A stretch of DNA of 64,000 bases from Haloferula helveola (GTDB lineage: Bacteria; Verrucomicrobiota; Verrucomicrobiia; Verrucomicrobiales; Akkermansiaceae), in the NCBI RefSeq assembly GCF_037076345.1, contig NZ_AP024702.1, positions 3,720,001-3,784,000 on the forward strand, read 5' to 3'. The notes under the pieces are model-generated. The model was not told the origin of the DNA. It was given only the letters and a program-made list of their open reading frames with translations, and searched no databases. Positions 1 through 64,000 of the stretch are shown here, piece by piece. Both the position numbers and the translations under genes were made by a program. Each line of letters opens with the position of its first letter. Positions within the stretch are counted from its first letter, which is position 1.

Positions 1-2532
1 GCCTGACCCATCTTTTCTGCCGATATCGCCTGTTCGGTAGCAACGCTTGCCGTCTTCGATGAAGAAAGGTGCGCCGTCGTCCCTGCCGTGGTAGCCGAGC
101 GAGACCGCATCACCGCCGATGACGATTTCGCCACGGGAGCCAAGGGGCAGGGGTTGTCCGTTTGCGTCGGCAATTTCGACCGTCGTATTCGCAACCGGAA
201 CGCCAATCGGAATGGCCCCATTCCGGCAGTCGTCTTCAGTGATCGGGTGGGTGGTCGCAAAGGTCGTGCACTCGGTCGGTCCGTAGCCATTGACGAGACG
301 CAGCGAAGGGTGTGCTTCCAGCACGCGTGCGGCGTGGGTCGGCGATACCACATCGCCTCCGGTCAGCAACCGGCGCAACGGGGCGAGATCTCCGAGATGC
401 TCATCGACCATCGTCTGGAACAGACCGGCGGTCAGCCACAGGGTGTTCACGCCCCGGTCGCGAATCGCATCGGCGATACCCTGCAGTCCGGTCCCCGGAG
501 CGGGTATCACCACGGTCGCTCCGTTCAGCAAGGGGCTCCAGATCTCGAACAGCGACGCGTCGAATGAGGCCGGCGCGAAGTTGAGAAAGACGTCATCGAT
601 TTCCGTCGCGAGATCACCGGAGGCAAGCGCCAGCCGGACGATGGCCCGATGCGGAATGACGACACCTTTCGGAGTGCCGGTCGATCCCGAGGTGTAGAGC
701 AGAAAGGCGGGGTCGGTGGCGAGGTGTCCGGGCGCCTTGAAATCGGATCCCGCGGGTGCCGGTGGAATGACCGGGATACCGAGTGCTTGTTCCAATGCGG
801 CTTCGCCTGACACCACCGCAAACGCATTGGCGTCTTCAATGAGGGCCTTCAGTCGCTCTCCCGGGCTGGCCTGATCCAGCGGCATGACGGTTGCCCCGCA
901 CCGGAGGATGGCGAGGTAGGTAGTAATGCGTTCCGGACTTCGAGGGAGGTGAACGGCCACCGTTTTTCCGGGGCTGATGCCGCGCCGCTGGAGGTGCGCG
1001 GCGATCGACGTCGCCCTGCGGTCGAGGTCGGCGTAGGTGCTGTCCGCTGCCTCTCCTCGTAATGCGACTTTGTCCGCATGGGTCTTCGCGACCTCGGTGA
1101 ACAAACCGTCGATGGTCGCATCACGGCGATAGGGGTGAGGAGACTCGGAAAAGTCCTTCTGTATCGCCCGCCGATCGTCCGAGAGAAGTGGCAGCTGGCT
1201 GATGGCCGTTCCCGGATTCTCCGTGATGGCTTCCAGCAGCCGAATGTAGGCATCCATCCAACCTTCGATGATCTTCCTGTCGTGGCGCTGGCGGTTGAAA
1301 AGCCATTCGAGGTGAAACTGTGAGCCGTCCCGGATGACCCAGGCACCGAGTTCGTTGGCCCAGTAGCGACGGGGATGGACGCGCACCTCTGCAGGCGAAG
1401 AGCCGCCGAGGCTGAGGTCGGGCGTTCGGGGTAACAGGCTGAAGGTGGTCGTGACGAAGGCCGGGAAGTCCCTGCAGCGTGGCAGATCGAACTGGCTCGC
1501 GAGTTCCGAAAGGCTGGTGTCGGCGTGGGCCATGACCGCATCGATTTCGGCGGTGACCGACTCGAGGAACTCGCCGGTCGACACGTCCGGGTTGACCTTG
1601 AGCCTGATGGGGAGCGTTCGGACACACTGTCCGACCAAGGAGGTGGCACCCATCGCGAGATGACCGGCTTGGGGAATCGCGGTCAGGAAGTCGGTCTGTC
1701 CGGTGATTCGGGAAAGCAGGATGGCCCACACGCCGAGCTGGTCGCCGAACAACGACCGACTCTCGGACTTGGAGACCTGTCGTAGCTTTCGCACCAGACC
1801 GGCGTCGAGGGGGCGACGGAGCGACTCGGCTGAGAAGCTGGCGGTCGGGAAGCCGGGGAGTGACGGCGGGAGATCGAGTGGCGCCGGCGGATTGCTGAGC
1901 CGGGATTGCCAGAATGCTCGGACTTCATCGGCGCGTTTACCCTGCCGGACCTGTTTCTCGTATTCGACGAACTCGCGGTAGGGCGCGGCTGGCGGGAGCT
2001 TCGGGTGCCGGCCTTCGGACAACGCCCGGTAGATTCGACCGAGCTCCCGGATCAGGATGCCAGACGACCAACCGTCGCAAACCGCGTGGTGGGTGACGGT
2101 TAGGAGCGTCGCCGAAGAAGGTCCGGTATGGATCAGGTGGATGCGGGCCGGAGGACCATTGGCGAGGTCGATCGGTTGGTCGGCAAGGCGGTCGACTGTT
2201 GTTTCAAGATCATCTCCCGGACTGAGTCGGATCTCCTCGATCCGGATGGTGGGGTCCGGGTGGACTTGCTGCTCGCCCGAGTGGATGTCCAGCGTGCTGC
2301 GCAGGATCGGGTGACGTCTGGAGAACTCGTCAAAGGCCGCGGTGAGTAGCACGACGTCGACGGGCTCCGGCAGTTCGATTCGAAGCGCTTCGTTAAAGGC
2401 GGTATCCGCGCCGTCACCGAACTCGCCGAGCAGCAGGATCTCGCGCTGCCCGGGCGCCAATGGGTATCGGTCCACGGCTCCGGGCGCCGCGGTTTCGGCG
2501 GCGGCTTCGGGATTCGGGACACGGGTTTTCAT
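1..2532 (-). CDS. Non-ribosomal peptide synthetase, C-A domains (partial, 3' end outside window)
   Basis: Multimodular enzyme that would condense and activate amino acids on carrier domains. About 843 codons are visible on the minus strand. They begin at the ATG at 2532-2530 and stay open to the left edge. A condensation domain spans roughly residues 20-440, with YPLAPGQREIL near its start and the catalytic HHAVCDG at about 148-154. An adenylation domain follows from about 470, with the P-loop YTSGSTGTPKGVV near 610, core A4-type FDASLFE, A5-type NGYGPTE, and YRTGD close to the window end. The carrier domain and any later modules lie outside. It is the last visible gene of a glycan operon, 21 bases after a glycosyltransferase. 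The N-terminal C domain implies it receives an acyl group or a peptide from another protein. I make no substrate prediction. Confidence 0.9.
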   Translation of the reverse strand, partial: MKTRVPNPEAAAETAAPGAVDRYPLAPGQREILLLGEFGDGADTAFNEALRIELPEPVDVVLLTAAFDEFSRRHPILRSTLDIHSGEQQVHPDPTIRIEEIRLSPGDDLETTVDRLADQPIDLANGPPARIHLIHTGPSSATLLTVTHHAVCDGWSSGILIRELGRIYRALSEGRHPKLPPAAPYREFVEYEKQVRQGKRADEVRAFWQSRLSNPPAPLDLPPSLPGFPTASFSAESLRRPLDAGLVRKLRQVSKSESRSLFGDQLGVWAILLSRITGQTDFLTAIPQAGHLAMGATSLVGQCVRTLPIRLKVNPDVSTGEFLESVTAEIDAVMAHADTSLSELASQFDLPRCRDFPAFVTTTFSLLPRTPDLSLGGSSPAEVRVHPRRYWANELGAWVIRDGSQFHLEWLFNRQRHDRKIIEGWMDAYIRLLEAITENPGTAISQLPLLSDDRRAIQKDFSESPHPYRRDATIDGLFTEVAKTHADKVALRGEAADSTYADLDRRATSIAAHLQRRGISPGKTVAVHLPRSPERITTYLAILRCGATVMPLDQASPGERLKALIEDANAFAVVSGEAALEQALGIPVIPPAPAGSDFKAPGHLATDPAFLLYTSGSTGTPKGVVIPHRAIVRLALASGDLATEIDDVFLNFAPASFDASLFEIWSPLLNGATVVIPAPGTGLQGIADAIRDRGVNTLWLTAGLFQTMVDEHLGDLAPLRRLLTGGDVVSPTHAARVLEAHPSLRLVNGYGPTECTTFATTHPITEDDCRNGAIPIGVPVANTTVEIADANGQPLPLGSRGEIVIGGDAVSLGYHGRDDGAPFFIEDGKRCYRTGDIGRKDGSG

Positions 2533-2553
2533 GGTTCCGGGGGGTGGAACGGG

Positions 2554-3807
2554 TCATGCGGAGGCAACCAGTCTGGCGAGGATGGAATCGAGGCGTTCGA
2601 TGCTGTGGGCTTCCCGGAAGCCGGCGTAATCCGGCTCGAGAGCCGCGCCTTCCCAATCTTTGCCAACGAGCATTCGCTCGATGGCCTCGAGGGCCTGTTC
2701 GGGGTTGCCTTCCTCGATCGTCAGGCCGGTCCGATACTTCCTGACACGATGACCGATGCACTCGCCGTCGCTGGCGACCGAGGGGATCTCGAAGGCCGCG
2801 GCCTTGCTCAGCGTGCCGCTGCTGCCTTGGAATCCTTCGTAAGCGGCCCACGCGAGGTCGAAGCTGGCGAACAGGGCGTTGAACTCGGGTTCGGTCGGAA
2901 TGCGGGGCGCGTCGGGGTCGAAGTGGACGTTGTCGAGTTTTCCCGAGCGGACTCTTTTCGCGAAGGATTCGACGAACGACCGGTCGTTTCCGAAATACTC
3001 GGCCTTCCGGAAAACGCCGGCGAAGACGAAGTACCACGGTAGCCGTAGTTCGTGGGCCGTGAGGGCGACCCGCATCATGGTGAGCGTGCCTTTCCGTTTT
3101 TCCAGTCCGATCAAGCCGATGACGCTTCGTCCGTCGGCCTTCGCCCGGCTGCTCCGGACCAACTCCGGTTCGGTTTCGGGCAAGAGTGTCTGGGTGACGT
3201 CGGGGTAGGGGGTCACCTCCTTGCCGGTGAAGTCTTCGATCGCTTCGTTGAAGCGCTCGTCGAGCACTCCGATGCCGCAGCAGAGCGGGGACCGGAAGAT
3301 CGCGTCTCCCTTGGCGAACATCCGGGCCGAAGCATGGAGTGACGATCCATTTGGCTGGTGATGGTGGTTGCGCAGGTAGAGGCCGCTCCACGGGCGCCCG
3401 AGAGCGATGTCCGGAATTCCGGGAACCGGCAGGAATCGCAGGTAGGAATCGAGGTAGGGGAAGTAGACGAGGTCGGTGTGCCAACCGGTTTCGTGCTCGG
3501 CGGCGTCGATCCCGTCGCCCGCGCGGAGCCAGCGCTGGAAGGTACGCAGCGGGTCGCCTTCGAAGCGGCCCCACAGGAAACTTCGGGCGCCGGCGGGCAT
3601 GTAGCGGAGATGGACATGCGACTGCCAGTCTTCGATTCCTTCGGACGCCTCGCCGATTTCGCGCAGTGCGGCATCCGGCTCCGGACACAGTCCGATGACC
3701 CGTGCGCCGGCCCGCAGGAACGACGCCGCGAACTGCCCGAAGTACATCGGGTGGTGGCCGACCCAGAGTGGATCGACGAGCGCGACGGTTTTGACGGGAT
3801 CAGGCAT
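2554..3807 (-). CDS. Glycosyltransferase (GT-B fold, GT4-like)
   Basis: Predicted cytoplasmic sugar transferase. An N-terminal acceptor-type domain begins with VALVDPLWVGHHPMYFG. The C-terminal half carries a nucleotide-sugar-binding pattern: VIGLIGLEKRKGTL near residue 230, then SSGTLSKAAAFEIPSVAS near 350, with the Ser-Gly-x-x-x-Lys-Ala-x5-Pro layout of GT-B donor sites. I chose the ATG at 3807. The frame is also open to a GTG at 3816, which would lengthen the overlap with the upstream membrane-protein gene from 8 to 17 bases. It lies between the ligase/polymerase-like gene and the NRPS, so it probably works on the same glycan or glycopeptide. The sugar and linkage cannot be read from sequence. 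Confidence 0.8.
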   Translation of the reverse strand: MPDPVKTVALVDPLWVGHHPMYFGQFAASFLRAGARVIGLCPEPDAALREIGEASEGIEDWQSHVHLRYMPAGARSFLWGRFEGDPLRTFQRWLRAGDGIDAAEHETGWHTDLVYFPYLDSYLRFLPVPGIPDIALGRPWSGLYLRNHHHQPNGSSLHASARMFAKGDAIFRSPLCCGIGVLDERFNEAIEDFTGKEVTPYPDVTQTLLPETEPELVRSSRAKADGRSVIGLIGLEKRKGTLTMMRVALTAHELRLPWYFVFAGVFRKAEYFGNDRSFVESFAKRVRSGKLDNVHFDPDAPRIPTEPEFNALFASFDLAWAAYEGFQGSSGTLSKAAAFEIPSVASDGECIGHRVRKYRTGLTIEEGNPEQALEAIERMLVGKDWEGAALEPDYAGFREAHSIERLDSILARLVASA

Positions 3808-5173
3808 GGAGATCACGGGAGTGGATCCAGGAGGCGCGGACGAAGAACGACTGGCTGAGTCCGGCCATGACTCCGAAGATCAGGCCGGCCAGGCGCTCGT
3901 CGAATGGATTGGAAGTCAGGGTTTCGCTCAGCAGGCAGAATGCCGCGACACAGGGAAGGAACGAAAGCCATTGGTCGGGCCCCGGATCGGTCGCATTGGC
4001 GCGCGCGGCGCGGACGCTTGCAAACATGACCGCCACGATGATGCCGATATGGGCGAGCAGGGCGGGAATTCCTCCGGAAAAGAGCGAGTAGGTCCACACC
4101 GAATGGCCGGCGAACCAGACCTCGGTCTGGGCGATCAGTTCTTCCTTCGGGTAGACCAGCGAGACCTCCTGGTAATAGGTCGGATCCCAATAGTAGGAGG
4201 CACCGATGCCGTGGCCGTAGGCGTAGTGGATCGGGTCCTCGTTGAGGATCTTGAAGATCGACGAAGCCTCCGCCTCACGGGTGAGCCATGAGATGTCGGT
4301 CGGCAGGTTGCGGTCGGCGGCATGGTGGAAGAGCCGTTCTTCCCAGCGCTCGAGCAATCGCGGGTGAGCGAGCGCCGCGATCCCGATCGCCAGTAGCGCA
4401 AGCCCGGTGACCGCCGCGGCGGGTGCGATCCGGCGCGGGAGCTCCGACATGCGGTAGATGCCCCACTTTGCTCCGAGGAAGTAGCAGCCGAAGGTCGCCA
4501 CCGCGGATGCCATGATCGGGAAGAGCAGCGAGCGGGTGACCGTGACGAGAATTCCGCCGAACATCACTCCGGCCGCGAGGAACAGGGTCCAGTGGAGCCG
4601 GCGGCGGAGCAGCAGCGAGCAACCGATGAAGGCCGCGATCCAGTTATTGGCCGAGCTCTGGATCTCGACCCGGGCCGTATCGAGCGTGATGTCCTTGAAC
4701 AGGAATCCCTGGGTGATCCGCCAAACGACATTGATGCAGGCCGCGACGAGCACCGGGGCGACGATGCGCGACGGACGGATGCCCATGCAGCCGGCGATGT
4801 GCGCGTTCATCATTCCGGCGAAACAAAGGCACAGGGGAAGGATGATCCGCAGTGACCGGCCGGCGGGGACTCCCTGCAGGAAGGCATTGACCAGCATGTA
4901 GGCGAGGAAACCACCCCAGAAGACGAGTAGCCACGAGCCCGGCCGGACGAAGAGGTAACGCCAGCCGAGAAAGAAGATGGCCGCGGTCGAAGCAAGGCAG
5001 CCCGCGACGAAAAGCAGCTGGTCGATGCCGGTTCCGGCGCCGCCGGCGCGGGCGAAGTCGGCACGGTAGTCCAGGGAGAAGGAAAGCAGGAACGCCCACA
5101 ACAGGCGCTCGACCCATCGCGCATGCTGCGCGGTGGGCACGGACACCGGATCGTGTGCGTCGTCGAGGATCAT
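3800..5173 (-). CDS. O-antigen ligase/polymerase-like integral membrane protein
   Basis: A 457-residue polytopic protein with about ten to twelve hydrophobic segments. A larger soluble loop (about residues 265-350, containing LFHHAADRNLPTDISWLTRE and GHGIGASYYWDPTYY) sits in the C-terminal half. This topology and the Arg/His-containing periplasmic loop match the Wzy/WaaL superfamily, which polymerises or ligates lipid-linked glycans at the periplasmic face of the inner membrane. No decisive signature separates polymerase from ligase. Its ATG overlaps the stop of the upstream glycosyltransferase (ATGA, 5170-5173), and its own end overlaps the next glycosyltransferase, so translational coupling is likely. 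Confidence 0.75.
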   Translation of the reverse strand: MILDDAHDPVSVPTAQHARWVERLLWAFLLSFSLDYRADFARAGGAGTGIDQLLFVAGCLASTAAIFFLGWRYLFVRPGSWLLVFWGGFLAYMLVNAFLQGVPAGRSLRIILPLCLCFAGMMNAHIAGCMGIRPSRIVAPVLVAACINVVWRITQGFLFKDITLDTARVEIQSSANNWIAAFIGCSLLLRRRLHWTLFLAAGVMFGGILVTVTRSLLFPIMASAVATFGCYFLGAKWGIYRMSELPRRIAPAAAVTGLALLAIGIAALAHPRLLERWEERLFHHAADRNLPTDISWLTREAEASSIFKILNEDPIHYAYGHGIGASYYWDPTYYQEVSLVYPKEELIAQTEVWFAGHSVWTYSLFSGGIPALLAHIGIIVAVMFASVRAARANATDPGPDQWLSFLPCVAAFCLLSETLTSNPFDERLAGLIFGVMAGLSQSFFVRASWIHSRDLHA

Positions 5174-6336
5174 GCCAGCTTGTGGAGGAGGTCAGCGAGT
5201 TCGCGGCCGCGGTCGGGCCAGCGAAACGCATCGCGGCATTCGTCGAGAGCTTCCTTCGCGGCCCGGTTGAGGAATCCTAGATCGTCGATTTTCTCGGTGA
5301 CCCGACGGGCCAGGCTGTCGACCGAATCGGCGGCGAGGCAGTCGGATTCGGCCGTGAGGGGCAATCCGCTGAGAGCCGCTTCAATCGATGCCAACGGCAG
5401 CCCGCGGAAAATGTAGTCGAGCGCCTTCAGTTTGAACCCGCCTCCGAGGGCTTCGGGGATCAGGCCGATCCGGACGTTCTTCAGGTAGGGCTCCATCGAT
5501 GGCACATTGGCTTCGAATGTCGCCCACGGAAAGCGTGCGGAGAGGCTGGCAAAGTAGTCCGGGTCGGCCTTGCCAACGACGTGAAACTCGATTTTGGCGG
5601 TTTGGAAGGGCTCGCTGGCGGCACGTAGGAACGCCTCGAGGTTCCGGCGCTTGGCGAGCCACTCGAAGGTCCCTGCAAGAACGACCCGGCGGGGCGTTTC
5701 GGCGGTGAGCTCCGGGGGGGCATCCGGGGCAGGGTGGTCGTAGCCGGGTGAAAGTACTTGGTAGTGCTTTTGTGGGAACTCTTTCCGATAAGCGTCGGCG
5801 TCACGGGGTGTGATGGCCGAGATGCCGGCGGCGGCGTTGCAGAGGCGGCACTCGAGCCGGGCGTAGTTTGAAGCATCCCGACGGAGCGCCAGCCGGAACG
5901 GTAGCGAGCCTTCATTGGAGGCTGCCACTTCGGTCCGGACGATGGCCTCGTGATTGTGCGAAACGTAGAGCAGCGGAATGCCGTCCGGCAATTCGTCGAG
6001 TGCCCAGGCGTTTGCGGCCTGATCGATGACAACTCTGTCGAATTGACGGTCTGAGGGCAGCTTTTGGAGTGCATCCCTCATCGACCGGTTGCCGAGTCGG
6101 TAGGCGTCGCTTGGAAAACTGGAGAGAAGACTCAGCGGTGACTTTGGCGGGACGGGACCGGGGAACACCCACTCGACGCCGGGCAAAGCCTCGTTGGCCG
6201 CCCCTCCCTGGTGAGCAAGCACGGTGATCTCTGTCGTGCCGGTGTCCGCCAGAGCGCGGAGCAGGCCAAGGGAGTAGATCAGGTCACCGCTGTCGGCCGG
6301 ACGCGGATCCTGACGGGTGATCCACAGGGTTCGCAT
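5170..6336 (-). CDS. Glycosyltransferase family 4-like protein
   Basis: A 388-residue GT-B type glycosyltransferase. The N-terminal Rossmann-like half contains GDLIYSLGLLRALA and LLYVSHNHEA. The donor half contains VVLAGTFEWLAKRRNLEAFL near residue 220 and GGGFKLKALDYIFRGLPL near 315, matching the G-x-K-x-x-E/D-Y-x-x-x-G-x-P donor-site layout of GT4 enzymes. The ATG at 6336 shares one base with the stop of the upstream glycosyltransferase, and the gene ends in an ATGA overlap with the membrane protein. The four downstream-coupled genes form one operon. Acceptor and sugar are unknown. Confidence 0.85.
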   Translation of the reverse strand: MRTLWITRQDPRPADSGDLIYSLGLLRALADTGTTEITVLAHQGGAANEALPGVEWVFPGPVPPKSPLSLLSSFPSDAYRLGNRSMRDALQKLPSDRQFDRVVIDQAANAWALDELPDGIPLLYVSHNHEAIVRTEVAASNEGSLPFRLALRRDASNYARLECRLCNAAAGISAITPRDADAYRKEFPQKHYQVLSPGYDHPAPDAPPELTAETPRRVVLAGTFEWLAKRRNLEAFLRAASEPFQTAKIEFHVVGKADPDYFASLSARFPWATFEANVPSMEPYLKNVRIGLIPEALGGGFKLKALDYIFRGLPLASIEAALSGLPLTAESDCLAADSVDSLARRVTEKIDDLGFLNRAAKEALDECRDAFRWPDRGRELADLLHKLA

Positions 6337-7532
6337 CAGCCCGCGAGGATACGCTCGAAAACGTCCGCCTTGTCTTCGATCGGGAAGGTTTGCTCCGCGT
6401 AGCGCCGGGCGTTGGCGGCCAGGCTTTCACGCAGGGCCGACGAACCACGGAGGTTGCCCGCGGCGGCCAGAAATCCGTCGAGATCGCCCGGTGCCACCGT
6501 CAGTCCGGCTCCGTTGTCGAGAGTGATCCTCGCTGCGAGGTTGGCGGGGGGCACCGCCAGCAGCAGCGGCCGCTCCGCACACAGGTAGCTCAGGGTCTTG
6601 GACGGCACGGAGAAGGTTCCGGCTTCCTCCTCGAGCAGTCCCACCAGCACATCGCCCGTCGCCAGGACGGATGGCAGTTCGGCGAACGGCTGGTAAGGAA
6701 GCACCATGAGATTATCGAGGCCGGCCTTGGCCGACTCCGCCTTCAGCCACTCGGCACCGATGCCTTCGGAAACCACCACCACCCGGGTCTCCGGATCGTC
6801 GCGGTGGCGGCGGGCCAGCTCCAGCAGCATGGCGGGGTTGTGCTTCATGCCGATCGTGCCTGAGTAGAGGAAGACAAAGCGGTTGTGGAGGCCGTGTCGG
6901 AGTGCCCACTCGTTCGACTTCTCGCGGGCAGGAAGCTCCTCGATCACCGCCCAATTGGGCACGACCTCGACACGCTGCGGGTCGACATCGAATTCCTCCG
7001 AGAGGATCGGTGTGAAGTCCTCGGTGATGGTGATGATCCGCTCGCTGTTGCGGAACTGGCGGGCATCGAGATGACGGTACCACTTTCCGACGAGCGAGCC
7101 CGCGACCGGGATTTTCCTCTTCAAAAGGCGGTCGACGGCGAGACTGTAGAAGTCCTGAACCCAGTAGTAGAATCGGCCACCGGCCTCGTTGGTGGCCCGG
7201 GCGATCGGGTCCTGGGTTTCGGTCGGCGTGTTGCCGGATAGGACCGCGTCCGGTTGCCACTCGCGGATGAAATCGGCGGCCGCCTTGCCGTAGCGGACCT
7301 CCATGTTGCGGCGGCGCACGAAGGAGTATTTGTAGCGAGGATAGTTCGGATCCATCGGGATCTCACGGAACTCGAGCGTGGCGGGGTCCCCATCGCGGTG
7401 GCGGAGATCGCCTCGGGGCGTCTGCAAGGTGCTGGCAAAGGCGTGAACCACCTGGTGTCCGCGGGCTGCAAGAGCGCGGCTCAACGACGTGGGGAACGCA
7501 TGGCCCGCGTAATCGTGGACGACGATTTTCAT
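6336..7532 (-). CDS. Glycosyltransferase family 4 (WcaI/WbuB-like)
   Basis: About 398 residues from the ATG at 7532-7530. A longer frame to 7619 exists, but its extra 29 residues look non-coding and the conserved N-terminus is MKIVVHDYAGHAFPTSL. A GHQV segment (residues 20-25), VVPNWAVIEELP near 195, FLYSGTIGMKHNPAMLLEL near 220 and VPSKTLSYLCAERPLLLAVP near 310 match the WcaI/WbuB branch of GT4 enzymes used in colanic-acid and O-antigen assembly. It is the first gene of the minus-strand glycan/NRPS operon. The 150 bases upstream hold a palindromic hairpin but no obvious promoter that I can defend. Confidence 0.85.
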   Translation of the reverse strand: MKIVVHDYAGHAFPTSLSRALAARGHQVVHAFASTLQTPRGDLRHRDGDPATLEFREIPMDPNYPRYKYSFVRRRNMEVRYGKAAADFIREWQPDAVLSGNTPTETQDPIARATNEAGGRFYYWVQDFYSLAVDRLLKRKIPVAGSLVGKWYRHLDARQFRNSERIITITEDFTPILSEEFDVDPQRVEVVPNWAVIEELPAREKSNEWALRHGLHNRFVFLYSGTIGMKHNPAMLLELARRHRDDPETRVVVVSEGIGAEWLKAESAKAGLDNLMVLPYQPFAELPSVLATGDVLVGLLEEEAGTFSVPSKTLSYLCAERPLLLAVPPANLAARITLDNGAGLTVAPGDLDGFLAAAGNLRGSSALRESLAANARRYAEQTFPIEDKADVFERILAG

Positions 7533-7642
7533 GGCTGGGGGGTGGGGGTGAACGGACGGCGGAAAAGCATTCCGCTTGCCGAATATCTTAGGAATCCGGA
7601 TCGATCCGGTCAACGGCACGACGGCACGTGATCGCGTAGGCG

Positions 7643-7674
7643 GTAGTGTGGAATCGGCGAGTCCACACTGCTAC
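7643..7674. repeat. Intergenic palindrome (REP-like hairpin)
   Basis: Perfect 8-base arms AGTGTGGA (7645-7652) and TCCACACT (7662-7669) flank a 9-base loop, with further partly matching bases outside. It lies between the small membrane-protein gene and the first glycosyltransferase. There is no U-tract on either side, so it resembles an interspersed palindrome more than a terminator. Confidence 0.5.
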
Positions 7675-7683
7675 AAGGGTATC

Positions 7684-8136
7684 TTAGGGGGTGAACTGAA
7701 GCCCGCGGGCCGCTCGATGTTTCCGCTGCTGCCAAAAGACCAGCGAAGTGAGCCAGACGGTCAGGTAAACGAGGGTGAGAAACCAGTGTGAGAAGTAGAT
7801 TTCCCGAGTTTCCCAGAATAGATCGGTCTCACGCCGGATTCCCACGGTAGTGATTGGGCCGCTCCGGGGATTGAAGTCCCAGTCAGTAACGGGGGTGTTC
7901 ACGACTAGCCATTCTCCTGCGCTGTCCCTCGAGTGACTCACGAACGAAAAGACGCCCCGGACCTGTCGGATGCCGACATACTCAAATCCTACAGGAAACC
8001 CGTTAATTGTGGCGGGGCTCACCGGGATTCCAAGTTCCCTTCGCACTCGAAACGAGTCCAGCCACCCCCAGAAGAGCAAAGCCACCGGAAGGAGCCCCAA
8101 CCAGAAGAGCCGGCTGCGGTACCACGGGCGGAACAT
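7684..8136 (-). CDS. Hypothetical small membrane protein (two TM segments)
   Basis: A 150-residue protein I do not recognise. There is a hydrophobic segment at about residues 10-26 (LFWLGLLPVALLFWGWL) and a second near 117-137 (HWFLTLVYLTVWLTSLVFW). Between them is a polar domain of about 85 residues with VGFEYVGIRQVRGVFSF and VTDWDFNPRSGP, presumably periplasmic. Local base composition is less GC-rich than the neighbours, which may point to recent acquisition or weak constraint. It ends 17 bases after the downstream NYN gene boundary and is on the same strand, so co-transcription with the NYN gene is possible. Function unknown. Confidence 0.65.
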   Translation of the reverse strand: MFRPWYRSRLFWLGLLPVALLFWGWLDSFRVRRELGIPVSPATINGFPVGFEYVGIRQVRGVFSFVSHSRDSAGEWLVVNTPVTDWDFNPRSGPITTVGIRRETDLFWETREIYFSHWFLTLVYLTVWLTSLVFWQQRKHRAARGLQFTP

Positions 8137-8153
8137 GGTGAAGGCTGCGCGGC

Positions 8154-8912
8154 TTATTTGGCCTTCGAATCCCGGATCTGGACCGACTTGTCCCGCTTCT
8201 TCACTTCGAACAGATCGACGGCGTGAAGCAGGTCGCTCAGCTTCGCGAAGCCGTAGTTGCGGGGATCGAAGTCGGAGTGCGCGGCTTGGACCTGCGAGCC
8301 GACGGGACCGAGGCTCGCCCAGCCGTCCTCATCGGAAAGGTCTGCGATCGCTTTTCGGAGCGCCTTGATGAGCCCGGAGTTGCCCTTGAAGCGCTTGATG
8401 CCTTCATCTCCTTCGGGGCTGGGCTTTGCAGCGGTGGGGGCCTTCGACTTTGCCGCCTTGCCAGACGGCACGTTGGCGATCAGTGCATCGACGTAAACAA
8501 AGCGGTCGCAGCTTTTGACGAATGGCGAGGGGGTCTTGCGCTCGCCGAAACCGTAGACCATTACGCCGTTTTCGCGGATCCGCGAGGCAAGACGCGTGAA
8601 GTCGCTGTCGCTGGTGACCAGACAGAAGCCATCGAATCGTCCGGTGTAGAGCAGGTCCATGGCGTCGATGATCATCGCGCTGTCCGTGGCGTTCTTGCCC
8701 TTGGTATTGGCGAATTGCTGGATCGGCTGGATGGCATGCTCGGGAAGCACCTTCTTCCAGCCCTTGAGCTGGTCGGTGGTCCAGTCGCCATAGACGCGCT
8801 TGACGCTGGCAGTCCCGTACTTCGCGGCTTCGTCGAGGAGCGCGTCAATCGCTGCCGGACGCGAATTGTCGGCATCAATCAGGACGGCGAGGTTGGCGGT
8901 GGAGTCGGGCAT
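8154..8912 (-). CDS. NYN-domain PIN-like ribonuclease with OST-HTH/LOTUS domain
   Basis: A 252-residue protein of the LabA/DUF88 type. The N-terminal NYN (PIN-like) domain, residues about 8-145, shows the acidic metal-binding residues in LIDADNSRP, ATDSAMIIDAMDLL and LVTSDSDFTRLA. The C-terminal part from about 175 (GLIKALRKAIADLSDEDGW through NYGFAKLSDLLHAVD) matches an OST-HTH/LOTUS RNA-binding domain. The linker is rich in Lys, Ala and Pro. The family is thought to process or bind RNA in the cytoplasm, but its bacterial targets are poorly known. It starts at ATG 8912, overlapped by a short zinc-ribbon reading frame. Confidence 0.85.
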   Translation of the reverse strand: MPDSTANLAVLIDADNSRPAAIDALLDEAAKYGTASVKRVYGDWTTDQLKGWKKVLPEHAIQPIQQFANTKGKNATDSAMIIDAMDLLYTGRFDGFCLVTSDSDFTRLASRIRENGVMVYGFGERKTPSPFVKSCDRFVYVDALIANVPSGKAAKSKAPTAAKPSPEGDEGIKRFKGNSGLIKALRKAIADLSDEDGWASLGPVGSQVQAAHSDFDPRNYGFAKLSDLLHAVDLFEVKKRDKSVQIRDSKAK

Positions 8913-9028
8913 GGCAGGGATTCGAACTCACCCGAGCAGCAGGAGGCAAGGGCAGTGTAGCACGCTTCGCAGACCGGCCGGTCACCAAACCAGATGCCGG
9001 TCAGTTTGCCGCAGCGGAAGCAGGGGGT
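8879..9028 (-). pseudogene. Start-less zinc-ribbon mini-ORF
   Basis: Between lpxC/fabZ and the NYN gene, the minus strand holds an open frame directly after a TAA (9031-9029). It reads CFRCGKLTG, then WFGDRPVCEACY, giving the Cys-x2-Cys ... Cys-x2-Cys spacing of a zinc ribbon, and ends at a TGA inside the NYN gene (8881-8879). There is no ATG, GTG or TTG ahead of the first Cys pair. A single extra C in the C5 run (9023-9027) would join it to a preceding frame reading TKPP. It could be a decayed gene, a frameshifted small protein or a sequencing error. The Cys pattern is clear; expression is not. Confidence 0.45.
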
Positions 9029-9075
9029 TTAGTCAGATGGGCTCACGGGGTGGGAAACGGCGCCCGAACCTTGGG

Positions 9076-10389
9076 TCAGCTGTCGACGAGTGCGAATTTC
9101 AGGTTGGCTTCCGAAGCGACCTCGCCATTGACGAGGCAGCGGCAGGTCGTCTGGCCGATCGAGCCACGAGCCTTGGTCATTTCGGCTTGGATGTAGAGCG
9201 TGTCGCCCGGCAGCACGGGACGGCGCCATTTGACGCTGTCGGCGCTCATGAAGTAGCCGATTTTGCCGGCATTCTCCGGCTTCCGCAGCATGAGGATGGA
9301 CGAAACCTGGGCCATCGCCTCGAGCTGAAGCACTCCGGGCATGATCGGATGACCCGGGAAGTGGCCGGGGAAGAAGGGTTCGTTGACGGTGACGTTCTTG
9401 ACGCCGGTGCACTTGTTGTCGCCTTCGAAATCGACGATTCGGTCGACCAGCAGGAAGGGATAGCGGTGCGGGAGGATCTTGAGGACGTCGTTGATGTCGA
9501 GAACGGCCTCGCCCCGTGGAATCTCGAAGGGGGCTGCCAGCGCCCGCATGCGGGAGTACTCGTCCTTGAGCTTGGCGGCCATCTTGGTGTTCGGTCCGTG
9601 GCCCGGTTTCACGGCGATGACGTGCCCGAGAATCCGCTTTCCGCAAAGCATCAGGTCGCCGATCAGGTCGAGAGCCTTGTGCCGGGCGAATTCGTTGTCG
9701 AAGCGAACCGCTTCCTTCGACATCACCTGATCTCCACGGACGACCACCGCGTTCTCCAGAGAGCCGCCCTTGATCAGGCCCTTGTCGAGCAGCGGCTTGA
9801 CGTCTTCGTAGTAAACAAAGGTCCGGGCCCGCGCGATTTCGGCCTCATAGATCTCCGGTGTGACCTCGGTGGAGAAATACTGGGCGAAGCGCCCACCGGG
9901 TCCGACGTTCGTCACCGATACCCGGAAGGTCTTGCTCGGAACGATCGTGATCAGCGATCCGTCGCCCGTTTCCATATGGATCGGCTCGCGGATCTCCCAG
10001 GTCTTGCGTGGCGCTTCCTGAGGAGCGATGCCCGCTTTCTTGATCAGTTCGACAAAAGGCTGTGAGGACCCGTCGCCGATCGGAGGCTCGTTGGCGTCCA
10101 TCTCAATGATGGCGTTGTCGACCCCCAAGCCGGTGAGTGCCGAAATCACGTGCTCGACCGTGTGGACCTTCACCGAACCCTCCGCGAGAGTTGTCGCCCG
10201 CTCTACGGTTTGGACCTTGTCGACGTCGGCGTCGATGAACGGCTGATCGGGGATGTCGACCCGCCGGAACTTGAATCCATGGTCCTCGGGAGCGGGTTTC
10301 AGGGTAAGTGTGACCTTTTCCCCGGTGTGGAGGGAGGTGCCTTCAAGGCTGGCGGGTCCGGCAAGGGTCTGTTGCGCGTCGGCAGGCAT
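9076..10389 (-). CDS. lpxC/fabZ: Bifunctional LpxC deacetylase / FabZ dehydratase
   Basis: One 437-residue protein carries two enzymes. The LpxC half (about 5-290) removes acetate from UDP-3-O-acyl-GlcNAc, the committed step of lipid A synthesis. Zinc ligands are visible as HTVEH (H76, H80) and HKALD (D241), and H264 in the KPGHG segment matches the catalytic base. The FabZ half (about 300-437) is a 3-hydroxyacyl-ACP dehydratase with LPHRYPFLLVDRI, catalytic His343 in PGHFPGHP and Glu357 in QLEAMAQ. The fused form is known in Bacteroidetes, Chlamydiae and relatives. The fusion would balance lipid A against fatty-acid synthesis. It is transcribed divergently from the pseudouridine synthase gene. 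Confidence 0.97.
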   Translation of the reverse strand: MPADAQQTLAGPASLEGTSLHTGEKVTLTLKPAPEDHGFKFRRVDIPDQPFIDADVDKVQTVERATTLAEGSVKVHTVEHVISALTGLGVDNAIIEMDANEPPIGDGSSQPFVELIKKAGIAPQEAPRKTWEIREPIHMETGDGSLITIVPSKTFRVSVTNVGPGGRFAQYFSTEVTPEIYEAEIARARTFVYYEDVKPLLDKGLIKGGSLENAVVVRGDQVMSKEAVRFDNEFARHKALDLIGDLMLCGKRILGHVIAVKPGHGPNTKMAAKLKDEYSRMRALAAPFEIPRGEAVLDINDVLKILPHRYPFLLVDRIVDFEGDNKCTGVKNVTVNEPFFPGHFPGHPIMPGVLQLEAMAQVSSILMLRKPENAGKIGYFMSADSVKWRRPVLPGDTLYIQAEMTKARGSIGQTTCRCLVNGEVASEANLKFALVDS

Positions 10390-10499
10390 GCGCGGAGCCT
10401 AGGGTCACGATGTTCGGGCTGAGAAGTTCCAAGTGCGGAATGGATCGAAGGGAAATTCGAACTTGGAGGCCCGCCATCCGGAGGCGGAGAGTCATCGCC

Positions 10500-11285
10500 G
10501 TGAGAGCCGAGTGCAGCTTCGGGGTGCTGGACGAGTGCGACGACTGGATCGTGGTCGACAAGCCTGCCCCTTTGGCGGTTCATCCGGCGAATGGCCGGAC
10601 GGACGAGCCGACGCTCCTCGGGGGGCTGCAGGCGCTGCTGGCCTGCGATCTCGCGGACGGCTCCAAACTCTCGATTCTGACGAGGCTCGACCGGGAAACG
10701 AGCGGGTTGGTTCTGGTGGCGAAGAACCGGGACGCCGCAAGGCACTTCAGTCGGCAGTTTGAGGCACGGAGGGTGCTTAAGCAGTATTTGGCCTTGGTCC
10801 ACGGATGGCCGGATCTGGACCGGTGGCGGGAAGAAGGGCCGATTCTGAGGGCCGGCGAGGTCGAGGAAAGTGCGGTTTGGCTCCGCCAAAAGGTCGATCC
10901 TTCGGGGCGGCCGTGCTCTACGGTGTTTGAGGTTGAGGGACGTGTGGCGATCGACGGCCGCCACTTTGCGATGGTCCGGTGCTTCCCGAAAACCGGGAGA
11001 ACGCATCAGATCCGTGTGCATCTGGAGGCTGCAGGGCACCCGATCGTCGGCGACAAGATATACGGCACGGACGGCAGGCCCTACCTTGAGCAGATTGGCC
11101 CCGGTCTTTCTAAGGAATCGGTCGAGTTGCTCATGCTTCCCCGCCACGCCCTCCATGCGTCGCGTTTGAGTGTCGAGTGGAACGGCGATGATCTCGTCTG
11201 GGACTCGCCACTTCCGCCCGATTTGGCTCGGTTCATCGATACCGGATCGCTAATCCAAGGGCATGGCGAATCTGCGGGAAATTGA
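10500..11285 (+). CDS. RluA-family pseudouridine synthase
   Basis: Converts uridine to pseudouridine in rRNA or tRNA. LTRLDRETSGLVLVAKN holds the catalytic Asp. The substrate-site segments HPANG and GRTHQIRVHLEAAGHPIVGD and the final HALHASRL segment are all typical of RluA/RluC/RluD. There is no N-terminal S4 domain, so it is a short RluA-type form. The open frame extends to an ATG at 10410, but those 30 Arg-rich residues look non-coding. The GTG at 10500 gives the expected start about nine residues before the first conserved strand, with GGAG upstream. The target nucleotide cannot be assigned. The 3' end overlaps the NIF3 gene by 23 bases. Confidence 0.9.
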   Translation: MRAECSFGVLDECDDWIVVDKPAPLAVHPANGRTDEPTLLGGLQALLACDLADGSKLSILTRLDRETSGLVLVAKNRDAARHFSRQFEARRVLKQYLALVHGWPDLDRWREEGPILRAGEVEESAVWLRQKVDPSGRPCSTVFEVEGRVAIDGRHFAMVRCFPKTGRTHQIRVHLEAAGHPIVGDKIYGTDGRPYLEQIGPGLSKESVELLMLPRHALHASRLSVEWNGDDLVWDSPLPPDLARFIDTGSLIQGHGESAGN

Positions 11286-12018
11286 GGCGTTTCTGAACGA
11301 GCAACTGAGGATCGCTGAGATCCCGGATTACTCCGGGGCGGTCAATGGCCTGCAACTTGATGGTGCGGGGGACGTTCGCAAGGTCATCGCCGCGGTCGAT
11401 GCTTCGCTACCGGTCGTCGAGAAGGCCGTGGCGGCGGGCGGTGACCTTTTGATCGTCCATCATGGGATGTTCTGGCAGGGCACGCAGCCGCTGGTCGGAC
11501 CGTTCTTCCGCAAAATCAAGTGTGCGATGGATGCTGGAATGGCGATCTACTCGGCTCACCTCCCCCTGGATGTCCATCCCGAGTGGGGAAACAACGCCTG
11601 CCTGGTCCGCGATCTGGGGATTGAGCCGACCGGCACATTCTTGGGCTCGAAGGGAGTGGACATCGGAATTGTCGGGACGGTGGACACGACCCGGGAAGCT
11701 CTGGCCCGAAAGTTGGAAGCGGTCGTGGGGGGTGCGGTGCACGTTTGTCCGGGTGGCAGCGAAGCCGTCCGTCGTATCGGTATTTGCTCCGGTGGTGCGG
11801 GTTCCGAAGTCGGGGAGGCCGCAAAGTGCGGAGTGGATACGTTCATCACGGGCGAAGGCCCGCACTGGAGCTACCCCCTCGCCGAAGAGTTGGGGATCAA
11901 TCTGTTCTACGGCGGGCATTACGCGACGGAGACCTTCGGAGTAAGGGCTCTCTCGGAAGTGCTCCGGAGCAGATTTGGGGTCGCTGCCGAGTTCATTGAT
12001 CACCCGACCGGGTTGTAG
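11263..12018 (+). CDS. NIF3-like dinuclear metal-centre protein (YbgI family)
   Basis: A 251-residue member of the NIF3/YbgI family, sometimes labelled GTP cyclohydrolase 1 type 2. The metal-binding segments are visible: NGLQLDG near residue 30, LIVHHGMFW (His pair) near 65, SAHLPLDVHPEWGNN near 92, and GHYATETFGV near the C-terminus with its His and Glu. It is the short form lacking the inserted PII-like domain. The fold forms a toroidal hexamer; the physiological role is unsettled. It overlaps the pseudouridine synthase upstream and is followed four bases later by the DNA glycosylase, so the three genes probably share a transcript. Confidence 0.92.
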   Translation: MANLREIEAFLNEQLRIAEIPDYSGAVNGLQLDGAGDVRKVIAAVDASLPVVEKAVAAGGDLLIVHHGMFWQGTQPLVGPFFRKIKCAMDAGMAIYSAHLPLDVHPEWGNNACLVRDLGIEPTGTFLGSKGVDIGIVGTVDTTREALARKLEAVVGGAVHVCPGGSEAVRRIGICSGGAGSEVGEAAKCGVDTFITGEGPHWSYPLAEELGINLFYGGHYATETFGVRALSEVLRSRFGVAAEFIDHPTGL

Positions 12019-12022
12019 GACG

Positions 12023-12592
12023 GTGTCGAGGATCGACTGCTCGTTTTTCGAAAGGGACCCGGCGACGTGTGCCCGGGAACTGATCGGCGCCACTTTCCAA
12101 TGGGACGAGAGCTCAGGAAGGATCGTCGAAACAGAGGCATACTTCTCCGAGGATGACCCTGCCTGTCACACGTTTTTCCGCCCAAGCGCTCGTCGGTTTG
12201 TTGAGGAAAAGGCACCGGGAACCGCCTACGTGTATCTAAACTACGGGGTTCATTGGTTGTTCAACGTGCTGGTGAAAGGGCCGGATGGGGCCGGATTCGT
12301 GCTGTTTCGGGCGCTTGAGCCCCTTCGCGGAGTGGATCACATGGAGCAACGCAGGGGGCAGATGCCCAGGACACAGTTGTGCGCTGGGCCTGGGTGCCTC
12401 ACGCGCGCACTCGGAATCGATGGCGGCGCTCACGGCGCAAACTTCTTGGGCTCGGAGCGACGCCTAATCTCTCTCGCTCCCGCAAAAACTGTTGTCACGG
12501 GTTCCAGAATCGGGATTTCACGGGGTCTGGAGCTCCAGTGGCGCTTCGGGGAGCGAGGACATCCCTGCCTCAGCCGAAAATTCGGTCAATAA
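12023..12592 (+). CDS. DNA-3-methyladenine glycosylase (AAG/MPG family)
   Basis: Base-excision repair enzyme that removes alkylated purines. RIVETEAYFSEDDPACH contains the catalytic Glu and the following Asp and His. GTAYVYLNYGVHWLFNVL is the conserved DNA-intercalating strand region, and CAGPGCLTRALGID is the typical Gly-Pro-Gly-x-Leu-x-x-Ala-Leu-Gly block. The first in-frame start after the NIF3 stop is GTG at 12023, giving 189 residues, a normal family length. The frame is open to 11975, but that would run through the NIF3 gene. Only the tRNA-Gly on the opposite strand follows. Confidence 0.92.
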   Translation: MSRIDCSFFERDPATCARELIGATFQWDESSGRIVETEAYFSEDDPACHTFFRPSARRFVEEKAPGTAYVYLNYGVHWLFNVLVKGPDGAGFVLFRALEPLRGVDHMEQRRGQMPRTQLCAGPGCLTRALGIDGGAHGANFLGSERRLISLAPAKTVVTGSRIGISRGLELQWRFGERGHPCLSRKFGQ

Positions 12593-12611
12593 CGGCGGAA
12601 AAGCGACAAAT

Positions 12612-12685
12612 TGGAGCGGGTGAGGGGAATCGAACCCCCGTATCGAGCTTGGGAAGCTCGCGTTCTACCATTGAACTACACCCGC
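12612..12685 (-). tRNA. tRNA-Gly (anticodon CCC)
   Basis: 74-base cloverleaf on the minus strand with CCA encoded. Acceptor arms are GCGGGTG and CACCCGC, with a normal D arm. The anticodon stem/loop reads GAGC-TTCCCAA-GCTC with anticodon CCC, and the T arm contains GGTTCGATTCC. It reads glycine GGG codons. Confidence 0.95.
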
Positions 12686-12780
12686 AGCCGCCCGCTGGCT
12701 AGTTGGCCTGCGCTCACAAGGCAACCGAAATTCTCGCGCAAAAGCCGCTCTCAATCGCTTGTGAATTAGGGAAAAAAGCC

Positions 12781-12810
12781 TTGCCGGGGCTGTCACCGGG
12801 TTGTTAGTAA
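12781..12810 (+). promoter_or_regulatory. Candidate sigma-70 promoter for tRNA-Gly(TCC)
   Basis: TTGCCG (12781-12786) and TAGTAA (12805-12810) are 18 bases apart. The second hexamer ends 14 bases before the mature 5' end of the plus-strand tRNA. The -35 matches consensus at four of six positions and the -10 is weak, so this is a positional call. Confidence 0.35.
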
Positions 12811-12824
12811 TCGTCAACGAACGC

Positions 12825-12898
12825 GCGGGTATAGCTTAGTGGTAAAGCTCTAGCCTTCCAAGCTAGCTATGCGGGTTCGATTCCCGCTACCCGCTCCA
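12825..12898 (+). tRNA. tRNA-Gly (anticodon TCC)
   Basis: 74-base cloverleaf with encoded CCA. The acceptor is GCGGGTA/TACCCGC. The anticodon arm is CTAGC-CTTCCAA-GCTAG with anticodon TCC, and the T arm contains GGTTCGATTCCC. It reads GGA and GGG codons and is transcribed away from the CCC isoacceptor. Confidence 0.95.
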
Positions 12899-12932
12899 AA
12901 GCCCCTCGCGATCCCCAGTTTTTCAGAGTGTC

Positions 12933-13547
12933 ATGAAGAAAGTCCCCTTTATCGCCATCGTGGCGACCGCTGCATCCTTCGGTGGATCCAGTGCGTTCGC
13001 CGAGGATTGCTCGAAGCTCGCCGTATCCGTCCGCCACGCCGTAGAGGCCAAGCAGGATATGGTGCTTGAGATTGTAGAGAAGCAGGTTGCCGCTCATGAG
13101 GGCTGCGCTTGTGAGGTCGTGAAAGCCGCCATTGAGGGAACCAAGGCTGATGCATCGCTTGTCGCATCGATCGTCGAAACGGCGGTGTCCGTCGCGCCCG
13201 AGCACATGAGGCTCATTTCCCAGTGTGCGGTGGCGGTCGCTCCAGACTCTCTCTCCGAAGTTCAAGCGGTCCTTATCCGTCTCGACCCCGGCAAGGGAGA
13301 AGTGACTTACACCGACGCGAAGAGCGCTAAGAATCCGAAGGCTCCGATCGATGTGAAGCCAGCTTGGAATCCTCTCGACTTCCCAGGTGAGGGAATCGGT
13401 CCCAATCCAGGCGGTCCTGGCGGCTTCCCTGAATTCCCGTGGGTTCCGCCCGTGAGACCGTTCGACCCGGATGCGGGTCCGGGGCCGGCTACGCCGACCG
13501 ACTTCAATCCGCCTCCCATCTTCATGAATAACAGCGTGCTGCGCTGA
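12933..13547 (+). CDS. Secreted Pro/Gly-rich hypothetical protein
   Basis: A 204-residue protein with a clear signal peptide (MKKVPFIAIVATAASFGGSS, cleavage after AFA). The helical middle region of about 100 residues carries paired cysteines (CACEVV and ISQCAV) that could form disulphides. The tail is disordered-looking and rich in Pro and Gly (EGIGPNPGGPGGFPEFPWVP). I recognise no enzyme motif. It sits 72 bases before the outer-membrane barrel gene and just upstream of the Wzc/Wza genes, so an envelope or exopolysaccharide accessory role is likely. A 249-residue opposite-strand frame over the same bases is rejected because it lacks a signal peptide and any recognisable motif. Confidence 0.75.
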   Translation: MKKVPFIAIVATAASFGGSSAFAEDCSKLAVSVRHAVEAKQDMVLEIVEKQVAAHEGCACEVVKAAIEGTKADASLVASIVETAVSVAPEHMRLISQCAVAVAPDSLSEVQAVLIRLDPGKGEVTYTDAKSAKNPKAPIDVKPAWNPLDFPGEGIGPNPGGPGGFPEFPWVPPVRPFDPDAGPGPATPTDFNPPPIFMNNSVLR

Positions 13548-13618
13548 GTTTGGCGCGCCGGAAACCCAGATTGGTTCTGCCCCGACCTTTTTCGATCCTT
13601 CTCCTCCCAAGATCACCT

Positions 13619-14881
13619 ATGAAACGCAAGCTCCTCACCCTCCTTGCTGCCGCAGCGACAACCTCCGCGCTTCACGCGCAGGAGGGTCTGTACTATTTGG
13701 GCTCCGAAGCTCAAGAGAGTCTCCCGCTGAAGTGGATGGTTGGCGTCAATGCCACCTACGACGACAATGTCAGCCCGACCGCCGTTGGTATCGGCGCAAA
13801 CGAGTCCGCCTTCAGTCTCAATCCCTACGTCGGCCTCTCGTTCGTCAACATGACCCCGCAGTCGACGCTCGATGTGTATGCCCGCCTCGGTGCCATCTAC
13901 TACATTGATGGTCCTTCTGCCCCGGGAACCGACGATTTGTATCCTCAGATCCGTGCCGGAGTGAACTGGACCCGTCGCTTCACGGAGCGTTTGCGTTTTA
14001 GCAGCCGTAATTTCGTGGCATACGAGCTTGAGCCCGACTACGCTTATGGTTTCGCAACTTCCCGTCAGGTAGATGCCTACATCTTCTGGGGCACCGATAA
14101 TGCGATTGGTTATCGGTGGACGGAGCGCTTGGCCACCTACACTGGCTTCGCTCTGGAAGGTGTCGACTACGACAGCAATGTCACGAGTGCGGACCGGTTT
14201 ACTTGGGAGCTCTACCATCAGTTCCGCTACCAACTTACCCCGCAGTCTGTCCTGACCTTCGATTATCGCTACGCGGATACGAGTGCAGGCGGCCTTGCGA
14301 GTGACTCAAGTTCGCACTACTTGTTGCTTGGTCTAGAGCACCGATTCAGCCCGAACACGATTTTGGTGGCCAAGGCCGGGGCGCAGATCAAGCGGTCCGA
14401 TGCAATCGGCGGGTCGGATGGAACCAGCCCATTTGTTGAACTTGCAATGCGCTCCCAAGTCAACGAGCAGTTCTCGATCCGAGCCTTTGTCCGCTACAGT
14501 TCTGAGGTTTATGATACAGTCCGGGTGGTGACAGTTCCAGGCGCGAGCGGTCTCTATGATTTCGACGACCGCCAGACTCTTCGGGTTGGAATCAAGGCTT
14601 CTTACGACCTTTCCCCCAAGGTGAGCATTTTTGGCGGAGTCGACTACATCCCGTCTGCCTTTGATGACGGGCGATTGACCTTCGTGAACTTCGGTGCCCC
14701 TGCCCCAGTCGCTTCCGGAATCGATGAAGACCTCCTGAATCTATACATTGGGCTCACGGTCCGCTTCACCGAGCGGCTTTACGGTTCGTTGTCCTACAAC
14801 TACACGGACAACAGTTCCGACTTCGCTGGTTACTCCTACGATCGCAACAGGATTAACTTCGGCCTCCACGCCGAGTTCTGA
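13619..14881 (+). CDS. Outer-membrane beta-barrel protein (exopolysaccharide-associated)
   Basis: About 420 residues from the ATG at 13619, giving the signal peptide MKRKLLTLLAAAATTSALHA. An upstream in-frame start at 13550 would bury it. The mature protein is made of alternating amphipathic strands rich in aromatic residues (for example SFVNMTPQSTLDVYARLGA, LTFDYRYADTS, LYGSLSYNYTDNSSDF), and its last residue is the terminal Phe expected for BAM-assembled barrels. Barrels of this kind often sit beside Wza/Wzc genes and are thought to help export or secure polysaccharide. A strong terminator follows directly. Confidence 0.8.
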   Translation: MKRKLLTLLAAAATTSALHAQEGLYYLGSEAQESLPLKWMVGVNATYDDNVSPTAVGIGANESAFSLNPYVGLSFVNMTPQSTLDVYARLGAIYYIDGPSAPGTDDLYPQIRAGVNWTRRFTERLRFSSRNFVAYELEPDYAYGFATSRQVDAYIFWGTDNAIGYRWTERLATYTGFALEGVDYDSNVTSADRFTWELYHQFRYQLTPQSVLTFDYRYADTSAGGLASDSSSHYLLLGLEHRFSPNTILVAKAGAQIKRSDAIGGSDGTSPFVELAMRSQVNEQFSIRAFVRYSSEVYDTVRVVTVPGASGLYDFDDRQTLRVGIKASYDLSPKVSIFGGVDYIPSAFDDGRLTFVNFGAPAPVASGIDEDLLNLYIGLTVRFTERLYGSLSYNYTDNSSDFAGYSYDRNRINFGLHAEF

Positions 14882-14953
14882 TCTCAGGTCTGGATCCCCG
14901 CAGTGGTCTAATATCGCTCCAAAGACTCAAGCTTACCTAAGCTTTCCTAAAGA

Positions 14954-14992
14954 CCTCCCGCAGTGGCTCTCCATTGCGGGAGGTTTTCGTTT
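14954..14992 (+). terminator. Rho-independent terminator after the barrel gene
   Basis: Nine-base stem CCTCCCGCA (14954-14962) and TGCGGGAGG (14975-14983) with a 12-base loop, followed by TTTTCGTTT. It separates the barrel gene from the wzc-like gene, so the exopolysaccharide genes are in at least two transcripts. Confidence 0.85.
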
Positions 14993-15036
14993 GAATACCC
15001 ACCAACTCCAGCCGATAACCCCTACGTTTCCGTTCG

Positions 15037-17196
15037 ATGAACTCCGAGAATTCCAACGCTTCTGAAGTCAGCCTTCATGCCGTCGACTACTGGCAGGTGG
15101 TCAAGAACCGCTACGGCATCATTCTCCTCACCTTCCTGTTGGTCTTCATGACGGCTCTGGTGATCACCTACGTGATGCCGAAGAAGTATGAGTCTTCCGC
15201 CACAATTCAGGTGCGGCCGAACATCGCTTCAGTCCAAGTGATTCCTGGAATGGTCTCACGGGATCCGACCGCAGGCAGCGCGACGTTCTTTCCCACGGAG
15301 TTTGAGGTCATCAAGTCGCAGAAGACCTTGGATATCGTCATTGATAAACTCGATCTCATCAATCACTGGGGCAGGGATCGGGAGAGCGTCCGAGGAACGC
15401 TCCAGGGAATTATCGGGGCGCAGAATATTCGGGGCACCGATCTGATTGAGATCCGTGTGAGAACTTCGAATTCGGCGGACGCGCGGATGATTGCGGATGC
15501 CGTCTCCGACGCCTACCGGGAACGTCGGACCGAACTGGAAAATGCCCGCTCCGATCAAGCGATGTCGGAGCTCCGGGAGGCGGTGCGCTCCCAAGAGGAT
15601 CTTGTGGAAGAGAAGCGAAAGGTGCTCACCCAGCTGATTCGAAATGAGAAGGTGATTTACACGCGTGGCGGCAATGGGAACGAGGGCTACACCGAGACGG
15701 ATGAGGCGAGGGATGCAGCGATGCAATATGCCAAGCTGGAGTCTGAGCGGATCAAGCTTGAGAGTCAGATTGATACGCTGCTCCGCTATGACGGAGACCA
15801 GCTGATCACTTACGCCGCAGGGCTTCAGCTTCCCGAGAACATCATCCGTACGCTCCACCCGCAATGGCTTGATGCGAAGCGGCAACTGGCAGCACTTCAG
15901 TCGAGCGGTCTTGGTGAACGCCATCCGACGGTTCTTCAGCAGAAGAAGATGATCGAAGGTCTCGACAGCGATCTCGACAAAGGAGTCGTTGCGCTGCGTG
16001 AAACCCTTCGGGCACAGCTTGAGCTCACCAAGGAACAGGCGGAGCGGCTGAAAGTGAAGAAGGATGAGGAGGAAGAGGAGGCTATTACTGACGGTATTGC
16101 GAGGCACAGCTTCGATGATGCGAAGGCCGACTTTGAGACCGCCCAAGATTTGCTTGAGAAGCTGAAGGTGAAGTTGATCAGCGAAGAAATGCAGCGCCGC
16201 ATCTCCGAGGATCCGGTGATCGTTCACGCAGATCCAGTTGAATCCCAGGCTCCCGTGAGCCCGAACGTGAAACTCAATCTCGCCCTCGGCGCGGTGGTCG
16301 GTTTGGTCTTCGGGGTGGGGATCGCCTTCTTCCTCGAGTATCTCGACACCTCCGTGAAGACCCTTGAGGATGTTGAGCGCTACCTCCAAGTGCCGGTGCT
16401 GGCGGTGATTCCGAAAGACGTCGGGATTCTCTACAAGCAGAGTGGCATGAGTCCCGACGCTGAAGCCTACCGGATCCTACGGACGAACATCGAGTTCAAC
16501 CGGAAGAATCCGGAGGACAACGCGATCACGGTTGTTTCGGGTGGGGCAGGTGAGGGCAAGTCGACGACTTTGGTCAATCTTGCCTACATTTGTGCGCAGG
16601 GTGGCTACACGACTCTGATGATCGACGCCGACCTTCGTCGGCCAAGACTCCATACATTCTTCGACATCAACAACTCGGTCGGGCTTACCAACTACCTGAC
16701 AACCGACCTGATGCTGGAGGACGTGATTCTTCAGACTCCTGTGGACAACCTCTATTTCATGCCTTCGGGCATTCTTCCGGCCGATGCGGCGGGCATCCTC
16801 AACTCTCGGCGGATGTCCGAGTTGATCCAGGATGTGAAGCAGCGCTTTGACCTGGTGCTGATCGACTCCCCGCCGATTCTCGGCGTGAGTGATGCTTCGG
16901 TTCTCGCTAGTGAAGTTGACCTGACCATGGTTGTTGTGCAGCACCGCAAGCTTCCGCGAAACATGTTGATGCGGGTGAAAGCGGCTGTGGAGAACGTCGG
17001 AGGGCACGTCATCGGGGTGGTCCTCAATAATGTGGATGTCCGGAGTGACAGCCAGTACCAGTATTACACGAGCTACTACACCTACTACGCGCCGACCGAC
17101 AGCCATGCGCCGGCAGCTTCGGCTCCGAAGAAGCAGGATGCTGCAAGAGCTCCGGAGTCTGCACCATCGTCACCGTCAGGAGAGGACCTCTATTGA
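15037..17196 (+). CDS. Wzc-type polysaccharide co-polymerase with BY-kinase domain
   Basis: A 719-residue inner-membrane tyrosine autokinase that controls exopolysaccharide chain length and export. There is a Wzz domain with TM1 near residues 30-52 (IILLTFLLVFMTALVITYVM), then a long periplasmic coiled-coil region (about 160-380) and TM2 near 412-432. The cytoplasmic BY-kinase has Walker A GGAGEGKST near 503-511, Walker A' MIDADLRRPR near 528, Walker B LVLIDSPP near 606, and a C-terminal tyrosine cluster (YQYYTSYYTYY) for autophosphorylation. The kinase is fused to the Wzz part as in proteobacterial Wzc. Downstream is the wza-like gene, 32 bases after its stop. No phosphatase gene (wzb) is visible. 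Confidence 0.93.
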   Translation: MNSENSNASEVSLHAVDYWQVVKNRYGIILLTFLLVFMTALVITYVMPKKYESSATIQVRPNIASVQVIPGMVSRDPTAGSATFFPTEFEVIKSQKTLDIVIDKLDLINHWGRDRESVRGTLQGIIGAQNIRGTDLIEIRVRTSNSADARMIADAVSDAYRERRTELENARSDQAMSELREAVRSQEDLVEEKRKVLTQLIRNEKVIYTRGGNGNEGYTETDEARDAAMQYAKLESERIKLESQIDTLLRYDGDQLITYAAGLQLPENIIRTLHPQWLDAKRQLAALQSSGLGERHPTVLQQKKMIEGLDSDLDKGVVALRETLRAQLELTKEQAERLKVKKDEEEEEAITDGIARHSFDDAKADFETAQDLLEKLKVKLISEEMQRRISEDPVIVHADPVESQAPVSPNVKLNLALGAVVGLVFGVGIAFFLEYLDTSVKTLEDVERYLQVPVLAVIPKDVGILYKQSGMSPDAEAYRILRTNIEFNRKNPEDNAITVVSGGAGEGKSTTLVNLAYICAQGGYTTLMIDADLRRPRLHTFFDINNSVGLTNYLTTDLMLEDVILQTPVDNLYFMPSGILPADAAGILNSRRMSELIQDVKQRFDLVLIDSPPILGVSDASVLASEVDLTMVVVQHRKLPRNMLMRVKAAVENVGGHVIGVVLNNVDVRSDSQYQYYTSYYTYYAPTDSHAPAASAPKKQDAARAPESAPSSPSGEDLY

Positions 17197-17228
17197 CATA
17201 CAGGACTTACAGGACGAATTTGAATTTT

Positions 17229-17792
17229 ATGAAGACGATCATTGTTCTTGCGATGCTGGTGGCTTCGGTGCTGCCGGTGCTCCGCGCACAATCGACCATT
17301 GAGGCCGGCCGCGCGATCGAGATCCGGATCCAAGGTGTGCCCAGCGAGGAGATGCAGCGGGTCAACAACACCTATCCCGTGTCGGAGGGTGGCTACATCC
17401 GAATGCCTTTCATTGGGAACGTCCGGGCCGCGGGAATGAGCCCGAACACTCTGGCGACAAGCATCGAGTCACGCTACAAGTCAGCACAAATCTATACGAA
17501 TCCCACGGTTCAGGTCTTCGCCTCGAGTGACGAAACGATGGCACAATACATCGTTACCGTCGGTGGGCAGGTGCGCCGACCGGGCCCCGTGAACTATACT
17601 CGGGGTCTCAAGCTTTACGATGCAGTCCAAGCGGCAGGCGGCGCGACCGAGTTCGGTAGCATGTATCGAGTGAAGCTGATTCGGAATGGAAAGTTGGTTC
17701 AGTATGACCTGACCGAGACCAAGTCGAAGACCGTCGAAGTCAAACCCAATGACACGATCGAAGTGCCTCAGAAGAATCTCTTCGGGCGCTGA
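17229..17792 (+). CDS. Wza-like polysaccharide export protein (Poly_export/SLBB)
   Basis: A 187-residue periplasmic/outer-membrane export protein. I chose the ATG at 17229 because it starts a signal peptide (MKTIIVLAMLVASVLPVLRA). A TTG at 17193 would overlap wzc and precede the signal. The Poly_export domain (about 22-95) contains YIRMPFIGNVRAAGMSP, and an SLBB domain (about 100-170) contains GQVRRPGPVNYTRG and DAVQAAGGAT. It has one SLBB domain, no lipobox cysteine and no C-terminal amphipathic helix, so it is much shorter than E. coli Wza. It probably works with the upstream Wzc-type kinase and the separately encoded barrel. Confidence 0.88.
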   Translation: MKTIIVLAMLVASVLPVLRAQSTIEAGRAIEIRIQGVPSEEMQRVNNTYPVSEGGYIRMPFIGNVRAAGMSPNTLATSIESRYKSAQIYTNPTVQVFASSDETMAQYIVTVGGQVRRPGPVNYTRGLKLYDAVQAAGGATEFGSMYRVKLIRNGKLVQYDLTETKSKTVEVKPNDTIEVPQKNLFGR

Positions 17793-17810
17793 GTTCGCAC
17801 TCCGGGAGCA

Positions 17811-18542
17811 ATGCGATCGCGATATCAAGTCCGGCTTCTCTTCTGGGTCGGTCTTTTGGGTGCGGGGGTCTTATGGCTCCCGTTGACCGCAAGAGGTGGG
17901 GAAGAGCCTCCCGAGAACCTCGTCCAGCAGCTCGCATCGGAGCGTTATCCGGACCGGGTTGCCGCACAGGGCAAGTTGGCGGAGTGGTCGAAGGAGAACG
18001 GGAAAGAGAGCTGGGATTGGCTCACCCGAGTGGCCACTGAGGGCGATAACCCGGAGGTCAGAGACAGGGTGCTGGTGGTGCTGAAAGCTCTTGTTCTGGG
18101 CGAACTCGAGCAGTCGAGACCGGGATTTGTCGGAATCACGATGTCTTCCGTCAAAGTCGGTGGTGAGGCCGACGATGGGATCGGAGTGCAGGTTTTGGCG
18201 GTCAGCAAGAATTCCCCTGCCGATAAGGCTGGGCTCAAAGCCGGTGATGTGGTCGTAAGCTTGGAAGGCAAGACGTGGAAGACCGAGAATGCACAGGATG
18301 AGTTCGCAGGGCGGGTTGGTGCTTTGAAACCCGGCACCGAGGTGAATCTCGGTATTTTGCGCGGTGGCGAGAGGTTGGATATCGACCTCACGCTAGCGGC
18401 CCGACCGTGGTCCGCGGGTGAGTATGGCGACCTTCAGAGACGAAATTTCGATCCGTTTGCCCCCGGGGGCCTGATGCCCACCGAGCGCCAGGCGAGGGAA
18501 CGGGTATTCCGGGAATGGCTGGATGAGCGCTTGGGGCGCTAG
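17811..18542 (+). CDS. Secreted PDZ-domain protein
   Basis: 243 residues with an N-terminal hydrophobic signal (LLFWVGLLGAGVLWLPLTA). A helical region of about 70 residues follows (ENLVQQLASERYPDRVAAQG, resembling a HEAT-like unit). A PDZ domain from about 100-195 contains VGITMSSVKV, SPADKAGLKAGDVVVSL and GALKPGTEVNLGILRGG. No protease triad is present, so it is not a DegP or Ctp enzyme. PDZ domains bind C-terminal peptides, and this one could be an adaptor for envelope quality control or for the tail-specific protease encoded next. It starts 18 bases after the wza-like stop. Confidence 0.78.
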   Translation: MRSRYQVRLLFWVGLLGAGVLWLPLTARGGEEPPENLVQQLASERYPDRVAAQGKLAEWSKENGKESWDWLTRVATEGDNPEVRDRVLVVLKALVLGELEQSRPGFVGITMSSVKVGGEADDGIGVQVLAVSKNSPADKAGLKAGDVVVSLEGKTWKTENAQDEFAGRVGALKPGTEVNLGILRGGERLDIDLTLAARPWSAGEYGDLQRRNFDPFAPGGLMPTERQARERVFREWLDERLGR

Positions 18543-18661
18543 GCGAGTTGGTGTTGAAAAATCGGCGGATTCTTTGGAGAATTCTGCTCGTACCGCCGAA
18601 GAGATTAGCGTTCGACTTTCGTGACCGGTGTGCGACGCTCTCGTCCTTGAAAGTCGATAAT

Positions 18662-20926
18662 ATGTGTATGAGACGCATCCGTTTTCGTTCGACCGTTGCC
18701 GGAGTCGCCCTTCTCGCGGGTAGTCAGGTTGCTTGTGCCCAGCAGGCAGATTTCAACCAAGTTGGGTGCCAGATGGCGATCATGCTGCAAAACAGTCACT
18801 TTGATCGTTCGAAGCAGCCATTTCGGGATCTGAGCGACGAGTTCCTTGCCAGCTATCTCAGGGATCTCGACTACGGCCGCGTCTACTTCACGCGCCAGGA
18901 TGTTGATCGTTTCGAGGAGTTGTACGGTGACAAACTGTCGGATATGCTCCTGAAGAAGGACTGCATGCGGGCAGCGACCGACATCTACCAAACATTTGTC
19001 GAACGGGTCGAAGCCAGGGTTGCCGAGGCGAATCGGGTTCTTGACAGTGGTGAGTTCGATTTTTCGAAGGACGAGACCGTGATGAGGACTCGTAAGGAGG
19101 CCGCATGGCCGAAGGATGAGGCGGAGGCAATGTCGATCTGGAGAAAGCAGATCAAGGAGGTTCTGCTGTCAGAAACTCTGCGGCGGGAGATGGTCGCGAA
19201 ACTCGCGAAAGAGCAGCACAAGGAGGAGCTTTTTGCCGACGAGAGGGATCCGAAGGAAAAGATCAAGCTTCGGTACGAGCGCTTCCTCCGGAGCGTGAAG
19301 GATGTGGATGAGGAGGATATCGCGTCCTACTTCCTCAGTGCCGTCGCCAAGACTTTTGACCCCCACACCGACTACCTGAGCTTCAAGCAGATGGAGCGCT
19401 TCCGGGACGGAATGCGTAACCAGCTTGTCGGCATCGGCGCACTGCTCCAGGCAGAGGAGGACGGAGCGACGAAGATCATGGGGATCGTGCTCAACGGTCC
19501 CGCGGACAAAGCCGGAGAGCTTCAGCTGAACGATCGCATTGTCGCGGTCGACCCGTTGAATTCCGGGCGCCCGGAGGACATGGTCGACATCATGTTCATG
19601 AAGATCGACAAGGTCGTGGATCTGATCCGGGGCAAGGAGGGCGACGAAGTCCGGCTCAAGGTGGAACCGGCGGGCGGACTTCCCGGAGAAACGAAGATGA
19701 TCGTGATCAAGAGGGCCAAGGTGGAACTCAAGGATGAACAGGCTGCTGCGGAGATCATCGAGCGCAAGGGATCCGACGGAGAGGTCCAACGCCTGGGGGT
19801 GATCACGTTGCCTTCGTTCTATGCCGATTTCGAAGGAGGCGAGACCCGTTGCTCGGTGGACGTCGAGAAGCTGCTGGAACGCCTCATGCGGGACAAGATC
19901 GACGGTCTGATTCTTGACCTCCGCAACAACGGTGGAGGGGCACTCGAAGAGGTTCGGCGAATGACCGGCTTCTTCACCAAGCGACAGCCGGTGGTGCAGG
20001 TGAAGAATACCTTGGGTCAGGTTCAAGTGAAAGAGTCGGAATACAAGCGACCGATTTATGACGGACCGATGGTGGTGCTGACCGACAAGAGCAGCGCCTC
20101 GGCGAGCGAGATTCTCGCAGGTGCTCTCCAAGATGGGAATCGTGCGGTGATCGTGGGAGAGTCCTCAAGCTTTGGAAAGGGCACGGTCCAGCAGCCAATG
20201 GATATCGGCCGTCAGATGCCATTCTTTGCGGCACGCAACCGTGCCGGAACGCTCAAAGTTACGATTCAGAAATTCTACCGACCGTCGGGATCCTCGACGC
20301 AGAATTTGGGAGTCGTTCCTGACATCATTTTGCCGAGCCTTACCGACGCTCTCGAGATCGGGGAGAGCTACCTCGATCATGCGCTCGACCATGATATCAT
20401 CCGACCTGCTCCTGGCTTCGATCCGCTGCAGCGCAAGAATCTGTTTCTTGCCCGTCTTAAGGAGCTCAGCAGCGAGAGAGTGAGTTCCTCGAAGGACTTC
20501 TCCTACATCATTGAAGACGTGGCCAAGGAGCGCAATCGGCGCCGCGAGAATGCCGTCTCCCTGAACATCGAAGAGCGTCGTGAGGAGCTCAGGCAAGCCG
20601 ACAAACTCCAGCATGAGCGGAATGCCGAACGTAGGAAGCGCTTCGCCGAGGTTGCGAAGCAGGACAAGGAGAGCACGAAGTTCTACCGACTTTCGCTCGA
20701 TGATGTGGATGACGACGTCGAGCTGAAGGCCGTCGATCCGACGCAGGATGCGGATGACTACATGCGCAGGGCCAAGAATAAGACCGAAGAGCTTGATACC
20801 ACTCCCGAGTGGCCGAGCCGTCTTGATCCCTTCAAGCGCGAAGCTCTCGGGATCCTTGGTGACCTCGTTGACGTGACGCGAGACGCCCGGATGGCCGGCA
20901 TGTTGAAATCCACCGATATCCGTTGA
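18662..20926 (+). CDS. prc: Tail-specific carboxy-terminal protease (Prc/Tsp, S41)
   Basis: Periplasmic protease that degrades proteins from unstructured C-termini. I start it at the ATG at 18662 (or 18668), just before the signal peptide RIRFRSTVAGVALLAGSQVA. The frame is open to 18548, but that sequence looks non-coding. An N-terminal Tsp domain contains FLASYLRDLDYGRVYFTRQD, and a PDZ domain lies around residues 230-330 (IMGIVLNGPADKAGELQLND). The S41 catalytic core has TDKSSASASEI with the nucleophilic Ser near 478 and GESSSFGKGTVQ with the Lys near 505. A Lys/Glu-rich C-terminal domain is typical of Prc. It overlaps the next gene by four bases. Confidence 0.93.
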   Translation: MCMRRIRFRSTVAGVALLAGSQVACAQQADFNQVGCQMAIMLQNSHFDRSKQPFRDLSDEFLASYLRDLDYGRVYFTRQDVDRFEELYGDKLSDMLLKKDCMRAATDIYQTFVERVEARVAEANRVLDSGEFDFSKDETVMRTRKEAAWPKDEAEAMSIWRKQIKEVLLSETLRREMVAKLAKEQHKEELFADERDPKEKIKLRYERFLRSVKDVDEEDIASYFLSAVAKTFDPHTDYLSFKQMERFRDGMRNQLVGIGALLQAEEDGATKIMGIVLNGPADKAGELQLNDRIVAVDPLNSGRPEDMVDIMFMKIDKVVDLIRGKEGDEVRLKVEPAGGLPGETKMIVIKRAKVELKDEQAAAEIIERKGSDGEVQRLGVITLPSFYADFEGGETRCSVDVEKLLERLMRDKIDGLILDLRNNGGGALEEVRRMTGFFTKRQPVVQVKNTLGQVQVKESEYKRPIYDGPMVVLTDKSSASASEILAGALQDGNRAVIVGESSSFGKGTVQQPMDIGRQMPFFAARNRAGTLKVTIQKFYRPSGSSTQNLGVVPDIILPSLTDALEIGESYLDHALDHDIIRPAPGFDPLQRKNLFLARLKELSSERVSSSKDFSYIIEDVAKERNRRRENAVSLNIEERREELRQADKLQHERNAERRKRFAEVAKQDKESTKFYRLSLDDVDDDVELKAVDPTQDADDYMRRAKNKTEELDTTPEWPSRLDPFKREALGILGDLVDVTRDARMAGMLKSTDIR

Positions 20927-21618
20927 GTTCCACGATTGCCGAGCGCCTCGTGTCCATTCGATCGCGAATGGATGAGGCGTGCACGACAGCTTCGAGAAGC
21001 CCGGATGAAGTGAGGCTGCTTGCAGTGTCGAAGACCTTTCCGGCTGATGCGGTCCTTGAGGCTTGGCAGGCCGGCCAAGTCGATTTCGGAGAAAGTCGCC
21101 AACAGGAAGGCTCCGCCAAAGTCGCGGAGCTTCCCGAGGGGATCCGGTGGCACTTCATCGGGGGGCTCCAGCGCAATAAAGTCAGGAAGGTGCTGCAGGA
21201 CTTTGATGTCCTTCACAGTGTCGACTCATTGAAGCTCGCTTCTCACATTGACCGGATCGCTGGAGAACTTCAGCTGAAGCCGGAGGTGTATCTGGAAGTG
21301 AATCTTGCGGGAGAGGCGAGCAAGGGAGGATTTGGGCCGGAAGAATTGTCCGGCGTCCTCCAGCAGCTCGTTGAGATGGAGAACCTCAGTGTCAACGGGT
21401 TGATGGCCATTCCCCCGGCAGTCGGCCAAGCTGAGGATGCGAGACCTTGGTTCCGTCTTGCTCGCGAGCTTCGAGACCGCCTCGAGGACGGGCAAGGGGT
21501 GAGTCTGCCGGGTCTCAGCATGGGCATGAGCGGAGATTTCGAAGTCGCGATCGAGGAAGGAGCGACCATCGTGAGGGTTGGCTCATCGATTTTCGGAGAT
21601 CGGGAGGTGTCGGCATGA
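20923..21618 (+). CDS. YggS-type PLP homeostasis protein
   Basis: 231-residue alanine-racemase-like TIM-barrel protein that binds pyridoxal phosphate and buffers PLP and amino-acid pools (YggS/PROSC family). VRLLAVSKTFPADAV carries the PLP Lys near residue 37. IRWHFIGGLQRNKVR is the family's HxIGxLQxNK block, and LSMGMSGDFEVAIEEGATIVR is the C-terminal phosphate-site block. The start is TTG at 20923, overlapping the protease stop as TTGA, and the first codons SSTIAERL fit the family N-terminus. Its stop overlaps the DUF971 start (ATGA). Confidence 0.92.
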   Translation: MSSTIAERLVSIRSRMDEACTTASRSPDEVRLLAVSKTFPADAVLEAWQAGQVDFGESRQQEGSAKVAELPEGIRWHFIGGLQRNKVRKVLQDFDVLHSVDSLKLASHIDRIAGELQLKPEVYLEVNLAGEASKGGFGPEELSGVLQQLVEMENLSVNGLMAIPPAVGQAEDARPWFRLARELRDRLEDGQGVSLPGLSMGMSGDFEVAIEEGATIVRVGSSIFGDREVSA

Positions 21619-21926
21619 GCATCCAACTGTTACAGAGTGCGATCGTCGGGGACGAACTGGCTCTCGCGTTCAGCGACGGCACGGAGTGCTACCTTTCCCT
21701 GACCTTGTTGCGACGTGCCTGTCCCTGCGCGGCGTGTCAGGGCGAACCCGATGCGCTCGGGCGCGTTTTGCGCCCGGAGGTCCAGATCGGCAGTGGAGGC
21801 TTTCGTTTGCTGCGCTACGCACCGGTAGGTGGCTACGCGCTACAGCTATTCTGGGCCGATGGCCACTCCACCGGGATCTACAGCTTCGACTATCTCAGGC
21901 GGCTAGACGCCGCTCAGTCCTCGTAG
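21615..21926 (+). CDS. DUF971 (GBBH-like N-terminal) domain protein
   Basis: A 103-residue protein from ATG 21615 that overlaps the YggS-type stop as ATGA. It matches the DUF971 pattern, with a beta-rich core, FSDGTECYLSLTLLRRACPC with a Cys pair, and a final GHSTGIYSFDYLR. Homologous domains occur at the N-terminus of gamma-butyrobetaine hydroxylase, where cysteines bind zinc. The bacterial stand-alone form has no settled function and is sometimes linked to iron-sulphur assembly. Its last 13 bases overlap the convergent 655-residue gene. Confidence 0.85.
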   Translation: MSIQLLQSAIVGDELALAFSDGTECYLSLTLLRRACPCAACQGEPDALGRVLRPEVQIGSGGFRLLRYAPVGGYALQLFWADGHSTGIYSFDYLRRLDAAQSS

Positions 21927-23881
21927 TAGCCGTCGTCATCGGCCGGGCTGCGGGTTTCTTCGGGCTGTTCCCGCGGCAGTACTTCGGTGACCAGTCGGTC
22001 GATTCCCTCCTGCGCCATTGAGCTGGCAGGGTAAATGGATCTCGCCTTGAGGTACCAAGAGAGCGCGGAGCCGATTTGCCGATCTCTTCTCTCTTCGAGT
22101 GATCTCGCTTCGTTGAGGGCTTTCGTGAAATCGGCAACATCCGGAGCCAGTTGCTCCAGTTCCCGTCCGAGCTTCGGGTCATCCGGGAACTCCTCGCGAA
22201 GCTTCGCCAGTTGCTCCCATGCCGCATAGTCCTGCCCCATCTTGCTGAATTCGGAGGCCTTTGCGAGCGCACCATCGATCCGATAAATGTTGGTGATGAT
22301 CTGCTTGAAGGCATCCTCACGGCGGGAGTCGCCTTGAATCGCAGGTGCGATCTCATACTGCCGCTTCAGAATCTCGCGGTAGTTGTTCTCGCTCAACAGG
22401 CGGTCGAAGTCATTCCGTGCCTGGACGAGGGCGCCGCTCTGATTCACGAGTTGATCGAATTCAGCGAGTTTCGGGTTCTGCGGCCAAACCTCCATCGCCT
22501 TCTGGATCTCGGAAGCCGCCTTCTCGTTGTCGCCCGTGGAAGCCGCGAGCTTGGCCGAGTCGATGTGCATGTTGCTGACCCTGGTGTAGGTCGCGATCGC
22601 CGCCTCCGCCTTGGTGGCGTCGAAGTCGCCGGCGGTTTCTTTGAGGCTCTCGACCAACTCGGCAGCGGCGTCGTAATCCTTCGCATCGAGGGCTGCGATC
22701 AGCTTGTAGGACTCTCGCACGTAGAGAAGGACCCGGCGCTTTTCTTCCCGCGGGAGTGTCTGGATCGACGGCATGAACTCGCCGACCATGTAAGCCTCGC
22801 TGAGGCGTTTCGCGGCACTTTCAAGTTCACCCCGTTCCGAGAGGAACTTGAAGGCATCGACTCCTTTGTCGATATCCCGGATCGCTTCGCTTGCCAGCGA
22901 GTCGAGGGCGGCAACGGTCGGGCTCGTGCCGAAAGTCTCGCTGATCATCTTCGAAACGTCCGACTTCTTGTCGATGTGCAACTGGTTGTCCCCGTCCGTG
23001 AAGATCTGGTGGTAGAAGCGCGCAGCCATCATGACGTGTTGGAAGCGGCGCTGGACGAAGAACTGGATCATCAGGGCCTGGTACTGGATCTTGGCCTGAA
23101 CCAGTTGAATCTCGTTCTTGGCGGTATTGGTCTTCTTGAGTGCCTCGATCTCGGCGATGCGACGCAATGCATCCTGGTACTCGAGGGACTGCACGCCAGC
23201 GCCGGGATTCTGAGCCGGCCGGCTGGCGTTTCCGGGCTGGTTGCCACCACCACCTCGGCCGCCGCCGCCTCCGCCCCCGGCAGGGGCGGTCTGGTTGAGC
23301 GAAGGATCGTGCTCATGCCGAGCCTTCCAATCGGAGCTGTCGATGAGGCGCTGCTTCTCGTCCTCCATCGCGGTGTTCAGCGTCCTGGTCTTGTTGACGT
23401 CTTTCTTGGCGAGGACAGCCGCGTAAATGGCTTGGGAAAGCGAGTCACAGAGCTTCGCATCGCCGGGGAAGCCCGAGGCGCGCGGAAGCAGTCGAACAGC
23501 AGCGGAGAAGTCCGGACCACCGGGGTGGTGGGGTGAGACGTACTCGAGAATCTGCTCAATGGTCTCGCGATACTCGAGCGCAGCGTCGGAGTCGTCAGCC
23601 GGCTCGTTGAGGTAGCGCTCGAAACGAGCGGCCAACAGCCGGTTGTCCGTGGCCGACCAAGTATGGCCGTTCCACGACACCAGTTCGCTCGAGGGGTCGA
23701 GGAAGGGAAGTTCGTTGCCGAAGACCGGTTTGCTGTTCTTCTCTTGGGGTTGCCTCTGGATCACCGTGTCGCCGCCCGAGTTGTTCGACGAAGGCTGGCT
23801 GTCGCCAGGAGGCGGAGTGTAAACCTGAGCCGCTGCAACGGCTGTGGACATGAGCAGGATTCGAAGCGGAGCGGGTCTCAT
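21914..23881 (-). CDS. Large secreted TPR-like hypothetical protein
   Basis: 655 residues with a short signal (LRILLMSTAVAAAQ). A low-complexity Pro/Ser/Asn stretch follows, and then a glycine-rich insert near residues 205-222 (nine Gly plus Arg). Most of the protein is helical. The C-terminal 250 residues look like degenerate TPRs (SAKLAASTGDNEKAASEIQK, DYAAWEQLAKLREEFPDDPK). No catalytic motif is visible. It is probably a periplasmic or lipid-free envelope scaffold. It is followed upstream on the same strand by a membrane-anchored OB-like protein 21 bases away, suggesting a pair. I do not recognise a named family. Confidence 0.7.
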   Translation of the reverse strand: MRPAPLRILLMSTAVAAAQVYTPPPGDSQPSSNNSGGDTVIQRQPQEKNSKPVFGNELPFLDPSSELVSWNGHTWSATDNRLLAARFERYLNEPADDSDAALEYRETIEQILEYVSPHHPGGPDFSAAVRLLPRASGFPGDAKLCDSLSQAIYAAVLAKKDVNKTRTLNTAMEDEKQRLIDSSDWKARHEHDPSLNQTAPAGGGGGGGRGGGGNQPGNASRPAQNPGAGVQSLEYQDALRRIAEIEALKKTNTAKNEIQLVQAKIQYQALMIQFFVQRRFQHVMMAARFYHQIFTDGDNQLHIDKKSDVSKMISETFGTSPTVAALDSLASEAIRDIDKGVDAFKFLSERGELESAAKRLSEAYMVGEFMPSIQTLPREEKRRVLLYVRESYKLIAALDAKDYDAAAELVESLKETAGDFDATKAEAAIATYTRVSNMHIDSAKLAASTGDNEKAASEIQKAMEVWPQNPKLAEFDQLVNQSGALVQARNDFDRLLSENNYREILKRQYEIAPAIQGDSRREDAFKQIITNIYRIDGALAKASEFSKMGQDYAAWEQLAKLREEFPDDPKLGRELEQLAPDVADFTKALNEARSLEERRDRQIGSALSWYLKARSIYPASSMAQEGIDRLVTEVLPREQPEETRSPADDDGYYED

Positions 23882-23902
23882 GATGGTGACGGGATGTGGG
23901 CC

Positions 23903-24307
23903 TCAGCGGCGCGTTATTTCCTCGGCGACGGCGATGCCACCTTGGCGGAAGCGGATGCGGAACGCGTAGTTCTGCTCCCGTTCGATGTTGATGTTGGAAA
24001 GTGCGGGAGGAATTTCGATAGGGAGGAAGTCGGCACGGTCACCGTCCGCGACCTTCAGGGAAATGACCTGGCCAAGGTCGGCGTCCCAATCGAGTTGGTC
24101 GTCGATCTTGCCCTCCACCACGTATTCGTTACCGCGCAGCGAGTTGGCGTTCTCGATCGCGGATCTCATGTTCAGCTGGGTTCCGTCGAGTTCCTTTCCG
24201 GTTTTCTGACTGAACAGCATCTTGCCGCCGAAAAAGGCGGCCGCAACGAGCACGATAACGCCGATGATGACGCTGGGGTTGATTCCTGAACTGGCGCGGC
24301 GGGGCAT
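23903..24307 (-). CDS. Membrane-anchored small hypothetical protein
   Basis: 134 residues. One transmembrane segment near 10-30 (VIIGVIVLVAAAFFGGKMLF) is followed by an 85-residue beta-rich domain containing NEYVVEGKIDDQL, LGQVISLKVADGD and NYAFRIRFRQGG. The layout resembles a small OB-like domain exposed outside the cytoplasm. There is no CcmE-type heme-binding His, so that function is not assigned. It begins 59 bases downstream of the ABC transporter stop on the same strand and precedes the TPR-like gene by 21 bases. Confidence 0.65.
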   Translation of the reverse strand: MPRRASSGINPSVIIGVIVLVAAAFFGGKMLFSQKTGKELDGTQLNMRSAIENANSLRGNEYVVEGKIDDQLDWDADLGQVISLKVADGDRADFLPIEIPPALSNINIEREQNYAFRIRFRQGGIAVAEEITRR

Positions 24308-24366
24308 GGGATTAAGAGCTAAGCGTTACTGTCTCAGAGGTTTGTCGGGAATCAAGACCGCAGGTG

Positions 24367-26109
24367 TCAGTCCCATTGGTGACGGCGCGAGCCGATCCAT
24401 GCCGCCAAGAGACCGACTCCGATGTGGAGGAGCAGGACGTAAAGGCAGGCGGTATGGGCGGTCAAAGACGTGTCGATCACCGATTTGACGGCATTCAGAA
24501 CCTTTGATTCAAGGGCATCGACGCTACCGGACCATGCCCAGTAGGCGGAAATGAAGGGACGGGTGAAGCGTTCGATGTGCTCCGGCAGGGCGAGAACCGC
24601 GCCGGAGAGGGGCAATTGGAAGCCGACGAGGTAGATGGACAGCAGGGAAGCCTGCTCCGCAGTGCGCATGACGGCCGAGATCCCGAGGCAGATCGCGGTC
24701 ATCGCGCCGTTGACGAGAAGCAGAAACATCAGGTGCTCGGGGAACTCACCCCGGAAGTTGCTGAAGAAGTTCACGAAGACTCCCATCCACACCGACTGGG
24801 CGATGACGAGGCAGGCGAGAAAGATCACCTTGCTGGAAAGGTAAGCCATCGGCCGCAAGCCGCCGAATTTCTCCTTCTCGAAAATCGGACGTTCACCGGC
24901 GATTTCCCGGGCGGAGTTATTGGAGCCCATGAGGGAGAGGAGGATCACCTGGAACATGATGACTCCACTCACTGCGGATCCGACCTTGCCCTGGCTTTCC
25001 TGGACCGCGATGGCCTCGCGGAATTCGACCAGCTGACTCTCCTGTTTCGAGTCGGAGAGACTCATGATCGGTTCGTTGGCCTTGTCGGCGAACAACGTGA
25101 CCAGCACCGGGAAGCAGAGCAAGATGGCCAGCTGCAGTAAAACCTGTCCCCGATCCCGGAAGAAAATCCTCCAGCGCCGGGAAAGCAGGGTCGAGAGCTG
25201 CGCGAAGAAGCCGGGAGTCTCGACCGAGTGTGCTTCCCGTTCCTCATCCGAATCCTCGGCAGCAACTTCCGGAACGTGCAGGGTGCCCGCGGCGATCGCT
25301 CTTTCTCGGCTGCGTTCCAATTTTCCGTAGTAGGCTTCCTGATGCTTGAGCCAGGAGCTCTGCCAGCGGTCGCTCGGTTGGGTGGCGAGCTTGGGATACA
25401 CCTCCTCGGTATCTCCCACCGAGAAGTAGTGGGTGACCTGTTCGGGCGGCCCATGAAAAGCGACCCGGCCTTCGTGGAGTACCAGAATCGAGTCGTAAAG
25501 CTCGAGGTGGGCGAGCGAGTGGGTGACCGAGAGCACGATGCGGCCATCACGTCGGGAGAGATCGTGAAGCAGTCGGACAATTTCGCGTTCCGAGCGCGGA
25601 TCGAGGCCGCTGGTCACCTCGTCGCAGAGGAGCAGCTTGGGATCGGAGACCAGCTCCATCGCGAGCCCAAGTCGACGTTTTTGGCCCCCGGAGAGGACCT
25701 TCACGGGGCGGTCGGCGATCGCTGTGAGGCCCGTTTCTTCGAGGACCCTGTCGATGCGGCGATCCAGATCCTCGGAATCATCCGTACGGACGCGCAGCCG
25801 GGTGGAAGCTTCGATGGACTCATCGACCGTCAGCGGATCGTAGGCGATGGAGAACTGTGGAACGTAGCCGATCTCCGAGGCCTCGAGATCCCCGTCTTCC
25901 GACAAGTTCCGGCCCTCCCAGAATAGGGCGCCCTCGGACTCCGGATTGAGGCCCGCGATCGTCTTCAGAAGGGTGGTTTTGCCGCATCCTGACGGCCCGA
26001 CGATGGCCATGAAGTGTCCGCGCGGGATCTTGAGAGTGGCGCGATCGACGAGATTCACGCTCTCGCCGTCCTTTTGAATGGTGAAGCAGACGTCTTGGAG
26101 TTCGAGCAC
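24367..26109 (-). CDS. ABCG-like half-transporter (ATPase fused to ABC-2 permease)
   Basis: 580-residue half-size ABC transporter. The ATPase domain (1-230) has Walker A GPSGCGKTT near residue 39, Q-loop GYVPQF, signature LSGGQKRR near 139, Walker B LLLCDEVTSGLD near 160 and a switch His in SVTHSL. A linker with many acidic residues (EVAAEDSDEEREAHSVE) leads to an ABC-2 type membrane domain with about six helices from residue 315. This order (NBD then TMD) is that of eukaryotic ABCG proteins and of some bacterial exporters. The substrate is unknown. It is transcribed divergently from the sigma factor across a structured 436-base gap. Confidence 0.88.
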   Translation of the reverse strand: MLELQDVCFTIQKDGESVNLVDRATLKIPRGHFMAIVGPSGCGKTTLLKTIAGLNPESEGALFWEGRNLSEDGDLEASEIGYVPQFSIAYDPLTVDESIEASTRLRVRTDDSEDLDRRIDRVLEETGLTAIADRPVKVLSGGQKRRLGLAMELVSDPKLLLCDEVTSGLDPRSEREIVRLLHDLSRRDGRIVLSVTHSLAHLELYDSILVLHEGRVAFHGPPEQVTHYFSVGDTEEVYPKLATQPSDRWQSSWLKHQEAYYGKLERSRERAIAAGTLHVPEVAAEDSDEEREAHSVETPGFFAQLSTLLSRRWRIFFRDRGQVLLQLAILLCFPVLVTLFADKANEPIMSLSDSKQESQLVEFREAIAVQESQGKVGSAVSGVIMFQVILLSLMGSNNSAREIAGERPIFEKEKFGGLRPMAYLSSKVIFLACLVIAQSVWMGVFVNFFSNFRGEFPEHLMFLLLVNGAMTAICLGISAVMRTAEQASLLSIYLVGFQLPLSGAVLALPEHIERFTRPFISAYWAWSGSVDALESKVLNAVKSVIDTSLTAHTACLYVLLLHIGVGLLAAWIGSRRHQWD

Positions 26110-26178
26110 GGTAAGGCTGGGCTTTCGCTAGAAAAGGGACGGATCTTTCGGACGGCGAGCAAGAAACCTCCGGAAACT

Positions 26179-26264
26179 CCCCAAGTTGCCCTGAATTCGG
26201 GTCATTCCGAAGGCCTCGAACGTTGCATCCTGCGAGGCAAGGTGCGATCTGCGCCAACTTGGGG
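26179..26264 (+). ncRNA. Candidate four-way-junction RNA element
   Basis: A closing stem CCCCAAGTTG (26179-26188) pairs perfectly with CAACTTGGGG (26255-26264). It encloses three hairpins: TTCGG/CCGAA (26196-26211), GCCTCG/CGAGGC (26213-26238) and GGTGC/GCGCC (26241-26255, with one G-U pair only if read on the plus strand). No U-tract follows. It could be a leader element, a small RNA or an interspersed repeat. It is not a tRNA: there is no T-loop consensus, and the stem is 10 bases. Confidence 0.35.
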
Positions 26265-26400
26265 CGGTCAGAATGTCCCGCTGAGGCAGTCTGACCCGGA
26301 TGGCAATGGCCTTGAAATCCACCATTTCAACAGAAGTCACTGAGAATCAGTGAACCCTTCGGGAATCGCCCAGTTGGGCACAGGCATTGCTAGCCTGTAT

Positions 26401-26431
26401 GTGACACCAAAAGGAATCTTTCGAATACAAT
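26401..26431 (+). promoter_or_regulatory. Candidate sigma-70 promoter of the sigma-factor gene
   Basis: GTGACA (26401-26406) and TACAAT (26426-26431) each match consensus at five of six positions, separated by 19 bases. Transcription would start near 26438 and give a leader of about 108 bases. Confidence 0.4.
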
Positions 26432-26493
26432 GTGATCACAAAATTGATCGCAGAAAATGGGAACAAAATTCCTGCTCCAGACGTTTAACCAAT

Positions 26494-26535
26494 AAGGAGG
26501 AAACTCTTTTAACCCAATAACCGCCCCTTCGGGGC
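26494..26535 (+). promoter_or_regulatory. Distant Shine-Dalgarno with intervening hairpin
   Basis: AAGGAGGAAA (26494-26503) is a near-perfect anti-16S match, but its GGAGG ends 45 bases before the sigma-factor ATG. A stable hairpin GCCCC-TTC-GGGGC (26523-26535) lies between. No start codon is suitably placed after the SD, and the sigma frame has a TAA at 26510-26512, so no upstream start is possible. Confidence 0.5.
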
Positions 26536-26545
26536 ACCCGTAATT

Positions 26546-27403
26546 ATGGCACTCGACTATGACTCCAACCTCAAAGTCTACTTGCGCGAGATTTCGCAGA
26601 CGCCGCTCCTGACCCCTGAGGAAGAGGTCAAACTGGCGCGGAAAATCAAGAAGGGCGACAAGGAGGCCCGCACTCAAATGATCAATGCGAACCTGCGCTT
26701 GGTCGTGAAGATCGCTCAGGACTACTCCGGCTACGGATTGCCGCTGTCCGATCTCATTTCTGAAGGAAACATCGGCCTGATGAAGGCCGTCGAACGCTTC
26801 GATCCTAAAAAAGGAGGAAAACTGTCAACTTACGCTGCTTGGTGGATCAAGCAGTCGATCAAGCGGGCTCTTGCCAACCAGAGCAAGACGATCCGTCTCC
26901 CCGTTCACATGGTCGACAAGATCGCGAAAATGCGTCGGATCTCGACCATGCTCGCCGAAGTCTTGGGCCGCGAGCCGACTGACGAGGAACTCTCCGAGGA
27001 AATCGGCCTGCCTCGCCGGAAGCTGGCGATGCTCAAGCAAGCCGCCCAGCGGCCGACGTCCTTGGACGCTCCGATCAATGACGGTGAGGCGACCCAGTAT
27101 GGGGAGATCATCGGCGACGATCGGGCAGAGGACCCGCTGGAGGCGCTTGCCGACAAGAATCTCCACGGGGAACTCGACGATCTTCTTGCAGTGCTCGACA
27201 AGCGGGAGCGCCGCATCATTGACGAGCGCTTCGGGCTCGGAGGGCGCAAGCCGATGACACTCGAAGAGGTTGGACGGGAGTTCGGCGTCACCCGCGAGCG
27301 GATTCGGCAGTTGCAGAACGTCGCGCTGACGAAGATGCGGAAGGCCCTGCGCCGGAAGGAAAAGCCACTGCCGAAGCCGGTCGAAGGCTTGGCGGCCACC
27401 TGA
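26546..27403 (+). CDS. Sigma-70 family RNA polymerase sigma factor
   Basis: 285-residue sigma factor with regions 1.2, 2, 3 and 4 and no long region 1.1 extension. Region 1.2 begins LKVYLREISQTPLLTPEEE. Region 2 contains NLRLVVKIAQDYSGYGLPL, DLISEGNIGLMKAVERFDP and STYAAWWIKQSIKRAL. Region 3 is near 120-200, and region 4.2 has LEEVGREFGVTRERIRQLQ. The short N-terminus suits a group 2 (RpoS/SigB-like) or a compact RpoD-like protein. I leave the symbol open. It has an unusual leader with a distant SD and a hairpin, and is followed by a strong terminator. Confidence 0.92.
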   Translation: MALDYDSNLKVYLREISQTPLLTPEEEVKLARKIKKGDKEARTQMINANLRLVVKIAQDYSGYGLPLSDLISEGNIGLMKAVERFDPKKGGKLSTYAAWWIKQSIKRALANQSKTIRLPVHMVDKIAKMRRISTMLAEVLGREPTDEELSEEIGLPRRKLAMLKQAAQRPTSLDAPINDGEATQYGEIIGDDRAEDPLEALADKNLHGELDDLLAVLDKRERRIIDERFGLGGRKPMTLEEVGREFGVTRERIRQLQNVALTKMRKALRRKEKPLPKPVEGLAAT

Positions 27404-27441
27404 TTTCGCCGAGACCTTCGGCTGTCATCAGTTTCATGTCG

Positions 27442-27479
27442 ACGGGCTGCGGGGGTGTGCCGCAGCCCGTTTCTTATTC
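27442..27479 (+). terminator. Rho-independent terminator after the sigma-factor gene
   Basis: Eleven-base stem ACGGGCTGCGG (27442-27452) and CCGCAGCCCGT (27460-27470) with loop GGGTGTG, then TTTCTTATT. It lies 38 bases after the sigma stop and abuts the end of the convergent AraC-type gene. Confidence 0.85.
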
Positions 27480-28655
27480 CTTACCCTCGACGACCGCCCG
27501 GGAAACCACGGCCAGAGCGTGGTCATCCGGGGTGGTAAACGAGCGCTCCAAGCCTGAGGACGGCACCCGCACCAGCCAGGCCGAGCCCCCGTTGTCGCGG
27601 TTCACGAAGGCCATGCCGCCATGCTCGAGCACGTCGATGCGTGCCAACTTGCCTTGGGGGCTGACCCAGAAGAGTTCGACGATTTCGTGGAGTGCGTTGG
27701 CGACCACCACGGTGTGGGGTTCGCCGTGGTCCTTTTCATTGGGGGTGGTGCCGATCTCTCCCGGTGGCAGCCATTTGACCGGCGAGCGGCCTGAGACCTG
27801 ACAGAGTGCCACGAGGTCACTGTCCGACAGGGATGCGCGGTTCCATGCCTTACGGAACTGGAGCGGCGTCCAGTCGAAGGCCTTGCTGAAGGACCTGATG
27901 AATTGTTCGCGGCTGTTGAAGCCCGAGGCCCGCGCGACCTCCATCACGGACTGTCCGGTACGCATCAGGAGGGAGCGGGCGAGGGTCAGGCGGTGCATCG
28001 TCAGATGCTCGGCAAAACCAGCGCCGGTGGTCTCCTTGAGGATCCGGATTAGCTGGCGAGGGCTTTTGTCGAATCGTTTCGCGGCGTCGCCGAGTTTGAC
28101 CGAGTTCTGCAGATTCGGCCGCAGCCACTCGTGGAGTTGCGTGACCAATTGGTCCTTCTTCGGCGACCGCTTGCCGCCGCGGTCCGGAGCGGCTGCCGCT
28201 TGGGCGGCGTCGTAGGTCAGCGTGATCATCCGGATCGCGCAGCCGACCACCTTCAGTTCGTGGTGCCACTCCGCGTCGCGGGCGGGGTGCGATGCCTGTG
28301 CCTCGCTGATCAGCTCGACGATCTGCTGGTAGGTCGCGGGCTCGATGGCGCCGATGACCTGAGGCTCGCGGCCCGGGATATGAACCCGGATGGTGCCCTT
28401 GCCGGCCTCGATGACGAGCATCCGGGCGATTCCGGGGGAGAGCTGGCGGGGGCCGTCACTGATGAAAGAAACTCCAACTCTCGGGCCCCGGATTTCCCAG
28501 CGATAGCAGAATGCGGGAGCATCAACGTGGATCGCGGCGTCTCCCGACGACTCCGTCGGTTTTTCGATTTCCCAACTGCGGGAGTCAGCCCATTCCGGGC
28601 CGGCGAGGTTGAGAATTTCCAAAAGTTGATCGTCGGATCCGGAGTAGGAGGACAT
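27474..28655 (-). CDS. AraC-type HTH regulator with unusual flanking domains
   Basis: 393 residues from ATG 28655. An upstream in-frame ATG at 28709 adds only non-conserved residues. The central part (about 185-285) is an AraC/XylS DNA-binding domain: LGDAAKRFDKSPRQLIRILK is the first HTH, and VMEVARASGFNSREQFIRSF is the second, followed by KAFDWTPLQFRKAW. About 180 residues precede it, with a beta-rich cupin-like segment (AFCYRWEIRGPRVGVSFIS). A 110-residue C-terminal extension after the HTH (LFWVSPQGKLARIDVLEHGG) is unusual, since AraC proteins normally end at the HTH. Effector and targets are unknown. Confidence 0.8.
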   Translation of the reverse strand: MSSYSGSDDQLLEILNLAGPEWADSRSWEIEKPTESSGDAAIHVDAPAFCYRWEIRGPRVGVSFISDGPRQLSPGIARMLVIEAGKGTIRVHIPGREPQVIGAIEPATYQQIVELISEAQASHPARDAEWHHELKVVGCAIRMITLTYDAAQAAAAPDRGGKRSPKKDQLVTQLHEWLRPNLQNSVKLGDAAKRFDKSPRQLIRILKETTGAGFAEHLTMHRLTLARSLLMRTGQSVMEVARASGFNSREQFIRSFSKAFDWTPLQFRKAWNRASLSDSDLVALCQVSGRSPVKWLPPGEIGTTPNEKDHGEPHTVVVANALHEIVELFWVSPQGKLARIDVLEHGGMAFVNRDNGGSAWLVRVPSSGLERSFTTPDDHALAVVSRAVVEGKE

Positions 28656-28795
28656 GGCGGTCGAAAGGGGGAAGGGCGCATCCAAGCAAGTGCGCCTGAA
28701 TGGTGGCAATCCTCCGCTTCGACATGAAGCTCATTTTTTCGCCGCCGAAACCCCAAGAGGATGGCGGAAAGGCGGAATCTCCCCGGCCGCCCGTA

Positions 28796-29305
28796 TCAGT
28801 CTTCCTCTGTTTTCTCGGCCGAACCGTTGCCGGTGGCGGAACCCATGCCGATGCCGGGGATGACCTTGCGGACGAGTTTCCGCAGGCCGTTTTCGCCGGC
28901 CTCGATCTCGGTTTCGGCCTGTCTCACGGCCTTTTCCCACGCGGGAGCGAAGCCCGGCGCCTGCTCGCGCATTTGCCGGACGGCTGCCTCCATCACCTGG
29001 TACTGGCGGATTTCCGCGCGTCCCGGCTTGGACTGGGCGGTGGCCAAAGAGACCCGCAGGTTCTCGTTGTGCTCGCGAAGCCGGTCCAGTTCGTCCTGAA
29101 GGCTCTGGTTGCCTTGGGCGTTGATCTTGAGCTGGGTGTTGAGGTGAGACTGCAACTCGCGGAGTTCGTTCTCAAGCCGGCGGACATCGCGGGACAGCCT
29201 CATCTTGTTCGAGAGTCCTGCCTTCCACGTGAGAACCATCAGGGTCAGGCCGATCGCCAGACCCCAGACAAAGGGCATCTTGATGATGTCGATGAGAGTT
29301 TCCAT
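28796..29305 (-). CDS. Membrane-anchored coiled-coil hypothetical protein
   Basis: 169 residues. An N-terminal transmembrane segment near 10-28 (PFVWGLAIGLTLMVLTWKA) precedes a heptad-patterned coiled coil (about 35-95, RLENELRELQSHL and LQDELDRLREHNENL). A second helical region follows, then a tail rich in Gly, Ser and Glu. It starts four bases after the Skp-like gene, so the two are cotranscribed, and a role in envelope assembly is plausible. I know no named family. The 140 bases between this gene and the AraC-type gene show nothing distinctive. Confidence 0.65.
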   Translation of the reverse strand: METLIDIIKMPFVWGLAIGLTLMVLTWKAGLSNKMRLSRDVRRLENELRELQSHLNTQLKINAQGNQSLQDELDRLREHNENLRVSLATAQSKPGRAEIRQYQVMEAAVRQMREQAPGFAPAWEKAVRQAETEIEAGENGLRKLVRKVIPGIGMGSATGNGSAEKTEED

Positions 29306-29309
29306 AGGG

Positions 29310-29894
29310 TCAGTTGTCGTCGTCGCCTTCGACAGTGGCCATCGGCTTCGCGAGACGTTCGATGACGTCCTCAGTGATGTCCTGAGGATTCTTCGAGTAA
29401 AGTACGAAGGGAGAGCCCGTGTTGGTTTTGCCGGTCGAATCGAGAACCCAGTCGTAGCCCTTGCTTTGTCCGACCTCGGCGGCCGCCTTCTGGATCTCCG
29501 AAAGGATCTCCTTCATCCGTGCGACCAGCTGGGTGTTGATCTCCTTGGTCCGCTTTTCCCGGAATGCTTCGTACTCCCGTTGCAGGGTGAGTGCCTCCTG
29601 TCGCTTGAGGGCGAAGTTCTGCTCGATGTCCTGGCGCAGGCTGGCGTCGGGAGAATCCGCATGCTTGGCCATTTGTTGCTGGAGGGCTTCCAATTCCTTC
29701 AGCGCGTTGCGATACGCGGTGAGGCGGGCATCGGCGTAGATGGCCTTGCGCTGCGAATCGATCTCCGCATTCAGGACCTTGGTGGAATCAAGCGAGCGGT
29801 AGACTTCGCCAATTTGCACCATGGCGACTTTCGTTTCCCCCCAAGTGATTCCGACCAGAGCCAGCCAAGCGATGAGGATGGTCCGTCGAAACAT
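29310..29894 (-). CDS. OmpH/Skp-family periplasmic chaperone (copy 1)
   Basis: 194 residues. A signal peptide (RTILIAWLALVGITWG) is followed by the Skp head strand KVAMVQIGEVYRSL and then long antiparallel helical arms rich in Glu, Gln, Lys and Ala (residues 40-135). The C-terminal head strand region is YDWVLDSTGKTNTGSPFVLY. Skp trimers hold unfolded outer-membrane proteins in the periplasm. A second paralogue occurs at 53817 beside lpxD. This copy is followed by the coiled-coil membrane protein four bases later, a pairing not seen at the other locus. Confidence 0.88.
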   Translation of the reverse strand: MFRRTILIAWLALVGITWGETKVAMVQIGEVYRSLDSTKVLNAEIDSQRKAIYADARLTAYRNALKELEALQQQMAKHADSPDASLRQDIEQNFALKRQEALTLQREYEAFREKRTKEINTQLVARMKEILSEIQKAAAEVGQSKGYDWVLDSTGKTNTGSPFVLYSKNPQDITEDVIERLAKPMATVEGDDDN

Positions 29895-30003
29895 TTGCTA
29901 GATTGTGTACCCGAGTCCGCTGGCTGTCGAGAGCGCCCATGCCTCCCTTTGGCGAGGAATTGCTGGGCAGACGGGCAAGACCGGGGTGCTAGGCTCGCCC
30001 CGG

Positions 30004-31260
30004 ATGTCGAAAAGCAACGAGTCGGTGATCGTGGTCGGAGGCGGAATTATCGGCCTTTGCAGCGCCTATTACGCGCTGAAGTCGGGCCTGCCGGTGACCG
30101 TGCTCGAGCGGGAGCCCGCCGGCGGCGACAACTGCTCGCTCGGCAATGCGGGGATGGTGGTGCCCAGCCATTTCATCCCGCTCGCCGCCCCCGGCATGAT
30201 TGCCAAGGGCCTGCGCTGGATGTTCGACCGCGAGAGTCCATTCTACGTCCGCCCGCGGCTCAGTCCCGAACTCGCACGATGGGGTTGGCTGTTCTACCGG
30301 CACTCGACCGAGCGTCACGTCGCGGCGAGCAGTGAGGTTCTCCGCGATCTCAATCTGGAAAGCCGCCGTTTGTTTCACGAACTTGCCGAGGACGGTGACT
30401 TCGGGCTGGTGAGCAAGGGTTTGCTGATGCTCTGCGAAACGGAGAAGGGGCTCGAGGGTGAGGCGGAAGTGGCGCGGCAGGCGGTCGAACTCGGGGTCGA
30501 AGCCAGGGTCGTCGATCCTGCGGAAGCCGCCCGGCTCGATCCGGACATCGACATGTCGATCGCCGGAGCGGTGCACTTCGCCCAGGACTGCCACCTCGAG
30601 CCAGAGCGTCTGATGGCGCTGCTGCGGAAGCGCGTGATCGAACTTGGAGGAACCATCGAGATTGGAGTCGAGGTGGAGCGTCTGGAAACGAATGGCGACC
30701 GGGTTGTGGCGGCTGTGTCGCAAGGCCGACGCTTCGAAGGTGGCAACTTCGTGATCACCGGCGGTTCGTGGACCGGCCAACTCCTTCGCCAGCTCGGGAC
30801 CAAGCTTCCTCTGCAGGCGGGCAAGGGGTATTCGCTGACCCTTCCCGACCCGCCCCAGCTTCCGAGGCTTTGCTCGATCTTCACCGAAGCGAAGGTCGCC
30901 ATCACGCCGATGGGCGGATCACTCCGATTTGCCGGAACGATGGAAGTCGGCGGCTTGGATCTGTCGGTCGATGAGGCCCGCGTGCGAGGCATCGTGAAGT
31001 CGGTGCGACGCTACTTTCCCAAGTTTTCCGAGGCCGACTTCGAGGGTGTCCGTCCGTGGGCCGGGCTGCGACCGGTTTCGCCGGATGGCGTCCCGTATCT
31101 CGGCAAGGTCGACGGCTTCGACAACACCGTGGCCGCGACCGGACACGCGATGATGGGGCTGAGCCTCGGACCGGTGAGTGGGCGCCTGGTGGCGGATCTG
31201 CTGACCGGTCGCGAGCCTTTCCGGCCGATCGATGGGCTGGCTCTCGGGCGTTTCGGCTGA
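30004..31260 (+). CDS. FAD-dependent D-amino-acid / D-hydroxyproline dehydrogenase (DadA-like)
   Basis: About 418 residues from ATG 30004. An upstream ATG at 29905 adds residues lacking conservation. The N-terminal FAD motif is VIVVGGGIIGLCSAYYAL, followed by VTVLEREPAGGDNCSLGNAG, the DadA-family GNAG block. C-terminal SPDGVPYLGKVDGFDN and GHAMMGLSLGPVSGRLVADL complete the DAO fold. Beside a hydroxyproline epimerase and a ketoglutarate semialdehyde dehydrogenase it most likely oxidises cis-4-hydroxy-D-proline to pyrroline-4-hydroxy-2-carboxylate, passing electrons to the respiratory chain. That role is inferred from context. It ends five bases from the convergent regulator. Confidence 0.85.
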   Translation: MSKSNESVIVVGGGIIGLCSAYYALKSGLPVTVLEREPAGGDNCSLGNAGMVVPSHFIPLAAPGMIAKGLRWMFDRESPFYVRPRLSPELARWGWLFYRHSTERHVAASSEVLRDLNLESRRLFHELAEDGDFGLVSKGLLMLCETEKGLEGEAEVARQAVELGVEARVVDPAEAARLDPDIDMSIAGAVHFAQDCHLEPERLMALLRKRVIELGGTIEIGVEVERLETNGDRVVAAVSQGRRFEGGNFVITGGSWTGQLLRQLGTKLPLQAGKGYSLTLPDPPQLPRLCSIFTEAKVAITPMGGSLRFAGTMEVGGLDLSVDEARVRGIVKSVRRYFPKFSEADFEGVRPWAGLRPVSPDGVPYLGKVDGFDNTVAATGHAMMGLSLGPVSGRLVADLLTGREPFRPIDGLALGRFG

Positions 31261-31265
31261 TCCGT

Positions 31266-32024
31266 TCAGGAGCCTTCCATGCGCTTGCGGTAGGCCAGCG
31301 GACTGACGCCCACGGCCTGCTTGAACTGGCGCGAGAATGCCGATTGGTCGGAGTAGCCGCAGGCGAGGGCGATCTGCGCGACCGGCTCCTTGGTCGACGC
31401 GAGTTGCTCGCAGGCGGCATCGATGCGCACCTTCACGAGATACTGGCCGGCGGTCAGGTGGAAGAGTGAGCGGATCCGCTGGTCGAACTGATAGACTGAA
31501 AGTCCGGCCATTTCCGCGAGCTGCGGCAGCCGTAGCGGCTCGTCGTAGTGGCGGTGGATGAAGTCGACCGTCTTCGACAGCGCATCGTAGTTCTTGGCCT
31601 TGTCGGCGGGGGCGGCGAGATCGCGCGAGCAGCCGCAGATGCCGATGATCGTGCCGTCCTTGCCGCGGATTGGTTCCTTGTAAGTCAGGCACCAGCCACT
31701 GCGGCCGCCGGGATAGAGGTGCATCTCGAGGCGGTCATGGAAGCCGACACCGGTCGCGAGGATCTCCTTGTCCTGCTCGAGAAAGGCTTCCGCCAGCGGC
31801 TCGGGATAGAGTTCGCGAGCGGTGTGCCCGATTGCCGCGAACTTGTCGGGGAGGCCGCAGCGCGAGGCGAAGGTCTCGTTCACCGCGACATAGCGGAAGT
31901 TGCGATCCTTCACGAAAATGAGGATATCCGAGATGTTGTCGAAAAGGTCGGCGATCGGCAGCAGTCCATCGATGGACTCGCCGAACCGTTTGCGGAAGAT
32001 GGCGGCGGCTTTCTGCAGATGCAT
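31266..32024 (-). CDS. PAS-AraC transcriptional regulator of hydroxyproline genes
   Basis: 252 residues. A PAS domain (about 22-135) contains NISDILIFVKDRNFRYVAVN and GWCLTYKEPIRGKDGTIIGI. A C-terminal AraC HTH pair (about 150-250) contains LRLPQLAEMAGLSVYQFDQR and VAQIALACGYSDQSAFSRQF, ending GVSPLAYRK. It is divergent from the epimerase gene over 91 bases and convergent with the dehydrogenase. Regulators of the AraC group control hydroxyproline use in other bacteria, so it probably activates the flanking catabolic genes. The ligand of its PAS domain is unknown. Confidence 0.87.
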   Translation of the reverse strand: MHLQKAAAIFRKRFGESIDGLLPIADLFDNISDILIFVKDRNFRYVAVNETFASRCGLPDKFAAIGHTARELYPEPLAEAFLEQDKEILATGVGFHDRLEMHLYPGGRSGWCLTYKEPIRGKDGTIIGICGCSRDLAAPADKAKNYDALSKTVDFIHRHYDEPLRLPQLAEMAGLSVYQFDQRIRSLFHLTAGQYLVKVRIDAACEQLASTKEPVAQIALACGYSDQSAFSRQFKQAVGVSPLAYRKRMEGS

Positions 32025-32115
32025 GGCGGCTGAACCCGTTCTCTAGACACATTCCGGGGCCGCCGCTAGCGCTTTTCACAATACCCGGGTGATATGACAG
32101 AAGGACTTCGCTTCA
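32025..32115. promoter_or_regulatory. Divergent regulator/epimerase control region
   Basis: 91 bases separate the start of the PAS-AraC gene from that of the epimerase. They hold GGCGGC (32025-32030) and GCCGCC (32059-32064) as inverted arms and a GAAGGA ribosome-binding site about 10 bases before the epimerase ATG. I cannot define a regulator site more closely. Confidence 0.35.
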
Positions 32116-33063
32116 ATGAAAGTCATCGATTCCCATACCGGCGGCGAACCGACCCGCATCATCGTTGAGGGTGGCCCCGATCTGGGCAGCGGACCGATCG
32201 CGGATCGGGCCCGCCGTTTCCGCGAGGAGCATGATCACATCCGCAGCGCCGTGTGCAACGAACCCCGCGGGCACGACGCGATGGTGGGCGGGATGCTGTG
32301 CGAGGCCCACGAGCCCGGCTGCGAGTGCGGGATCTTCTACTTCAACAACGTGACCACCTTGCACATGTGCATTCACGGAACGATCGGCCTGATCGCAACG
32401 CTGGCGCACATGGGACGGATCGGCCCGGGAAGGCACGGTATCGACACTCCGGTCGGGGTGGTGCACGCGGATCTCGACGAGACCGGCAAGGTCACCGTCG
32501 CGAACGTGCCAAGCTATCGCTATCGTGCCGGGGTGCCTGTCGAGGTCCCCGGCTGGGGCGAGGTGAAGGGCGACATCGCCTGGGGTGGGAATTGGTTTTT
32601 CCTGATCGAGGGTTTCGGTCCGGATGTCGAAGTGGCGAATCTCCACCGACTGACCGACTTCTCGCGGGCGGTCCGCCGCGCTCTGGCCGCGGGTGGAATC
32701 ACCGGTGAGGACGGCGGTGAGATCGACCATGTCGAGGTCTTCGGGCCTCCGGGAAATCCGGCAGAAGCCGATGGACGGAATTTCGTCCTCTGTCCGGGCG
32801 ATGCCTACGACCGCTCGCCATGTGGCACCGGAACGAGTGCCAAGCTCGCCTGCCTGGCCGCCGCAAATAAGCTGGCGCCGGGCGAGATCTGGCGTCAGGC
32901 GAGTATCCTCGACACGGTCTTCGAAGGCAGTTACGAGGCCCTTGACGGCGGGCGCATCCTGCCTCGAGTGAGCGGACGGGCATGGGTCACCGGTCAGTCC
33001 ATTTACCACTTCCAGCCCGACGATCCGTTCCAATACGGCATTCCCACCATCCAAGCATCCTGA
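32116..33063 (+). CDS. 4-hydroxyproline 2-epimerase
   Basis: 315-residue member of the proline racemase superfamily, converting trans-4-hydroxy-L-proline to cis-4-hydroxy-D-proline in the cytoplasm. Both acid/base cysteines are present: Cys85 in HMCIHGTIG and Cys236 in SPCGTGTSAK. That marks it as an epimerase or racemase and not a Cys/Thr dehydratase. The N-terminal KVIDSHTGGEPTRIIVEGGP is typical. The first motif has Ile where most relatives have Gly (MCGHG). It is followed 14 bases later by the aldehyde dehydrogenase, so the two form an operon. Confidence 0.93.
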   Translation: MKVIDSHTGGEPTRIIVEGGPDLGSGPIADRARRFREEHDHIRSAVCNEPRGHDAMVGGMLCEAHEPGCECGIFYFNNVTTLHMCIHGTIGLIATLAHMGRIGPGRHGIDTPVGVVHADLDETGKVTVANVPSYRYRAGVPVEVPGWGEVKGDIAWGGNWFFLIEGFGPDVEVANLHRLTDFSRAVRRALAAGGITGEDGGEIDHVEVFGPPGNPAEADGRNFVLCPGDAYDRSPCGTGTSAKLACLAAANKLAPGEIWRQASILDTVFEGSYEALDGGRILPRVSGRAWVTGQSIYHFQPDDPFQYGIPTIQAS

Positions 33064-33077
33064 CCACGAGCTAGACC

Positions 33078-34652
33078 ATGAGCACCCAACTTCTCGGAAC
33101 TTCCATCATCGGCTTCACCCGCAGCACCGGCACCGAATCGTCGGGTCAGGCGGTCAATCCTGCCAGCGGTCAGAAACTCGATCCCGTGTATGTCGCGCCG
33201 ACGCTTGACGAGGTCGACCAAGCGATCGCCCTCGCCGGTCAGGCATTTCCCGAATACTCGACATTGCCGGCCGCCAAGCGGGCTGAGTTCCTGCGGAAGA
33301 TCGCCGACGAGATCGACGCGGTCGTGGATGATATCGCCGAGCGTGGACCGCTGGAGACCGGCCTTCCGGAGCCCCGGATGCGGGGTGAGACCGCCCGCAC
33401 GACCGGCCAGCTCCGCCTGTTCGCGTCGCTGATCGAGGAAGGCTCGTGGGTCGATGCCCGCATCGAATTCGCCCAACCGGATCGCCAGCCGCTGCCCAAG
33501 CCGGATTTGCGCTCGATGCTGCGTCCGCTCGGCCCGGTGGCGGTGTTTTGCGCCAGTAACTTCCCGCTCGCGTTCTCGGTGGCCGGTGGCGACACCGCCG
33601 CGGCCCTCGCCGCCGGTTGCCCGGTGCTGGTCAAGGCGCACTCGTCCCACCCCGGCGTGGCGGAAATCGTCGGCAACTGCGTGCTGCGCGCCGCTCAGGC
33701 GACCGGCATGCCCGAAGGTGTTTTTTCCCTGCTGTATGGCAGTGGCCGCGAGGTCGGCATGGCACTGGTGAAGGATCCGGTCGTGCAGGCCGTCGGATTC
33801 ACCGGTTCGCGTTCCGGTGGGCTCGCCCTGATGGAGGCCGCCGCCAACCGGCCCCAACCGATTCCGGTCTACGCGGAGATGAGCAGCGTCAATCCGGTAG
33901 TGCTCCTGCCGGGCGCGGTCGAGGAGCGCGGTGAGGCTTTGGCGGAAGGGCTCTTCGGATCGCTCACACTGGGTGCCGGGCAGTTCTGCACCAACCCCGG
34001 CCTGATCTTCCTCCCCGACGGATGCGGCGACGCGTTCCTCGCCAAGCTGCGCGAGCTGGTCGAGACCGCGCCGTCGGCGGTGATGCTCAATCACGGCATC
34101 TGCCAGGCATTCAAGGAAGCGACCGCGGACTTCGCCGACACCCCGGGCGTGACGACGGTTGCCCACGCGTTCACCAAACAGGTGGAGGAGCGTGCGGTGC
34201 CGGTCGTTTTCACCGTCAATGTCCGTCGCTTCCTCGAGGATGCGGAGCTTCACGGAGAGATGTTCGGCCCGGGCACCCTGATCGTCCGCGGCAGTCTCGA
34301 GGAAATCGAGGCGACGATCCCGGAACTCGAAGGGCAGCTCACGGCGACCGTGCACGGCACCGACGACGAGTTGGCCTCCAGCGCGTCGCTGATCTCCGCT
34401 CTGGAGCGTCGTGCGGGACGTTTGATCATCAACGGTTTCCCGACCGGTGTGGAAGTCTGCCACTCGATGGTTCACGGCGGTCCCTTCCCGGCGACGTCCG
34501 ATGGTCGTAGTACTTCGGTCGGGACGATGGCGATCAACCGTTTCTGCCGCCCGGTCTCCTGGCAGGGCTTCCCGCAGGGCCTCCTTCCGGAAGAGCTCCG
34601 CGACGGTAATCCGCTCGGCATTTCCCGGATGGAGGACGGGAAGCGGGTGTGA
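33078..34652 (+). CDS. 2,5-dioxovalerate (alpha-ketoglutarate semialdehyde) dehydrogenase
   Basis: 524-residue NADP-type aldehyde dehydrogenase. Catalytic Cys near 303 in GAGQFCTNPG and Glu near 267 in YAEMSSVNPV; the cofactor-binding block is VAVFCASNFPLAFSVAGGD. The RSTGTESSGQAVNPASGQKL start and the NPxxAxNFPxAxxVAG-like core match the ketoglutarate semialdehyde dehydrogenase group. It would give 2-oxoglutarate as the last step of hydroxyproline breakdown. The same enzyme type also serves sugar-acid pathways, but the adjacent epimerase favours hydroxyproline. Confidence 0.9.
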   Translation: MSTQLLGTSIIGFTRSTGTESSGQAVNPASGQKLDPVYVAPTLDEVDQAIALAGQAFPEYSTLPAAKRAEFLRKIADEIDAVVDDIAERGPLETGLPEPRMRGETARTTGQLRLFASLIEEGSWVDARIEFAQPDRQPLPKPDLRSMLRPLGPVAVFCASNFPLAFSVAGGDTAAALAAGCPVLVKAHSSHPGVAEIVGNCVLRAAQATGMPEGVFSLLYGSGREVGMALVKDPVVQAVGFTGSRSGGLALMEAAANRPQPIPVYAEMSSVNPVVLLPGAVEERGEALAEGLFGSLTLGAGQFCTNPGLIFLPDGCGDAFLAKLRELVETAPSAVMLNHGICQAFKEATADFADTPGVTTVAHAFTKQVEERAVPVVFTVNVRRFLEDAELHGEMFGPGTLIVRGSLEEIEATIPELEGQLTATVHGTDDELASSASLISALERRAGRLIINGFPTGVEVCHSMVHGGPFPATSDGRSTSVGTMAINRFCRPVSWQGFPQGLLPEELRDGNPLGISRMEDGKRV

Positions 34653-34683
34653 GCTAGGCTTGCCGAGGAAGGGTTGACCTTTA

Positions 34684-35049
34684 ATGGCGGAGCTCGACCG
34701 ACTGCTCGAGGAGTTGGAGCAAACGTTCCTCTCAGCGAAGGTGAGCGATGGCTTCTTCGTGGAGGAATTGAATGCTCTGTCTTCCTATCTTTATTCTGAG
34801 TCAGAGAAGAGGCAGGCTTGGGACTGGCTCCATAGGAATCTGGATCGCGTAAAATCACCTCGGCGGAGGGAGGGATTGTGCATTGCGGTCTTCGAGTGTG
34901 CGGTAGAGGACCCGGAGGCTTACGAGTGGCGCTACATGCTTTCGAAGCTCTTGAAGCATCCTTCTCGATATTGGGTGCTGGTTAGGTCTTATCGGGACAC
35001 TCCCGACTTGCTGCTGCGTGACGTCCAGGAGCTGGGAACTCGGCATTAG
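34684..35049 (+). CDS. Hypothetical protein
   Basis: 121-residue helical, charged protein (MAELDRLLEELEQTF, SEKRQAWDWLHRNLDRVKS) with no motif I recognise. Its bases are clearly less GC-rich than those of the dehydrogenase before it, which suggests a separate origin. It ends 14 bases before the IS5-family insertion, and the insertion has not cut its frame. No partner gene is visible, so a toxin-antitoxin or immunity role cannot be supported. Confidence 0.6.
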   Translation: MAELDRLLEELEQTFLSAKVSDGFFVEELNALSSYLYSESEKRQAWDWLHRNLDRVKSPRRREGLCIAVFECAVEDPEAYEWRYMLSKLLKHPSRYWVLVRSYRDTPDLLLRDVQELGTRH

Positions 35050-35071
35050 GCGTGAAGACTTTAGGATCTGT

Positions 35072-35476
35072 TCACGAATTGCGTGCGATGATGAATGCCG
35101 CTACCAGATAGACCGCAGAGAAAAAGGTCTGAGAAAGCTTGTCGTAGCGCGTGGCAATGCGTCGGAAGTGTTTGATCTTGTTGAAGAACCGTTCGACCCG
35201 GTTTCGGCGGCGGTAGCGATTCCGGTCATACCGGATGACGCCTGCCCTTGAGTTGATCGGCGGGATCACCGCTTCAATGCCCTCGAAGTTCAGGCGCTCG
35301 CGGATGCGATTGGCGTCGTAACCCTTGTCGAGCATGGCTGCTTCCAGAACGTTCTCCGGCTGGAGGCTTTCGAAGAGTGTCTCGAACTGCCTGCCATCAT
35401 GGGCCTGGCCAGGGGTAAGATGCAGCGCCACGCTACAGTTCTCATCAATGGTTGCTGCGTGAATCTTGGTGCTCAA
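35072..35476 (-). CDS. IS5-family transposase, OrfB part
   Basis: 134 residues from the nominal start at 35476, though translation is expected to enter this frame by -1 shifting at the A8 run near 35514. It carries the second catalytic Asp in LDKGYDANRIRERL and the catalytic Glu in RRRNRVERFFNKIKHFRRI, completing the DDE triad. The final FSAVYLVAAFIIAR is typical of the family. The frame is intact and free of stops, so the element may be active. Confidence 0.9.
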   Translation of the reverse strand: MSTKIHAATIDENCSVALHLTPGQAHDGRQFETLFESLQPENVLEAAMLDKGYDANRIRERLNFEGIEAVIPPINSRAGVIRYDRNRYRRRNRVERFFNKIKHFRRIATRYDKLSQTFFSAVYLVAAFIIARNS

Positions 35477-35868
35477 TCCCCCTCGAGAGCGTCCGAGAGC
35501 CTGATCGGAAGAGTTTTTTTTGGCGCTCCGGCCGCATGCTGATGAGCTCGGACTGTGGTGGAGTCCATCATCAGTTCACGAGCTCCGGCAAAGTGCCCGC
35601 CTTGCATTTCCTGCCAAAGGCGCTTCCACACACCACGCTCCTGCCACCGCCGGAAACGCATGTAGACGGCATGCCAATAGCCCAGTTCAGGAGGTAGATC
35701 GCGCCACGGGCAACCTGTCCGGTTCAGATAAAGAACCGCCTCCATGAATTCGCGATCACTCATGGCCGGTGGAGCTCCCGCACGCGAATGCTTCGCCTTG
35801 GTCAGAGCACTTTCAATCTGCTCCCAAATCTCGTCGGTGATCATGCTTCGAGGATGTCCAGCTGGCAT
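35473..35868 (-). CDS. IS5-family transposase, OrfA part
   Basis: 131 residues, the N-terminal part of the transposase. The DUF4096-type DNA-binding region begins MITDEIWEQIESAL and continues RTGCPWRDLPPELG. The first catalytic Asp is in MMDSTTVRAHQHAAG. The zero-frame end (after GAPKKTLPIRL) is short. An A8 run at 35521-35514 allows a -1 shift that continues as KNSSDQALGRSRGGLSTKIH into OrfB, as in other IS427-group elements. Unshifted OrfA alone may regulate transposition. Confidence 0.9.
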   Translation of the reverse strand: MPAGHPRSMITDEIWEQIESALTKAKHSRAGAPPAMSDREFMEAVLYLNRTGCPWRDLPPELGYWHAVYMRFRRWQERGVWKRLWQEMQGGHFAGARELMMDSTTVRAHQHAAGAPKKTLPIRLSDALEGD

Positions 35869-35929
35869 CCGAAGCTTGAAACAAACGCTTCAGGAAAAGT
35901 ACAGATTTAATTCGTGAACAGATCCTAGT

Positions 35930-36000
35930 GGACCGCGAGCTTTAGCTCGCCCCATTGGCCGGGCTTCCGATACTCCGGGGCGAGCTGAAGCTCGCGGTCC
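35930..36000. repeat. REPIN-like paired palindrome (AGCT type)
   Basis: Arms GGACCGCGAGCTTTAGCTCG (from 35930, extending CCCC to 35953) and GGGGCGAGCTGAAGCTCGCG (from 35977, extending GTCC to 36000) are inverted copies. Each is itself a hairpin: GCGAGCT-TT-AGCTCGC and GCGAGCT-GA-AGCTCGC. It lies between the IS element and the stop of the AMP-forming ligase gene. No U-tract is present. Confidence 0.8.
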
Positions 36001-36021
36001 GATAGGGCGGCCGGATAAGAC

Positions 36022-37410
36022 TCAGTGTCTCCGGATCTTGCCGGAGGCGGTGAGAGGGAGTGATTCGACCACGGTGATCCGCATCGGGGTTTTGTAGGCC
36101 GAAAGGTGGGCCTTGCAGTGCTTTTGCAGGGCCACTGCCTTCGGTGGATCGGCGGGATCGGTCGGAATGATCTCCGCAACGGGGATCTGCCCCATGTGGG
36201 GGTGCTCAAGACCGAGCACCCGGCTTTGCCGGACGTCCGGGTGAACGTTGAGCACGGCCTCAATCTCTTCGGGGAAGACCTTCATGCCGGCGACGTTGAT
36301 GACGGACTTGGTCCGGCCGACGAGCGTCAGGTCGCCATCGCTGTCGCGGACGACCAGGTCGCCGCTTGCAAAGAACCCGTCTTCAAGAGGCTCGGGATCC
36401 CACGGCACCAGATAGGCATCGAGAAGACCGGGGCCACGCACGTGAAATTCTCCCGGGTGACCGTCGGCGACCGGGGTGCCGTCTTCGTCCCGAAGCTCAA
36501 TCTCGTAGGCGGGAAGCGGCCTGCCGAGAGCTCCGGGTTTGGCGGATGCGGCATCGAGGTTCAGAACGGACAACCCGACTTCGATGATCCCCAATCCCTG
36601 GACCAGCGGCTTTCCGAATCGCTGCTCGAACGAACGGCCGGTGGTCTCAGGGAGCTTGGCGGCCGTCGCGACCGCGAGGCGGAGGCTCGGCCAACCGAAG
36701 TCCCCCGGATCGGCCGCGAGTTGGGCGAAGTGGAAGGGCGAGCCGTAAATCACCGTGGCGGAGTGCTTTTCGGCACAGGCGAGAATGTCCTCACGGGTGG
36801 GGGAATGCTCCAGCAAGGTCAGCGCCCCGGCGTGGAGATAAAGCACGATGGAGACGGCAAAGTGGTGGGCCATCGGGAGCATCCACAGGACGCGGTCCCC
36901 GGGGCCGATCCGCATTCCTTCGTTGGCGGCGGTGATACGGGCGAGCAGGCTTTCATGGGACAGCACCACGCCCTTGCTCGTTCCAGTCGTGCCGGACGAG
37001 AAGCGGATGAAGGCCGGGTTCAGCGACTGGAATGCTAGCTCGGGAAACGAGGGCGGATGATCACAGGTGGTGATCTCATAGCCGTCCGTTTCCGAATGGG
37101 TCAGAACCAAATCAAGTGCTGTGGTGCGGGTAATCTCATCGCGTTCATCGGCGGTGAGTTCCTCGGCGAGCGGCACGAGGCAGCCGTCCCCGAGCAGGAT
37201 TCCCATCGCGAGCTGGATGTAGTCGAGGCCATTCGGGCAATGCAGTCCGACGCGGGGTTTGCGCCCGAGCGGGGCCGCTGCCTCACGGACCGCGTCGGCC
37301 ACGGGCCGGGCCGTCTCGAAGAGCTCACCGTAGGTGACCGCCCGGTCGCCGGCGACGACGGCTGGGGCGTCGGCGGGGTGAAGTCGGGCGATCTCCTCGA
37401 TCAGATTCAT
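36022..37410 (-). CDS. AMP-forming acyl/aryl ligase (ANL superfamily)
   Basis: 462-residue adenylating enzyme that would activate a carboxylic acid as acyl-AMP and load it on CoA or a carrier protein. P-loop IRFSSGTTGTSKGVVLSH near 133-150, A5-like QGLGIIEVG, A8-like LVGRTKSVINVAGMKVFPEE, and catalytic Lys in TASGKIRRH at the extreme C-terminus. It is somewhat short for the superfamily and ends right after the Lys. Its ATG overlaps the stop of the condensation-like gene (ATGA, 37407-37410). With an acyl carrier protein in the same operon, loading of that ACP is the best guess. Confidence 0.87.
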   Translation of the reverse strand: MNLIEEIARLHPADAPAVVAGDRAVTYGELFETARPVADAVREAAAPLGRKPRVGLHCPNGLDYIQLAMGILLGDGCLVPLAEELTADERDEITRTTALDLVLTHSETDGYEITTCDHPPSFPELAFQSLNPAFIRFSSGTTGTSKGVVLSHESLLARITAANEGMRIGPGDRVLWMLPMAHHFAVSIVLYLHAGALTLLEHSPTREDILACAEKHSATVIYGSPFHFAQLAADPGDFGWPSLRLAVATAAKLPETTGRSFEQRFGKPLVQGLGIIEVGLSVLNLDAASAKPGALGRPLPAYEIELRDEDGTPVADGHPGEFHVRGPGLLDAYLVPWDPEPLEDGFFASGDLVVRDSDGDLTLVGRTKSVINVAGMKVFPEEIEAVLNVHPDVRQSRVLGLEHPHMGQIPVAEIIPTDPADPPKAVALQKHCKAHLSAYKTPMRITVVESLPLTASGKIRRH

Positions 37411-38744
37411 GATCCGTGGACCGGTTCGCAGGCCTGCGGTGGAGCCGTTGCTTCTGGCGTGGCGGCCTCGATCCCGAGGTCTTCAAGCAAGGTGCCCACC
37501 AGGAGGTCACGCTCATCGGGCGTCAGGGTGCCGTTGAGTGTCGAAATGGTGCAGCTCAGTTGCCCATCGAACTCCGAGAAGAAGATCCCGATGCCCGGCG
37601 GCGAGGAGACGGTGGGGACATGGTAGCCGTTCAGCAGGCGGCTTCCGAACAGTTCGGAAACGCCGGGAGCGAATTCGCCCGTATGGGAATGGAAGAGCGA
37701 GCAGATCTCGCCCTTGAGGTAGAAGGACGCCGGCTTGAGATAGAGGAAGGATGGGCATCGCTCCATCAGTTTCATGAGCGCCTCCATCGCAGCGGGAAGC
37801 TTGCGGCGCATGAAGTCGGCATATTTCCGGTAGAGGGCTTTCGATGCGGTGCCGAGGTTCCGGAGTTCGGCCGGCTCCATCAGGAGCGAGTAGGCGACCA
37901 TGTGGTTCTGGAAAAGCGGGCGCTTCGCGGGGTTGGCGATGCGTTGGACGGGAAGGGACAGAAGGATAGGTGCCTCCTCGTCCGGATGCCTCCGGCAGAT
38001 CACCGCGTGCACCGCCCTCGCCGCGCAGGATGCGAAATACGGGAGCATTAGTAGTTCACCCGCGGTTCCGGCCATCTTCGTCCGGATCCGTGCCGAGGTT
38101 TCCCTGTCGAAATTGAAGACTTCGAAACGGGGGTCGCTTGGCGAGCGGGTCTTGTCGTGTAGCGAACGGATAGGCCACGCCGGAAAAGTGCGCATCTCCT
38201 CGACCATCGGCTTGGCCTCGCTCCAGAGCCCGCCCGGTGAGCCTTCGGTCTTCGAAGTTTCGCCCCAGTCCTCTCGGCGGTCGGTCGACAGGTTGTCCAG
38301 CTCGGAGATCAGCTTGTTAATGCCGATGGCGTCGAACAGTGCATGAGGCCAGACAAGGATCAGCCTCCAACTGTCGGGGCCATACTGAAGCGCGACGAGC
38401 TCGAGGTTCGGGCCGTCTTTGAGGATGTCGATTTTCGACGCCTCGATGAAAGTCCGGGCGTCCCGGGCCGGATCGCTACTTTCGTCCCGGTCACTCGTTT
38501 CCAAGGGACAGGGAAGGGGGTCGCCGGGGATCCAACGGGCGATGAAGTCCTTGCCGCGGGTGATCCGGGCATTGAGCAGGGGGTGGCGTTTGGCCAGCGC
38601 GTCGGCTGCCGCGCGAAGGCTTGCCGGATCCATCCGGCCCTCGAGTTCCAGAATGGTGGCGGAGAGATGGTGCCACTGCCCGCTGCGCCGCTTCTTCGAC
38701 TCAAGAGCGAGAAGAAAGCCGTCGCTGGTGGTGGCGGGAATCAA
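37407..38744 (-). CDS. NRPS condensation-domain-like acyltransferase
   Basis: 445 residues with the CAT-like fold pattern of condensation domains and PapA/WS-DGAT-type acyltransferases. The N-terminal SATILELEGRMDPASLRAAA and KRHPLLNARI segments match the C-domain start. The active-site block reads LVWPHALFDAIG in place of HHxxxDG, keeping the catalytic second His and the Asp but replacing the first His with Pro and the Gly with Ala. It stands alone with no adenylation or carrier domain. It presumably joins an ACP-bound acyl group to an alcohol or amine. It is coupled to the ligase gene by ATGA overlap. Confidence 0.78.
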   Translation of the reverse strand: MIPATTSDGFLLALESKKRRSGQWHHLSATILELEGRMDPASLRAAADALAKRHPLLNARITRGKDFIARWIPGDPLPCPLETSDRDESSDPARDARTFIEASKIDILKDGPNLELVALQYGPDSWRLILVWPHALFDAIGINKLISELDNLSTDRREDWGETSKTEGSPGGLWSEAKPMVEEMRTFPAWPIRSLHDKTRSPSDPRFEVFNFDRETSARIRTKMAGTAGELLMLPYFASCAARAVHAVICRRHPDEEAPILLSLPVQRIANPAKRPLFQNHMVAYSLLMEPAELRNLGTASKALYRKYADFMRRKLPAAMEALMKLMERCPSFLYLKPASFYLKGEICSLFHSHTGEFAPGVSELFGSRLLNGYHVPTVSSPPGIGIFFSEFDGQLSCTISTLNGTLTPDERDLLVGTLLEDLGIEAATPEATAPPQACEPVHGS

Positions 38745-38765
38745 AGTGGAATAACGGGTGGGGCT

Positions 38766-38996
38766 TCAGGCCTGTTTCGACCGGACCAGGGCGGCGATGC
38801 GGGTCGCGGTTTGGAAGTTGTCGCGGGAGAGGTCGACCGGGTCGATGGCGGTTCCGAAGCGGTCTTCGATCGAAAGCAGGAGCTGCATGATGCCCATGGA
38901 ATCGAGGCCGATCTCGAAGAGGTCGGTCTCCGGAGTGATCTCGCCGTCGTGATCGAGGAGGTCATCGCGCAGGATCTGGATCAGTTCGTCTTCCAT
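38766..38996 (-). CDS. Acyl/peptidyl carrier protein
   Basis: 76-residue, acidic, free-standing carrier protein. The phosphopantetheine Ser lies in GLDSMGIMQLLLSIED near residue 33, with DLFEIG before it and a helix IV-like TATRIAALVRS at the end. It differs from housekeeping fatty-acid ACP (no DSLDTVEL block). It is encoded 12 bases after the patatin-like gene and 21 before the condensation-like gene, so it is the likely carrier for this module. Confidence 0.9.
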   Translation of the reverse strand: MEDELIQILRDDLLDHDGEITPETDLFEIGLDSMGIMQLLLSIEDRFGTAIDPVDLSRDNFQTATRIAALVRSKQA

Positions 38997-39008
38997 GGGC
39001 TGGGGAAA

Positions 39009-39848
39009 TCAAAGATGGCGGGTGGCCGATTGGCCAGAGTCGAACCCGCGATCGTAGCAAAGGGGAGCGAGTTTGCCGCTCAACAGACCGGGAAAGGGAG
39101 TCGTGGTATCGAGTTCGATGAGTCGTTTGCCGTGCATTTCGCATCGCTCGACGCGCAAGCGGTGGAGTTCGTTGCAGGCGGTGTGGTGGGCGGTTCCGAT
39201 CGAGTTCGCGACGGTTTCCCAGCCGACATTCGGTCCGCTTCCCGACTCGTGGCGGATCCGGTGGATCAAGATCGTGTCGATCTCCGGATCCTCGATCAGG
39301 TGTTCGAAGGGGAGCTCACAGGCGATGCCGCCATCGAGATACCGGCGCTCGCCGATTTGCTGGACCGTGAAGAGTCCTGGCACGGCGCACGAAGCCATGA
39401 CGGATTCCGCGACGGGTCCTTGACGGAGGATTTCGGCGCGCGAGCCGACGACGTCGGTGACCGCGATGTCCAAGGGCAGCTCCGACAGATCCGTTTCACC
39501 GAGGAGATCCCGCAGGTGGGCGACCGTGCGTTTTCCATGGAAAACCCCGGTGGCCCAGAAGGAGGTCAGCACTCCCGGCAGCCTCCACAGGCCGCCGACA
39601 TCGGTGAACGACCACCGCAGGCGGCCGGAGGTCGCCTCCCGTTTGAGCTCCTCACCCCGCAGGCCGCCGCTGAACAGGGCTCCTGCCAAGGCGCCCGCCG
39701 AGGAACCGGCGATCCTCGCGGGTTCGAGGCCCGCGGCCATCAGCCCGTTGAGGAAGCCGGCGTGGGCGTAGACTCCGAGAAACGACGAGCCGAGGACCAC
39801 GGCGGTGCGGCCGGGAGAAGCGGGCGGGTTGGAGGGTTCGGACGTCAA
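39009..39848 (-). CDS. Patatin-like phospholipase/acyl hydrolase
   Basis: 279-residue cytoplasmic patatin-fold protein using a Ser-Asp dyad. Nucleophile block IAGSSAGALAGALFSGG (Gly-x-Ser-x-Gly) near 46-62 and the Asp in RYLDGGIACELPFEHL near 170. The oxyanion segment is VLGSSFLGVYAHAG, a variant of the usual Gly-Gly-Gly-x-x-Gly. The family hydrolyses acyl esters of lipids and sometimes of carrier-bound products. As first gene of the four-gene acyl operon it may release, edit or transfer the product. Heptamer repeats of TTTCAAG type lie just upstream. Confidence 0.85.
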   Translation of the reverse strand: MTSEPSNPPASPGRTAVVLGSSFLGVYAHAGFLNGLMAAGLEPARIAGSSAGALAGALFSGGLRGEELKREATSGRLRWSFTDVGGLWRLPGVLTSFWATGVFHGKRTVAHLRDLLGETDLSELPLDIAVTDVVGSRAEILRQGPVAESVMASCAVPGLFTVQQIGERRYLDGGIACELPFEHLIEDPEIDTILIHRIRHESGSGPNVGWETVANSIGTAHHTACNELHRLRVERCEMHGKRLIELDTTTPFPGLLSGKLAPLCYDRGFDSGQSATRHL

Positions 39849-39913
39849 GGGCGTGGCGGAGTCTCAAGTTTCAAGTTTTCAGTTTCAAGATCCGGGGGCA
39901 GGTTTGCGCCGAG

Positions 39914-40279
39914 ATGACGGAGGTCGCCGTGAACTACAAGACCGGCAGCGAGAAGCTGATCAAGGTGCTCGACGGTGCGTCGGCGCACCTGCGCGGGCTG
40001 CTGGAGAAGCAGGGCCGCGCCGATGGTGCGCTGCGGATCGCCGTGATCGGCGGTGGCTGTAGCGGATTGCAGTATAAGATGGATCTGGTCGATGGCCCGC
40101 GGGATCGCGACATCCTTGTGCCGAGCAACGGAGTGCAGGTGGTGATCGATCCCAAGAGTGCCCTTTTCGTCAGCGGCAGCGAGCTCGACTACTCGGACGA
40201 TCTTCAGCAGGGCGGGTTCAAGGTCAGCAACCCGAACGCCGTGGTGACTTGTTCCTGTGGTGAGAGTTTCGCGGCCTGA
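39914..40279 (+). CDS. A-type iron-sulphur carrier (IscA/ErpA/HesB family)
   Basis: 121-residue cluster carrier. The three cluster-binding cysteines are present: one in VIGGGCSGLQYKMDL and two in the C-terminal TCSCGESF. SGSELDYSDDLQQGGFKVSNPNA is the typical block between them. The family accepts clusters from the IscU/SufB scaffold and hands them to target proteins in the cytoplasm. The next genes encode the HscB/HscA chaperone pair, so it belongs to an ISC-type assembly module. No iscS or iscU gene lies within the window. Confidence 0.92.
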   Translation: MTEVAVNYKTGSEKLIKVLDGASAHLRGLLEKQGRADGALRIAVIGGGCSGLQYKMDLVDGPRDRDILVPSNGVQVVIDPKSALFVSGSELDYSDDLQQGGFKVSNPNAVVTCSCGESFAA

Positions 40280-40295
40280 GGACCGGAGGGGGAAG

Positions 40296-40829
40296 ATGGA
40301 TGCTTTTGCGGAGCTGGGGCTGGAGCGGAGTCTGACTCTGGATGGCGAGAGTCTAAAGGCGGCGGTGACGGCGGCCGGAAAAGAGCGCCATCCGGATGCG
40401 GGGGGAACGGCGGAGGATTTCGCGCGCCTGCAGCAGGCGAAGGGATTGCTGGAGCGCCCAGTGTCGCGTCTGAAGCACTGGTTGGAGCTTGAAAAAGTAC
40501 CCGGCGACATGCGGGGCACGGTGTCCGACGATCTGATGGCGGTCTTTTCGGAAATGGGAGTGCTGCTCCAGCAGACCGACGAATTGCTGCGGGAGCGGGA
40601 AAAGGTGTCGAGCGCCCTGGCCAAGGCGATGCTCGAAGGCAGGGTGCAGGAGTGTCGCGAGAAGCTTGAAGCGATGCAGGACCGGCTGGGAGAGATGGTC
40701 GAGGTTCGGGTCGAACGTTTCGGGTCCATCGAGGTGGGTGGGACGGACGGCTGGGAGGTTGCCCGGGATCTGGGTTTTCTCGCCAAATGGCAGGGCGAGG
40801 TGCGCGATCGATTCGCGCGTTTGTGGTAG
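40296..40829 (+). CDS. hscB: Iron-sulphur cluster co-chaperone HscB
   Basis: 177 residues from ATG 40296, preceded by GGAGGGGG as ribosome-binding site. The N-terminal J-domain carries the HPD tripeptide in KERHPDAGG, which stimulates the HscA ATPase. The C-terminal helical domain has the RPVSRLKHWLELE and MGVLLQQTDELLR pattern seen in HscB, where it holds IscU. The J-domain is compact. It starts 16 bases after the IscA-like stop and is followed by hscA, which supports the assignment. Confidence 0.88.
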   Translation: MDAFAELGLERSLTLDGESLKAAVTAAGKERHPDAGGTAEDFARLQQAKGLLERPVSRLKHWLELEKVPGDMRGTVSDDLMAVFSEMGVLLQQTDELLREREKVSSALAKAMLEGRVQECREKLEAMQDRLGEMVEVRVERFGSIEVGGTDGWEVARDLGFLAKWQGEVRDRFARLW

Positions 40830-40884
40830 GCCGCCGGCCCGATTGAGGCTTGGCATTCCCGTCGGGGCACGGCAGAGCGGGGCC

Positions 40885-42660
40885 GTGGAGGAAGTCATCG
40901 TAGGAATCGACTTGGGAACGACCCACTCGGCCGTGGGTGTGGTGGACTCCGGATTCCCGATCCTGCTTGCGAATGAGGACGGTCGGCGGGTGATACCGAG
41001 TGCCGTTTGGTTCGGAGCGAGCGGCGAGGTGGAGGTCGGGGAGAAAGCCCTGCGACGCAGGGGAGTGACGCCGGTGGTGACAAGCGTGAAGCGCCTGATG
41101 GGCCGGAGATCCGGCGAAGTGGATGATTTTCCGCTGCCACTCGATGAGGGAGACGGCCTGCGGGTGCTGGGCCGGACGCCCGAGGAAGTCAGTGCGGAGA
41201 TTCTCAAGGAACTGAAACGGGTGGCGAGCTGGCGACTGGATCGCGAGGTCCACAAGGCGGTGATCACGGTGCCGGCTTACTTCAATGATGCGCAGCGGTC
41301 GGCGACCAAGAAGGCGGGCGAACTGGCCGGGCTCGAGGTGGTGCGGATTCTCAACGAACCAACCGCGGCAGCCCTCGCCTACGGGCTGGAGCGGCTCGGA
41401 GAGAGCTCCCGGGCGGCAGTGTATGATCTGGGTGGTGGCACCTTCGACCTCTCGGTGCTCGAGATGCGGGACGGCGTGTTCGAAGTGCTCTCAACCTGTG
41501 GCGACACCCGGCTAGGGGGTGATGATCTCGACCGGGCCCTGCTCGATTGGGTGGTCGGGAAATCCGGAGCCGAATTTTCCGATCCCATGATGCGGGAGCG
41601 TGCCCTGACCGAAGCGGAGCGGGTGAAGCGGCAGCTCTCGGATCGCGAGGTGGAAAGCTTCCGCCTGCCATTCGCCGGGGAGGCGGGAGGAGTCGAGTGC
41701 GAGGTGACCCGTGGCGATCTGGAGCGCTTGGCCAAGCCGCTGATCGAGCGCTCGATCGCCTGCTGTCGCAGGGCTTTGGCGGATGCCGATCTCCGGAAAG
41801 AGGATCTCGATGCGGTGGTGCTCGTCGGAGGCAGCACGCGGATTCCCGCGGTGCGCGCGGCGGTCGCCGAGTTTTTCGGCCGGGAGCCTGACCTGTCCCA
41901 GCATCCCGACGAGGCGATCGCTCTCGGTGCGGCGATCCAGGCCGGGGTGCTCAGCGGGGCGATGCGCAAGGTGGTGCTGCTCGATGTCACACCGCTGAGC
42001 CTTGGTATCGAGACTTTCGGCGGCTTGATGAACGTGCTCATTCCCCGCAATTCGACCATCCCGACCAAGGCCGGGGAGATGTTCACCAATGCGGTAGCCG
42101 GGCAGCGCTCGATGAGTATTCGGGTGCTTCAGGGCGAACGGGAGATGGCGCGGGACAACTGGAAGCTTGGTGATTTTGCGGTGGAGTTCGAACCTGCGGA
42201 GAAAGGGCGAGCCCGGGTCGGGGTGCAGTTTTCCATCGATGAGAATGGGATCCTGCAGGTGCTCGCCCGCGACACCGCCACGGGGAAGGATGTGGTGGTC
42301 GAAATCCGCGACGCGGCGGTCGACGTCGAGGACGAGAAAGTCGAGGCGATGGTCAGCGAGTCGATCGAACATGCCTTCGACGACATGGCCGAAAGGGTGT
42401 TCACCGAAGCCCGGCTGAAGGCCGAGGAGCTTTTGCCTGCGGTCGCTTCTGTTCTGGATCAGGGAGCCGGTCTTGTCGATGAGACCGAGGCCGCTTCGAT
42501 CCGGGCCGCCGAGGCGGAGGTGAGGGCCGCGATCGAGGAGCAGGACGCGAATCGTCTCAAGGCCGCCGTCGAGGTTCTCGACAAGGCGACCGAGGGTGTG
42601 GCGGCGAAGCTGGTGGAGCGGGCGATGGAAGAGGCGCTGGCCCGCCGTATGGAGGAATGA
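40885..42660 (+). CDS. hscA: Hsp70-type iron-sulphur chaperone HscA
   Basis: 591-residue Hsp70. ATPase signatures GIDLGTTHSAVGVV, VPAYFNDAQRSATKKAGELA, YDLGGGTFDLSVLE and VVLVGGSTRIPAVRAAVAEF. The substrate-binding domain starts VTPLSLGIETFGG near 372. The C-terminus lacks the long acidic EEVD-like tail of DnaK, and the protein is shorter than DnaK, fitting HscA. I chose the GTG at 40885 because it places five residues before the first strand; the frame is open to 40666 inside hscB. With HscB it would release clusters from IscU. It follows hscB by 55 bases. Confidence 0.9.
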   Translation: MEEVIVGIDLGTTHSAVGVVDSGFPILLANEDGRRVIPSAVWFGASGEVEVGEKALRRRGVTPVVTSVKRLMGRRSGEVDDFPLPLDEGDGLRVLGRTPEEVSAEILKELKRVASWRLDREVHKAVITVPAYFNDAQRSATKKAGELAGLEVVRILNEPTAAALAYGLERLGESSRAAVYDLGGGTFDLSVLEMRDGVFEVLSTCGDTRLGGDDLDRALLDWVVGKSGAEFSDPMMRERALTEAERVKRQLSDREVESFRLPFAGEAGGVECEVTRGDLERLAKPLIERSIACCRRALADADLRKEDLDAVVLVGGSTRIPAVRAAVAEFFGREPDLSQHPDEAIALGAAIQAGVLSGAMRKVVLLDVTPLSLGIETFGGLMNVLIPRNSTIPTKAGEMFTNAVAGQRSMSIRVLQGEREMARDNWKLGDFAVEFEPAEKGRARVGVQFSIDENGILQVLARDTATGKDVVVEIRDAAVDVEDEKVEAMVSESIEHAFDDMAERVFTEARLKAEELLPAVASVLDQGAGLVDETEAASIRAAEAEVRAAIEEQDANRLKAAVEVLDKATEGVAAKLVERAMEEALARRMEE

Positions 42661-42718
42661 GCAGCGTCAGGGGCTTGTGATCCGGACGGATCCGGCGCAG
42701 CCTCCGGCCGAGCACCGC

Positions 42719-43768
42719 ATGAGCGATTCCGACCACGACCACGATCCGGAAACCGAAGACGTCGGCGTCGAGCTGAGGGTTTTCGGCGGAGGCGCTCCCG
42801 CGGGCTGGGAGCGCGTCGCTGATGTTGAGGAAGTGGTGCGGCTGAAGAAGGATGGAGTCACCGGCGTGCGTTCGACCGACGAGGCCGAGCCCGGATTCGA
42901 CGAACCGGAACCCCGAAAGCATCACAAGAGCCGGCGGAACCACCGGATCGCGACCCTCTCCATGGCGGGTGCGGCCTGCATCCTCGTGATCGGCACCGTG
43001 GCCTTCGTGATGTGGAAGCGCGGTGACAAGCCCGGTGACCGGAGTGCTTTCGACATCATCGAAATGGCACCGGGTGAGGCTGGCAGCGCAGGTGACCGGT
43101 TTGCGAAATCCACCGGACGCTACTACAAGGAAGCCCGTGAAATTCTCGGTTCATTCCTCGCGGCGGCAACGCCGGAAGAGGCAGCCAAGTGGGTTCGCGG
43201 AGGAGAAGGGATGTTGGAATTCATCCGACGGGATACGGGTGCGGTCCAGCTGAGTGATGATGACATTTACCGGATGAAGCTCAAAGTTCACGACGGCGCG
43301 GAGGGTCGCCAGTGGATCTCGCTCGACGGCAAGGACGGGCTCCGACGGAATGTGGAGGCGGTATTCGTGGTGAACGGTGATGGCCTCGAATTCGATTGGG
43401 CCGCAACGACCGGTGCGAGCGAGTTGGGCCTTGAGGAACTGCGGAGTTCCGAACCCGGTACCGAGGCGCTGATCCGTGTCGTGGTTTCCGGTGACAGCTT
43501 CTACAACAGCACGTTTCCGGAAGAAGAGGTCCGGTGTTTCGAAATCGAATCCGCATCGGGACTGGAAGTCGCGTGGGCCTACGCGCCGAAGTCATCGGAA
43601 GTCGTGAGACAGATTGACGAGGCCCTCCATGCCGACGGCACGATCCTGACGAGTGAGAACTCGGCCAAGATGACCTTGCGCGTCAGGAATTCGGGTTCGG
43701 GTACGACGGGTCAATTCGAGCTCGTCGATGTGGTGGCCAAGGGATGGATCATTTGGGAGAGCCCTTGA
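42719..43768 (+). CDS. Single-pass membrane protein, tandem paralogue 1
   Basis: 349 residues from ATG 42719. The acidic His/Asp-rich N-terminus (SDHDHDPETED) has a GAPAGWERV segment. A basic stretch leads to a transmembrane helix near 82-102 (LSMAGAACILVIGTVAFVMW). The extracytoplasmic part of about 240 residues contains ILGSFLAAATPEEAAKWVRG, GLEFDWAATTG and ends FELVDVVAKGWIIWESP. Order of elements and the final segment resemble the next gene, so the two seem paralogous. Function unknown; start is 58 bases after hscA. Confidence 0.68.
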   Translation: MSDSDHDHDPETEDVGVELRVFGGGAPAGWERVADVEEVVRLKKDGVTGVRSTDEAEPGFDEPEPRKHHKSRRNHRIATLSMAGAACILVIGTVAFVMWKRGDKPGDRSAFDIIEMAPGEAGSAGDRFAKSTGRYYKEAREILGSFLAAATPEEAAKWVRGGEGMLEFIRRDTGAVQLSDDDIYRMKLKVHDGAEGRQWISLDGKDGLRRNVEAVFVVNGDGLEFDWAATTGASELGLEELRSSEPGTEALIRVVVSGDSFYNSTFPEEEVRCFEIESASGLEVAWAYAPKSSEVVRQIDEALHADGTILTSENSAKMTLRVRNSGSGTTGQFELVDVVAKGWIIWESP

Positions 43769-43770
43769 AG

Positions 43771-44862
43771 ATGGAGACGGGAGGATGGTTCCACTGCGGA
43801 CGATGCGGAGACTTCTTCCGCGGGAAGGAAGGTGACCTATGTCCGGACTGCGGGCGAAGCCCTGTCGTCGAGGAGTCCGAACTCGCGTTTCTGGAGGCCG
43901 CGAGGCAGGCCGACAAGAAGTCCATGAACAGGAGAACTTCCTCCGGGTCCAATCGCCCGGACGAACTTCGCGCCAAATCGTCGAAGGCCAAGAGTATCGC
44001 ATGGTTTGTCCTCGGATGGATCCTGTTCCTCGGGTTCGTCGTCTGGATGGTCAACATCTCCCGCCAGCAGGGATCGGACTCGCTAGCGGGCCAGAAAAGC
44101 GTGACGGAGTTGGCCGAGAGCGGCCGGGAGTTTCAGGAGGCCTACCAAGCCTGCCACGGACTGGTGGCGTCGTTTCTTGCGAGTGCGGCTTCCGAGCACC
44201 GTGCGAAGCTGACCTACCAACCCGACGAGACCCTGAGGAAAATGGTGAATTTCCAGGGTGACGGGTTGGTCGGTACTGATGGCGAAGAGTTCACTCTGCC
44301 GACCTTCCGGTGGATTGAGACTCCGAAGGGTAGGATGTGTGAGAGCATCGGAATGATGGGGGAAGACCGGAGACTCGAGTTCCTTTTCATCAAGAATCAC
44401 GAGGGTGAGTGGTCGATCGATTGGGACAACCTCGTTCGCTACTCGACGCAGCCATTGTCGGTTTTTGTTGCCGGAGAAGGTCCCGAAGTCGGGGAGTTTC
44501 GCGTTTTTGCCCGTCGCCGGGCGGGGTCGAGTGGGGAACAGGGAGACGTATCTAGGATCATGCTGTTCGAGCCCCGTCCGTGGTCTCCCGCCGAGACGGG
44601 CTCCCGTTCCCCGGAGATTCTGGTGGATCCGGAATCGGAAACCGGGCGGATCCTGACAGCGGCATTCGAACTGGTCGATGATGAGGAGGCTCCCTACGGA
44701 ACCGAACTCCACGAGGAGGACCCGTATTCGATGGCCAGGCTGCGGGTCCGCCTGCGGCGCGATCCTGAGAATCCCAAGCGGATCGAGATCGAGGAAGTCC
44801 TCGCGTGCCACTGGTTCTCGATCGACGACCTTGGAGTGCGGGTCGAACCGGCCGAAGACTGA
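43771..44862 (+). CDS. Zinc-ribbon membrane protein, tandem paralogue 2
   Basis: 363 residues from ATG 43771, two bases after the stop of the previous gene. An N-terminal zinc ribbon (FHCGRCGDFF then LCPDCGRSP) is followed by a basic linker and a transmembrane helix near 75-95 (IAWFVLGWILFLGFVVWMVN). The outer domain contains LVASFLASAASEHRAKLTY, GEWSIDWDNLV and ends IEIEEVLACHWFSIDDLGV, matching the layout of the upstream protein. The ribbon may sense metal or bind nucleic acid on the cytoplasmic side. I do not recognise a described family. Confidence 0.7.
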   Translation: METGGWFHCGRCGDFFRGKEGDLCPDCGRSPVVEESELAFLEAARQADKKSMNRRTSSGSNRPDELRAKSSKAKSIAWFVLGWILFLGFVVWMVNISRQQGSDSLAGQKSVTELAESGREFQEAYQACHGLVASFLASAASEHRAKLTYQPDETLRKMVNFQGDGLVGTDGEEFTLPTFRWIETPKGRMCESIGMMGEDRRLEFLFIKNHEGEWSIDWDNLVRYSTQPLSVFVAGEGPEVGEFRVFARRRAGSSGEQGDVSRIMLFEPRPWSPAETGSRSPEILVDPESETGRILTAAFELVDDEEAPYGTELHEEDPYSMARLRVRLRRDPENPKRIEIEEVLACHWFSIDDLGVRVEPAED

Positions 44863-44868
44863 GCGGCC

Positions 44869-45756
44869 CTAGCCGAGGCCGGCGCGCATCGCTTCGGTCG
44901 GATCGGTGCCGGGAAACCAGTAGCGGAAGGCGGCGACTCCCTGATGCAGCAGCATACCCTTGCCGTTGGCGGTGCGGGCGCCTGCCTGCTCCGCCGCAAT
45001 CAGGAACGAAGTACGGGGTGGCTGGTAGATCGAGTCGAAAACGGCGTGCCGGGGGAAGAAGCATCCGGCGGGGAGCGGTGAAGGGTCATCGGCCTTCAGG
45101 CCGAGCGATGAAGTGTTGACGAGAAGCGAGCAGGAACCGGTGAGCTCCTGAAGCACTTCGGCAGGGGCGTCGGCTCCGCAGGTGATCAGATCGACATCCG
45201 GATGGAGACGGCGGATCTTGGTGGCCAGTTCCTCGATCTTCGAGATCGTGCGGTTGGACAGGACGATGCGGGCGACACCGGAGCAGGCGCAATGCGTGGC
45301 AATGGCGCCGCCGGCTCCGCCGCCTGCTCCGGCAATGAAGACCGCCGCATCACTGAGTTCGAATTCGAGGTCTTCGCGGATGGCTTGCTCGAAGCCGTAG
45401 CCGTCGGTGTTGGTGCCGCGGATGGCATCGTCATCGAAGCGCACGGTGTTGACCGCTCCGAGTTCACGAGCGGCGTCCTCGATTTCGTCGCAGGCGGCCA
45501 ACGCCTCGAACTTGTGGGGGACCGTGACGTTGCAGCCGATGAATCCGAGTTCGCGCATACGAGCGAAGGTTTGGGCCACCGTGCCCGGATCGACCTCGAC
45601 GGCGATGTAGCTGGCGTCGATGCCGGCTTCATCGAGCGCCGGTTGGTGCATCCTCGGTGAGGCCGAGTGACCGACCGGATGGCCGATCACGGCAAGGCGT
45701 GCGGGTTTGTCGCCGGCGTTGGCTTCTTCGAGCGTCTCGGGTCGGTAAACGGGCAT
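44869..45756 (-). CDS. aroE: Shikimate dehydrogenase
   Basis: About 295 residues. NADPH-dependent reduction of 3-dehydroshikimate in aromatic amino-acid synthesis. Substrate site GHPVGHSASPRMHQ (two Ser) and NVTVPHKFEA with the catalytic Lys; NTDGYGF carries the catalytic Asp. The cofactor loop is GAGGGAGGAIA and NRT follows it. I chose ATG 45756, which leaves a 4-base gap to the small membrane-protein gene; the ATG at 45783 would overlap it. It is last in the gltX-membrane protein-aroE minus-strand series and converges with the zinc-ribbon gene. Confidence 0.93.
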   Translation of the reverse strand: MPVYRPETLEEANAGDKPARLAVIGHPVGHSASPRMHQPALDEAGIDASYIAVEVDPGTVAQTFARMRELGFIGCNVTVPHKFEALAACDEIEDAARELGAVNTVRFDDDAIRGTNTDGYGFEQAIREDLEFELSDAAVFIAGAGGGAGGAIATHCACSGVARIVLSNRTISKIEELATKIRRLHPDVDLITCGADAPAEVLQELTGSCSLLVNTSSLGLKADDPSPLPAGCFFPRHAVFDSIYQPPRTSFLIAAEQAGARTANGKGMLLHQGVAAFRYWFPGTDPTEAMRAGLG

Positions 45757-45760
45757 GGGA

Positions 45761-46027
45761 TCAATCGGCTCGGGAAAAACCACGGATCAGGTAGGCGCGG
45801 AAAAACAATCCGAAGAGGAACAGCAGGGAGGAACAGAAGAGGCCCTTGCCCATGAAGTAGAGCGCGAGCGGGTCCTCAAACAAAGAGGGTCCCCCGGATG
45901 TCCCCGCCCCGACAACATCGTCGAGGACCCCGCTGAGCGCCGAGCCGGTGCAGCATGCAAGTACGACCAGTGCCACACCGGGATTGATCCAGGTCAGATA
46001 GAACAGCAGGACAGGATTCGGCTTCAT
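45761..46027 (-). CDS. Small hypothetical membrane protein
   Basis: 88 residues with two hydrophobic segments: about 6-27 (VLLFYLTWINPGVALVVLAC) and about 56-78 (LYFMGKGLFCSSLLFLFGLF). A short Gly/Asp-rich loop lies between them. It starts 19 bases after gltX and ends four before the chosen aroE start, so it sits in that operon. No known family or partner is evident. Confidence 0.65.
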   Translation of the reverse strand: MKPNPVLLFYLTWINPGVALVVLACCTGSALSGVLDDVVGAGTSGGPSLFEDPLALYFMGKGLFCSSLLFLFGLFFRAYLIRGFSRAD

Positions 46028-46046
46028 CCCGGAACGCCCGAGGCAG

Positions 46047-47357
46047 TCAGAGTTTCGTGGCCAGATCGTGGAGGCGGGCGACGCATGTATCCTTACCGAG
46101 GATTCGGAGAATGTCCCCGAGGTCCGGGCCACCGCCCTTGCCACTGAGAGCGACTCGGGTGGGAAACATGAGTTGGCCCGGCTTCGCGCCGTTTTCCTTC
46201 GCCGTCTCGCCGATCGCCTCCTTGGCCGCCTCAGCGGACCACTCGCCGATGCCCGACAGACGATCGGCAAGGGCGGCGAGCAGGGTCGACGCCTGGTCGT
46301 TCTTGCGGACCTTTTCGAGCGGTTCGGTGTCGATGGAAATCTCATCGACCAGCAGGAAATCGAGCGCACCGGGGACTTCGGAAAGCAATCGGACTTTCTC
46401 CCGGACGGCCTCCGCCGCCGCGGGGTACCGTTCTCCGAGGGGCAGGTCGGCCTTCTCGACGAATGGCTTCGCGAGTTCCGCGAACTGTTCGGACGAAAGT
46501 TTGAGGAGGTGCTGCTGGTTCAGCCACGCGCACTTTTCCGCGTCGAAGCGAGCGGGCGAGCGGTTCACGTTCTCCAATGAGAAACGCGCAACCAACTCAT
46601 CCATGGTGAAGACTTCCTCGTCGGTTTTCGGATTCCAACCGAGAAGCGCGAGAAAGTTCACGACCGCCGGGGCGATGAATCCGTTCTTCGGATAGTCTCC
46701 GACGGCAGCGCCCTCGTCCCGTTTGGACATCTTGGAACCATCGGCATTGAGGATCAGCGGGATGTGCGCGTACTGGGGAGGAGCGACCCCGAAGGCTTCG
46801 AAAAGCTGCAGGTGCTTCGGGGTGTTCATCAGGTGGTCCTCTCCGCGGATCACGTGGGTGATCTGCATTTCGAGGTCGTCGACGACGTTGACGAAGTGGA
46901 AGACATAGGACCCGTCCGACCGGCGGACGACCATGTCGGGCGTGTTGGATTCGTCCCGGTAGTCGATCGTCACCTCACCGCAGACGAGATCATTCATCGT
47001 CACCGGTTTCCGCTCGAAGCGGAACCGCCACGCGCCGTCGTCTTCATAGACGCGTCCGGCGGCGCGCAGGACCTCGAACCACTTGTCATAAAGCGCGGTC
47101 CGTTCGGACTGGTTGTAGGGTCCGAAATCACCGCCTTTGCCTTCGCCCTCGTCCCAGTCCAGTCCGAGCCAGCCCATGCCGTCGAAGATCGCGGCGCGGG
47201 CTTCCTCGGTGTTGCGAGCCTGGTCGGTATCCTCGACACGCAGTACGAACGCCCCGCCGTGCTGCCGGGCGAACAGGTAGTTGAAGAGCGCGGTCCGGGC
47301 GCCGCCGACATGGAGGTAGCCGGTGGGTGAGGGGGCGAAGCGTGTGCGGACGTCCAT
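46047..47357 (-). CDS. gltX: Glutamyl-tRNA synthetase
   Basis: 436 residues from ATG 47357, followed at once by VRTRFAPSPTGYLHVGGART, the family's N-terminal HIGH-type block. The KMSKS-type block is SKMSKRDEGA near residue 208. Charges tRNA-Glu in the cytoplasm. It is somewhat shorter than the usual 470-500 residues, with a reduced C-terminal anticodon domain. A longer open frame up to 48203 on this strand runs antisense through the DUF58 gene and is not coding. It opens a three-gene minus-strand operon ending in aroE. Confidence 0.94.
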   Translation of the reverse strand: MDVRTRFAPSPTGYLHVGGARTALFNYLFARQHGGAFVLRVEDTDQARNTEEARAAIFDGMGWLGLDWDEGEGKGGDFGPYNQSERTALYDKWFEVLRAAGRVYEDDGAWRFRFERKPVTMNDLVCGEVTIDYRDESNTPDMVVRRSDGSYVFHFVNVVDDLEMQITHVIRGEDHLMNTPKHLQLFEAFGVAPPQYAHIPLILNADGSKMSKRDEGAAVGDYPKNGFIAPAVVNFLALLGWNPKTDEEVFTMDELVARFSLENVNRSPARFDAEKCAWLNQQHLLKLSSEQFAELAKPFVEKADLPLGERYPAAAEAVREKVRLLSEVPGALDFLLVDEISIDTEPLEKVRKNDQASTLLAALADRLSGIGEWSAEAAKEAIGETAKENGAKPGQLMFPTRVALSGKGGGPDLGDILRILGKDTCVARLHDLATKL

Positions 47358-47477
47358 GGGCAGGGACGCTAGATTCCCCCGAAGAAGTGCCAAGCCCATA
47401 TCCCGATTCCTCGTTTCACAAGGGTGGGCACGGTTTCGGAGTTGGATCGCGACGGATCGGCGCCATGCTTTCTCCGG

Positions 47478-48590
47478 ATGTCGAGGATCGAGACCCGGGG
47501 AAGTGTGGTGATCGGCGCGGCGGTGGCGCTGGCGGCCGCCGGGCTTCTGAGGGTCGACGGGGTGCTGATCGCGCTCGGGCTTGCCGCCGCGATCCTTGCC
47601 GGGCTGGCATGGGCCGTGGGGCGATGGAACCTGCGGCGGATCGATGTGGCCCTTGAGGGGCCGCCCGTGGCCCAAGCGGGTGAAGAGCTCCGCTTCGCCA
47701 TCCGTGTCACCAACCCTCGCCGCCTGATCGACGCATTTGCATTGCGCCTCCAGTTGATCGGTCCCGGCGGGCTCGACGAGAGCTGCTCGCTTCCTTGGGT
47801 GGCTGCAGGATCTGACGCCGCCGGGGAGGTCAGGGCGGTGATTCCCGACCGTGGGGCCGGTGACTCGGTTGAAGCGCGGATCACTTCGATCTTTCCCTGC
47901 GGTTTGTTCCGGTTCGAGCGGCGTCTGCGGATTCCGCATGGCATGCTGATCCTGCCGCGGCCTGTGGTTCCACCCGAACTGCTTGAGGGGGCCGGATCGC
48001 GTAATGCCGGGGACCGACGCAGGCCGGGCTACCGGGAAACGATGGGCGAGCTGCGCGGGTTGAGGGACTACCGGCCCGGCGATCCCGCCAAGCTGATCGC
48101 ATGGCCATCGAGCCTGCGATCGACGGCTCAGGGTGGTGGTGTGCTGGTGCGCGAGATGGATCCGCCCGGGTTCCAACCGGAGCGCGTGGTGCTGATCTTC
48201 CACTCGTACGGAGCGGATGGCGCCCTGATCCGGCCGGACCGGTTCGAGCGGGCGGTTTCACTTGCTTGGGGTTCGGTCCGCCACCTCCAGTCGAAGCGGG
48301 TTCCGGTGGTTTGGATCGCTGACTTCGAGGAATGGGTGCCGCGGGAAATCGATGGTCGCACGGCGCTCGGGCAGTTGGGTGAGGCGCTGGCCCGGGCCAA
48401 GCGGTCGAAGGGCACGGAAGCTCATGAGGTCGAGGCGCGGTTGGCGGACTTCAGGGGGGAAGTGCTGCTGGTTTCGGACATGCCGCCATCGTCTTGGTGC
48501 CGGTTGACCGCCGAGGTTCCCGGATCGAAGGTGATCGATGTGACCCGCTACGAAAAGGGGCTGAGTTTGAAGGGAGGAACCCATGCGTAA
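47478..48590 (+). CDS. DUF58-domain protein
   Basis: About 370 residues from ATG 47478; the ATG at 47424 adds 18 residues with no support. Two N-terminal hydrophobic helices (VVIGAAVALAAAGLLRV and VLIALGLAAAILAGLAWAV) are followed by a beta-sandwich-like region. The DUF58 hallmark is LRDYRPGDPAKLIAWPSSLR near residue 200. A C-terminal vWA-like half follows. DUF58 proteins usually go with MoxR ATPases and transglutaminase-like proteins. Here the transglutaminase gene overlaps by eight bases, but no MoxR gene is in the window. Confidence 0.87.
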   Translation: MSRIETRGSVVIGAAVALAAAGLLRVDGVLIALGLAAAILAGLAWAVGRWNLRRIDVALEGPPVAQAGEELRFAIRVTNPRRLIDAFALRLQLIGPGGLDESCSLPWVAAGSDAAGEVRAVIPDRGAGDSVEARITSIFPCGLFRFERRLRIPHGMLILPRPVVPPELLEGAGSRNAGDRRRPGYRETMGELRGLRDYRPGDPAKLIAWPSSLRSTAQGGGVLVREMDPPGFQPERVVLIFHSYGADGALIRPDRFERAVSLAWGSVRHLQSKRVPVVWIADFEEWVPREIDGRTALGQLGEALARAKRSKGTEAHEVEARLADFRGEVLLVSDMPPSSWCRLTAEVPGSKVIDVTRYEKGLSLKGGTHA

Positions 48591-50283
48591 TGCTGCGGCG
48601 CTTGTGGCCTTGGCGGCTGCCTACGTTCTGCTGCGAGGCCACCCCGACGCGTGGCCGGCGATGGTCCGCGCATGCGTCGCGGTGCTGTGTCTGTTCGCGG
48701 GGTTCGGGCTTTGGGCGGCGGCGCACGCTGGGGAAGGCCCCGTTCTGGCGAGCCGACGGCGCGTTCGGTTGCCGGACTACCTGTCCCTGGGGGCGGTCGT
48801 GTTGGCGATCGAGGGGGCGTTCCTGTTATTCTTCAATGTGGCGCCGGAGCCGCTCGAGACGATGGCGGGCCGTTTTGAGGAATGGCTGCGGCCGATGGCG
48901 GCCAAGGAGCGAAGGGAGGAACAGGCCGGAGAACGGGACCCGAATGCCGGCAACTGGCTCTGGGACCGGCATGGTGAGCGCCGGCTTCCGTTGCGAACCA
49001 ACTACAAGCCGGGCAATCGTCCCGAGGTCTTTCTGCGGCCCTCCGGTGACGCCGCATCGCTCCTGTCGTCACGGATCTACGTCCACGCCTTCGCCTTGGC
49101 CGAGTATGGCAAAGGGGTCTGGTCGGTGGGTGATGTCGAACCGGTTCCGCTGCCCGCCGACAACGATGGATGGGTCCGGCTTGATGAAGTCCGAAGCGGT
49201 GAGGCGGTCGGTTGCCGGGTCTATCACAGTCTCGAGCGATCGGGTCAGAATCCGGTTCTCGGATTGCAGGGGCTGGCCGCGGCCCGATTGCCGCAAGTGA
49301 GCAAACTCGCGCCGGGGCTGCATCTTCTTCCGCCGCCCGAGAGCGAGAACGGCTACGAGTACGATACGCTTTCCCGGCCGGTCATGCTCGATGACCTTGT
49401 GGGCCTCGATGTGGCCGTGCCGGACGCGGTTCCGGATCGGTTCCTCGAACTGCCCGGTGGTGCGTTGGGATTCCGGATCGCCGATCTGGCCCGTGTCGTT
49501 CAAGGCGAAGGCGGGCTCGTCGAGCGTCTGGTCCGCATCCGCAACCACCTCAGAACCACGCTTGAGTATTCACTTGTTACCGAAAACGAGGATGGGCGGG
49601 ACCCTCTGGAGAACTTCATGTTCGACGAGCAGCGGGGTCACTGCGAGTTCTTCGCAACGGCAGGCGCGTTGCTGGCCCGCTCGGCGGGGGTTCCGTCGAG
49701 GATCTGCTACGGCTGGAGCGGTGGAACTTACTACGAATCGGGTAGGTTGTTCGTCTTCCGCTCGCGGGAGGCCCACGCGTGGGCCGAGGTGTGGCTCGAA
49801 GGTTGGGGCTGGGTCGTGCTCGACCCGACACCGCCAACGGCCTTCGTCAACGGCCGGCCCGATCTGGCCGCTCCCGACGAGCCTCCTCCCGGCGCCGACG
49901 ATCTGCTGGCCGAATCCGAAGTCATCGGCGAAGGGGGACGCTCGTGGTTGACTGGGCTCGCCGCGCTTTTCGGTGTGCCGGTGGCGGTGCTCTGGTTCGC
50001 CCGTCGCCGTCGGCCCCGGGACAGCGCGGGGTGGGATGGATCCGACGCGCCACCCGCTCCCTACTGGCGGGTCTTTCTCAATGGGTGCATGCTTCGCGGG
50101 CTGAGTTGTCGGCCGGGCCGGACGATGCGTGCGATGCTGACTTCTCTCAACGATCCACCTGAGATTGCCGCCGACCTGCTTCGCTACCACTACGCGGTGC
50201 GCTACGAGGGCCGGCGGAGGGATGCCGGAGAAGAACGACGGTTGGCCAAGAGCCTTCGTGCGTGGGAACGCTCGATTCAGTGA
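48583..50283 (+). CDS. Membrane transglutaminase-like protein (TgpA type)
   Basis: 566 residues. Two or three N-terminal helices (to about residue 85), then a periplasmic transglutaminase domain with the papain-like triad: Cys near 352 in RGHCEFFATAGALLARSAG, His near 397 in SREAHAWAEVWLEGWGWV, Asp near 412 in LDPTPP. A last transmembrane helix near 455-472 (LTGLAALFGVPVAVLWF) leads to a cytoplasmic tail of about 90 residues. It has fewer helices than Pseudomonas TgpA. It is translationally coupled to the DUF58 gene. Substrates are unknown. Confidence 0.88.
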   Translation: MRNAAALVALAAAYVLLRGHPDAWPAMVRACVAVLCLFAGFGLWAAAHAGEGPVLASRRRVRLPDYLSLGAVVLAIEGAFLLFFNVAPEPLETMAGRFEEWLRPMAAKERREEQAGERDPNAGNWLWDRHGERRLPLRTNYKPGNRPEVFLRPSGDAASLLSSRIYVHAFALAEYGKGVWSVGDVEPVPLPADNDGWVRLDEVRSGEAVGCRVYHSLERSGQNPVLGLQGLAAARLPQVSKLAPGLHLLPPPESENGYEYDTLSRPVMLDDLVGLDVAVPDAVPDRFLELPGGALGFRIADLARVVQGEGGLVERLVRIRNHLRTTLEYSLVTENEDGRDPLENFMFDEQRGHCEFFATAGALLARSAGVPSRICYGWSGGTYYESGRLFVFRSREAHAWAEVWLEGWGWVVLDPTPPTAFVNGRPDLAAPDEPPPGADDLLAESEVIGEGGRSWLTGLAALFGVPVAVLWFARRRRPRDSAGWDGSDAPPAPYWRVFLNGCMLRGLSCRPGRTMRAMLTSLNDPPEIAADLLRYHYAVRYEGRRRDAGEERRLAKSLRAWERSIQ

Positions 50284-51149
50284 CGTTCGTTCGAACTTCC
50301 GCTCCGCTTGTACTGTTCGTCACGCAGCTTCCGGAGATACTCCAGATACTTGCGCTTCGCTTCGAGGTCGGCTCCGTCGCGGGTGACGACCGTCTGGTTA
50401 CCATACTTCTTCCATGGGCCGTAGGGGACCTGCGCCGCCTCGACGAAGCGCCAGTGGCAGAGTTCGCCGGAGTGCAGCCCGAGGTAGTCACGGACGGAAG
50501 GGGAGATGTCGATCGCGGCAGACTTGTTGGACCGGTTCTTCGGGGGTTGGTTTCCGAAAACGTATTCCCAATCATCCGTTCGCCACGGTCCGCAATCCTC
50601 CCATTGGGCGTAGCAACTACGGCCTCCGTGGTAGATCTGGATCCAACGGCCCTTGAGGGTGGTCTTGCCGGGCTGGGGGGACATCCGGGCGAACCACGGG
50701 ATCACCCGTGATGCCTCCTTCTTGTGCGACCGGTAGCCACCCACGTCGTTGTAGGGCAGCGCGATATAGAAGGGGTTCAGTTTCGGGATGAATGCCTTGG
50801 GGCGGAAATCGGAGTTCCGATGGTCGGCAATCCTCTGGGACGGGTCGGGATTGTCGTAGCCGCCGAAGTTCTCCATCCACTTCGTGTCCCACGACGACTT
50901 GCAGTTCGGCGTGGGATTGTTCTGCGTCGGTTGCTCGCCGACCCAGAACACCGTGGCGCGGATGTTCTGACGCCATGGGTAAAGCTGGGTGCCCGTCTGT
51001 GCCATCGGGCGGGTCCGCTGGACCGGCTCGCGGCTTGTCGGAATCACCACACGCGGCAGATTGGCGGAACTCGAGGTCGTCTGGCCATGCGCTGACGGTG
51101 CGGCCGCGAGGGCGGCAGCCAGAGTCAGGAGCGGAATCGTCGCGCGCAT
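50277..51149 (-). CDS. Secreted protein with double-psi beta-barrel-like domain
   Basis: 290 residues with signal peptide (TIPLLTLAAALAAAPSAHG). A Pro/Gln-rich region precedes a domain at about 110-255: YIALPYNDVGGYR, GRWIQIYHGGRSCYAQWEDC, GPWRTDDWEYVFG and AIDISPSVRDYLGLHSGELC. The Gly-Pro-Trp, Ala-Ile-Asp-Ile-Ser-Pro and late Trp-Arg-Phe pattern resembles DPBB domains of RlpA/expansin-like proteins, which contact peptidoglycan or polysaccharide. I cannot confirm catalysis. The C-terminal 35 residues are highly charged. It overlaps the convergent transglutaminase gene by seven bases. Confidence 0.65.
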   Translation of the reverse strand: MRATIPLLTLAAALAAAPSAHGQTTSSSANLPRVVIPTSREPVQRTRPMAQTGTQLYPWRQNIRATVFWVGEQPTQNNPTPNCKSSWDTKWMENFGGYDNPDPSQRIADHRNSDFRPKAFIPKLNPFYIALPYNDVGGYRSHKKEASRVIPWFARMSPQPGKTTLKGRWIQIYHGGRSCYAQWEDCGPWRTDDWEYVFGNQPPKNRSNKSAAIDISPSVRDYLGLHSGELCHWRFVEAAQVPYGPWKKYGNQTVVTRDGADLEAKRKYLEYLRKLRDEQYKRSGSSNERH

Positions 51150-51155
51150 AAGGTC

Positions 51156-52769
51156 TCAGAAACGGCGCAGGATGGTGTCCTTTTGGAACCGTTCGTCAAT
51201 GCCCGGATAGTCTAGCGTATAATGCAAGCCCCGGGACTCCCGGCGCCGGATCGCGCAGTCCACGACCAGCGAGGCCACCGCGACCAGATTCCGGAGTTCG
51301 AGGATGTCGGCATTAACCCGGTGGCCCCAGTAGAAGTCGCGGACTTCCTTTTTCAGGTTCCGGAGCCGGGTTGCGGCACGACGCAGGCGGTTGTCGGTAC
51401 GGACGATCGACACGTAGTCCCACATCAGCCGCCGGAGTTCGTCCCAATTGTGGTAAATCACGACAAGCTCATCCGGCGGGGCGGTGTCGCCGTGTGACCA
51501 ATCCGGGATATCCGGGGCGTCCAGCGCGTGCTTCCCGGGGTCGTAATGGTGGAGAATCTGGTCGAGCGCCCTCCGAGCCATCACATTTCCCTCCAGCAGC
51601 GAGTTGGATGCCAGTCGGTTGGCGCCGTGGAGCCCGGTACATGCCGCTTCGCCGATGGCGTAGAGCCCCCGGATCGTGGACTTTCCGGCCACGTCGGTGA
51701 CCACGCCGCCGCACTGGTAGTGGGCGGCCGGGACGACCGGAATCGGCTCCTTTTCAGCGTCCAAGCCGAAGGAGAGCAGCTTCTCGTGGATGAACGGGAA
51801 GTGCTCGTGGAAAAAGCCCGGCGGCTTGTGGGTGGCGTCGAGAAAGACACAAGGAGCGCCGGTCTTCTTGATCTCGCGGTCGATCGCGCGGGCGACGATA
51901 TCGCGCGGAGCCAGCGATCCGCGGGGGTCCGCTTCCTTGACGAAGTCTTCGCCCTTGGCGTTGACCAGCACCGCGCCTTCGCCGCGCACCGCCTCCGAAA
52001 CCAGAAACGACCGGGCCTCGGGGCCTGTGGCGGCGGGGTTGTAAAAGCAGGTCGGGTGGAACTGGATGAATTCCATGTTCGCGATGGTCGCACCCGCCCG
52101 CCATGCCATCGCGACACCGTCGCCGGTCGCCGAGTCGGGATTGGTGGTGTAGAGGTAGACCTTGCCGCAGCCACCGGTGGCGAGAATCACGCGGTCGGAT
52201 CGGAAGACCTTCACGTCGCCACTTTCCCGCTCGAGCGCATAAGCGCCGAGGACGCGGTCCTCGGTGACTACGCCGAGCTTTGCGGTGGTGATCAGGTCGA
52301 TAGCGAAGTGGTCCTCGAGCAGGGTCAGATTCGGCGTATTGCGGGCCTTTTCCACCAGCGATGTCGCGATTTCGCGGCCGGTCGTGTCGCGGGAATGCAG
52401 GATCCGGCGCTTCGAGTGGCCACCTTCCTTGGCCAGCTCGTAGCGGCCGGATTCACGGTCGAATTCGGTCCCGTAGCTGACGAGGTCGTCGATCGTTGCG
52501 GCACCCTCGGCGACGATTTCCCGGACGACTTCCTCATGACAAAGCCCGGCGCCCGCATCGAGGGTGTCCGCGACGTGCAATTCCACCGAGTCGCCCTCCT
52601 CCCGGAGTGACTCGGGGAGGACCGAGGCGATTCCGCCCTGAGCCCAAGCCGTGTTGGAGTCGAGCAGCTTGCCCTTGGTGATGACCGTCACCGAGCCATG
52701 TGCGGCAGCGCGAATGGCGAAGGACAGCCCGGCGATTCCGGCACCGATGACGAGGAAATCGGAGGTCAT
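51156..52769 (-). CDS. nadB: L-aspartate oxidase
   Basis: 537 residues from ATG 52769, directly before the FAD motif FLVIGAGIAGLSFAIRAA; the ATG at 52799 adds ten residues. Oxidises L-aspartate to iminoaspartate in NAD synthesis. Family blocks: SNTAWAQGGIA, HSRDTTGREIA, FIQFHPTCFY, SEAVRGEGAVLVN, AAHYQCGGV and GLHGANRLASNSLLEG. The catalytic HPT and Arg residues distinguish it together with the short C-terminus. No nadA or nadC is visible here. It lies 80 bases downstream of panC on the same strand. Confidence 0.93.
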   Translation of the reverse strand: MTSDFLVIGAGIAGLSFAIRAAAHGSVTVITKGKLLDSNTAWAQGGIASVLPESLREEGDSVELHVADTLDAGAGLCHEEVVREIVAEGAATIDDLVSYGTEFDRESGRYELAKEGGHSKRRILHSRDTTGREIATSLVEKARNTPNLTLLEDHFAIDLITTAKLGVVTEDRVLGAYALERESGDVKVFRSDRVILATGGCGKVYLYTTNPDSATGDGVAMAWRAGATIANMEFIQFHPTCFYNPAATGPEARSFLVSEAVRGEGAVLVNAKGEDFVKEADPRGSLAPRDIVARAIDREIKKTGAPCVFLDATHKPPGFFHEHFPFIHEKLLSFGLDAEKEPIPVVPAAHYQCGGVVTDVAGKSTIRGLYAIGEAACTGLHGANRLASNSLLEGNVMARRALDQILHHYDPGKHALDAPDIPDWSHGDTAPPDELVVIYHNWDELRRLMWDYVSIVRTDNRLRRAATRLRNLKKEVRDFYWGHRVNADILELRNLVAVASLVVDCAIRRRESRGLHYTLDYPGIDERFQKDTILRRF

Positions 52770-52848
52770 TTCAGGTGGGGGGACCGAGTGAACCGCCAAG
52801 AAGCCTGAAACGCCAAGGAATTATGCGGGATGCGGCTGTCTGAGCGCG

Positions 52849-53688
52849 TCAGCCCGAGGGCAGCAGGCGGTTGTCGATGAGCCGGACGTCTCCGTAGAAG
52901 ACGGCGGTCGCAAGCAGGGCGGCTTGGGTCAGGTCGTTGGCCGGCTGCAGGGACTCGGCGTCGACCAATTCGAGGTAGTCGATGCGGTTGAGGGGGGATT
53001 CGATGGCTGAGCGAGCCTGTTCGAGGAGTTCCGCGGGAGTCGCTCCGGGGCGGGCCTCCAGCAGCGACGCAGCAGCCTCGAGTCCCCTTCGGATGCGCGT
53101 CGCGTCGTTTCTTTGATCGGGCGTCAGCCGCGCATTTCGCGACGACATCGCCAATCCGTCGGGCTCCCGAAGGGTCGGGTGGGCGATGATTTCGACCGGA
53201 AGATCGAGGTCGCGCACCATCCGGCGGATGATCGCGAGCTGCTGGAAGTCCTTTTCGCCAAAGACCGCCGACGCTGGACGGAAGAGATTGAAGAGCTTGA
53301 GCACCACCGTGCAGACCCCGTCGAAGTGCCCGGGACGGGTGGCACCGCACAAGGTCTTGGAAAGCGAGGTCTCAAGCACCGTGACCGAGCGGTCCGGGAG
53401 ATACATCGCGTCCGGAGCAGGAGTGAAGACCAGGTCGACGCCCTCCGACCGGCATTTCTCCAGGTCGGACTCGAGCTTCCGCGGGTAGGCGTCGAGGTCG
53501 CCGGGGCGATCGAACTGGATCGGATTGACGAAGATCGAAACCGCCACCGTGCCGTCCGGTCCCGCGGCTTCCCGCGCGCGCCGGATCAGGGCGAGGTGGC
53601 CGGCGTGGAGAGCCCCCATCGTAGGCACCAGCACCAGCGGCGCCGGGCTCGGATCTCGAAGGTCCCCGGGGGTGGTGACGACGCGCAT
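52849..53688 (-). CDS. panC: Pantothenate synthetase
   Basis: 279 residues from ATG 53688; the upstream in-frame ATG at 53799 precedes 37 non-conserved residues. Joins pantoate and beta-alanine using ATP in CoA synthesis. Nucleotide-site blocks VPTMGALHAGHLALIRRA with the HxGH residues, SIFVNPIQFD, VFGEKDFQQLAIIRRMV and the KMSKS-equivalent AMSSRN. Length is normal. It is transcribed with nadB and divergently from the second skp gene over a 128-base gap. Confidence 0.94.
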   Translation of the reverse strand: MRVVTTPGDLRDPSPAPLVLVPTMGALHAGHLALIRRAREAAGPDGTVAVSIFVNPIQFDRPGDLDAYPRKLESDLEKCRSEGVDLVFTPAPDAMYLPDRSVTVLETSLSKTLCGATRPGHFDGVCTVVLKLFNLFRPASAVFGEKDFQQLAIIRRMVRDLDLPVEIIAHPTLREPDGLAMSSRNARLTPDQRNDATRIRRGLEAAASLLEARPGATPAELLEQARSAIESPLNRIDYLELVDAESLQPANDLTQAALLATAVFYGDVRLIDNRLLPSG

Positions 53689-53816
53689 GGTGCCGCAGGA
53701 TTCTCCAGCGGCGCGATTGGGGCAAGAATGGAGAATTGGCGCGGCAGGAGTGGCGTTGACGGGTCGGTGAATTCCGTTCACGGTCTCCCCGAACCCCACC
53801 GGGAACCATCCAATTC

Positions 53817-54455
53817 ATGACTATGATTCGTAAATTCGCCGCCCTGATCATGGCTGTCGGGCTTTGTGGAGCCGCCGCCGCCCAGGACGCCAAGCTGAAC
53901 ATCGCGACGGTCGATATGCAGCAGCTTTTCAAAGAGTACCATCGCACGAACGAGGCTCAGAAGAACATCAACGTCGAGCGCGCCCGGATCCAGAAGGAGA
54001 ACAACGAGCGCCTCGCCCGCATCCGCGAGCTGGACACCGAGCTCCAGAACATGCGCAAGCAGCTCGATGATCCGTCGATCTCGGACTCCAAGAAGCAGTC
54101 GGTTTACCGCGAGTGGCAGATGAAGCAGAACGAGGGCATCGCGCTTGACCGTGAGCGCCGCGAGTTCCTCCAGCGCCGCAACCAGGCTCTCAACGAGAAG
54201 ATGGTCCAGCGCATGAAGGGTATCCTCGAAGAAATCCGCAAGCTGGTGGAGGAAGAGGCCAAGAAAGAGGACTACGATTACGTGTTCGACAAGTCGGGCA
54301 TGAGCACCTCGCAGGTTCCTTTCCTGCTCTACACCAAGGACGCGACGGACATCACCGCCGTGCTGCTTGAAGACCTCAACAAGGACGCTCCGGAGGACTC
54401 CGGCACCGAGGAAGAGGCCACCGAGCCCGCTCCTGCCGAAGGCGCCACCGAGTGA
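53817..54455 (+). CDS. OmpH/Skp-family periplasmic chaperone (copy 2)
   Basis: 212 residues. Signal peptide MIRKFAALIMAVGLCGAAAA, then KLNIATVDMQQLFKEYHRTN, the Skp head strand and first helix. Long helical arms (about 40-145, NNERLARIRELDTELQNMRK) follow, then the closing head region YDYVFDKSGMSTSQVPFLLY. The acidic Glu/Pro/Ala tail is not conserved in Skp. It holds unfolded outer-membrane proteins. Its stop overlaps lpxD (GTGA), keeping the widespread skp-lpxD order. Paralogue of the gene at 29310. Confidence 0.9.
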   Translation: MTMIRKFAALIMAVGLCGAAAAQDAKLNIATVDMQQLFKEYHRTNEAQKNINVERARIQKENNERLARIRELDTELQNMRKQLDDPSISDSKKQSVYREWQMKQNEGIALDRERREFLQRRNQALNEKMVQRMKGILEEIRKLVEEEAKKEDYDYVFDKSGMSTSQVPFLLYTKDATDITAVLLEDLNKDAPEDSGTEEEATEPAPAEGATE

Positions 54456-55486
54456 GCCGCGAGGCCGTGGCACTGACCCTTTCCGAGCTCGCCCGACAGG
54501 TCGATGGTGACATCGTCCGGGGCGAGCCTTCTTTTGTGATCGAAGGCATCGCCTCTCTCGACGAGGCGACCGCCACCGAGCTCTCGTTCCTCGGCAACGA
54601 GCGCTATCGCCAGCAGTTCCTGAAAACCCGGGCCGGTGCCGTGATCGTGCCGAAGGGAGTCGAGGACGGGCCCGAAGGCGTCGCGCTGGTCGCGGCCGAG
54701 AACCCTTCGTATGCCTTCGGTGCGGCGGTAAAACACTTCACGGCGGCGCATGCCCGGCAGTTCGAGCCGGGAGTCGATCCGCGCGCGGTTATCCACGAGA
54801 CCGCCAAGCTGAACCGCGACAAGGTCCGGATCCATGCCGGGGCCGTGGTGATGGCAGGGGCGGTGATCGGCGACGGCACCGAAATCGGGCCGAATGCGGT
54901 GGTCGGCGAACAGGTGAAGATCGGCGTGGACTGCCATGTGCACGCCCTGGTCTCGATCCGCGAACGCTGCGTGCTCGGAGACCGGGTGATCATCCAGCCG
55001 GGCGCGGTGATCGGTTCGGACGGTTTCGGCTATGAAACGGTCAACGGCAGCCACGTGAAGATCGACCAGATCGGAATCGTGGTTCTCGACGACGACGTCG
55101 AAGTCGGCGCCAACACGACGATCGACCGGGCGCGCTTCGGCCGGACCGCGATCGGTGCCGGCACCAAAATCGACAATCTCGTCCAGATCGCCCACAACGT
55201 GCAGCTGGGTCCGCACAACCTGATCGTTTCCCAGAGCGGGATCGCGGGTAGCGCCAAGACCGGCAAGTATGTCGTCCTCGCCGCCCAAGCGGGCATCGGC
55301 GGTCACGTGACCATCGGCGATCAGGCGGTATTCGCCGGACGCAGCGGAGCTACGGCGGATATGGAAGGCGGACAGACCTACGGCGGTTATCCCGCCCAGC
55401 CCCACATGGACGAGCAACGTCAGAAAGCGGCGCTGAGGAAATTGCCCGACTTGATCAAGCGCGTGAAGCGGCTGGAGAAGGGGTGA
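54452..55486 (+). CDS. lpxD: UDP-3-O-acyl-glucosamine N-acyltransferase
   Basis: 344 residues from GTG 54452, overlapping the skp stop as GTGA. Third step of lipid A synthesis, downstream of LpxC, which is encoded elsewhere in this window. The N-terminal uridine-binding domain (LSELARQVDGDI, FVIEGIASLDEA) precedes left-handed beta-helix hexapeptide repeats (AVVMAGAVIGDGTEIGPNAV and onward). The catalytic His is in NLVQIAHNVQLG, and GIAGSAKTGKYVVLAAQAGI follows. The C-terminal helix LRKLPDLIKRVKRLEKG is typical. A REPIN-like repeat begins right at its stop codon. Confidence 0.95.
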   Translation: MSREAVALTLSELARQVDGDIVRGEPSFVIEGIASLDEATATELSFLGNERYRQQFLKTRAGAVIVPKGVEDGPEGVALVAAENPSYAFGAAVKHFTAAHARQFEPGVDPRAVIHETAKLNRDKVRIHAGAVVMAGAVIGDGTEIGPNAVVGEQVKIGVDCHVHALVSIRERCVLGDRVIIQPGAVIGSDGFGYETVNGSHVKIDQIGIVVLDDDVEVGANTTIDRARFGRTAIGAGTKIDNLVQIAHNVQLGPHNLIVSQSGIAGSAKTGKYVVLAAQAGIGGHVTIGDQAVFAGRSGATADMEGGQTYGGYPAQPHMDEQRQKAALRKLPDLIKRVKRLEKG

Positions 55487-55621
55487 TGGGAGGCGGGACG
55501 CCCTCGTCCCGCGATCTCAGGGGGCATTGGGCGGACCGGTGGGTTTTTCCGGACAGCGGAAGAAAGAGGTTTCCGGGGTTCGGGCGGGTCCGGTTGCGGG
55601 ACGAGGCGTCCCGCCTCCCAT
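55486..55621. repeat. REPIN-like paired palindrome (GGGACG type)
   Basis: Left arm from 55486 to 55512 (ATGGGAGGCGGGACGCCCTC then GTCCCGC) and right arm 55596-55621 (GCGGGACGAGGCGTCCCGCC then TCCCAT) are inverted copies with one base of difference. Each arm forms its own hairpin (GCGGGACG/CGTCCCGC). The 83-base centre has further weak dyads. It fills most of the gap between lpxD and the convergent lipoprotein gene. Confidence 0.8.
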
Positions 55622-55669
55622 GGGGGGGTTCGGCGAACCGGTGCCATGGCGATTGGCCGGGACGACAGG

Positions 55670-56230
55670 TCAGCGGCGTTTTCCTTCGATGATGCTGAAG
55701 ATGAAATCGTCCTGTCTCGGAGGACCACCATCCTTGGCGACCACCTTGATCAGGCAGTCGGGGAAACCGGCCTTCCGGTAACGCTTGAGGAGTGCTTGGC
55801 GGGCGGCTTCGATTTCTGCGGGGGCGCTGTCGAAGGGATCGAGGCCCGCGAGGTCCGCCTCCAGTGCTTCGGTGGAAACCGAGTGGTTACCTACGATGAG
55901 TGTCCCCACGCCCAGCGACCGGCGTGGCACCACTTCATAAACGACCCGAACACCGTCATGCTGCTTCTCGGCCAAAACCCTGACGTCGTCGACAAACCCG
56001 CTCTCGTAGAGCGCCACGATGTCGTTGTCCACATCGGCGGTGGAGTAGGGCGCTCCTCGCCGAAGAACGATGTAGTTTCGTAGCCGCTGTTCTTCGATCC
56101 ATGTCGGACCGGTGTATCTGAACTCCACGGCGGCAATCCTCTCTCCTTCGACGGAAGTGCGCTTGCTCCGACACCCGAGCGCGCCGAACAGGCACGCGGC
56201 GGCGAGTAGATGCAGTGTGACCTTCGCCAT
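55670..56230 (-). CDS. POTRA-domain lipoprotein without beta-barrel
   Basis: 186 residues from ATG 56230. The signal HLLAAACLFGALGC ends in a lipobox Cys, so it is probably an outer- or inner-membrane lipoprotein. Two POTRA-like repeats follow: about 35-105 (IAAVEFRYTGPTWIEEQRLR, DVDNDIVALYESGFVDDVRV) and about 108-180 (VGTLIVGNHSVSTEALEADL, RQALLKRYRKAGFPDCLIKV). There is no barrel. BamA-type proteins have POTRA domains fused to a barrel, often near skp-lpxD. This gene converges on lpxD and keeps only the periplasmic part. The frame is open to 56323, but upstream bases are a repeat. Confidence 0.75.
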   Translation of the reverse strand: MAKVTLHLLAAACLFGALGCRSKRTSVEGERIAAVEFRYTGPTWIEEQRLRNYIVLRRGAPYSTADVDNDIVALYESGFVDDVRVLAEKQHDGVRVVYEVVPRRSLGVGTLIVGNHSVSTEALEADLAGLDPFDSAPAEIEAARQALLKRYRKAGFPDCLIKVVAKDGGPPRQDDFIFSIIEGKRR

Positions 56231-56632
56231 GGAAGAAGATGAATTGGAATAGGGAGAGCGGCTTTTCAAGCCGCCGCGCATCAATCTCGCCTTGAAGCAA
56301 ACCCGCGGCTTGAAAAGCCGCACTCCATAATCGGGACAGCAATGTCCCGGATCCGGAAAAGAAAGAAGCCGCCCGGCGGATCGGGGGACGATCTGCCGGA
56401 CGGCTTACACACACACACGTTTGGGGGAAAACGGTGTCCTCAACTTTCCGTCAAGGGGCCGCGAACGGCTCGTTGGGGGGGAATGTTGCCCTGTTGGGGG
56501 CGGACGGCCGGAAGGTAATCCCGAACCTCACCGGAAAGCAAAGTCTTTATGACTATCTCGGTTCGTATTTCCCAAAACCCCTTGTTTTGTAGGCTTTGGA
56601 GCCCCTAACGAGATCGCGTAGGCAGGGCTGAA
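56231..56632. other. Intergenic region between lipoprotein gene and topB
   Basis: About 400 bases without a supported gene. It holds a REPIN-like repeat (56256-56326) and a small hairpin GGGACA-GCAA-TGTCCC near 56337-56352. A longer imperfect hairpin runs about 56370-56407 (AAGCCGCCCGGCGGATC with GATCTGCCGGACGGCTT), and a CA run starts just after. The remainder to topB shows nothing I can name. Confidence 0.5.
56256..56326. repeat. REPIN-like paired palindrome (GCGGCTT type)
   Basis: GAGCGGCTTTTCAAGCCGC (56256-56274) and GCGGCTTGAAAAGCCGCACT (56305-56324, ending CC) are inverted copies. Each is a hairpin on its own (GCGGCTT with AAGCCGC). The 30-base spacer is not repeated elsewhere in the window. 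Confidence 0.78.
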
Positions 56633-59185
56633 TCAAGCTTCCGAGTCCTTCTTGGCAGCCTTTTTCGCGGTCTTCTTGGCCGGCCTGGGCGGGAATTCGA
56701 AGCCGATCTTGCCGGCATCCAGATCCAGCACCAGATGGGCGTCGAAGGGGCGCTTGGTCCGGTTCGAGATGAAGCCCTTGATCAGTCCGGTCTTTCCTTC
56801 GGCGAGCATCTTGAGCAGCTCTTCTTCGGGAATCTCGCGCTGGAGAATGGTTTTGCCGATGCGGATGCCGTCGGGCTCCTTCTTGGTCTGGATCTCGGGA
56901 ACGAACCAGGCCTTCTCGGTGCCGTAAACCTTCACCTGACGGCCGTCGGTCAGCGGCACGGTGCCGATGACCTGGTCTTCGGTCAGATCCGAAGCCGATT
57001 CCTTCTCGTCCTGATCGAAGACGAAGTTGACCTTGAACTTGTCGTCGAGCTCGAGTCCTGCCTCGAAGGGCTTGTTGAAGCGGCTCATGAAGCCTTCGAG
57101 CGGTCCGACAAACTTGGTGGTGAAGAGTTGCTTCGCTTCCTTCGGAGTGAGCAATCGGCCGGCGATGTGTTTCTTCGCGCGGAACTTGCAGTCCGGTTCA
57201 CGACACTCGTAGGTGGCGTCGGTCTGTTTCAGAGCCGGTGCGCCACAGGCGGGACAGGGCACTTCGAGATCGGGGAAGCTTCGGCTCTTGAGTTCTTCCG
57301 CGAGCCCTTTGGCCTGCTCCACGATCTTCGTGGTGTAGGCCTTGATCTCATCCATGAACTCGTCGCGCTGCAGCTTGCCGAGCTCCATCTGCCGGAGCTT
57401 GTACTCCCAGTCGCCCGTCATCTGTGGCGAGGCGAGACCTTCGACGTTCATCTCCTTGCACAGGCGGATGAGGCGCATGCCGTTCGGGCTGACGTGCAGG
57501 GGCGCGCGTCCGCCGTCTCCATCGCGGGCGATGTATTTCTGGCGCAGCAGCGTCTCGATGATCGCGGCGCGTGTGGCCGGAGTGCCGAGTCCGCGTTCGG
57601 ACATCGCAGCGGCCAGTTCCTCGTCATCGAGCAGTTTGCCGGCACCTTCCATGGCGGAGAGCAGGGTCGACTCGGTGTAGCGGGCCGGCGGTTTCGTTTC
57701 GAGATCGAGGATCTCGAGCGACTCTGTGTTCGCGGTTTCGCCGTCCTCGACGGCGGTCAGACCGTCCTTTCCGGAAGCGACGCCCGGTTTGCGGCCATAG
57801 ACCGCGAGCCATCCGGGCTCCACCAGCACCCGTCCTTCGGTCTTGAAGACATCATTCGCCCCGGTCGTCTCGATCCGGGTCAGGCGCGTCGTCTGCTCGA
57901 ACTTGGCGTTCGGATAGAAGACGGCGATGAAGCGTTTGACGATGAAGTCGTAGAGCGTCTGTTCCGCGTCCGAGAGTTTCACCACGCGGCCCGTCGGGAT
58001 GATCGCGAAGTGATCGGTGACCTTGGATGAATCGAAGATCCGCTTGGACATTATCAGCTTGGCCCCGTTTTTCTCCTCGAGAGCTGCCCGGGCGAATTCG
58101 GCGACCGGAAGGTCGCTGTTGGCGATTTCCGCCATCGTTTCGCGAACGGTGGCCATATAATCCTCCGGCAGGTACCGCGAGTCGGTCCGCGGATACGTCA
58201 CCATCTTGTGTTTCTCGTAGAGTGCCTGGGCCAGTGAAAGCGTGCCCTTGGCGGAGAACGGCGCCTCGCGCTGCAGCGTGGTGAGATCGTAGAGCTGGGG
58301 AGCGATCTGGGTGGACGGCTTCTTCGTTTCCTCGATCCGGCCGGTCTGTCCCTCGCAGCGGGACTTGATGGCCTCGGCCAGAGAGCGATCCCAGATCCGT
58401 TCGGCACGGCCATGGGGCTGGGAGGGGTCCCGTTTGAACTCGGGATCGATCCACTTGCCGAGGTAGTCACCCGCCTTCACGCCGAAGGTGCCGTGGACCT
58501 CGAAGTAGGGATCGGGCTTGAAGGCCTGGATCTCGGCCTCCCGCTTGGCGAGGATCGCGAGCGTCGGGGTCTGCACCCGGCCGGCGGAGGTGATGTTGAA
58601 GCCGCCGTGGCGGGAGCGGAAGCAGGTCAGCGCGCGGGTCGCGTTGAGGCCGACCAGCCAGTCGGACTCCGAACGGCAGCGGGCGGCGTCGGCCAGCGGC
58701 TGCATCTCCTCATCGGAACGGAGCTGTTCCCATGCCTCAAGGATCGCGCCTTGGGTCATCGACTGCATCCAGAGGCGCTTCACCGGTTTGTCGATGCCGC
58801 CGATGTCCATGATGTAGCGGAAAATCAGCTCTCCCTCGCGGCCGGCGTCGCAGGCATTCACGATCAGATCGATGTCCTTGCGCTTGGCGAGCCGGACGAC
58901 CTGCTTGAGGCGGGCCGACGATTGCTCGATCGGATCGAGATCGAAGCGGCTCGGGATCGCGGGGAGGACGTCGAATTTCCACGGCAGCTTGTTGCCGTTG
59001 GGGCCGGTCGGCATCCGGAGCTCTACCAGGTGCCCGACCGCCGAGGTGATCACGGCGTCGTCATTCTCGAAGTAGGCATCCCGGGCCTTCCCTTTCTTCT
59101 CGAACTTGCCGAACACCTTGGCCAAGGCCCGGCTGAGGTCGGTCATGACGGACGGTTTCTCGGCGATGATCAGCGTTTTTCCCAT
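56633..59185 (-). CDS. topB: DNA topoisomerase III (type IA), extended
   Basis: 850 residues. Relaxes and decatenates DNA by a 5'-phosphotyrosine intermediate. The Toprim domain starts [17 protein letters not shown] and carries [19 protein letters not shown]-gate signature [20 protein letters not shown] near 195, catalytic Tyr near 331 in [16 protein letters not shown]. After the core come one zinc-finger-like segment (CPACG and CREPDC), two Topo-C repeats (for example [16 protein letters not shown] and [19 protein letters not shown]) and a Lys/Ala-rich tail ([16 protein letters not shown]). The tail probably aids DNA binding. It is longer than E. coli TopB (about 650). Confidence 0.93.
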
Positions 59186-59272
59186 GAAAGTGGTCGTCTG
59201 TGGCGGGACGGTGGCGACGGACTAGACGCCCCGGGGGCCGCTTGGCAAGGGGATTCCGGGACAGGGTCGCCA

Positions 59273-59296
59273 ATCCCCGTAGGGGATGATTTTTTT
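59273..59296 (+). terminator. Orphan plus-strand terminator
   Basis: ATCCCC (59273-59278), loop GTA, GGGGAT (59282-59287), then GA and seven T. Read on the plus strand it is a short but typical intrinsic terminator. Both neighbouring genes are on the minus strand, so no annotated transcript ends here. Confidence 0.5.
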
Positions 59297-59403
59297 GGGA
59301 CGCCCGTCCTTGCTCATTCTCAGGCCAATCCGGGCGACTCCGGATAGGACAGCGGCGGAGTCGGGAAAATTTGTGGGAAATCACCCGCGCGACCGATTCG
59401 GAA

Positions 59404-62274
59404 TCACTCCGCGGGAGGTCCCGGATGCATCAGGTAGCCGAAGAGATCGCGGACTTGTTCAGGGCTCAGGCCGTTGAGCAGGCCTTCGGGCATCAGGGAG
59501 GTCTCGATCACGAGGCGTTTCCCGATCTGACCCCGCTCGAGCGGCACGCGATCGGTCATGGTTTGGATGACGACGGTCTTCGGGGACGACTCCTTCACGA
59601 CCCCGGTCAGGGTCCGGCCGTCCTTCAGGGTGAAGATCTCCATCCGGTAGTCGGGGGCCAACTCAAATGAGGGATCGATGATGTTGTGGAGGAGGTAGTC
59701 GAGGTCGCTCCGGCCGCCGCCGGTGAGGTCGGGGCCGATGTTGCCGCCCTTGCCATGCAGCTTGTGGCAGGAGGCGCAGCGGGCCTCGAACTGCTGCTTG
59801 CCGGACTTGAGGGACGCTTCGGCGAGTACGTTCGGAGTGAGGGCGGCGCGGGTTTTCTCGATGAGGTCGGCCTTGGCGGCGTCGGTGGAGCTCGGCGTGC
59901 CCCAGAGCTTGTGGAGTTTCTCGGTCAGCACGGGATCGCCGAGGTTCTCGATCTGGCGGGCGTGATAGGCGGTGAGTTGCTTTGCCGGGAGTTTGCCGGA
60001 CTCGACGGTTGCTAGCAGGGCTTTGGCGAAAACGGGTCGGGCGCTCAGGATTTCCAGGATTTTGTCCTGCTCGGTGGAGTGGAACTTGCCGAGCTTGCGG
60101 ATGAGGGCCTCGGCGACTTTCGGGTCGTCGAAGCTGGCGAGACCAGAGGCAGCGGTCGTGTTGAGCTGGCGAGTGTCGAGGAGGGAAAGGAGGATCGGCT
60201 TGAGGTTGTCCGGATTGGCCCGGATGAGGCCGCGGACGGCGGCGTGGCGGGCTTCGAGGGGCGCTTTCGGATTGCGGGCCACGGCTTCGATTTCGGCGAT
60301 GGAACGACCGTCGCCGAAGAGCGAGTGGAGTTCGTCGAGTTGGGCCTTGGACGCAGGGGGAACAGTTTCGGTGAAGGTTTTCCAGGAACGCGGGGCTTCG
60401 GCGGTGGCCCAGCCGGAGAGGGCTTGGGACATGCCGATGACGATGTCGGCGGAGGCTCCCGGGCGCGAGTGGGCTCGCGCGGTCCGCAGCAGCGCATCGA
60501 GCGGGGCCGGGCGGGTGTCGAGATCCTCGGCGAGTCGGCGGGCGATGAACTGGCGGAGCTTGGGCCACTCGCAGGCGGCGAAGATCTCGACGAGGTGGTC
60601 GGGGTGGTGGTCGGCGACGGGGATCAGGCCATACCAGACGAGAAGGGGGAGGTTGTGGTCGTCGGCGTCCTCGGCATGCCGGACCAGAGGAACTGCCAGG
60701 TTCCTCCGCAAGCGGACCGGCAGGCGCTGCAGGATCGACGCGAGTTCCAAGCGGACCCTAGGTGAGTGGTCTGCCAACCGCGCCATGTGCGGTAGATATT
60801 TCTCGGCTTCCTCCACCGTGTTGGGGAGGTCGGTTCTGGTGCAGTCGATCCGGTCAAGCGGCCAGAAATCGGTGGTGAACCTGAGGCTTCTGCTGACCGC
60901 GTCAGGTCCGGCGTCAGCCAGCTTTGGTTCGATCCGGGGCATAGGCGCTATCGTTTGATAGATGCGAAGGAACCATGGTTGGATATCTCCGGAATTCTCG
61001 TCGTCGTTCCTCTCTTCCAAGGTCAACACATCGAATTTACGATATTCATCGTAGGTAATCATGTAGATCCTGCCGCTGGTCCGGTGGACGCCGGTGTGTT
61101 CGTGGCACTCGCCGGTGTCGGACCAGTCGAGGAGGTAAACCTCGCCATGGGGGCCTTCGGTCAGTTCGACGCCCCGGAAGAATGGATCGGGCGTGACGAA
61201 CAGGTCTTCGGCGTGGCTTGCGACAAATCCGGAGCCCTCCGGCTTGAGGATCTCCTGGTTGATGCGTCGGCCGTGGAGATTGATCGTGAAGAGCCGGCCC
61301 CGGTATTCTTCCGGCCAGTTGTTTCCGTGGTAGATCATCATCCCGACATGGGCGTGCCCTCCGCCGAGGTCGTTGGCGGCGCCGTCGCGGGACTGGTGCC
61401 ATTCGCCCTTGGTGTCGTAGTGCCAATGATCGGCGTGTCCGGAGATCATTTCATAAACGCGCGGATGGGCGGGTCGGGTCATCTTCCTCGCGAGTCGCAT
61501 CCCGGGCACGACGTGGAAGAGGTGGTCGTTGACGGTGTTGATGATGAACAGGTTGCCGTCCTTGTCCCAGTCGTGTCCCCACGGGTTGGTGGTGCCGGAT
61601 GCGATGACCTCGAAGGTTCCGCGGAATCGGTGGTAGCGCCACACACCGCCGCGAAGCGGGATGCGCCCGGCGGCCGGTGTACCGGGCTTGCCGACGTCTC
61701 CGGGTGCGGAGCCGCCGCAGCGTCCGTAGAGCCAGCCGTCGGGTCCGATCCTCAGGCCGTTGGCGAAATTGTGGTGGTTGTTCTTCGGCACCGTGAAACC
61801 GTCGAGAACCACCTCGGACGGTCCGTCCGGCACGGCGTCGCGGTTCTTGTCAGGAATGAAAAGAAGCTGTGGAGGGCACATGACCCACAGGCCTTCCGGC
61901 GTCCACTCGAGCGAGGTGAGGTTGATGAGGTCGTCGGTGAAGACGCGGCGCTGATCCGCCTTGCCGTCTCCGCTGGTGTCCTTGAGCAGGATCACCCGGT
62001 CGCGGAAGTCGTCGCGCAGGTTCGTGCCGCGGCGTTCGTAGGTGAAATTTTCGGCAACCCACATGCGGCCCTCGAAGTCCCATGAGCAGTCGATGGGGTT
62101 TTGCACCGTCGGCTCTGCGGCGAAGACACCGATCCTGAAGCCTTCCGGCATCGGTGTTTTCGCGGCGACTTCTTGGGCCGGCATCGGCGTGCCGGGCCGG
62201 GTTTCGGTATTCGTTGGCTCGGGAAACTCGGCAGCGTTGAGAGCGGTGGCGATGAACGGAATGAGGGAACGCAC
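59404..62274 (-). CDS. PVC-type secreted protein: propeller, HEAT-like and c-type heme domains
   Basis: About 956 residues from GTG 62274, which starts a signal peptide (RSLIPFIATALNAA). The N-terminal half (about 30-420) is a soluble-glucose-dehydrogenase-like beta-propeller with GRMWVAENFTYERRGTNLRD, GDGKADQRRVFTD, FANGLRIGPDGWLYGRCGG and GEVYLLDWSDTGECHEHTG. Alpha-helical HEAT-like repeats follow (about 500-800). A c-type heme domain near 833 has CASCHKLHGKGGNIGPDLTG, and its C-terminus contains LKDGRTLTGVV. This domain order is a hallmark of Planctomycetes/Verrucomicrobia proteins of unknown substrate, thought to act in periplasmic oxidation. The frame extends to 62460 through a repeat. 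Confidence 0.9.
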   Translation of the reverse strand: MRSLIPFIATALNAAEFPEPTNTETRPGTPMPAQEVAAKTPMPEGFRIGVFAAEPTVQNPIDCSWDFEGRMWVAENFTYERRGTNLRDDFRDRVILLKDTSGDGKADQRRVFTDDLINLTSLEWTPEGLWVMCPPQLLFIPDKNRDAVPDGPSEVVLDGFTVPKNNHHNFANGLRIGPDGWLYGRCGGSAPGDVGKPGTPAAGRIPLRGGVWRYHRFRGTFEVIASGTTNPWGHDWDKDGNLFIINTVNDHLFHVVPGMRLARKMTRPAHPRVYEMISGHADHWHYDTKGEWHQSRDGAANDLGGGHAHVGMMIYHGNNWPEEYRGRLFTINLHGRRINQEILKPEGSGFVASHAEDLFVTPDPFFRGVELTEGPHGEVYLLDWSDTGECHEHTGVHRTSGRIYMITYDEYRKFDVLTLEERNDDENSGDIQPWFLRIYQTIAPMPRIEPKLADAGPDAVSRSLRFTTDFWPLDRIDCTRTDLPNTVEEAEKYLPHMARLADHSPRVRLELASILQRLPVRLRRNLAVPLVRHAEDADDHNLPLLVWYGLIPVADHHPDHLVEIFAACEWPKLRQFIARRLAEDLDTRPAPLDALLRTARAHSRPGASADIVIGMSQALSGWATAEAPRSWKTFTETVPPASKAQLDELHSLFGDGRSIAEIEAVARNPKAPLEARHAAVRGLIRANPDNLKPILLSLLDTRQLNTTAASGLASFDDPKVAEALIRKLGKFHSTEQDKILEILSARPVFAKALLATVESGKLPAKQLTAYHARQIENLGDPVLTEKLHKLWGTPSSTDAAKADLIEKTRAALTPNVLAEASLKSGKQQFEARCASCHKLHGKGGNIGPDLTGGGRSDLDYLLHNIIDPSFELAPDYRMEIFTLKDGRTLTGVVKESSPKTVVIQTMTDRVPLERGQIGKRLVIETSLMPEGLLNGLSPEQVRDLFGYLMHPGPPAE

Positions 62275-62333
62275 GACCGCTAGGATTACGTCGTTCCGGC
62301 CCTGCTTGTCAGGGCGGAACTTGGGGAGAATTT

Positions 62334-62468
62334 GGAGTGCGGTGGCAGAGCGAGCCTGCGAGTGGCGACACCGCTTTCCGGGGCGGGACGAACGGTGGCG
62401 AAGTGCGGTCGGCTGATGCTGCCCGAAAGCGGCGTCGACGCCCCTGCGGGGCTCTGCCACCGCACTCC
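62334..62468. repeat. Long inverted repeat upstream of dprA-side gene end
   Basis: Perfect 18-base arms GGAGTGCGGTGGCAGAGC (62334-62351) and its complement (62451-62468) enclose 99 bases. Inside is a second, imperfect pair (GACACCGCTTTCCGG against CCCGAAAGCGGCGTC). It fills the space between the dprA stop and the heme-protein gene start. Confidence 0.8.
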
Positions 62469-62471
62469 CAA

Positions 62472-63572
62472 TTACCTCCGGACGTAGCGGAAGCCGGGGA
62501 GGGCGCGGACGAGGCGCTTCATTTCGAGCTTCAGGAGGGTGGCGGTGACGGTGGGCGCGGGGAGGCCGGTGGAGTCGATGAGGCGGTCGATGCCGCTCTC
62601 GTCGGTGCCGAGGGCGGTCAGGACGGTGGCTTCTTCCGGGGGGAGTTCGGGGAGGTCCGGTTTCTCGGGCTCCGGGGCGGGCTGAAGCCCGCGGTCCATC
62701 GGCAACAGGCCGGACAAGTCGTCGATGAGTTCTCCGGCGTCGGTGATGAGCGTAGCTCCCTCGCGGATCAGGCGGTTGCAGCCGGCGGACGTGGGTTTGT
62801 CGATGGGGCCGGGCACGGCGTAAACCGGGCGGCCGTATTCACCGGCCAGATTGGCGGTTATGAGTGAGCCTGACCAGACCGGCGATTCGGTGACGAGCAA
62901 GGCGCGCGACCATGCCGCGACGATCCGGTTGCGCTGCGGGAAAGTCTGCTTGTCGGGTGGCGTGTGGAGCGGGAATTCGGACACGACGGCGCCGTGGCCG
63001 TCGGCGATCCGCTCGGCGAGCGGAAGGTTCTCGGCGGGGAACAGCTTGGCGAGTCCGGAACCGATCACCGCGACCGTGCGTCCGCCTGCCGCGATTGCAG
63101 CCTCGTGCGCGGTCGTGTCGATGCCGCGGGCGAGTCCGGAGAGGATGGTGAAACCGGAGCTCGCGAGCTGGAACGACAGTTTTTTGGTACTGTTTTTCCC
63201 GTAGATGGAAGATCGACGGGTTCCCACCACGCCGACCGCGTGCCTGTCGCGCTCCTCGATCCGGCCCCAGACGTAGAGCAGGATCGGCGCGTCGAAAGAT
63301 TCGCGAAGGCCGGGCGGGAACGATTCGTCGTCCGGAGTGAGGATCGAAAGCCCGCGCTCGCGGACCTCGCGGAGCTCGGCGGCGGGATCGGTGTGGGATT
63401 CCCAGTCACGCAGAACCTTCGCGGTTTCCGGGCCGATGCCTTCGACACCGAGCAGCTTGTCCTTGGGCGCCGAGAGCACGGCATCGGCCGAGCCGAAACG
63501 ATCGAGGAGGCGGCGAATCCGGACCGGACCGATCTTCGGCAGGGCGTTGAGGGCAATGAGGGCTTCGAGCAT
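62472..63572 (-). CDS. dprA: DNA-processing protein DprA
   Basis: 366 residues. Loads RecA on incoming single-stranded DNA during natural transformation. N-terminal helix-hairpin-helix region (LPKIGPVRIRRLL, VEGIGPETAKVL), a Rossmann-like core from about 65 (VGVVGTRRSSIYG, SGLARGIDTTAHEAAI, VIGSGLAKLFPAENLPLAE, FPQRNRIVAAWSRALLVTE, SGSLITANLAGEYGR), a variable linker, and a C-terminal winged helix (VLTALGTDESGIDRLIDSTG). The linker PMDRGLQPAPEPEK is encoded by a REP-type palindrome. It lies nine bases downstream of the DUF2851-like gene. Confidence 0.94.
   Translation of the reverse strand: MLEALIALNALPKIGPVRIRRLLDRFGSADAVLSAPKDKLLGVEGIGPETAKVLRDWESHTDPAAELREVRERGLSILTPDDESFPPGLRESFDAPILLYVWGRIEERDRHAVGVVGTRRSSIYGKNSTKKLSFQLASSGFTILSGLARGIDTTAHEAAIAAGGRTVAVIGSGLAKLFPAENLPLAERIADGHGAVVSEFPLHTPPDKQTFPQRNRIVAAWSRALLVTESPVWSGSLITANLAGEYGRPVYAVPGPIDKPTSAGCNRLIREGATLITDAGELIDDLSGLLPMDRGLQPAPEPEKPDLPELPPEEATVLTALGTDESGIDRLIDSTGLPAPTVTATLLKLEMKRLVRALPGFRYVRR
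62674..62697. repeat. REP-type palindrome inside dprA
   Basis: GGGGCGGGCTGAAGCCCGCG followed by GTCC. Its core is a perfect hairpin, GCGGGCT-GA-AGCCCGC (62677-62692). It matches the right arm of the repeat at 35977-36000 apart from G/A and C/T changes that keep pairing. It is translated in frame as part of the linker before the winged helix. Confidence 0.75.
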
Positions 63573-63581
63573 GGGGGGAGG

Positions 63582-64000
63582 TCAGTTCTCGGGATGATCC
63601 CACTGGGAGAGCTGTTCGGGGAACGGGCAATTGTGGCAGTCGGTCACGTCCTCGAGGCAGAAGTCGTGGTAGATCTGCAGCAGGGCCTGATGGTGGGCGG
63701 CTTTTCTAAGCCAGGGGCCGGCGGTTTCCTCGGAGCCGAAGAGCCGGATCGCGCACCGCCGGACTTTCTCGTTCTTGGCGCCGGCGGGGAGTTTCCGCAG
63801 CTCATCCCAGCCGAATTCCGGGTCCTCGTGGAGGGCGAGGGGAGCTGCGTGGTTGGCGACGAATTCGATCGCCTGCGACTTGCCGAAGAGCGCGACCGGT
63901 CGGTCCGAAGCCCGCGACGAGAGGGTGTGCCGGTGCGTCCAGAACGGATCATTGAGCTCGGCGAGGAAAGTCATCACCTTCTTGGGATCGAACGGCCGTC
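63582..64000 (-). CDS. DUF2851-like protein, C-terminal part (5' end outside window)
   Basis: 139 residues visible and open to the right edge. There is an internal ATG at 63977, but RPFDPKKV precedes it in frame, so the gene most likely starts beyond the window. KSQAIEFVANHAAPLAL, then HHQALLQIYHDFCLEDVTDC and HNCPFPEQL, match the C-terminal end of DUF2851 proteins as I remember them, including the late cysteine cluster. Function unknown. It is the first visible gene ahead of dprA. Confidence 0.55.
   Translation of the reverse strand, partial: RPFDPKKVMTFLAELNDPFWTHRHTLSSRASDRPVALFGKSQAIEFVANHAAPLALHEDPEFGWDELRKLPAGAKNEKVRRCAIRLFGSEETAGPWLRKAAHHQALLQIYHDFCLEDVTDCHNCPFPEQLSQWDHPEN

Follow-up and report, generated by a model that had tools for sequence, protein, structure and literature searches.

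The 64,000-nucleotide stretch of the Haloferula helveola genome analysed here (the window) contains, at positions 36022–39848 of the minus strand, four genes that are all real ORFs and are transcribed in the order patatin, ACP, CND, LIG. They encode a patatin-like hydrolase/acyltransferase (PAT, 279 aa, TTG start, 39009..39848; PF01734), a DltC-like acyl carrier protein (ACP, 76 aa, 38766..38996; PF00550), a free-standing condensation-fold protein and probable acyltransferase, recognized from its ORF, alignment and AlphaFold model (CND, 445 aa, TTG start, 37407..38744), and an AMP-forming acyl/aryl acid ligase (LIG, 462 aa, 36022..37410; PF00501 and PF13193). The tight packing of four small same-strand genes, reported in the initial annotation, was confirmed: PAT and ACP are separated by 12 nt and ACP and CND by 21 nt, while CND and LIG overlap by 4 nt. 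In comparison with two relatives, dN (0.15–0.34) is lower than dS (0.52–1.05) for all four genes (control: the housekeeping neighbor IscA, dN 0.05). Just downstream of LIG lies an IS5-type insertion sequence (35064..35925; PF13340/PF01609) with 17-bp inverted ends at 35064–35080 and 35909–35925, which is the boundary of the operon and lies outside it. A tRNA-Ser call at 39691–39770 was rejected as a false positive, antisense within the patatin gene. ORFs were picked in several steps by a codon-position GC heuristic, which skipped some short genes or gave them wrong starts. Just beyond the left edge of the window there is a 1309-aa open frame that includes a carrier domain.

LIG matches AMP-binding (PF00501, 1.5e-56) together with AMP-binding_C (PF13193), and exhibits motifs of the ANL adenylating ligases, namely the P-loop FSSGTTGTSKG, the A5 Glu (GIIE) and TASGK, with SGK kept in 23/23 rows compared (its lysine is Lys458 in LIG). 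Among its nearest solved relatives, which also include malonyl-CoA and DHB-AMP ligases, the benzoate-CoA ligases are the best. LIG has HHF at a position occupied by Asp in amino-acid ligases, a difference from the DltA/DltC pair. The best NCBIfam model for LIG is that of a long-chain-fatty-acid CoA ligase family (219 bits, cut-off 476); FlxY, the ligase type of flexirubin (a polyene ester of dialkylresorcinol), is matched by the distant locus L101 with 396 bits (cut-off 520) and was not among the best 25 of 106 NCBIfam families for the LIG of the window. LIG was also rejected as a counterpart of ApeH, which it does not match at 1e-3, whereas a second ligase encoded in the same genome, LIG2, matches ApeH weakly (7e-05). 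The ACP belongs to the PP-binding family (PF00550, 6.9e-13), and its phosphopantetheine site LDSM, with Ser33, is present in all 13 relatives displayed. Its best solved relatives are D-alanyl carrier proteins, and it resembles the DltC partner of the DltA/DltC pair, but scores below the cut-off of the NCBIfam DltC model (42.2 versus 68 bits); moreover, in contrast to the D-alanylation system, the operon includes no DltB-like acyltransferase.

CND does not reach the gathering threshold of the Pfam Condensation family PF00668 (3e-06, 26.7 bits, cut-off 30.6), and NCBIfam yields nothing for it beyond a weak match to PapA5 (20.6 of 396 bits). The structure prediction suggested in the initial annotation was carried out and gave a condensation fold (pLDDT 84.3, pTM 0.86), in which residues 1–426 of 445 match condensation domains and the two-lobed fold of the CAT-like acyltransferase superfamily extends along the whole chain. 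Among solved structures the best match is 8s6l (by its title the AzeD dehydratase) of Pseudomonas aeruginosa (Z 34.5, rmsd 3.4, 405 aligned, 16% identity); the model was also matched to the CDA C domain 5du9 (Z 29.6, rmsd 3.5, 382 aligned), PapA5 (Z 26.9) and wax ester synthase (Z 26.1). The full HHxxxDG motif is absent from CND, which reads WPHALFDAIG in the window; the variant PHALFDA, noticed earlier, does occupy residues 133–139 (H134xxxD138, encoded at 38331..38345), and the first His is replaced by P or S in 18/18 aligned rows. H134, D138 and G141 are invariant in the 18 rows of one alignment and the 19 of another, and H134 and D138 line up with the second His and the Asp in the HxxxDG of solved C domains. 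The possibility that PHALFDA is a degenerate active site or a lost motif was rejected, since these two residues do not vary; judged from the alignments, PHALFDA is the normal form of the CND family. CND is like SgcC5, PapA5, wax ester synthase and the starter C domains in its predicted fold, its catalytic His and Asp and an acyl donor that is probably held on a carrier, but differs from them in the P/S at the first His, the sub-cut-off PF00668 score and an identity of 10–16% in the fold comparisons listed. AzeD, which belongs to the azetidomonamide pathway, resembles CND at the motif as well (PH...D). Azetidomonamide itself is reported to derive from an NRPS.

The neighborhood search proposed in the initial annotation was run in 57 relatives, of which 25 matched CND at 1e-3; six genomes (G003, G043, G049, G050, G052 and G053) were set aside as their matches were shorter than 140 aa and mostly located in very long frames, which left 19. 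ACP and LIG accompany CND in 15/15 CND-bearing genomes of the genus (18 genus genomes searched), and therefore the arrangement is beyond chance, while the patatin adjoins the set in only six of these 15 and lies away from it in nine. No CND match was found in 17 same-family members searched outside the genus, and one such member with CND (G299) came from the phylum search; because of this uneven spread, CND is considered patchy rather than housekeeping. The phylum search matched 42 genomes (5 from the genus, 4 from a Prosthecobacter-like family and 33 others), and loci were read from 20 of the 33, picked mainly on score and contig size. Ten loci with organism titles (L040–L048 and L060) are identical in DNA to untitled loci and were counted once, the other 13 titled loci gave no blast match of at least 98% over 2 kb to the untitled ones, and the CND of one genome (G012), split over two contigs (L034/L035), was left unjoined and taken as one genome. 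Twenty-two of the 23 CND loci with organism titles are from Verrucomicrobiota and the remaining one is from a Nitrospirota MAG.

Outside the genus the ligase/carrier/CND set recurs in adjacent, fused or partial versions. A domain survey of 37 such loci, which used six-frame ORFs instead of the heuristic, revealed the ACP as an N-terminal fusion to CND in 16 and as its neighbor in 14, LIG within 2.5 kb of CND in 17, a PF12831 oxidoreductase in seven and a halogenase-like flavoprotein in nine; the last is also found near LIG in 7/15 genus genomes. Seven loci lacked an ACP in this survey, including L059, which starts inside CND at a contig edge, and L109, for which another search gave a weak ACP match. 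Seven of the ACP-CND fusions (L037, L038, L039, L052, L054, L057 and L058) had no PKS, LIG or flavoprotein match in their stretch, and two contigs (L055 and L062) are too short for the surroundings of CND to be judged. The recurrence of the set in the genus and the phylum led us to reject an orphan, unconserved operon. Of the complete acyl-transfer cycle proposed earlier, the ligase/carrier/condensation-fold unit, with its frequent ACP-CND fusion, stands as conserved, but the self-contained cycle of four enzymes is not supported, as the patatin is adjacent in a minority of genomes.

KS genes occur with CND in 14 of the 20 distant loci read, and in the fetched stretch of 15/37 loci outside the genus. 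In L094, CND and a LIG ORF are accompanied by KS, KR, a KS fused to an ApeP-like dehydratase, and MMPL, with close homologues of the E. coli aryl-polyene proteins ApeR (3e-158), ApeO (2e-99), ApeQ (9e-98) and ApeM (7e-81). L056 and its continuation L153 include ACP-CND, a PF12831 oxidoreductase, LIG, a halogenase-like FAD protein, KS, a CLF-like protein, MMPL, GT2, a deacetylase and an acyltransferase, i.e. most genes described for flexirubin/arcuflavin clusters. Among the 57 relatives, KS (at least 55% identity) is found in 19/19 CND-bearing genomes versus 15/38 others, and the PF12831 oxidoreductase in 18/19 versus 6/38, counts that are confounded by relatedness since 15 of the 19 represent one genus. 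KS and the oxidoreductase are present and CND is absent in G001 and G005, and G031 has ACP, oxidoreductase and LIG in a full polyene-like cluster lacking CND. TIGR04072 (rSAM_ladder_B12-type), a marker of ladderane clusters, matched in 13 of the 20 distant loci and, in the single locus compared with the NCBIfam cut-off (L101), scored above it; in the window, the stretch up to 12 kb from CND gave no match.

In the genome of the window, all polyene genes are at least 63 kb from the operon, with which they do not cluster; in two other genomes (G006 and G008) CND and KS are just 32–33 kb apart. LIG2, KS, a CLF-like gene (not matched by E. coli ApeC), a FabZ-like DH and an ApeD-like acyltransferase are located at C1:3.823–3.829 Mb, 63–69 kb from the operon; a KR, an ApeE-like ACP and a patatin paralogue lie from C1:3.608 Mb on, about 145 kb away; and an ACP with a PF12831 oxidoreductase is encoded at C1:1.687 Mb. 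Thus the aryl-polyene complement (KS, CLF-like KS, KR, FabZ-type DH, ACP, starter-type AMP ligase, LPLAT) is present in this genome, the ApeH match being weak; there are also 11 MMPL matches, none tied to the operon or the polyene loci. The earlier statement that no PKS is attached is accurate for the operon, but a KS pair does exist about 67 kb away. The aryl polyene clusters compared (E. coli CFT073 ape, xanthomonadin, flexirubin and arcuflavin) share KS/CLF-like, KR, FabZ-like dehydratase, ACPs, AMP ligase, LPLAT, GT2, LolA and MMPL genes with the set when relatives are pooled, each being found or co-occurring with it in one relative or another. The genome of the window differs from them in its scattered genes, which in the arcuflavin case are likewise at separate places as judged from locus numbers, and in the extra ligase/ACP/condensation-fold arm. 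The E. coli ape region has no condensation-type product annotated, unlike the operon, and the 17 E. coli ape proteins did not match the ORFs of window positions 29001–46000.

The association of the CND set with aryl-polyene-type PKS genes is well supported. As the CND of distant relatives is often situated inside such clusters, the pathway that the initial annotation could not place becomes an accessory arm of a described kind of pathway; the arm itself was not found described in the literature searched, which covered Haloferula clusters, Luteolibacter aryl polyenes and free-standing condensation proteins of Verrucomicrobia, and which contained no route in which a C domain makes esters or amides of polyene lipids. 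On balance we give an even chance to the view that the operon is an accessory arm, for loading and transfer, of a lipid pathway of the aryl-polyene type (type II PKS) whose genes are dispersed. The sequences support it through the gene set and its conservation, the residues of the active site, the fold predicted for CND, the ACP-CND fusions, CND-PKS co-location in relatives and co-occurrence, while the substrate, acceptor, bond type, role of the patatin and joint action of the scattered loci are what we infer. LIG would adenylate a carboxylic acid, probably an aryl acid and not an alpha-amino acid, and load it onto the DltC-like ACP; in some relatives this acyl group may be modified on the carrier by the PF12831 flavin oxidoreductase or the halogenase-like flavoprotein, which are encoded with the set. 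CND, with His134 as the base, would then transfer the group off the ACP and onto the polyene lipid or the anchor of that lipid, where a hydroxyl or an amine would accept it, yielding an ester or amide. We propose more tentatively that in Verrucomicrobiota the aryl-polyene lipids may receive a second acyl group, activated by the ligase and perhaps oxidized or halogenated, through a dedicated free-standing condensation-fold enzyme that draws it from a carrier protein of its own, to which it is often fused. Capping, decoration and anchoring of aryl polyenes are known for few bacteria; in the E. coli aryl-polyene paper the anchor is given as not known there and the X. doucetiae lipid as just solved. 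The conserved CND, accompanied by a ligase and a carrier of its own, is a testable candidate for one bond-forming step of this sort in a little-studied phylum. Scattered pathway genes may be under-reported by cluster-based mining, and the CND set offers a handle on them.

Or perhaps the four genes make a small ester, amide or lipid of their own, unrelated to any PKS? The operon without a PKS gene, with the KS pair so distant, and several fused ACP-CND genes without a PKS neighbor in Prosthecobacter-like genomes agree with this, but the KS genes in 15/37 loci outside the genus, the polyene-type KS in all 19 CND-bearing relatives and the patatin lying apart from the set in 9/15 genus genomes make it rather unlikely. 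Slightly less probable still is that LIG and ACP make an aryl starter thioester and CND shuttles it between carriers as a primer for the polyene KS, the finished product being left undecorated by CND. The similarity of LIG to benzoate- and hydroxybenzoate-type ligases fits such priming, as does the loading of an aryl acid onto an ACP as the first aryl-polyene step proposed in the E. coli paper; however, the weakly ApeH-like LIG2 lies directly beside KS in 7/17 genus genomes having both (including that of the window), LIG does not match ApeH in the same search, and some KS-bearing genomes lack CND. Since 8s6l, the structure most like CND, carries the title of a dehydratase, and there too P precedes the conserved His, acyl transfer is not the sole chemistry open to the CND fold, and CND could act on the ACP-bound group by dehydration, epimerization or a related reaction, for which there are examples among condensation-fold proteins; we consider this improbable, as the acyl-transferring CDA C domain, PapA5 and wax ester synthase match over almost the whole length. 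That LIG is a housekeeping fatty acyl-CoA ligase with incidental neighbors, as its best NCBIfam model might hint from far under the cut-off, is very improbable because of the ACP and CND linkage in 15/15 genus genomes and the patchy spread of CND (found in G299 but in 0/17 other family members searched outside the genus).

In the accessory arm favored here, the patatin (PF01734, 3.7e-22, 79.9 bits) would probably hydrolyze or trans-acylate mis-loaded acyl groups or lipid intermediates. Its Ser-Asp dyad is kept (GxSxG with Ser50, DGG with Asp172), and G48, S50, G52, D172, G173 and G174 are invariant in 14/14 aligned sequences, that of the window included. Typical patatins have a glycine-rich oxyanion loop, GGGxxG; such a loop is absent here, and the variant loop pointed out earlier was verified as GSSFLG, with S21, S22 and G25 invariant in the same number of aligned sequences (14/14). 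The patatin was rejected as an obligate member of the set in view of its adjacency in 6/15 genomes and of an orthologue that stays with IscA/HscB: in five further genus genomes checked it is still beside these genes, with the ACP/CND/LIG set elsewhere. In G000 and G001, members of the patatin family accompany genes for KR and PF03706, and in G028 they lie in a KS cluster; from this gene context, the family is found with pathway genes elsewhere too, yet is not tightly linked to the set.

The operon lies on the minus strand at 36022-39848 of the window and encodes a patatin-like protein (PAT, 39848-39009, PF01734), a carrier protein (ACP, 38996-38766, PF00550), a 445-aa protein of the condensation-domain type (CND, 38744-37407) and an AMP-forming ligase (LIG, 37410-36022, PF00501/PF13193). 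The Pfam score of CND for PF00668 is 26.7 bits, under the cut-off of 30.6. The genes are tightly spaced, with 12 nt between PAT and ACP, 21 nt between ACP and CND, and a 4-nt overlap of CND and LIG. The downstream boundary of the region is an IS5-type insertion sequence directly 3' of LIG (35064-35925; two transposase ORFs, exact 17-bp inverted ends), and upstream of PAT lie divergent ORFs, IscA, HscB and HscA, identified by eye. A tRNA-Ser(cga) reported by ARAGORN at 39691-39770 is antisense within the PAT gene and probably spurious. Elsewhere in the window, at 29905-34652, ORFs judged by eye resemble a hydroxyproline catabolic set (oxidoreductase, AraC-type regulator, proline-racemase-like epimerase, semialdehyde-dehydrogenase-like protein).

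By its motif alignment and the fold matches of its model, the CND family is a divergent condensation-fold protein with the catalytic residues kept. The CND motif WPHALFDAIG (consensus W[PS]H[ASL]..D[AG].G over 18 aligned sequences) aligns with HxxxDG of solved condensation domains in profile alignments, and H134, D138 and G141 are invariant both in these 18 sequences and in a 19-row alignment. In structure comparisons, which included a Foldseek search, the AlphaFold model (pLDDT 84.3, pTM 0.86) matches 8s6l, titled AzeD dehydratase (Z 34.5, rmsd 3.4, 405 aligned), as well as the CDA C domain (Z 29.6, rmsd 3.5, 382 aligned), PapA5 (Z 26.9, rmsd 3.6, 352 aligned) and a wax ester synthase (Z 26.1, rmsd 4.2, 338 aligned). 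AzeD likewise has a proline preceding the motif histidine, and a dehydratase-like role for CND is possible. ACP, whose nearest relatives are D-alanyl carriers, has an LDSM motif shared by all 13 of the relatives listed. LIG retains the P-loop, A5 and SGK motifs, with a conserved HF.V[ST] at A4 in 23/23 compared sequences; among solved structures it is closest to the benzoate-CoA, malonyl-CoA and dihydroxybenzoate-AMP ligases. In amino-acid ligases an aspartate binds the alpha-amino group; this residue was not seen in the A4 stretch. In PAT both Ser50 and Asp172 are retained, and 14/14 aligned sequences have its SS..G variant of the oxyanion loop.

Full-length CND relatives were found in 19 of 57 related genomes (15 of the 18 of the genus and 4 of another family in the order), six further genomes with short matches being left out of this count. 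ACP and LIG accompany CND in all 15 CND-bearing genus genomes (in G012 split across two contigs), and a halogenase-like flavoprotein lies near LIG in 7 of them. PAT adjoins these three genes in 6/15, namely the window, G013, G014, G016, G017 and G004, the last cut by a contig end; in G002, G006, G007, G009 and G015 a patatin orthologue stands beside IscA/HscB without the three genes there. Ten of the genus loci (9 genomes) are the same DNA as named records, including Haloferula luteola, H. rosea, Haloferula sp. BvORR071 and Luteolibacter marinus. Compared with two relatives, each of the four genes has a dN (0.15-0.34) lower than its dS (0.52-1.05); CND changes fastest, and the control, IscA, has a dN of 0.05. 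In locus L024 a reverse-transcriptase gene (PF00078, 10680-12200) lies directly 3' of LIG, and in L032 LIG is followed by an ORF from that blast cluster.

A ketosynthase (KS, at least 55% identity) is present in 19/19 CND-bearing versus 15/38 other genomes, and a PF12831 oxidoreductase in 18/19 (the exception, G010, is 72% complete) versus 6/38. Fisher values on this co-occurrence are not independent evidence because the genomes are related. With the genus left out (39 genomes), the figures are 4/4 versus 13/35 for KS and 4/4 versus 4/35 for the oxidoreductase. The pattern is nested, KS being present in 24/24 oxidoreductase-bearing genomes. The CND-KS distance is 32-33 kb in G006 and G008.

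A CND profile matched 42 of 387 genomes of the phylum. We read 37 loci: 20 from the 33 matching genomes beyond the genus and the Prosthecobacter-like family, 4 from that family and 13 named ones. In 16 of these the N-terminus of CND carries a fused ACP, and in 14 ACP is a neighbouring gene. No ACP was found in the other 7; one of them starts within CND, and another gave a weak ACP match in a separate search. LIG is at most 2.5 kb from CND in 17/37, and KS is within the stretch read in 15/37; for the 20 phylum loci the numbers are 14 for LIG within 2.5 kb, 14 for KS and 10 for both. These 20 also carry homologues of a radical-SAM protein (13), an LpxL-like acyltransferase (11), a GT2 glycosyltransferase (10) and an FlxY-like ligase (3); in the locus tested, L101, the NCBIfam scores were 493.8 bits for the radical-SAM protein (over the TIGR04072 cut-off of 360) and 396 for the ligase (under its cut-off of 520). 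L094 has CND and a 255-aa LIG ORF, the latter at the contig start, and the genes beside them match E. coli ApeR (3e-158), ApeO (2e-99), ApeQ (9e-98) and ApeM (7e-81); in this polyene cluster one gene (4613-6301) joins a ketosynthase to an ApeP-like dehydratase (PF22817). Locus L056 with its continuation L153 carries ACP-CND, a PF12831 flavin oxidoreductase, LIG, a halogenase-like flavoprotein and a Na/H exchanger, together with KS, CLF-like (KS partner) genes, an MMPL exporter, GT2, deacetylase and acyltransferase. These make up most of the gene inventory of aryl-polyene clusters as given in the arcuflavin (PMC3949708) and flexirubin (PMC3992019) papers; for LolA there is no more than a weak match. 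In three Prosthecobacter-like loci (L037, L038, L039) an ACP-CND fusion lies between RtcA/RtcB/Ro60-type and phosphofructokinase plus thioredoxin genes with no PKS gene nearby, the neighbours being defined by a family search in L037 and by blast clusters common to all three.

Counterparts of aryl-polyene genes are scattered across the window's genome, a single contig (C1) of 5.68 Mb. One group, at C1:3,822,761-3,828,894, comprises an acyltransferase like ApeD, a dehydratase of the FabZ type, a second ligase (LIG2), KS with its Cys and the CLF-like partner of KS. An ACP with a PF12831 oxidoreductase is found at 1.687 Mb, and at 3.528 Mb there is a halogenase-like FAD protein with 61% identity to its counterpart next to LIG in G007. 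LIG2 bears a weak likeness to the aryl-polyene starter ligase ApeH, and of the 17 genus genomes having both LIG2 and KS, 7 have the two directly side by side; LIG matched none of the E. coli Ape proteins. For these reasons we interpret ACP-CND-LIG as an extra arm of an aryl-polyene-type pathway. LIG would activate an acid, which would be held on the accompanying ACP, optionally modified by flavoenzymes and transferred by CND to a putative acceptor; the ACP-CND fusions support action of CND on that carrier. Several results speak against this reading. In the window's genome KS is not adjacent to the three genes, and for seven fused ACP-CND loci the stretch read shows no gene of the pathway nearby. 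G001 and G005 have KS and the oxidoreductase without CND, CND is likewise missing from G031, where ACP-oxidoreductase-LIG belongs to a full polyene-like cluster, and G013 has CND without a close halogenase-like gene. In the stretches of the window's genome that were searched, E. coli ApeC gave no match to the CLF-like gene and no ORF matched ApeP, ApeL or ApeM. The three genes may instead form an independent pathway, or may load the starter. Among the matches listed, judged by titles and abstract openings, no condensation-fold enzyme was described in aryl-polyene pathways; aryl polyene biology is treated in PMC8253772 and azetidomonamide in PMC10880069.

A further group of these scattered counterparts, at C1:3.608-3.614 Mb (L131:8660-15121), includes KR (a ketoreductase-type gene), an ApeE-like ACP, a PF03706 membrane protein, a patatin paralogue, a FAD protein and a type III PKS, possibly a resorcinol-type partner of the polyene genes. 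In published work, antiSMASH predictions for Oceaniferula flavus, also of the Verrucomicrobiota, include clusters of the aryl polyene and type III PKS classes (PMC9865893), aryl polyenes are mentioned as one possible origin of the yellow colour of a Pontiella strain (PMC7356697), and 'ladderane' clusters, whose functions may be unknown ones, are reported from Verrucomicrobiota and other non-anammox phyla (PMC9902471). Just left of the window start, at C1:3719458, a carrier domain lies inside an open frame of 1309 aa, which may be an NRPS-like gene at the border of the window.
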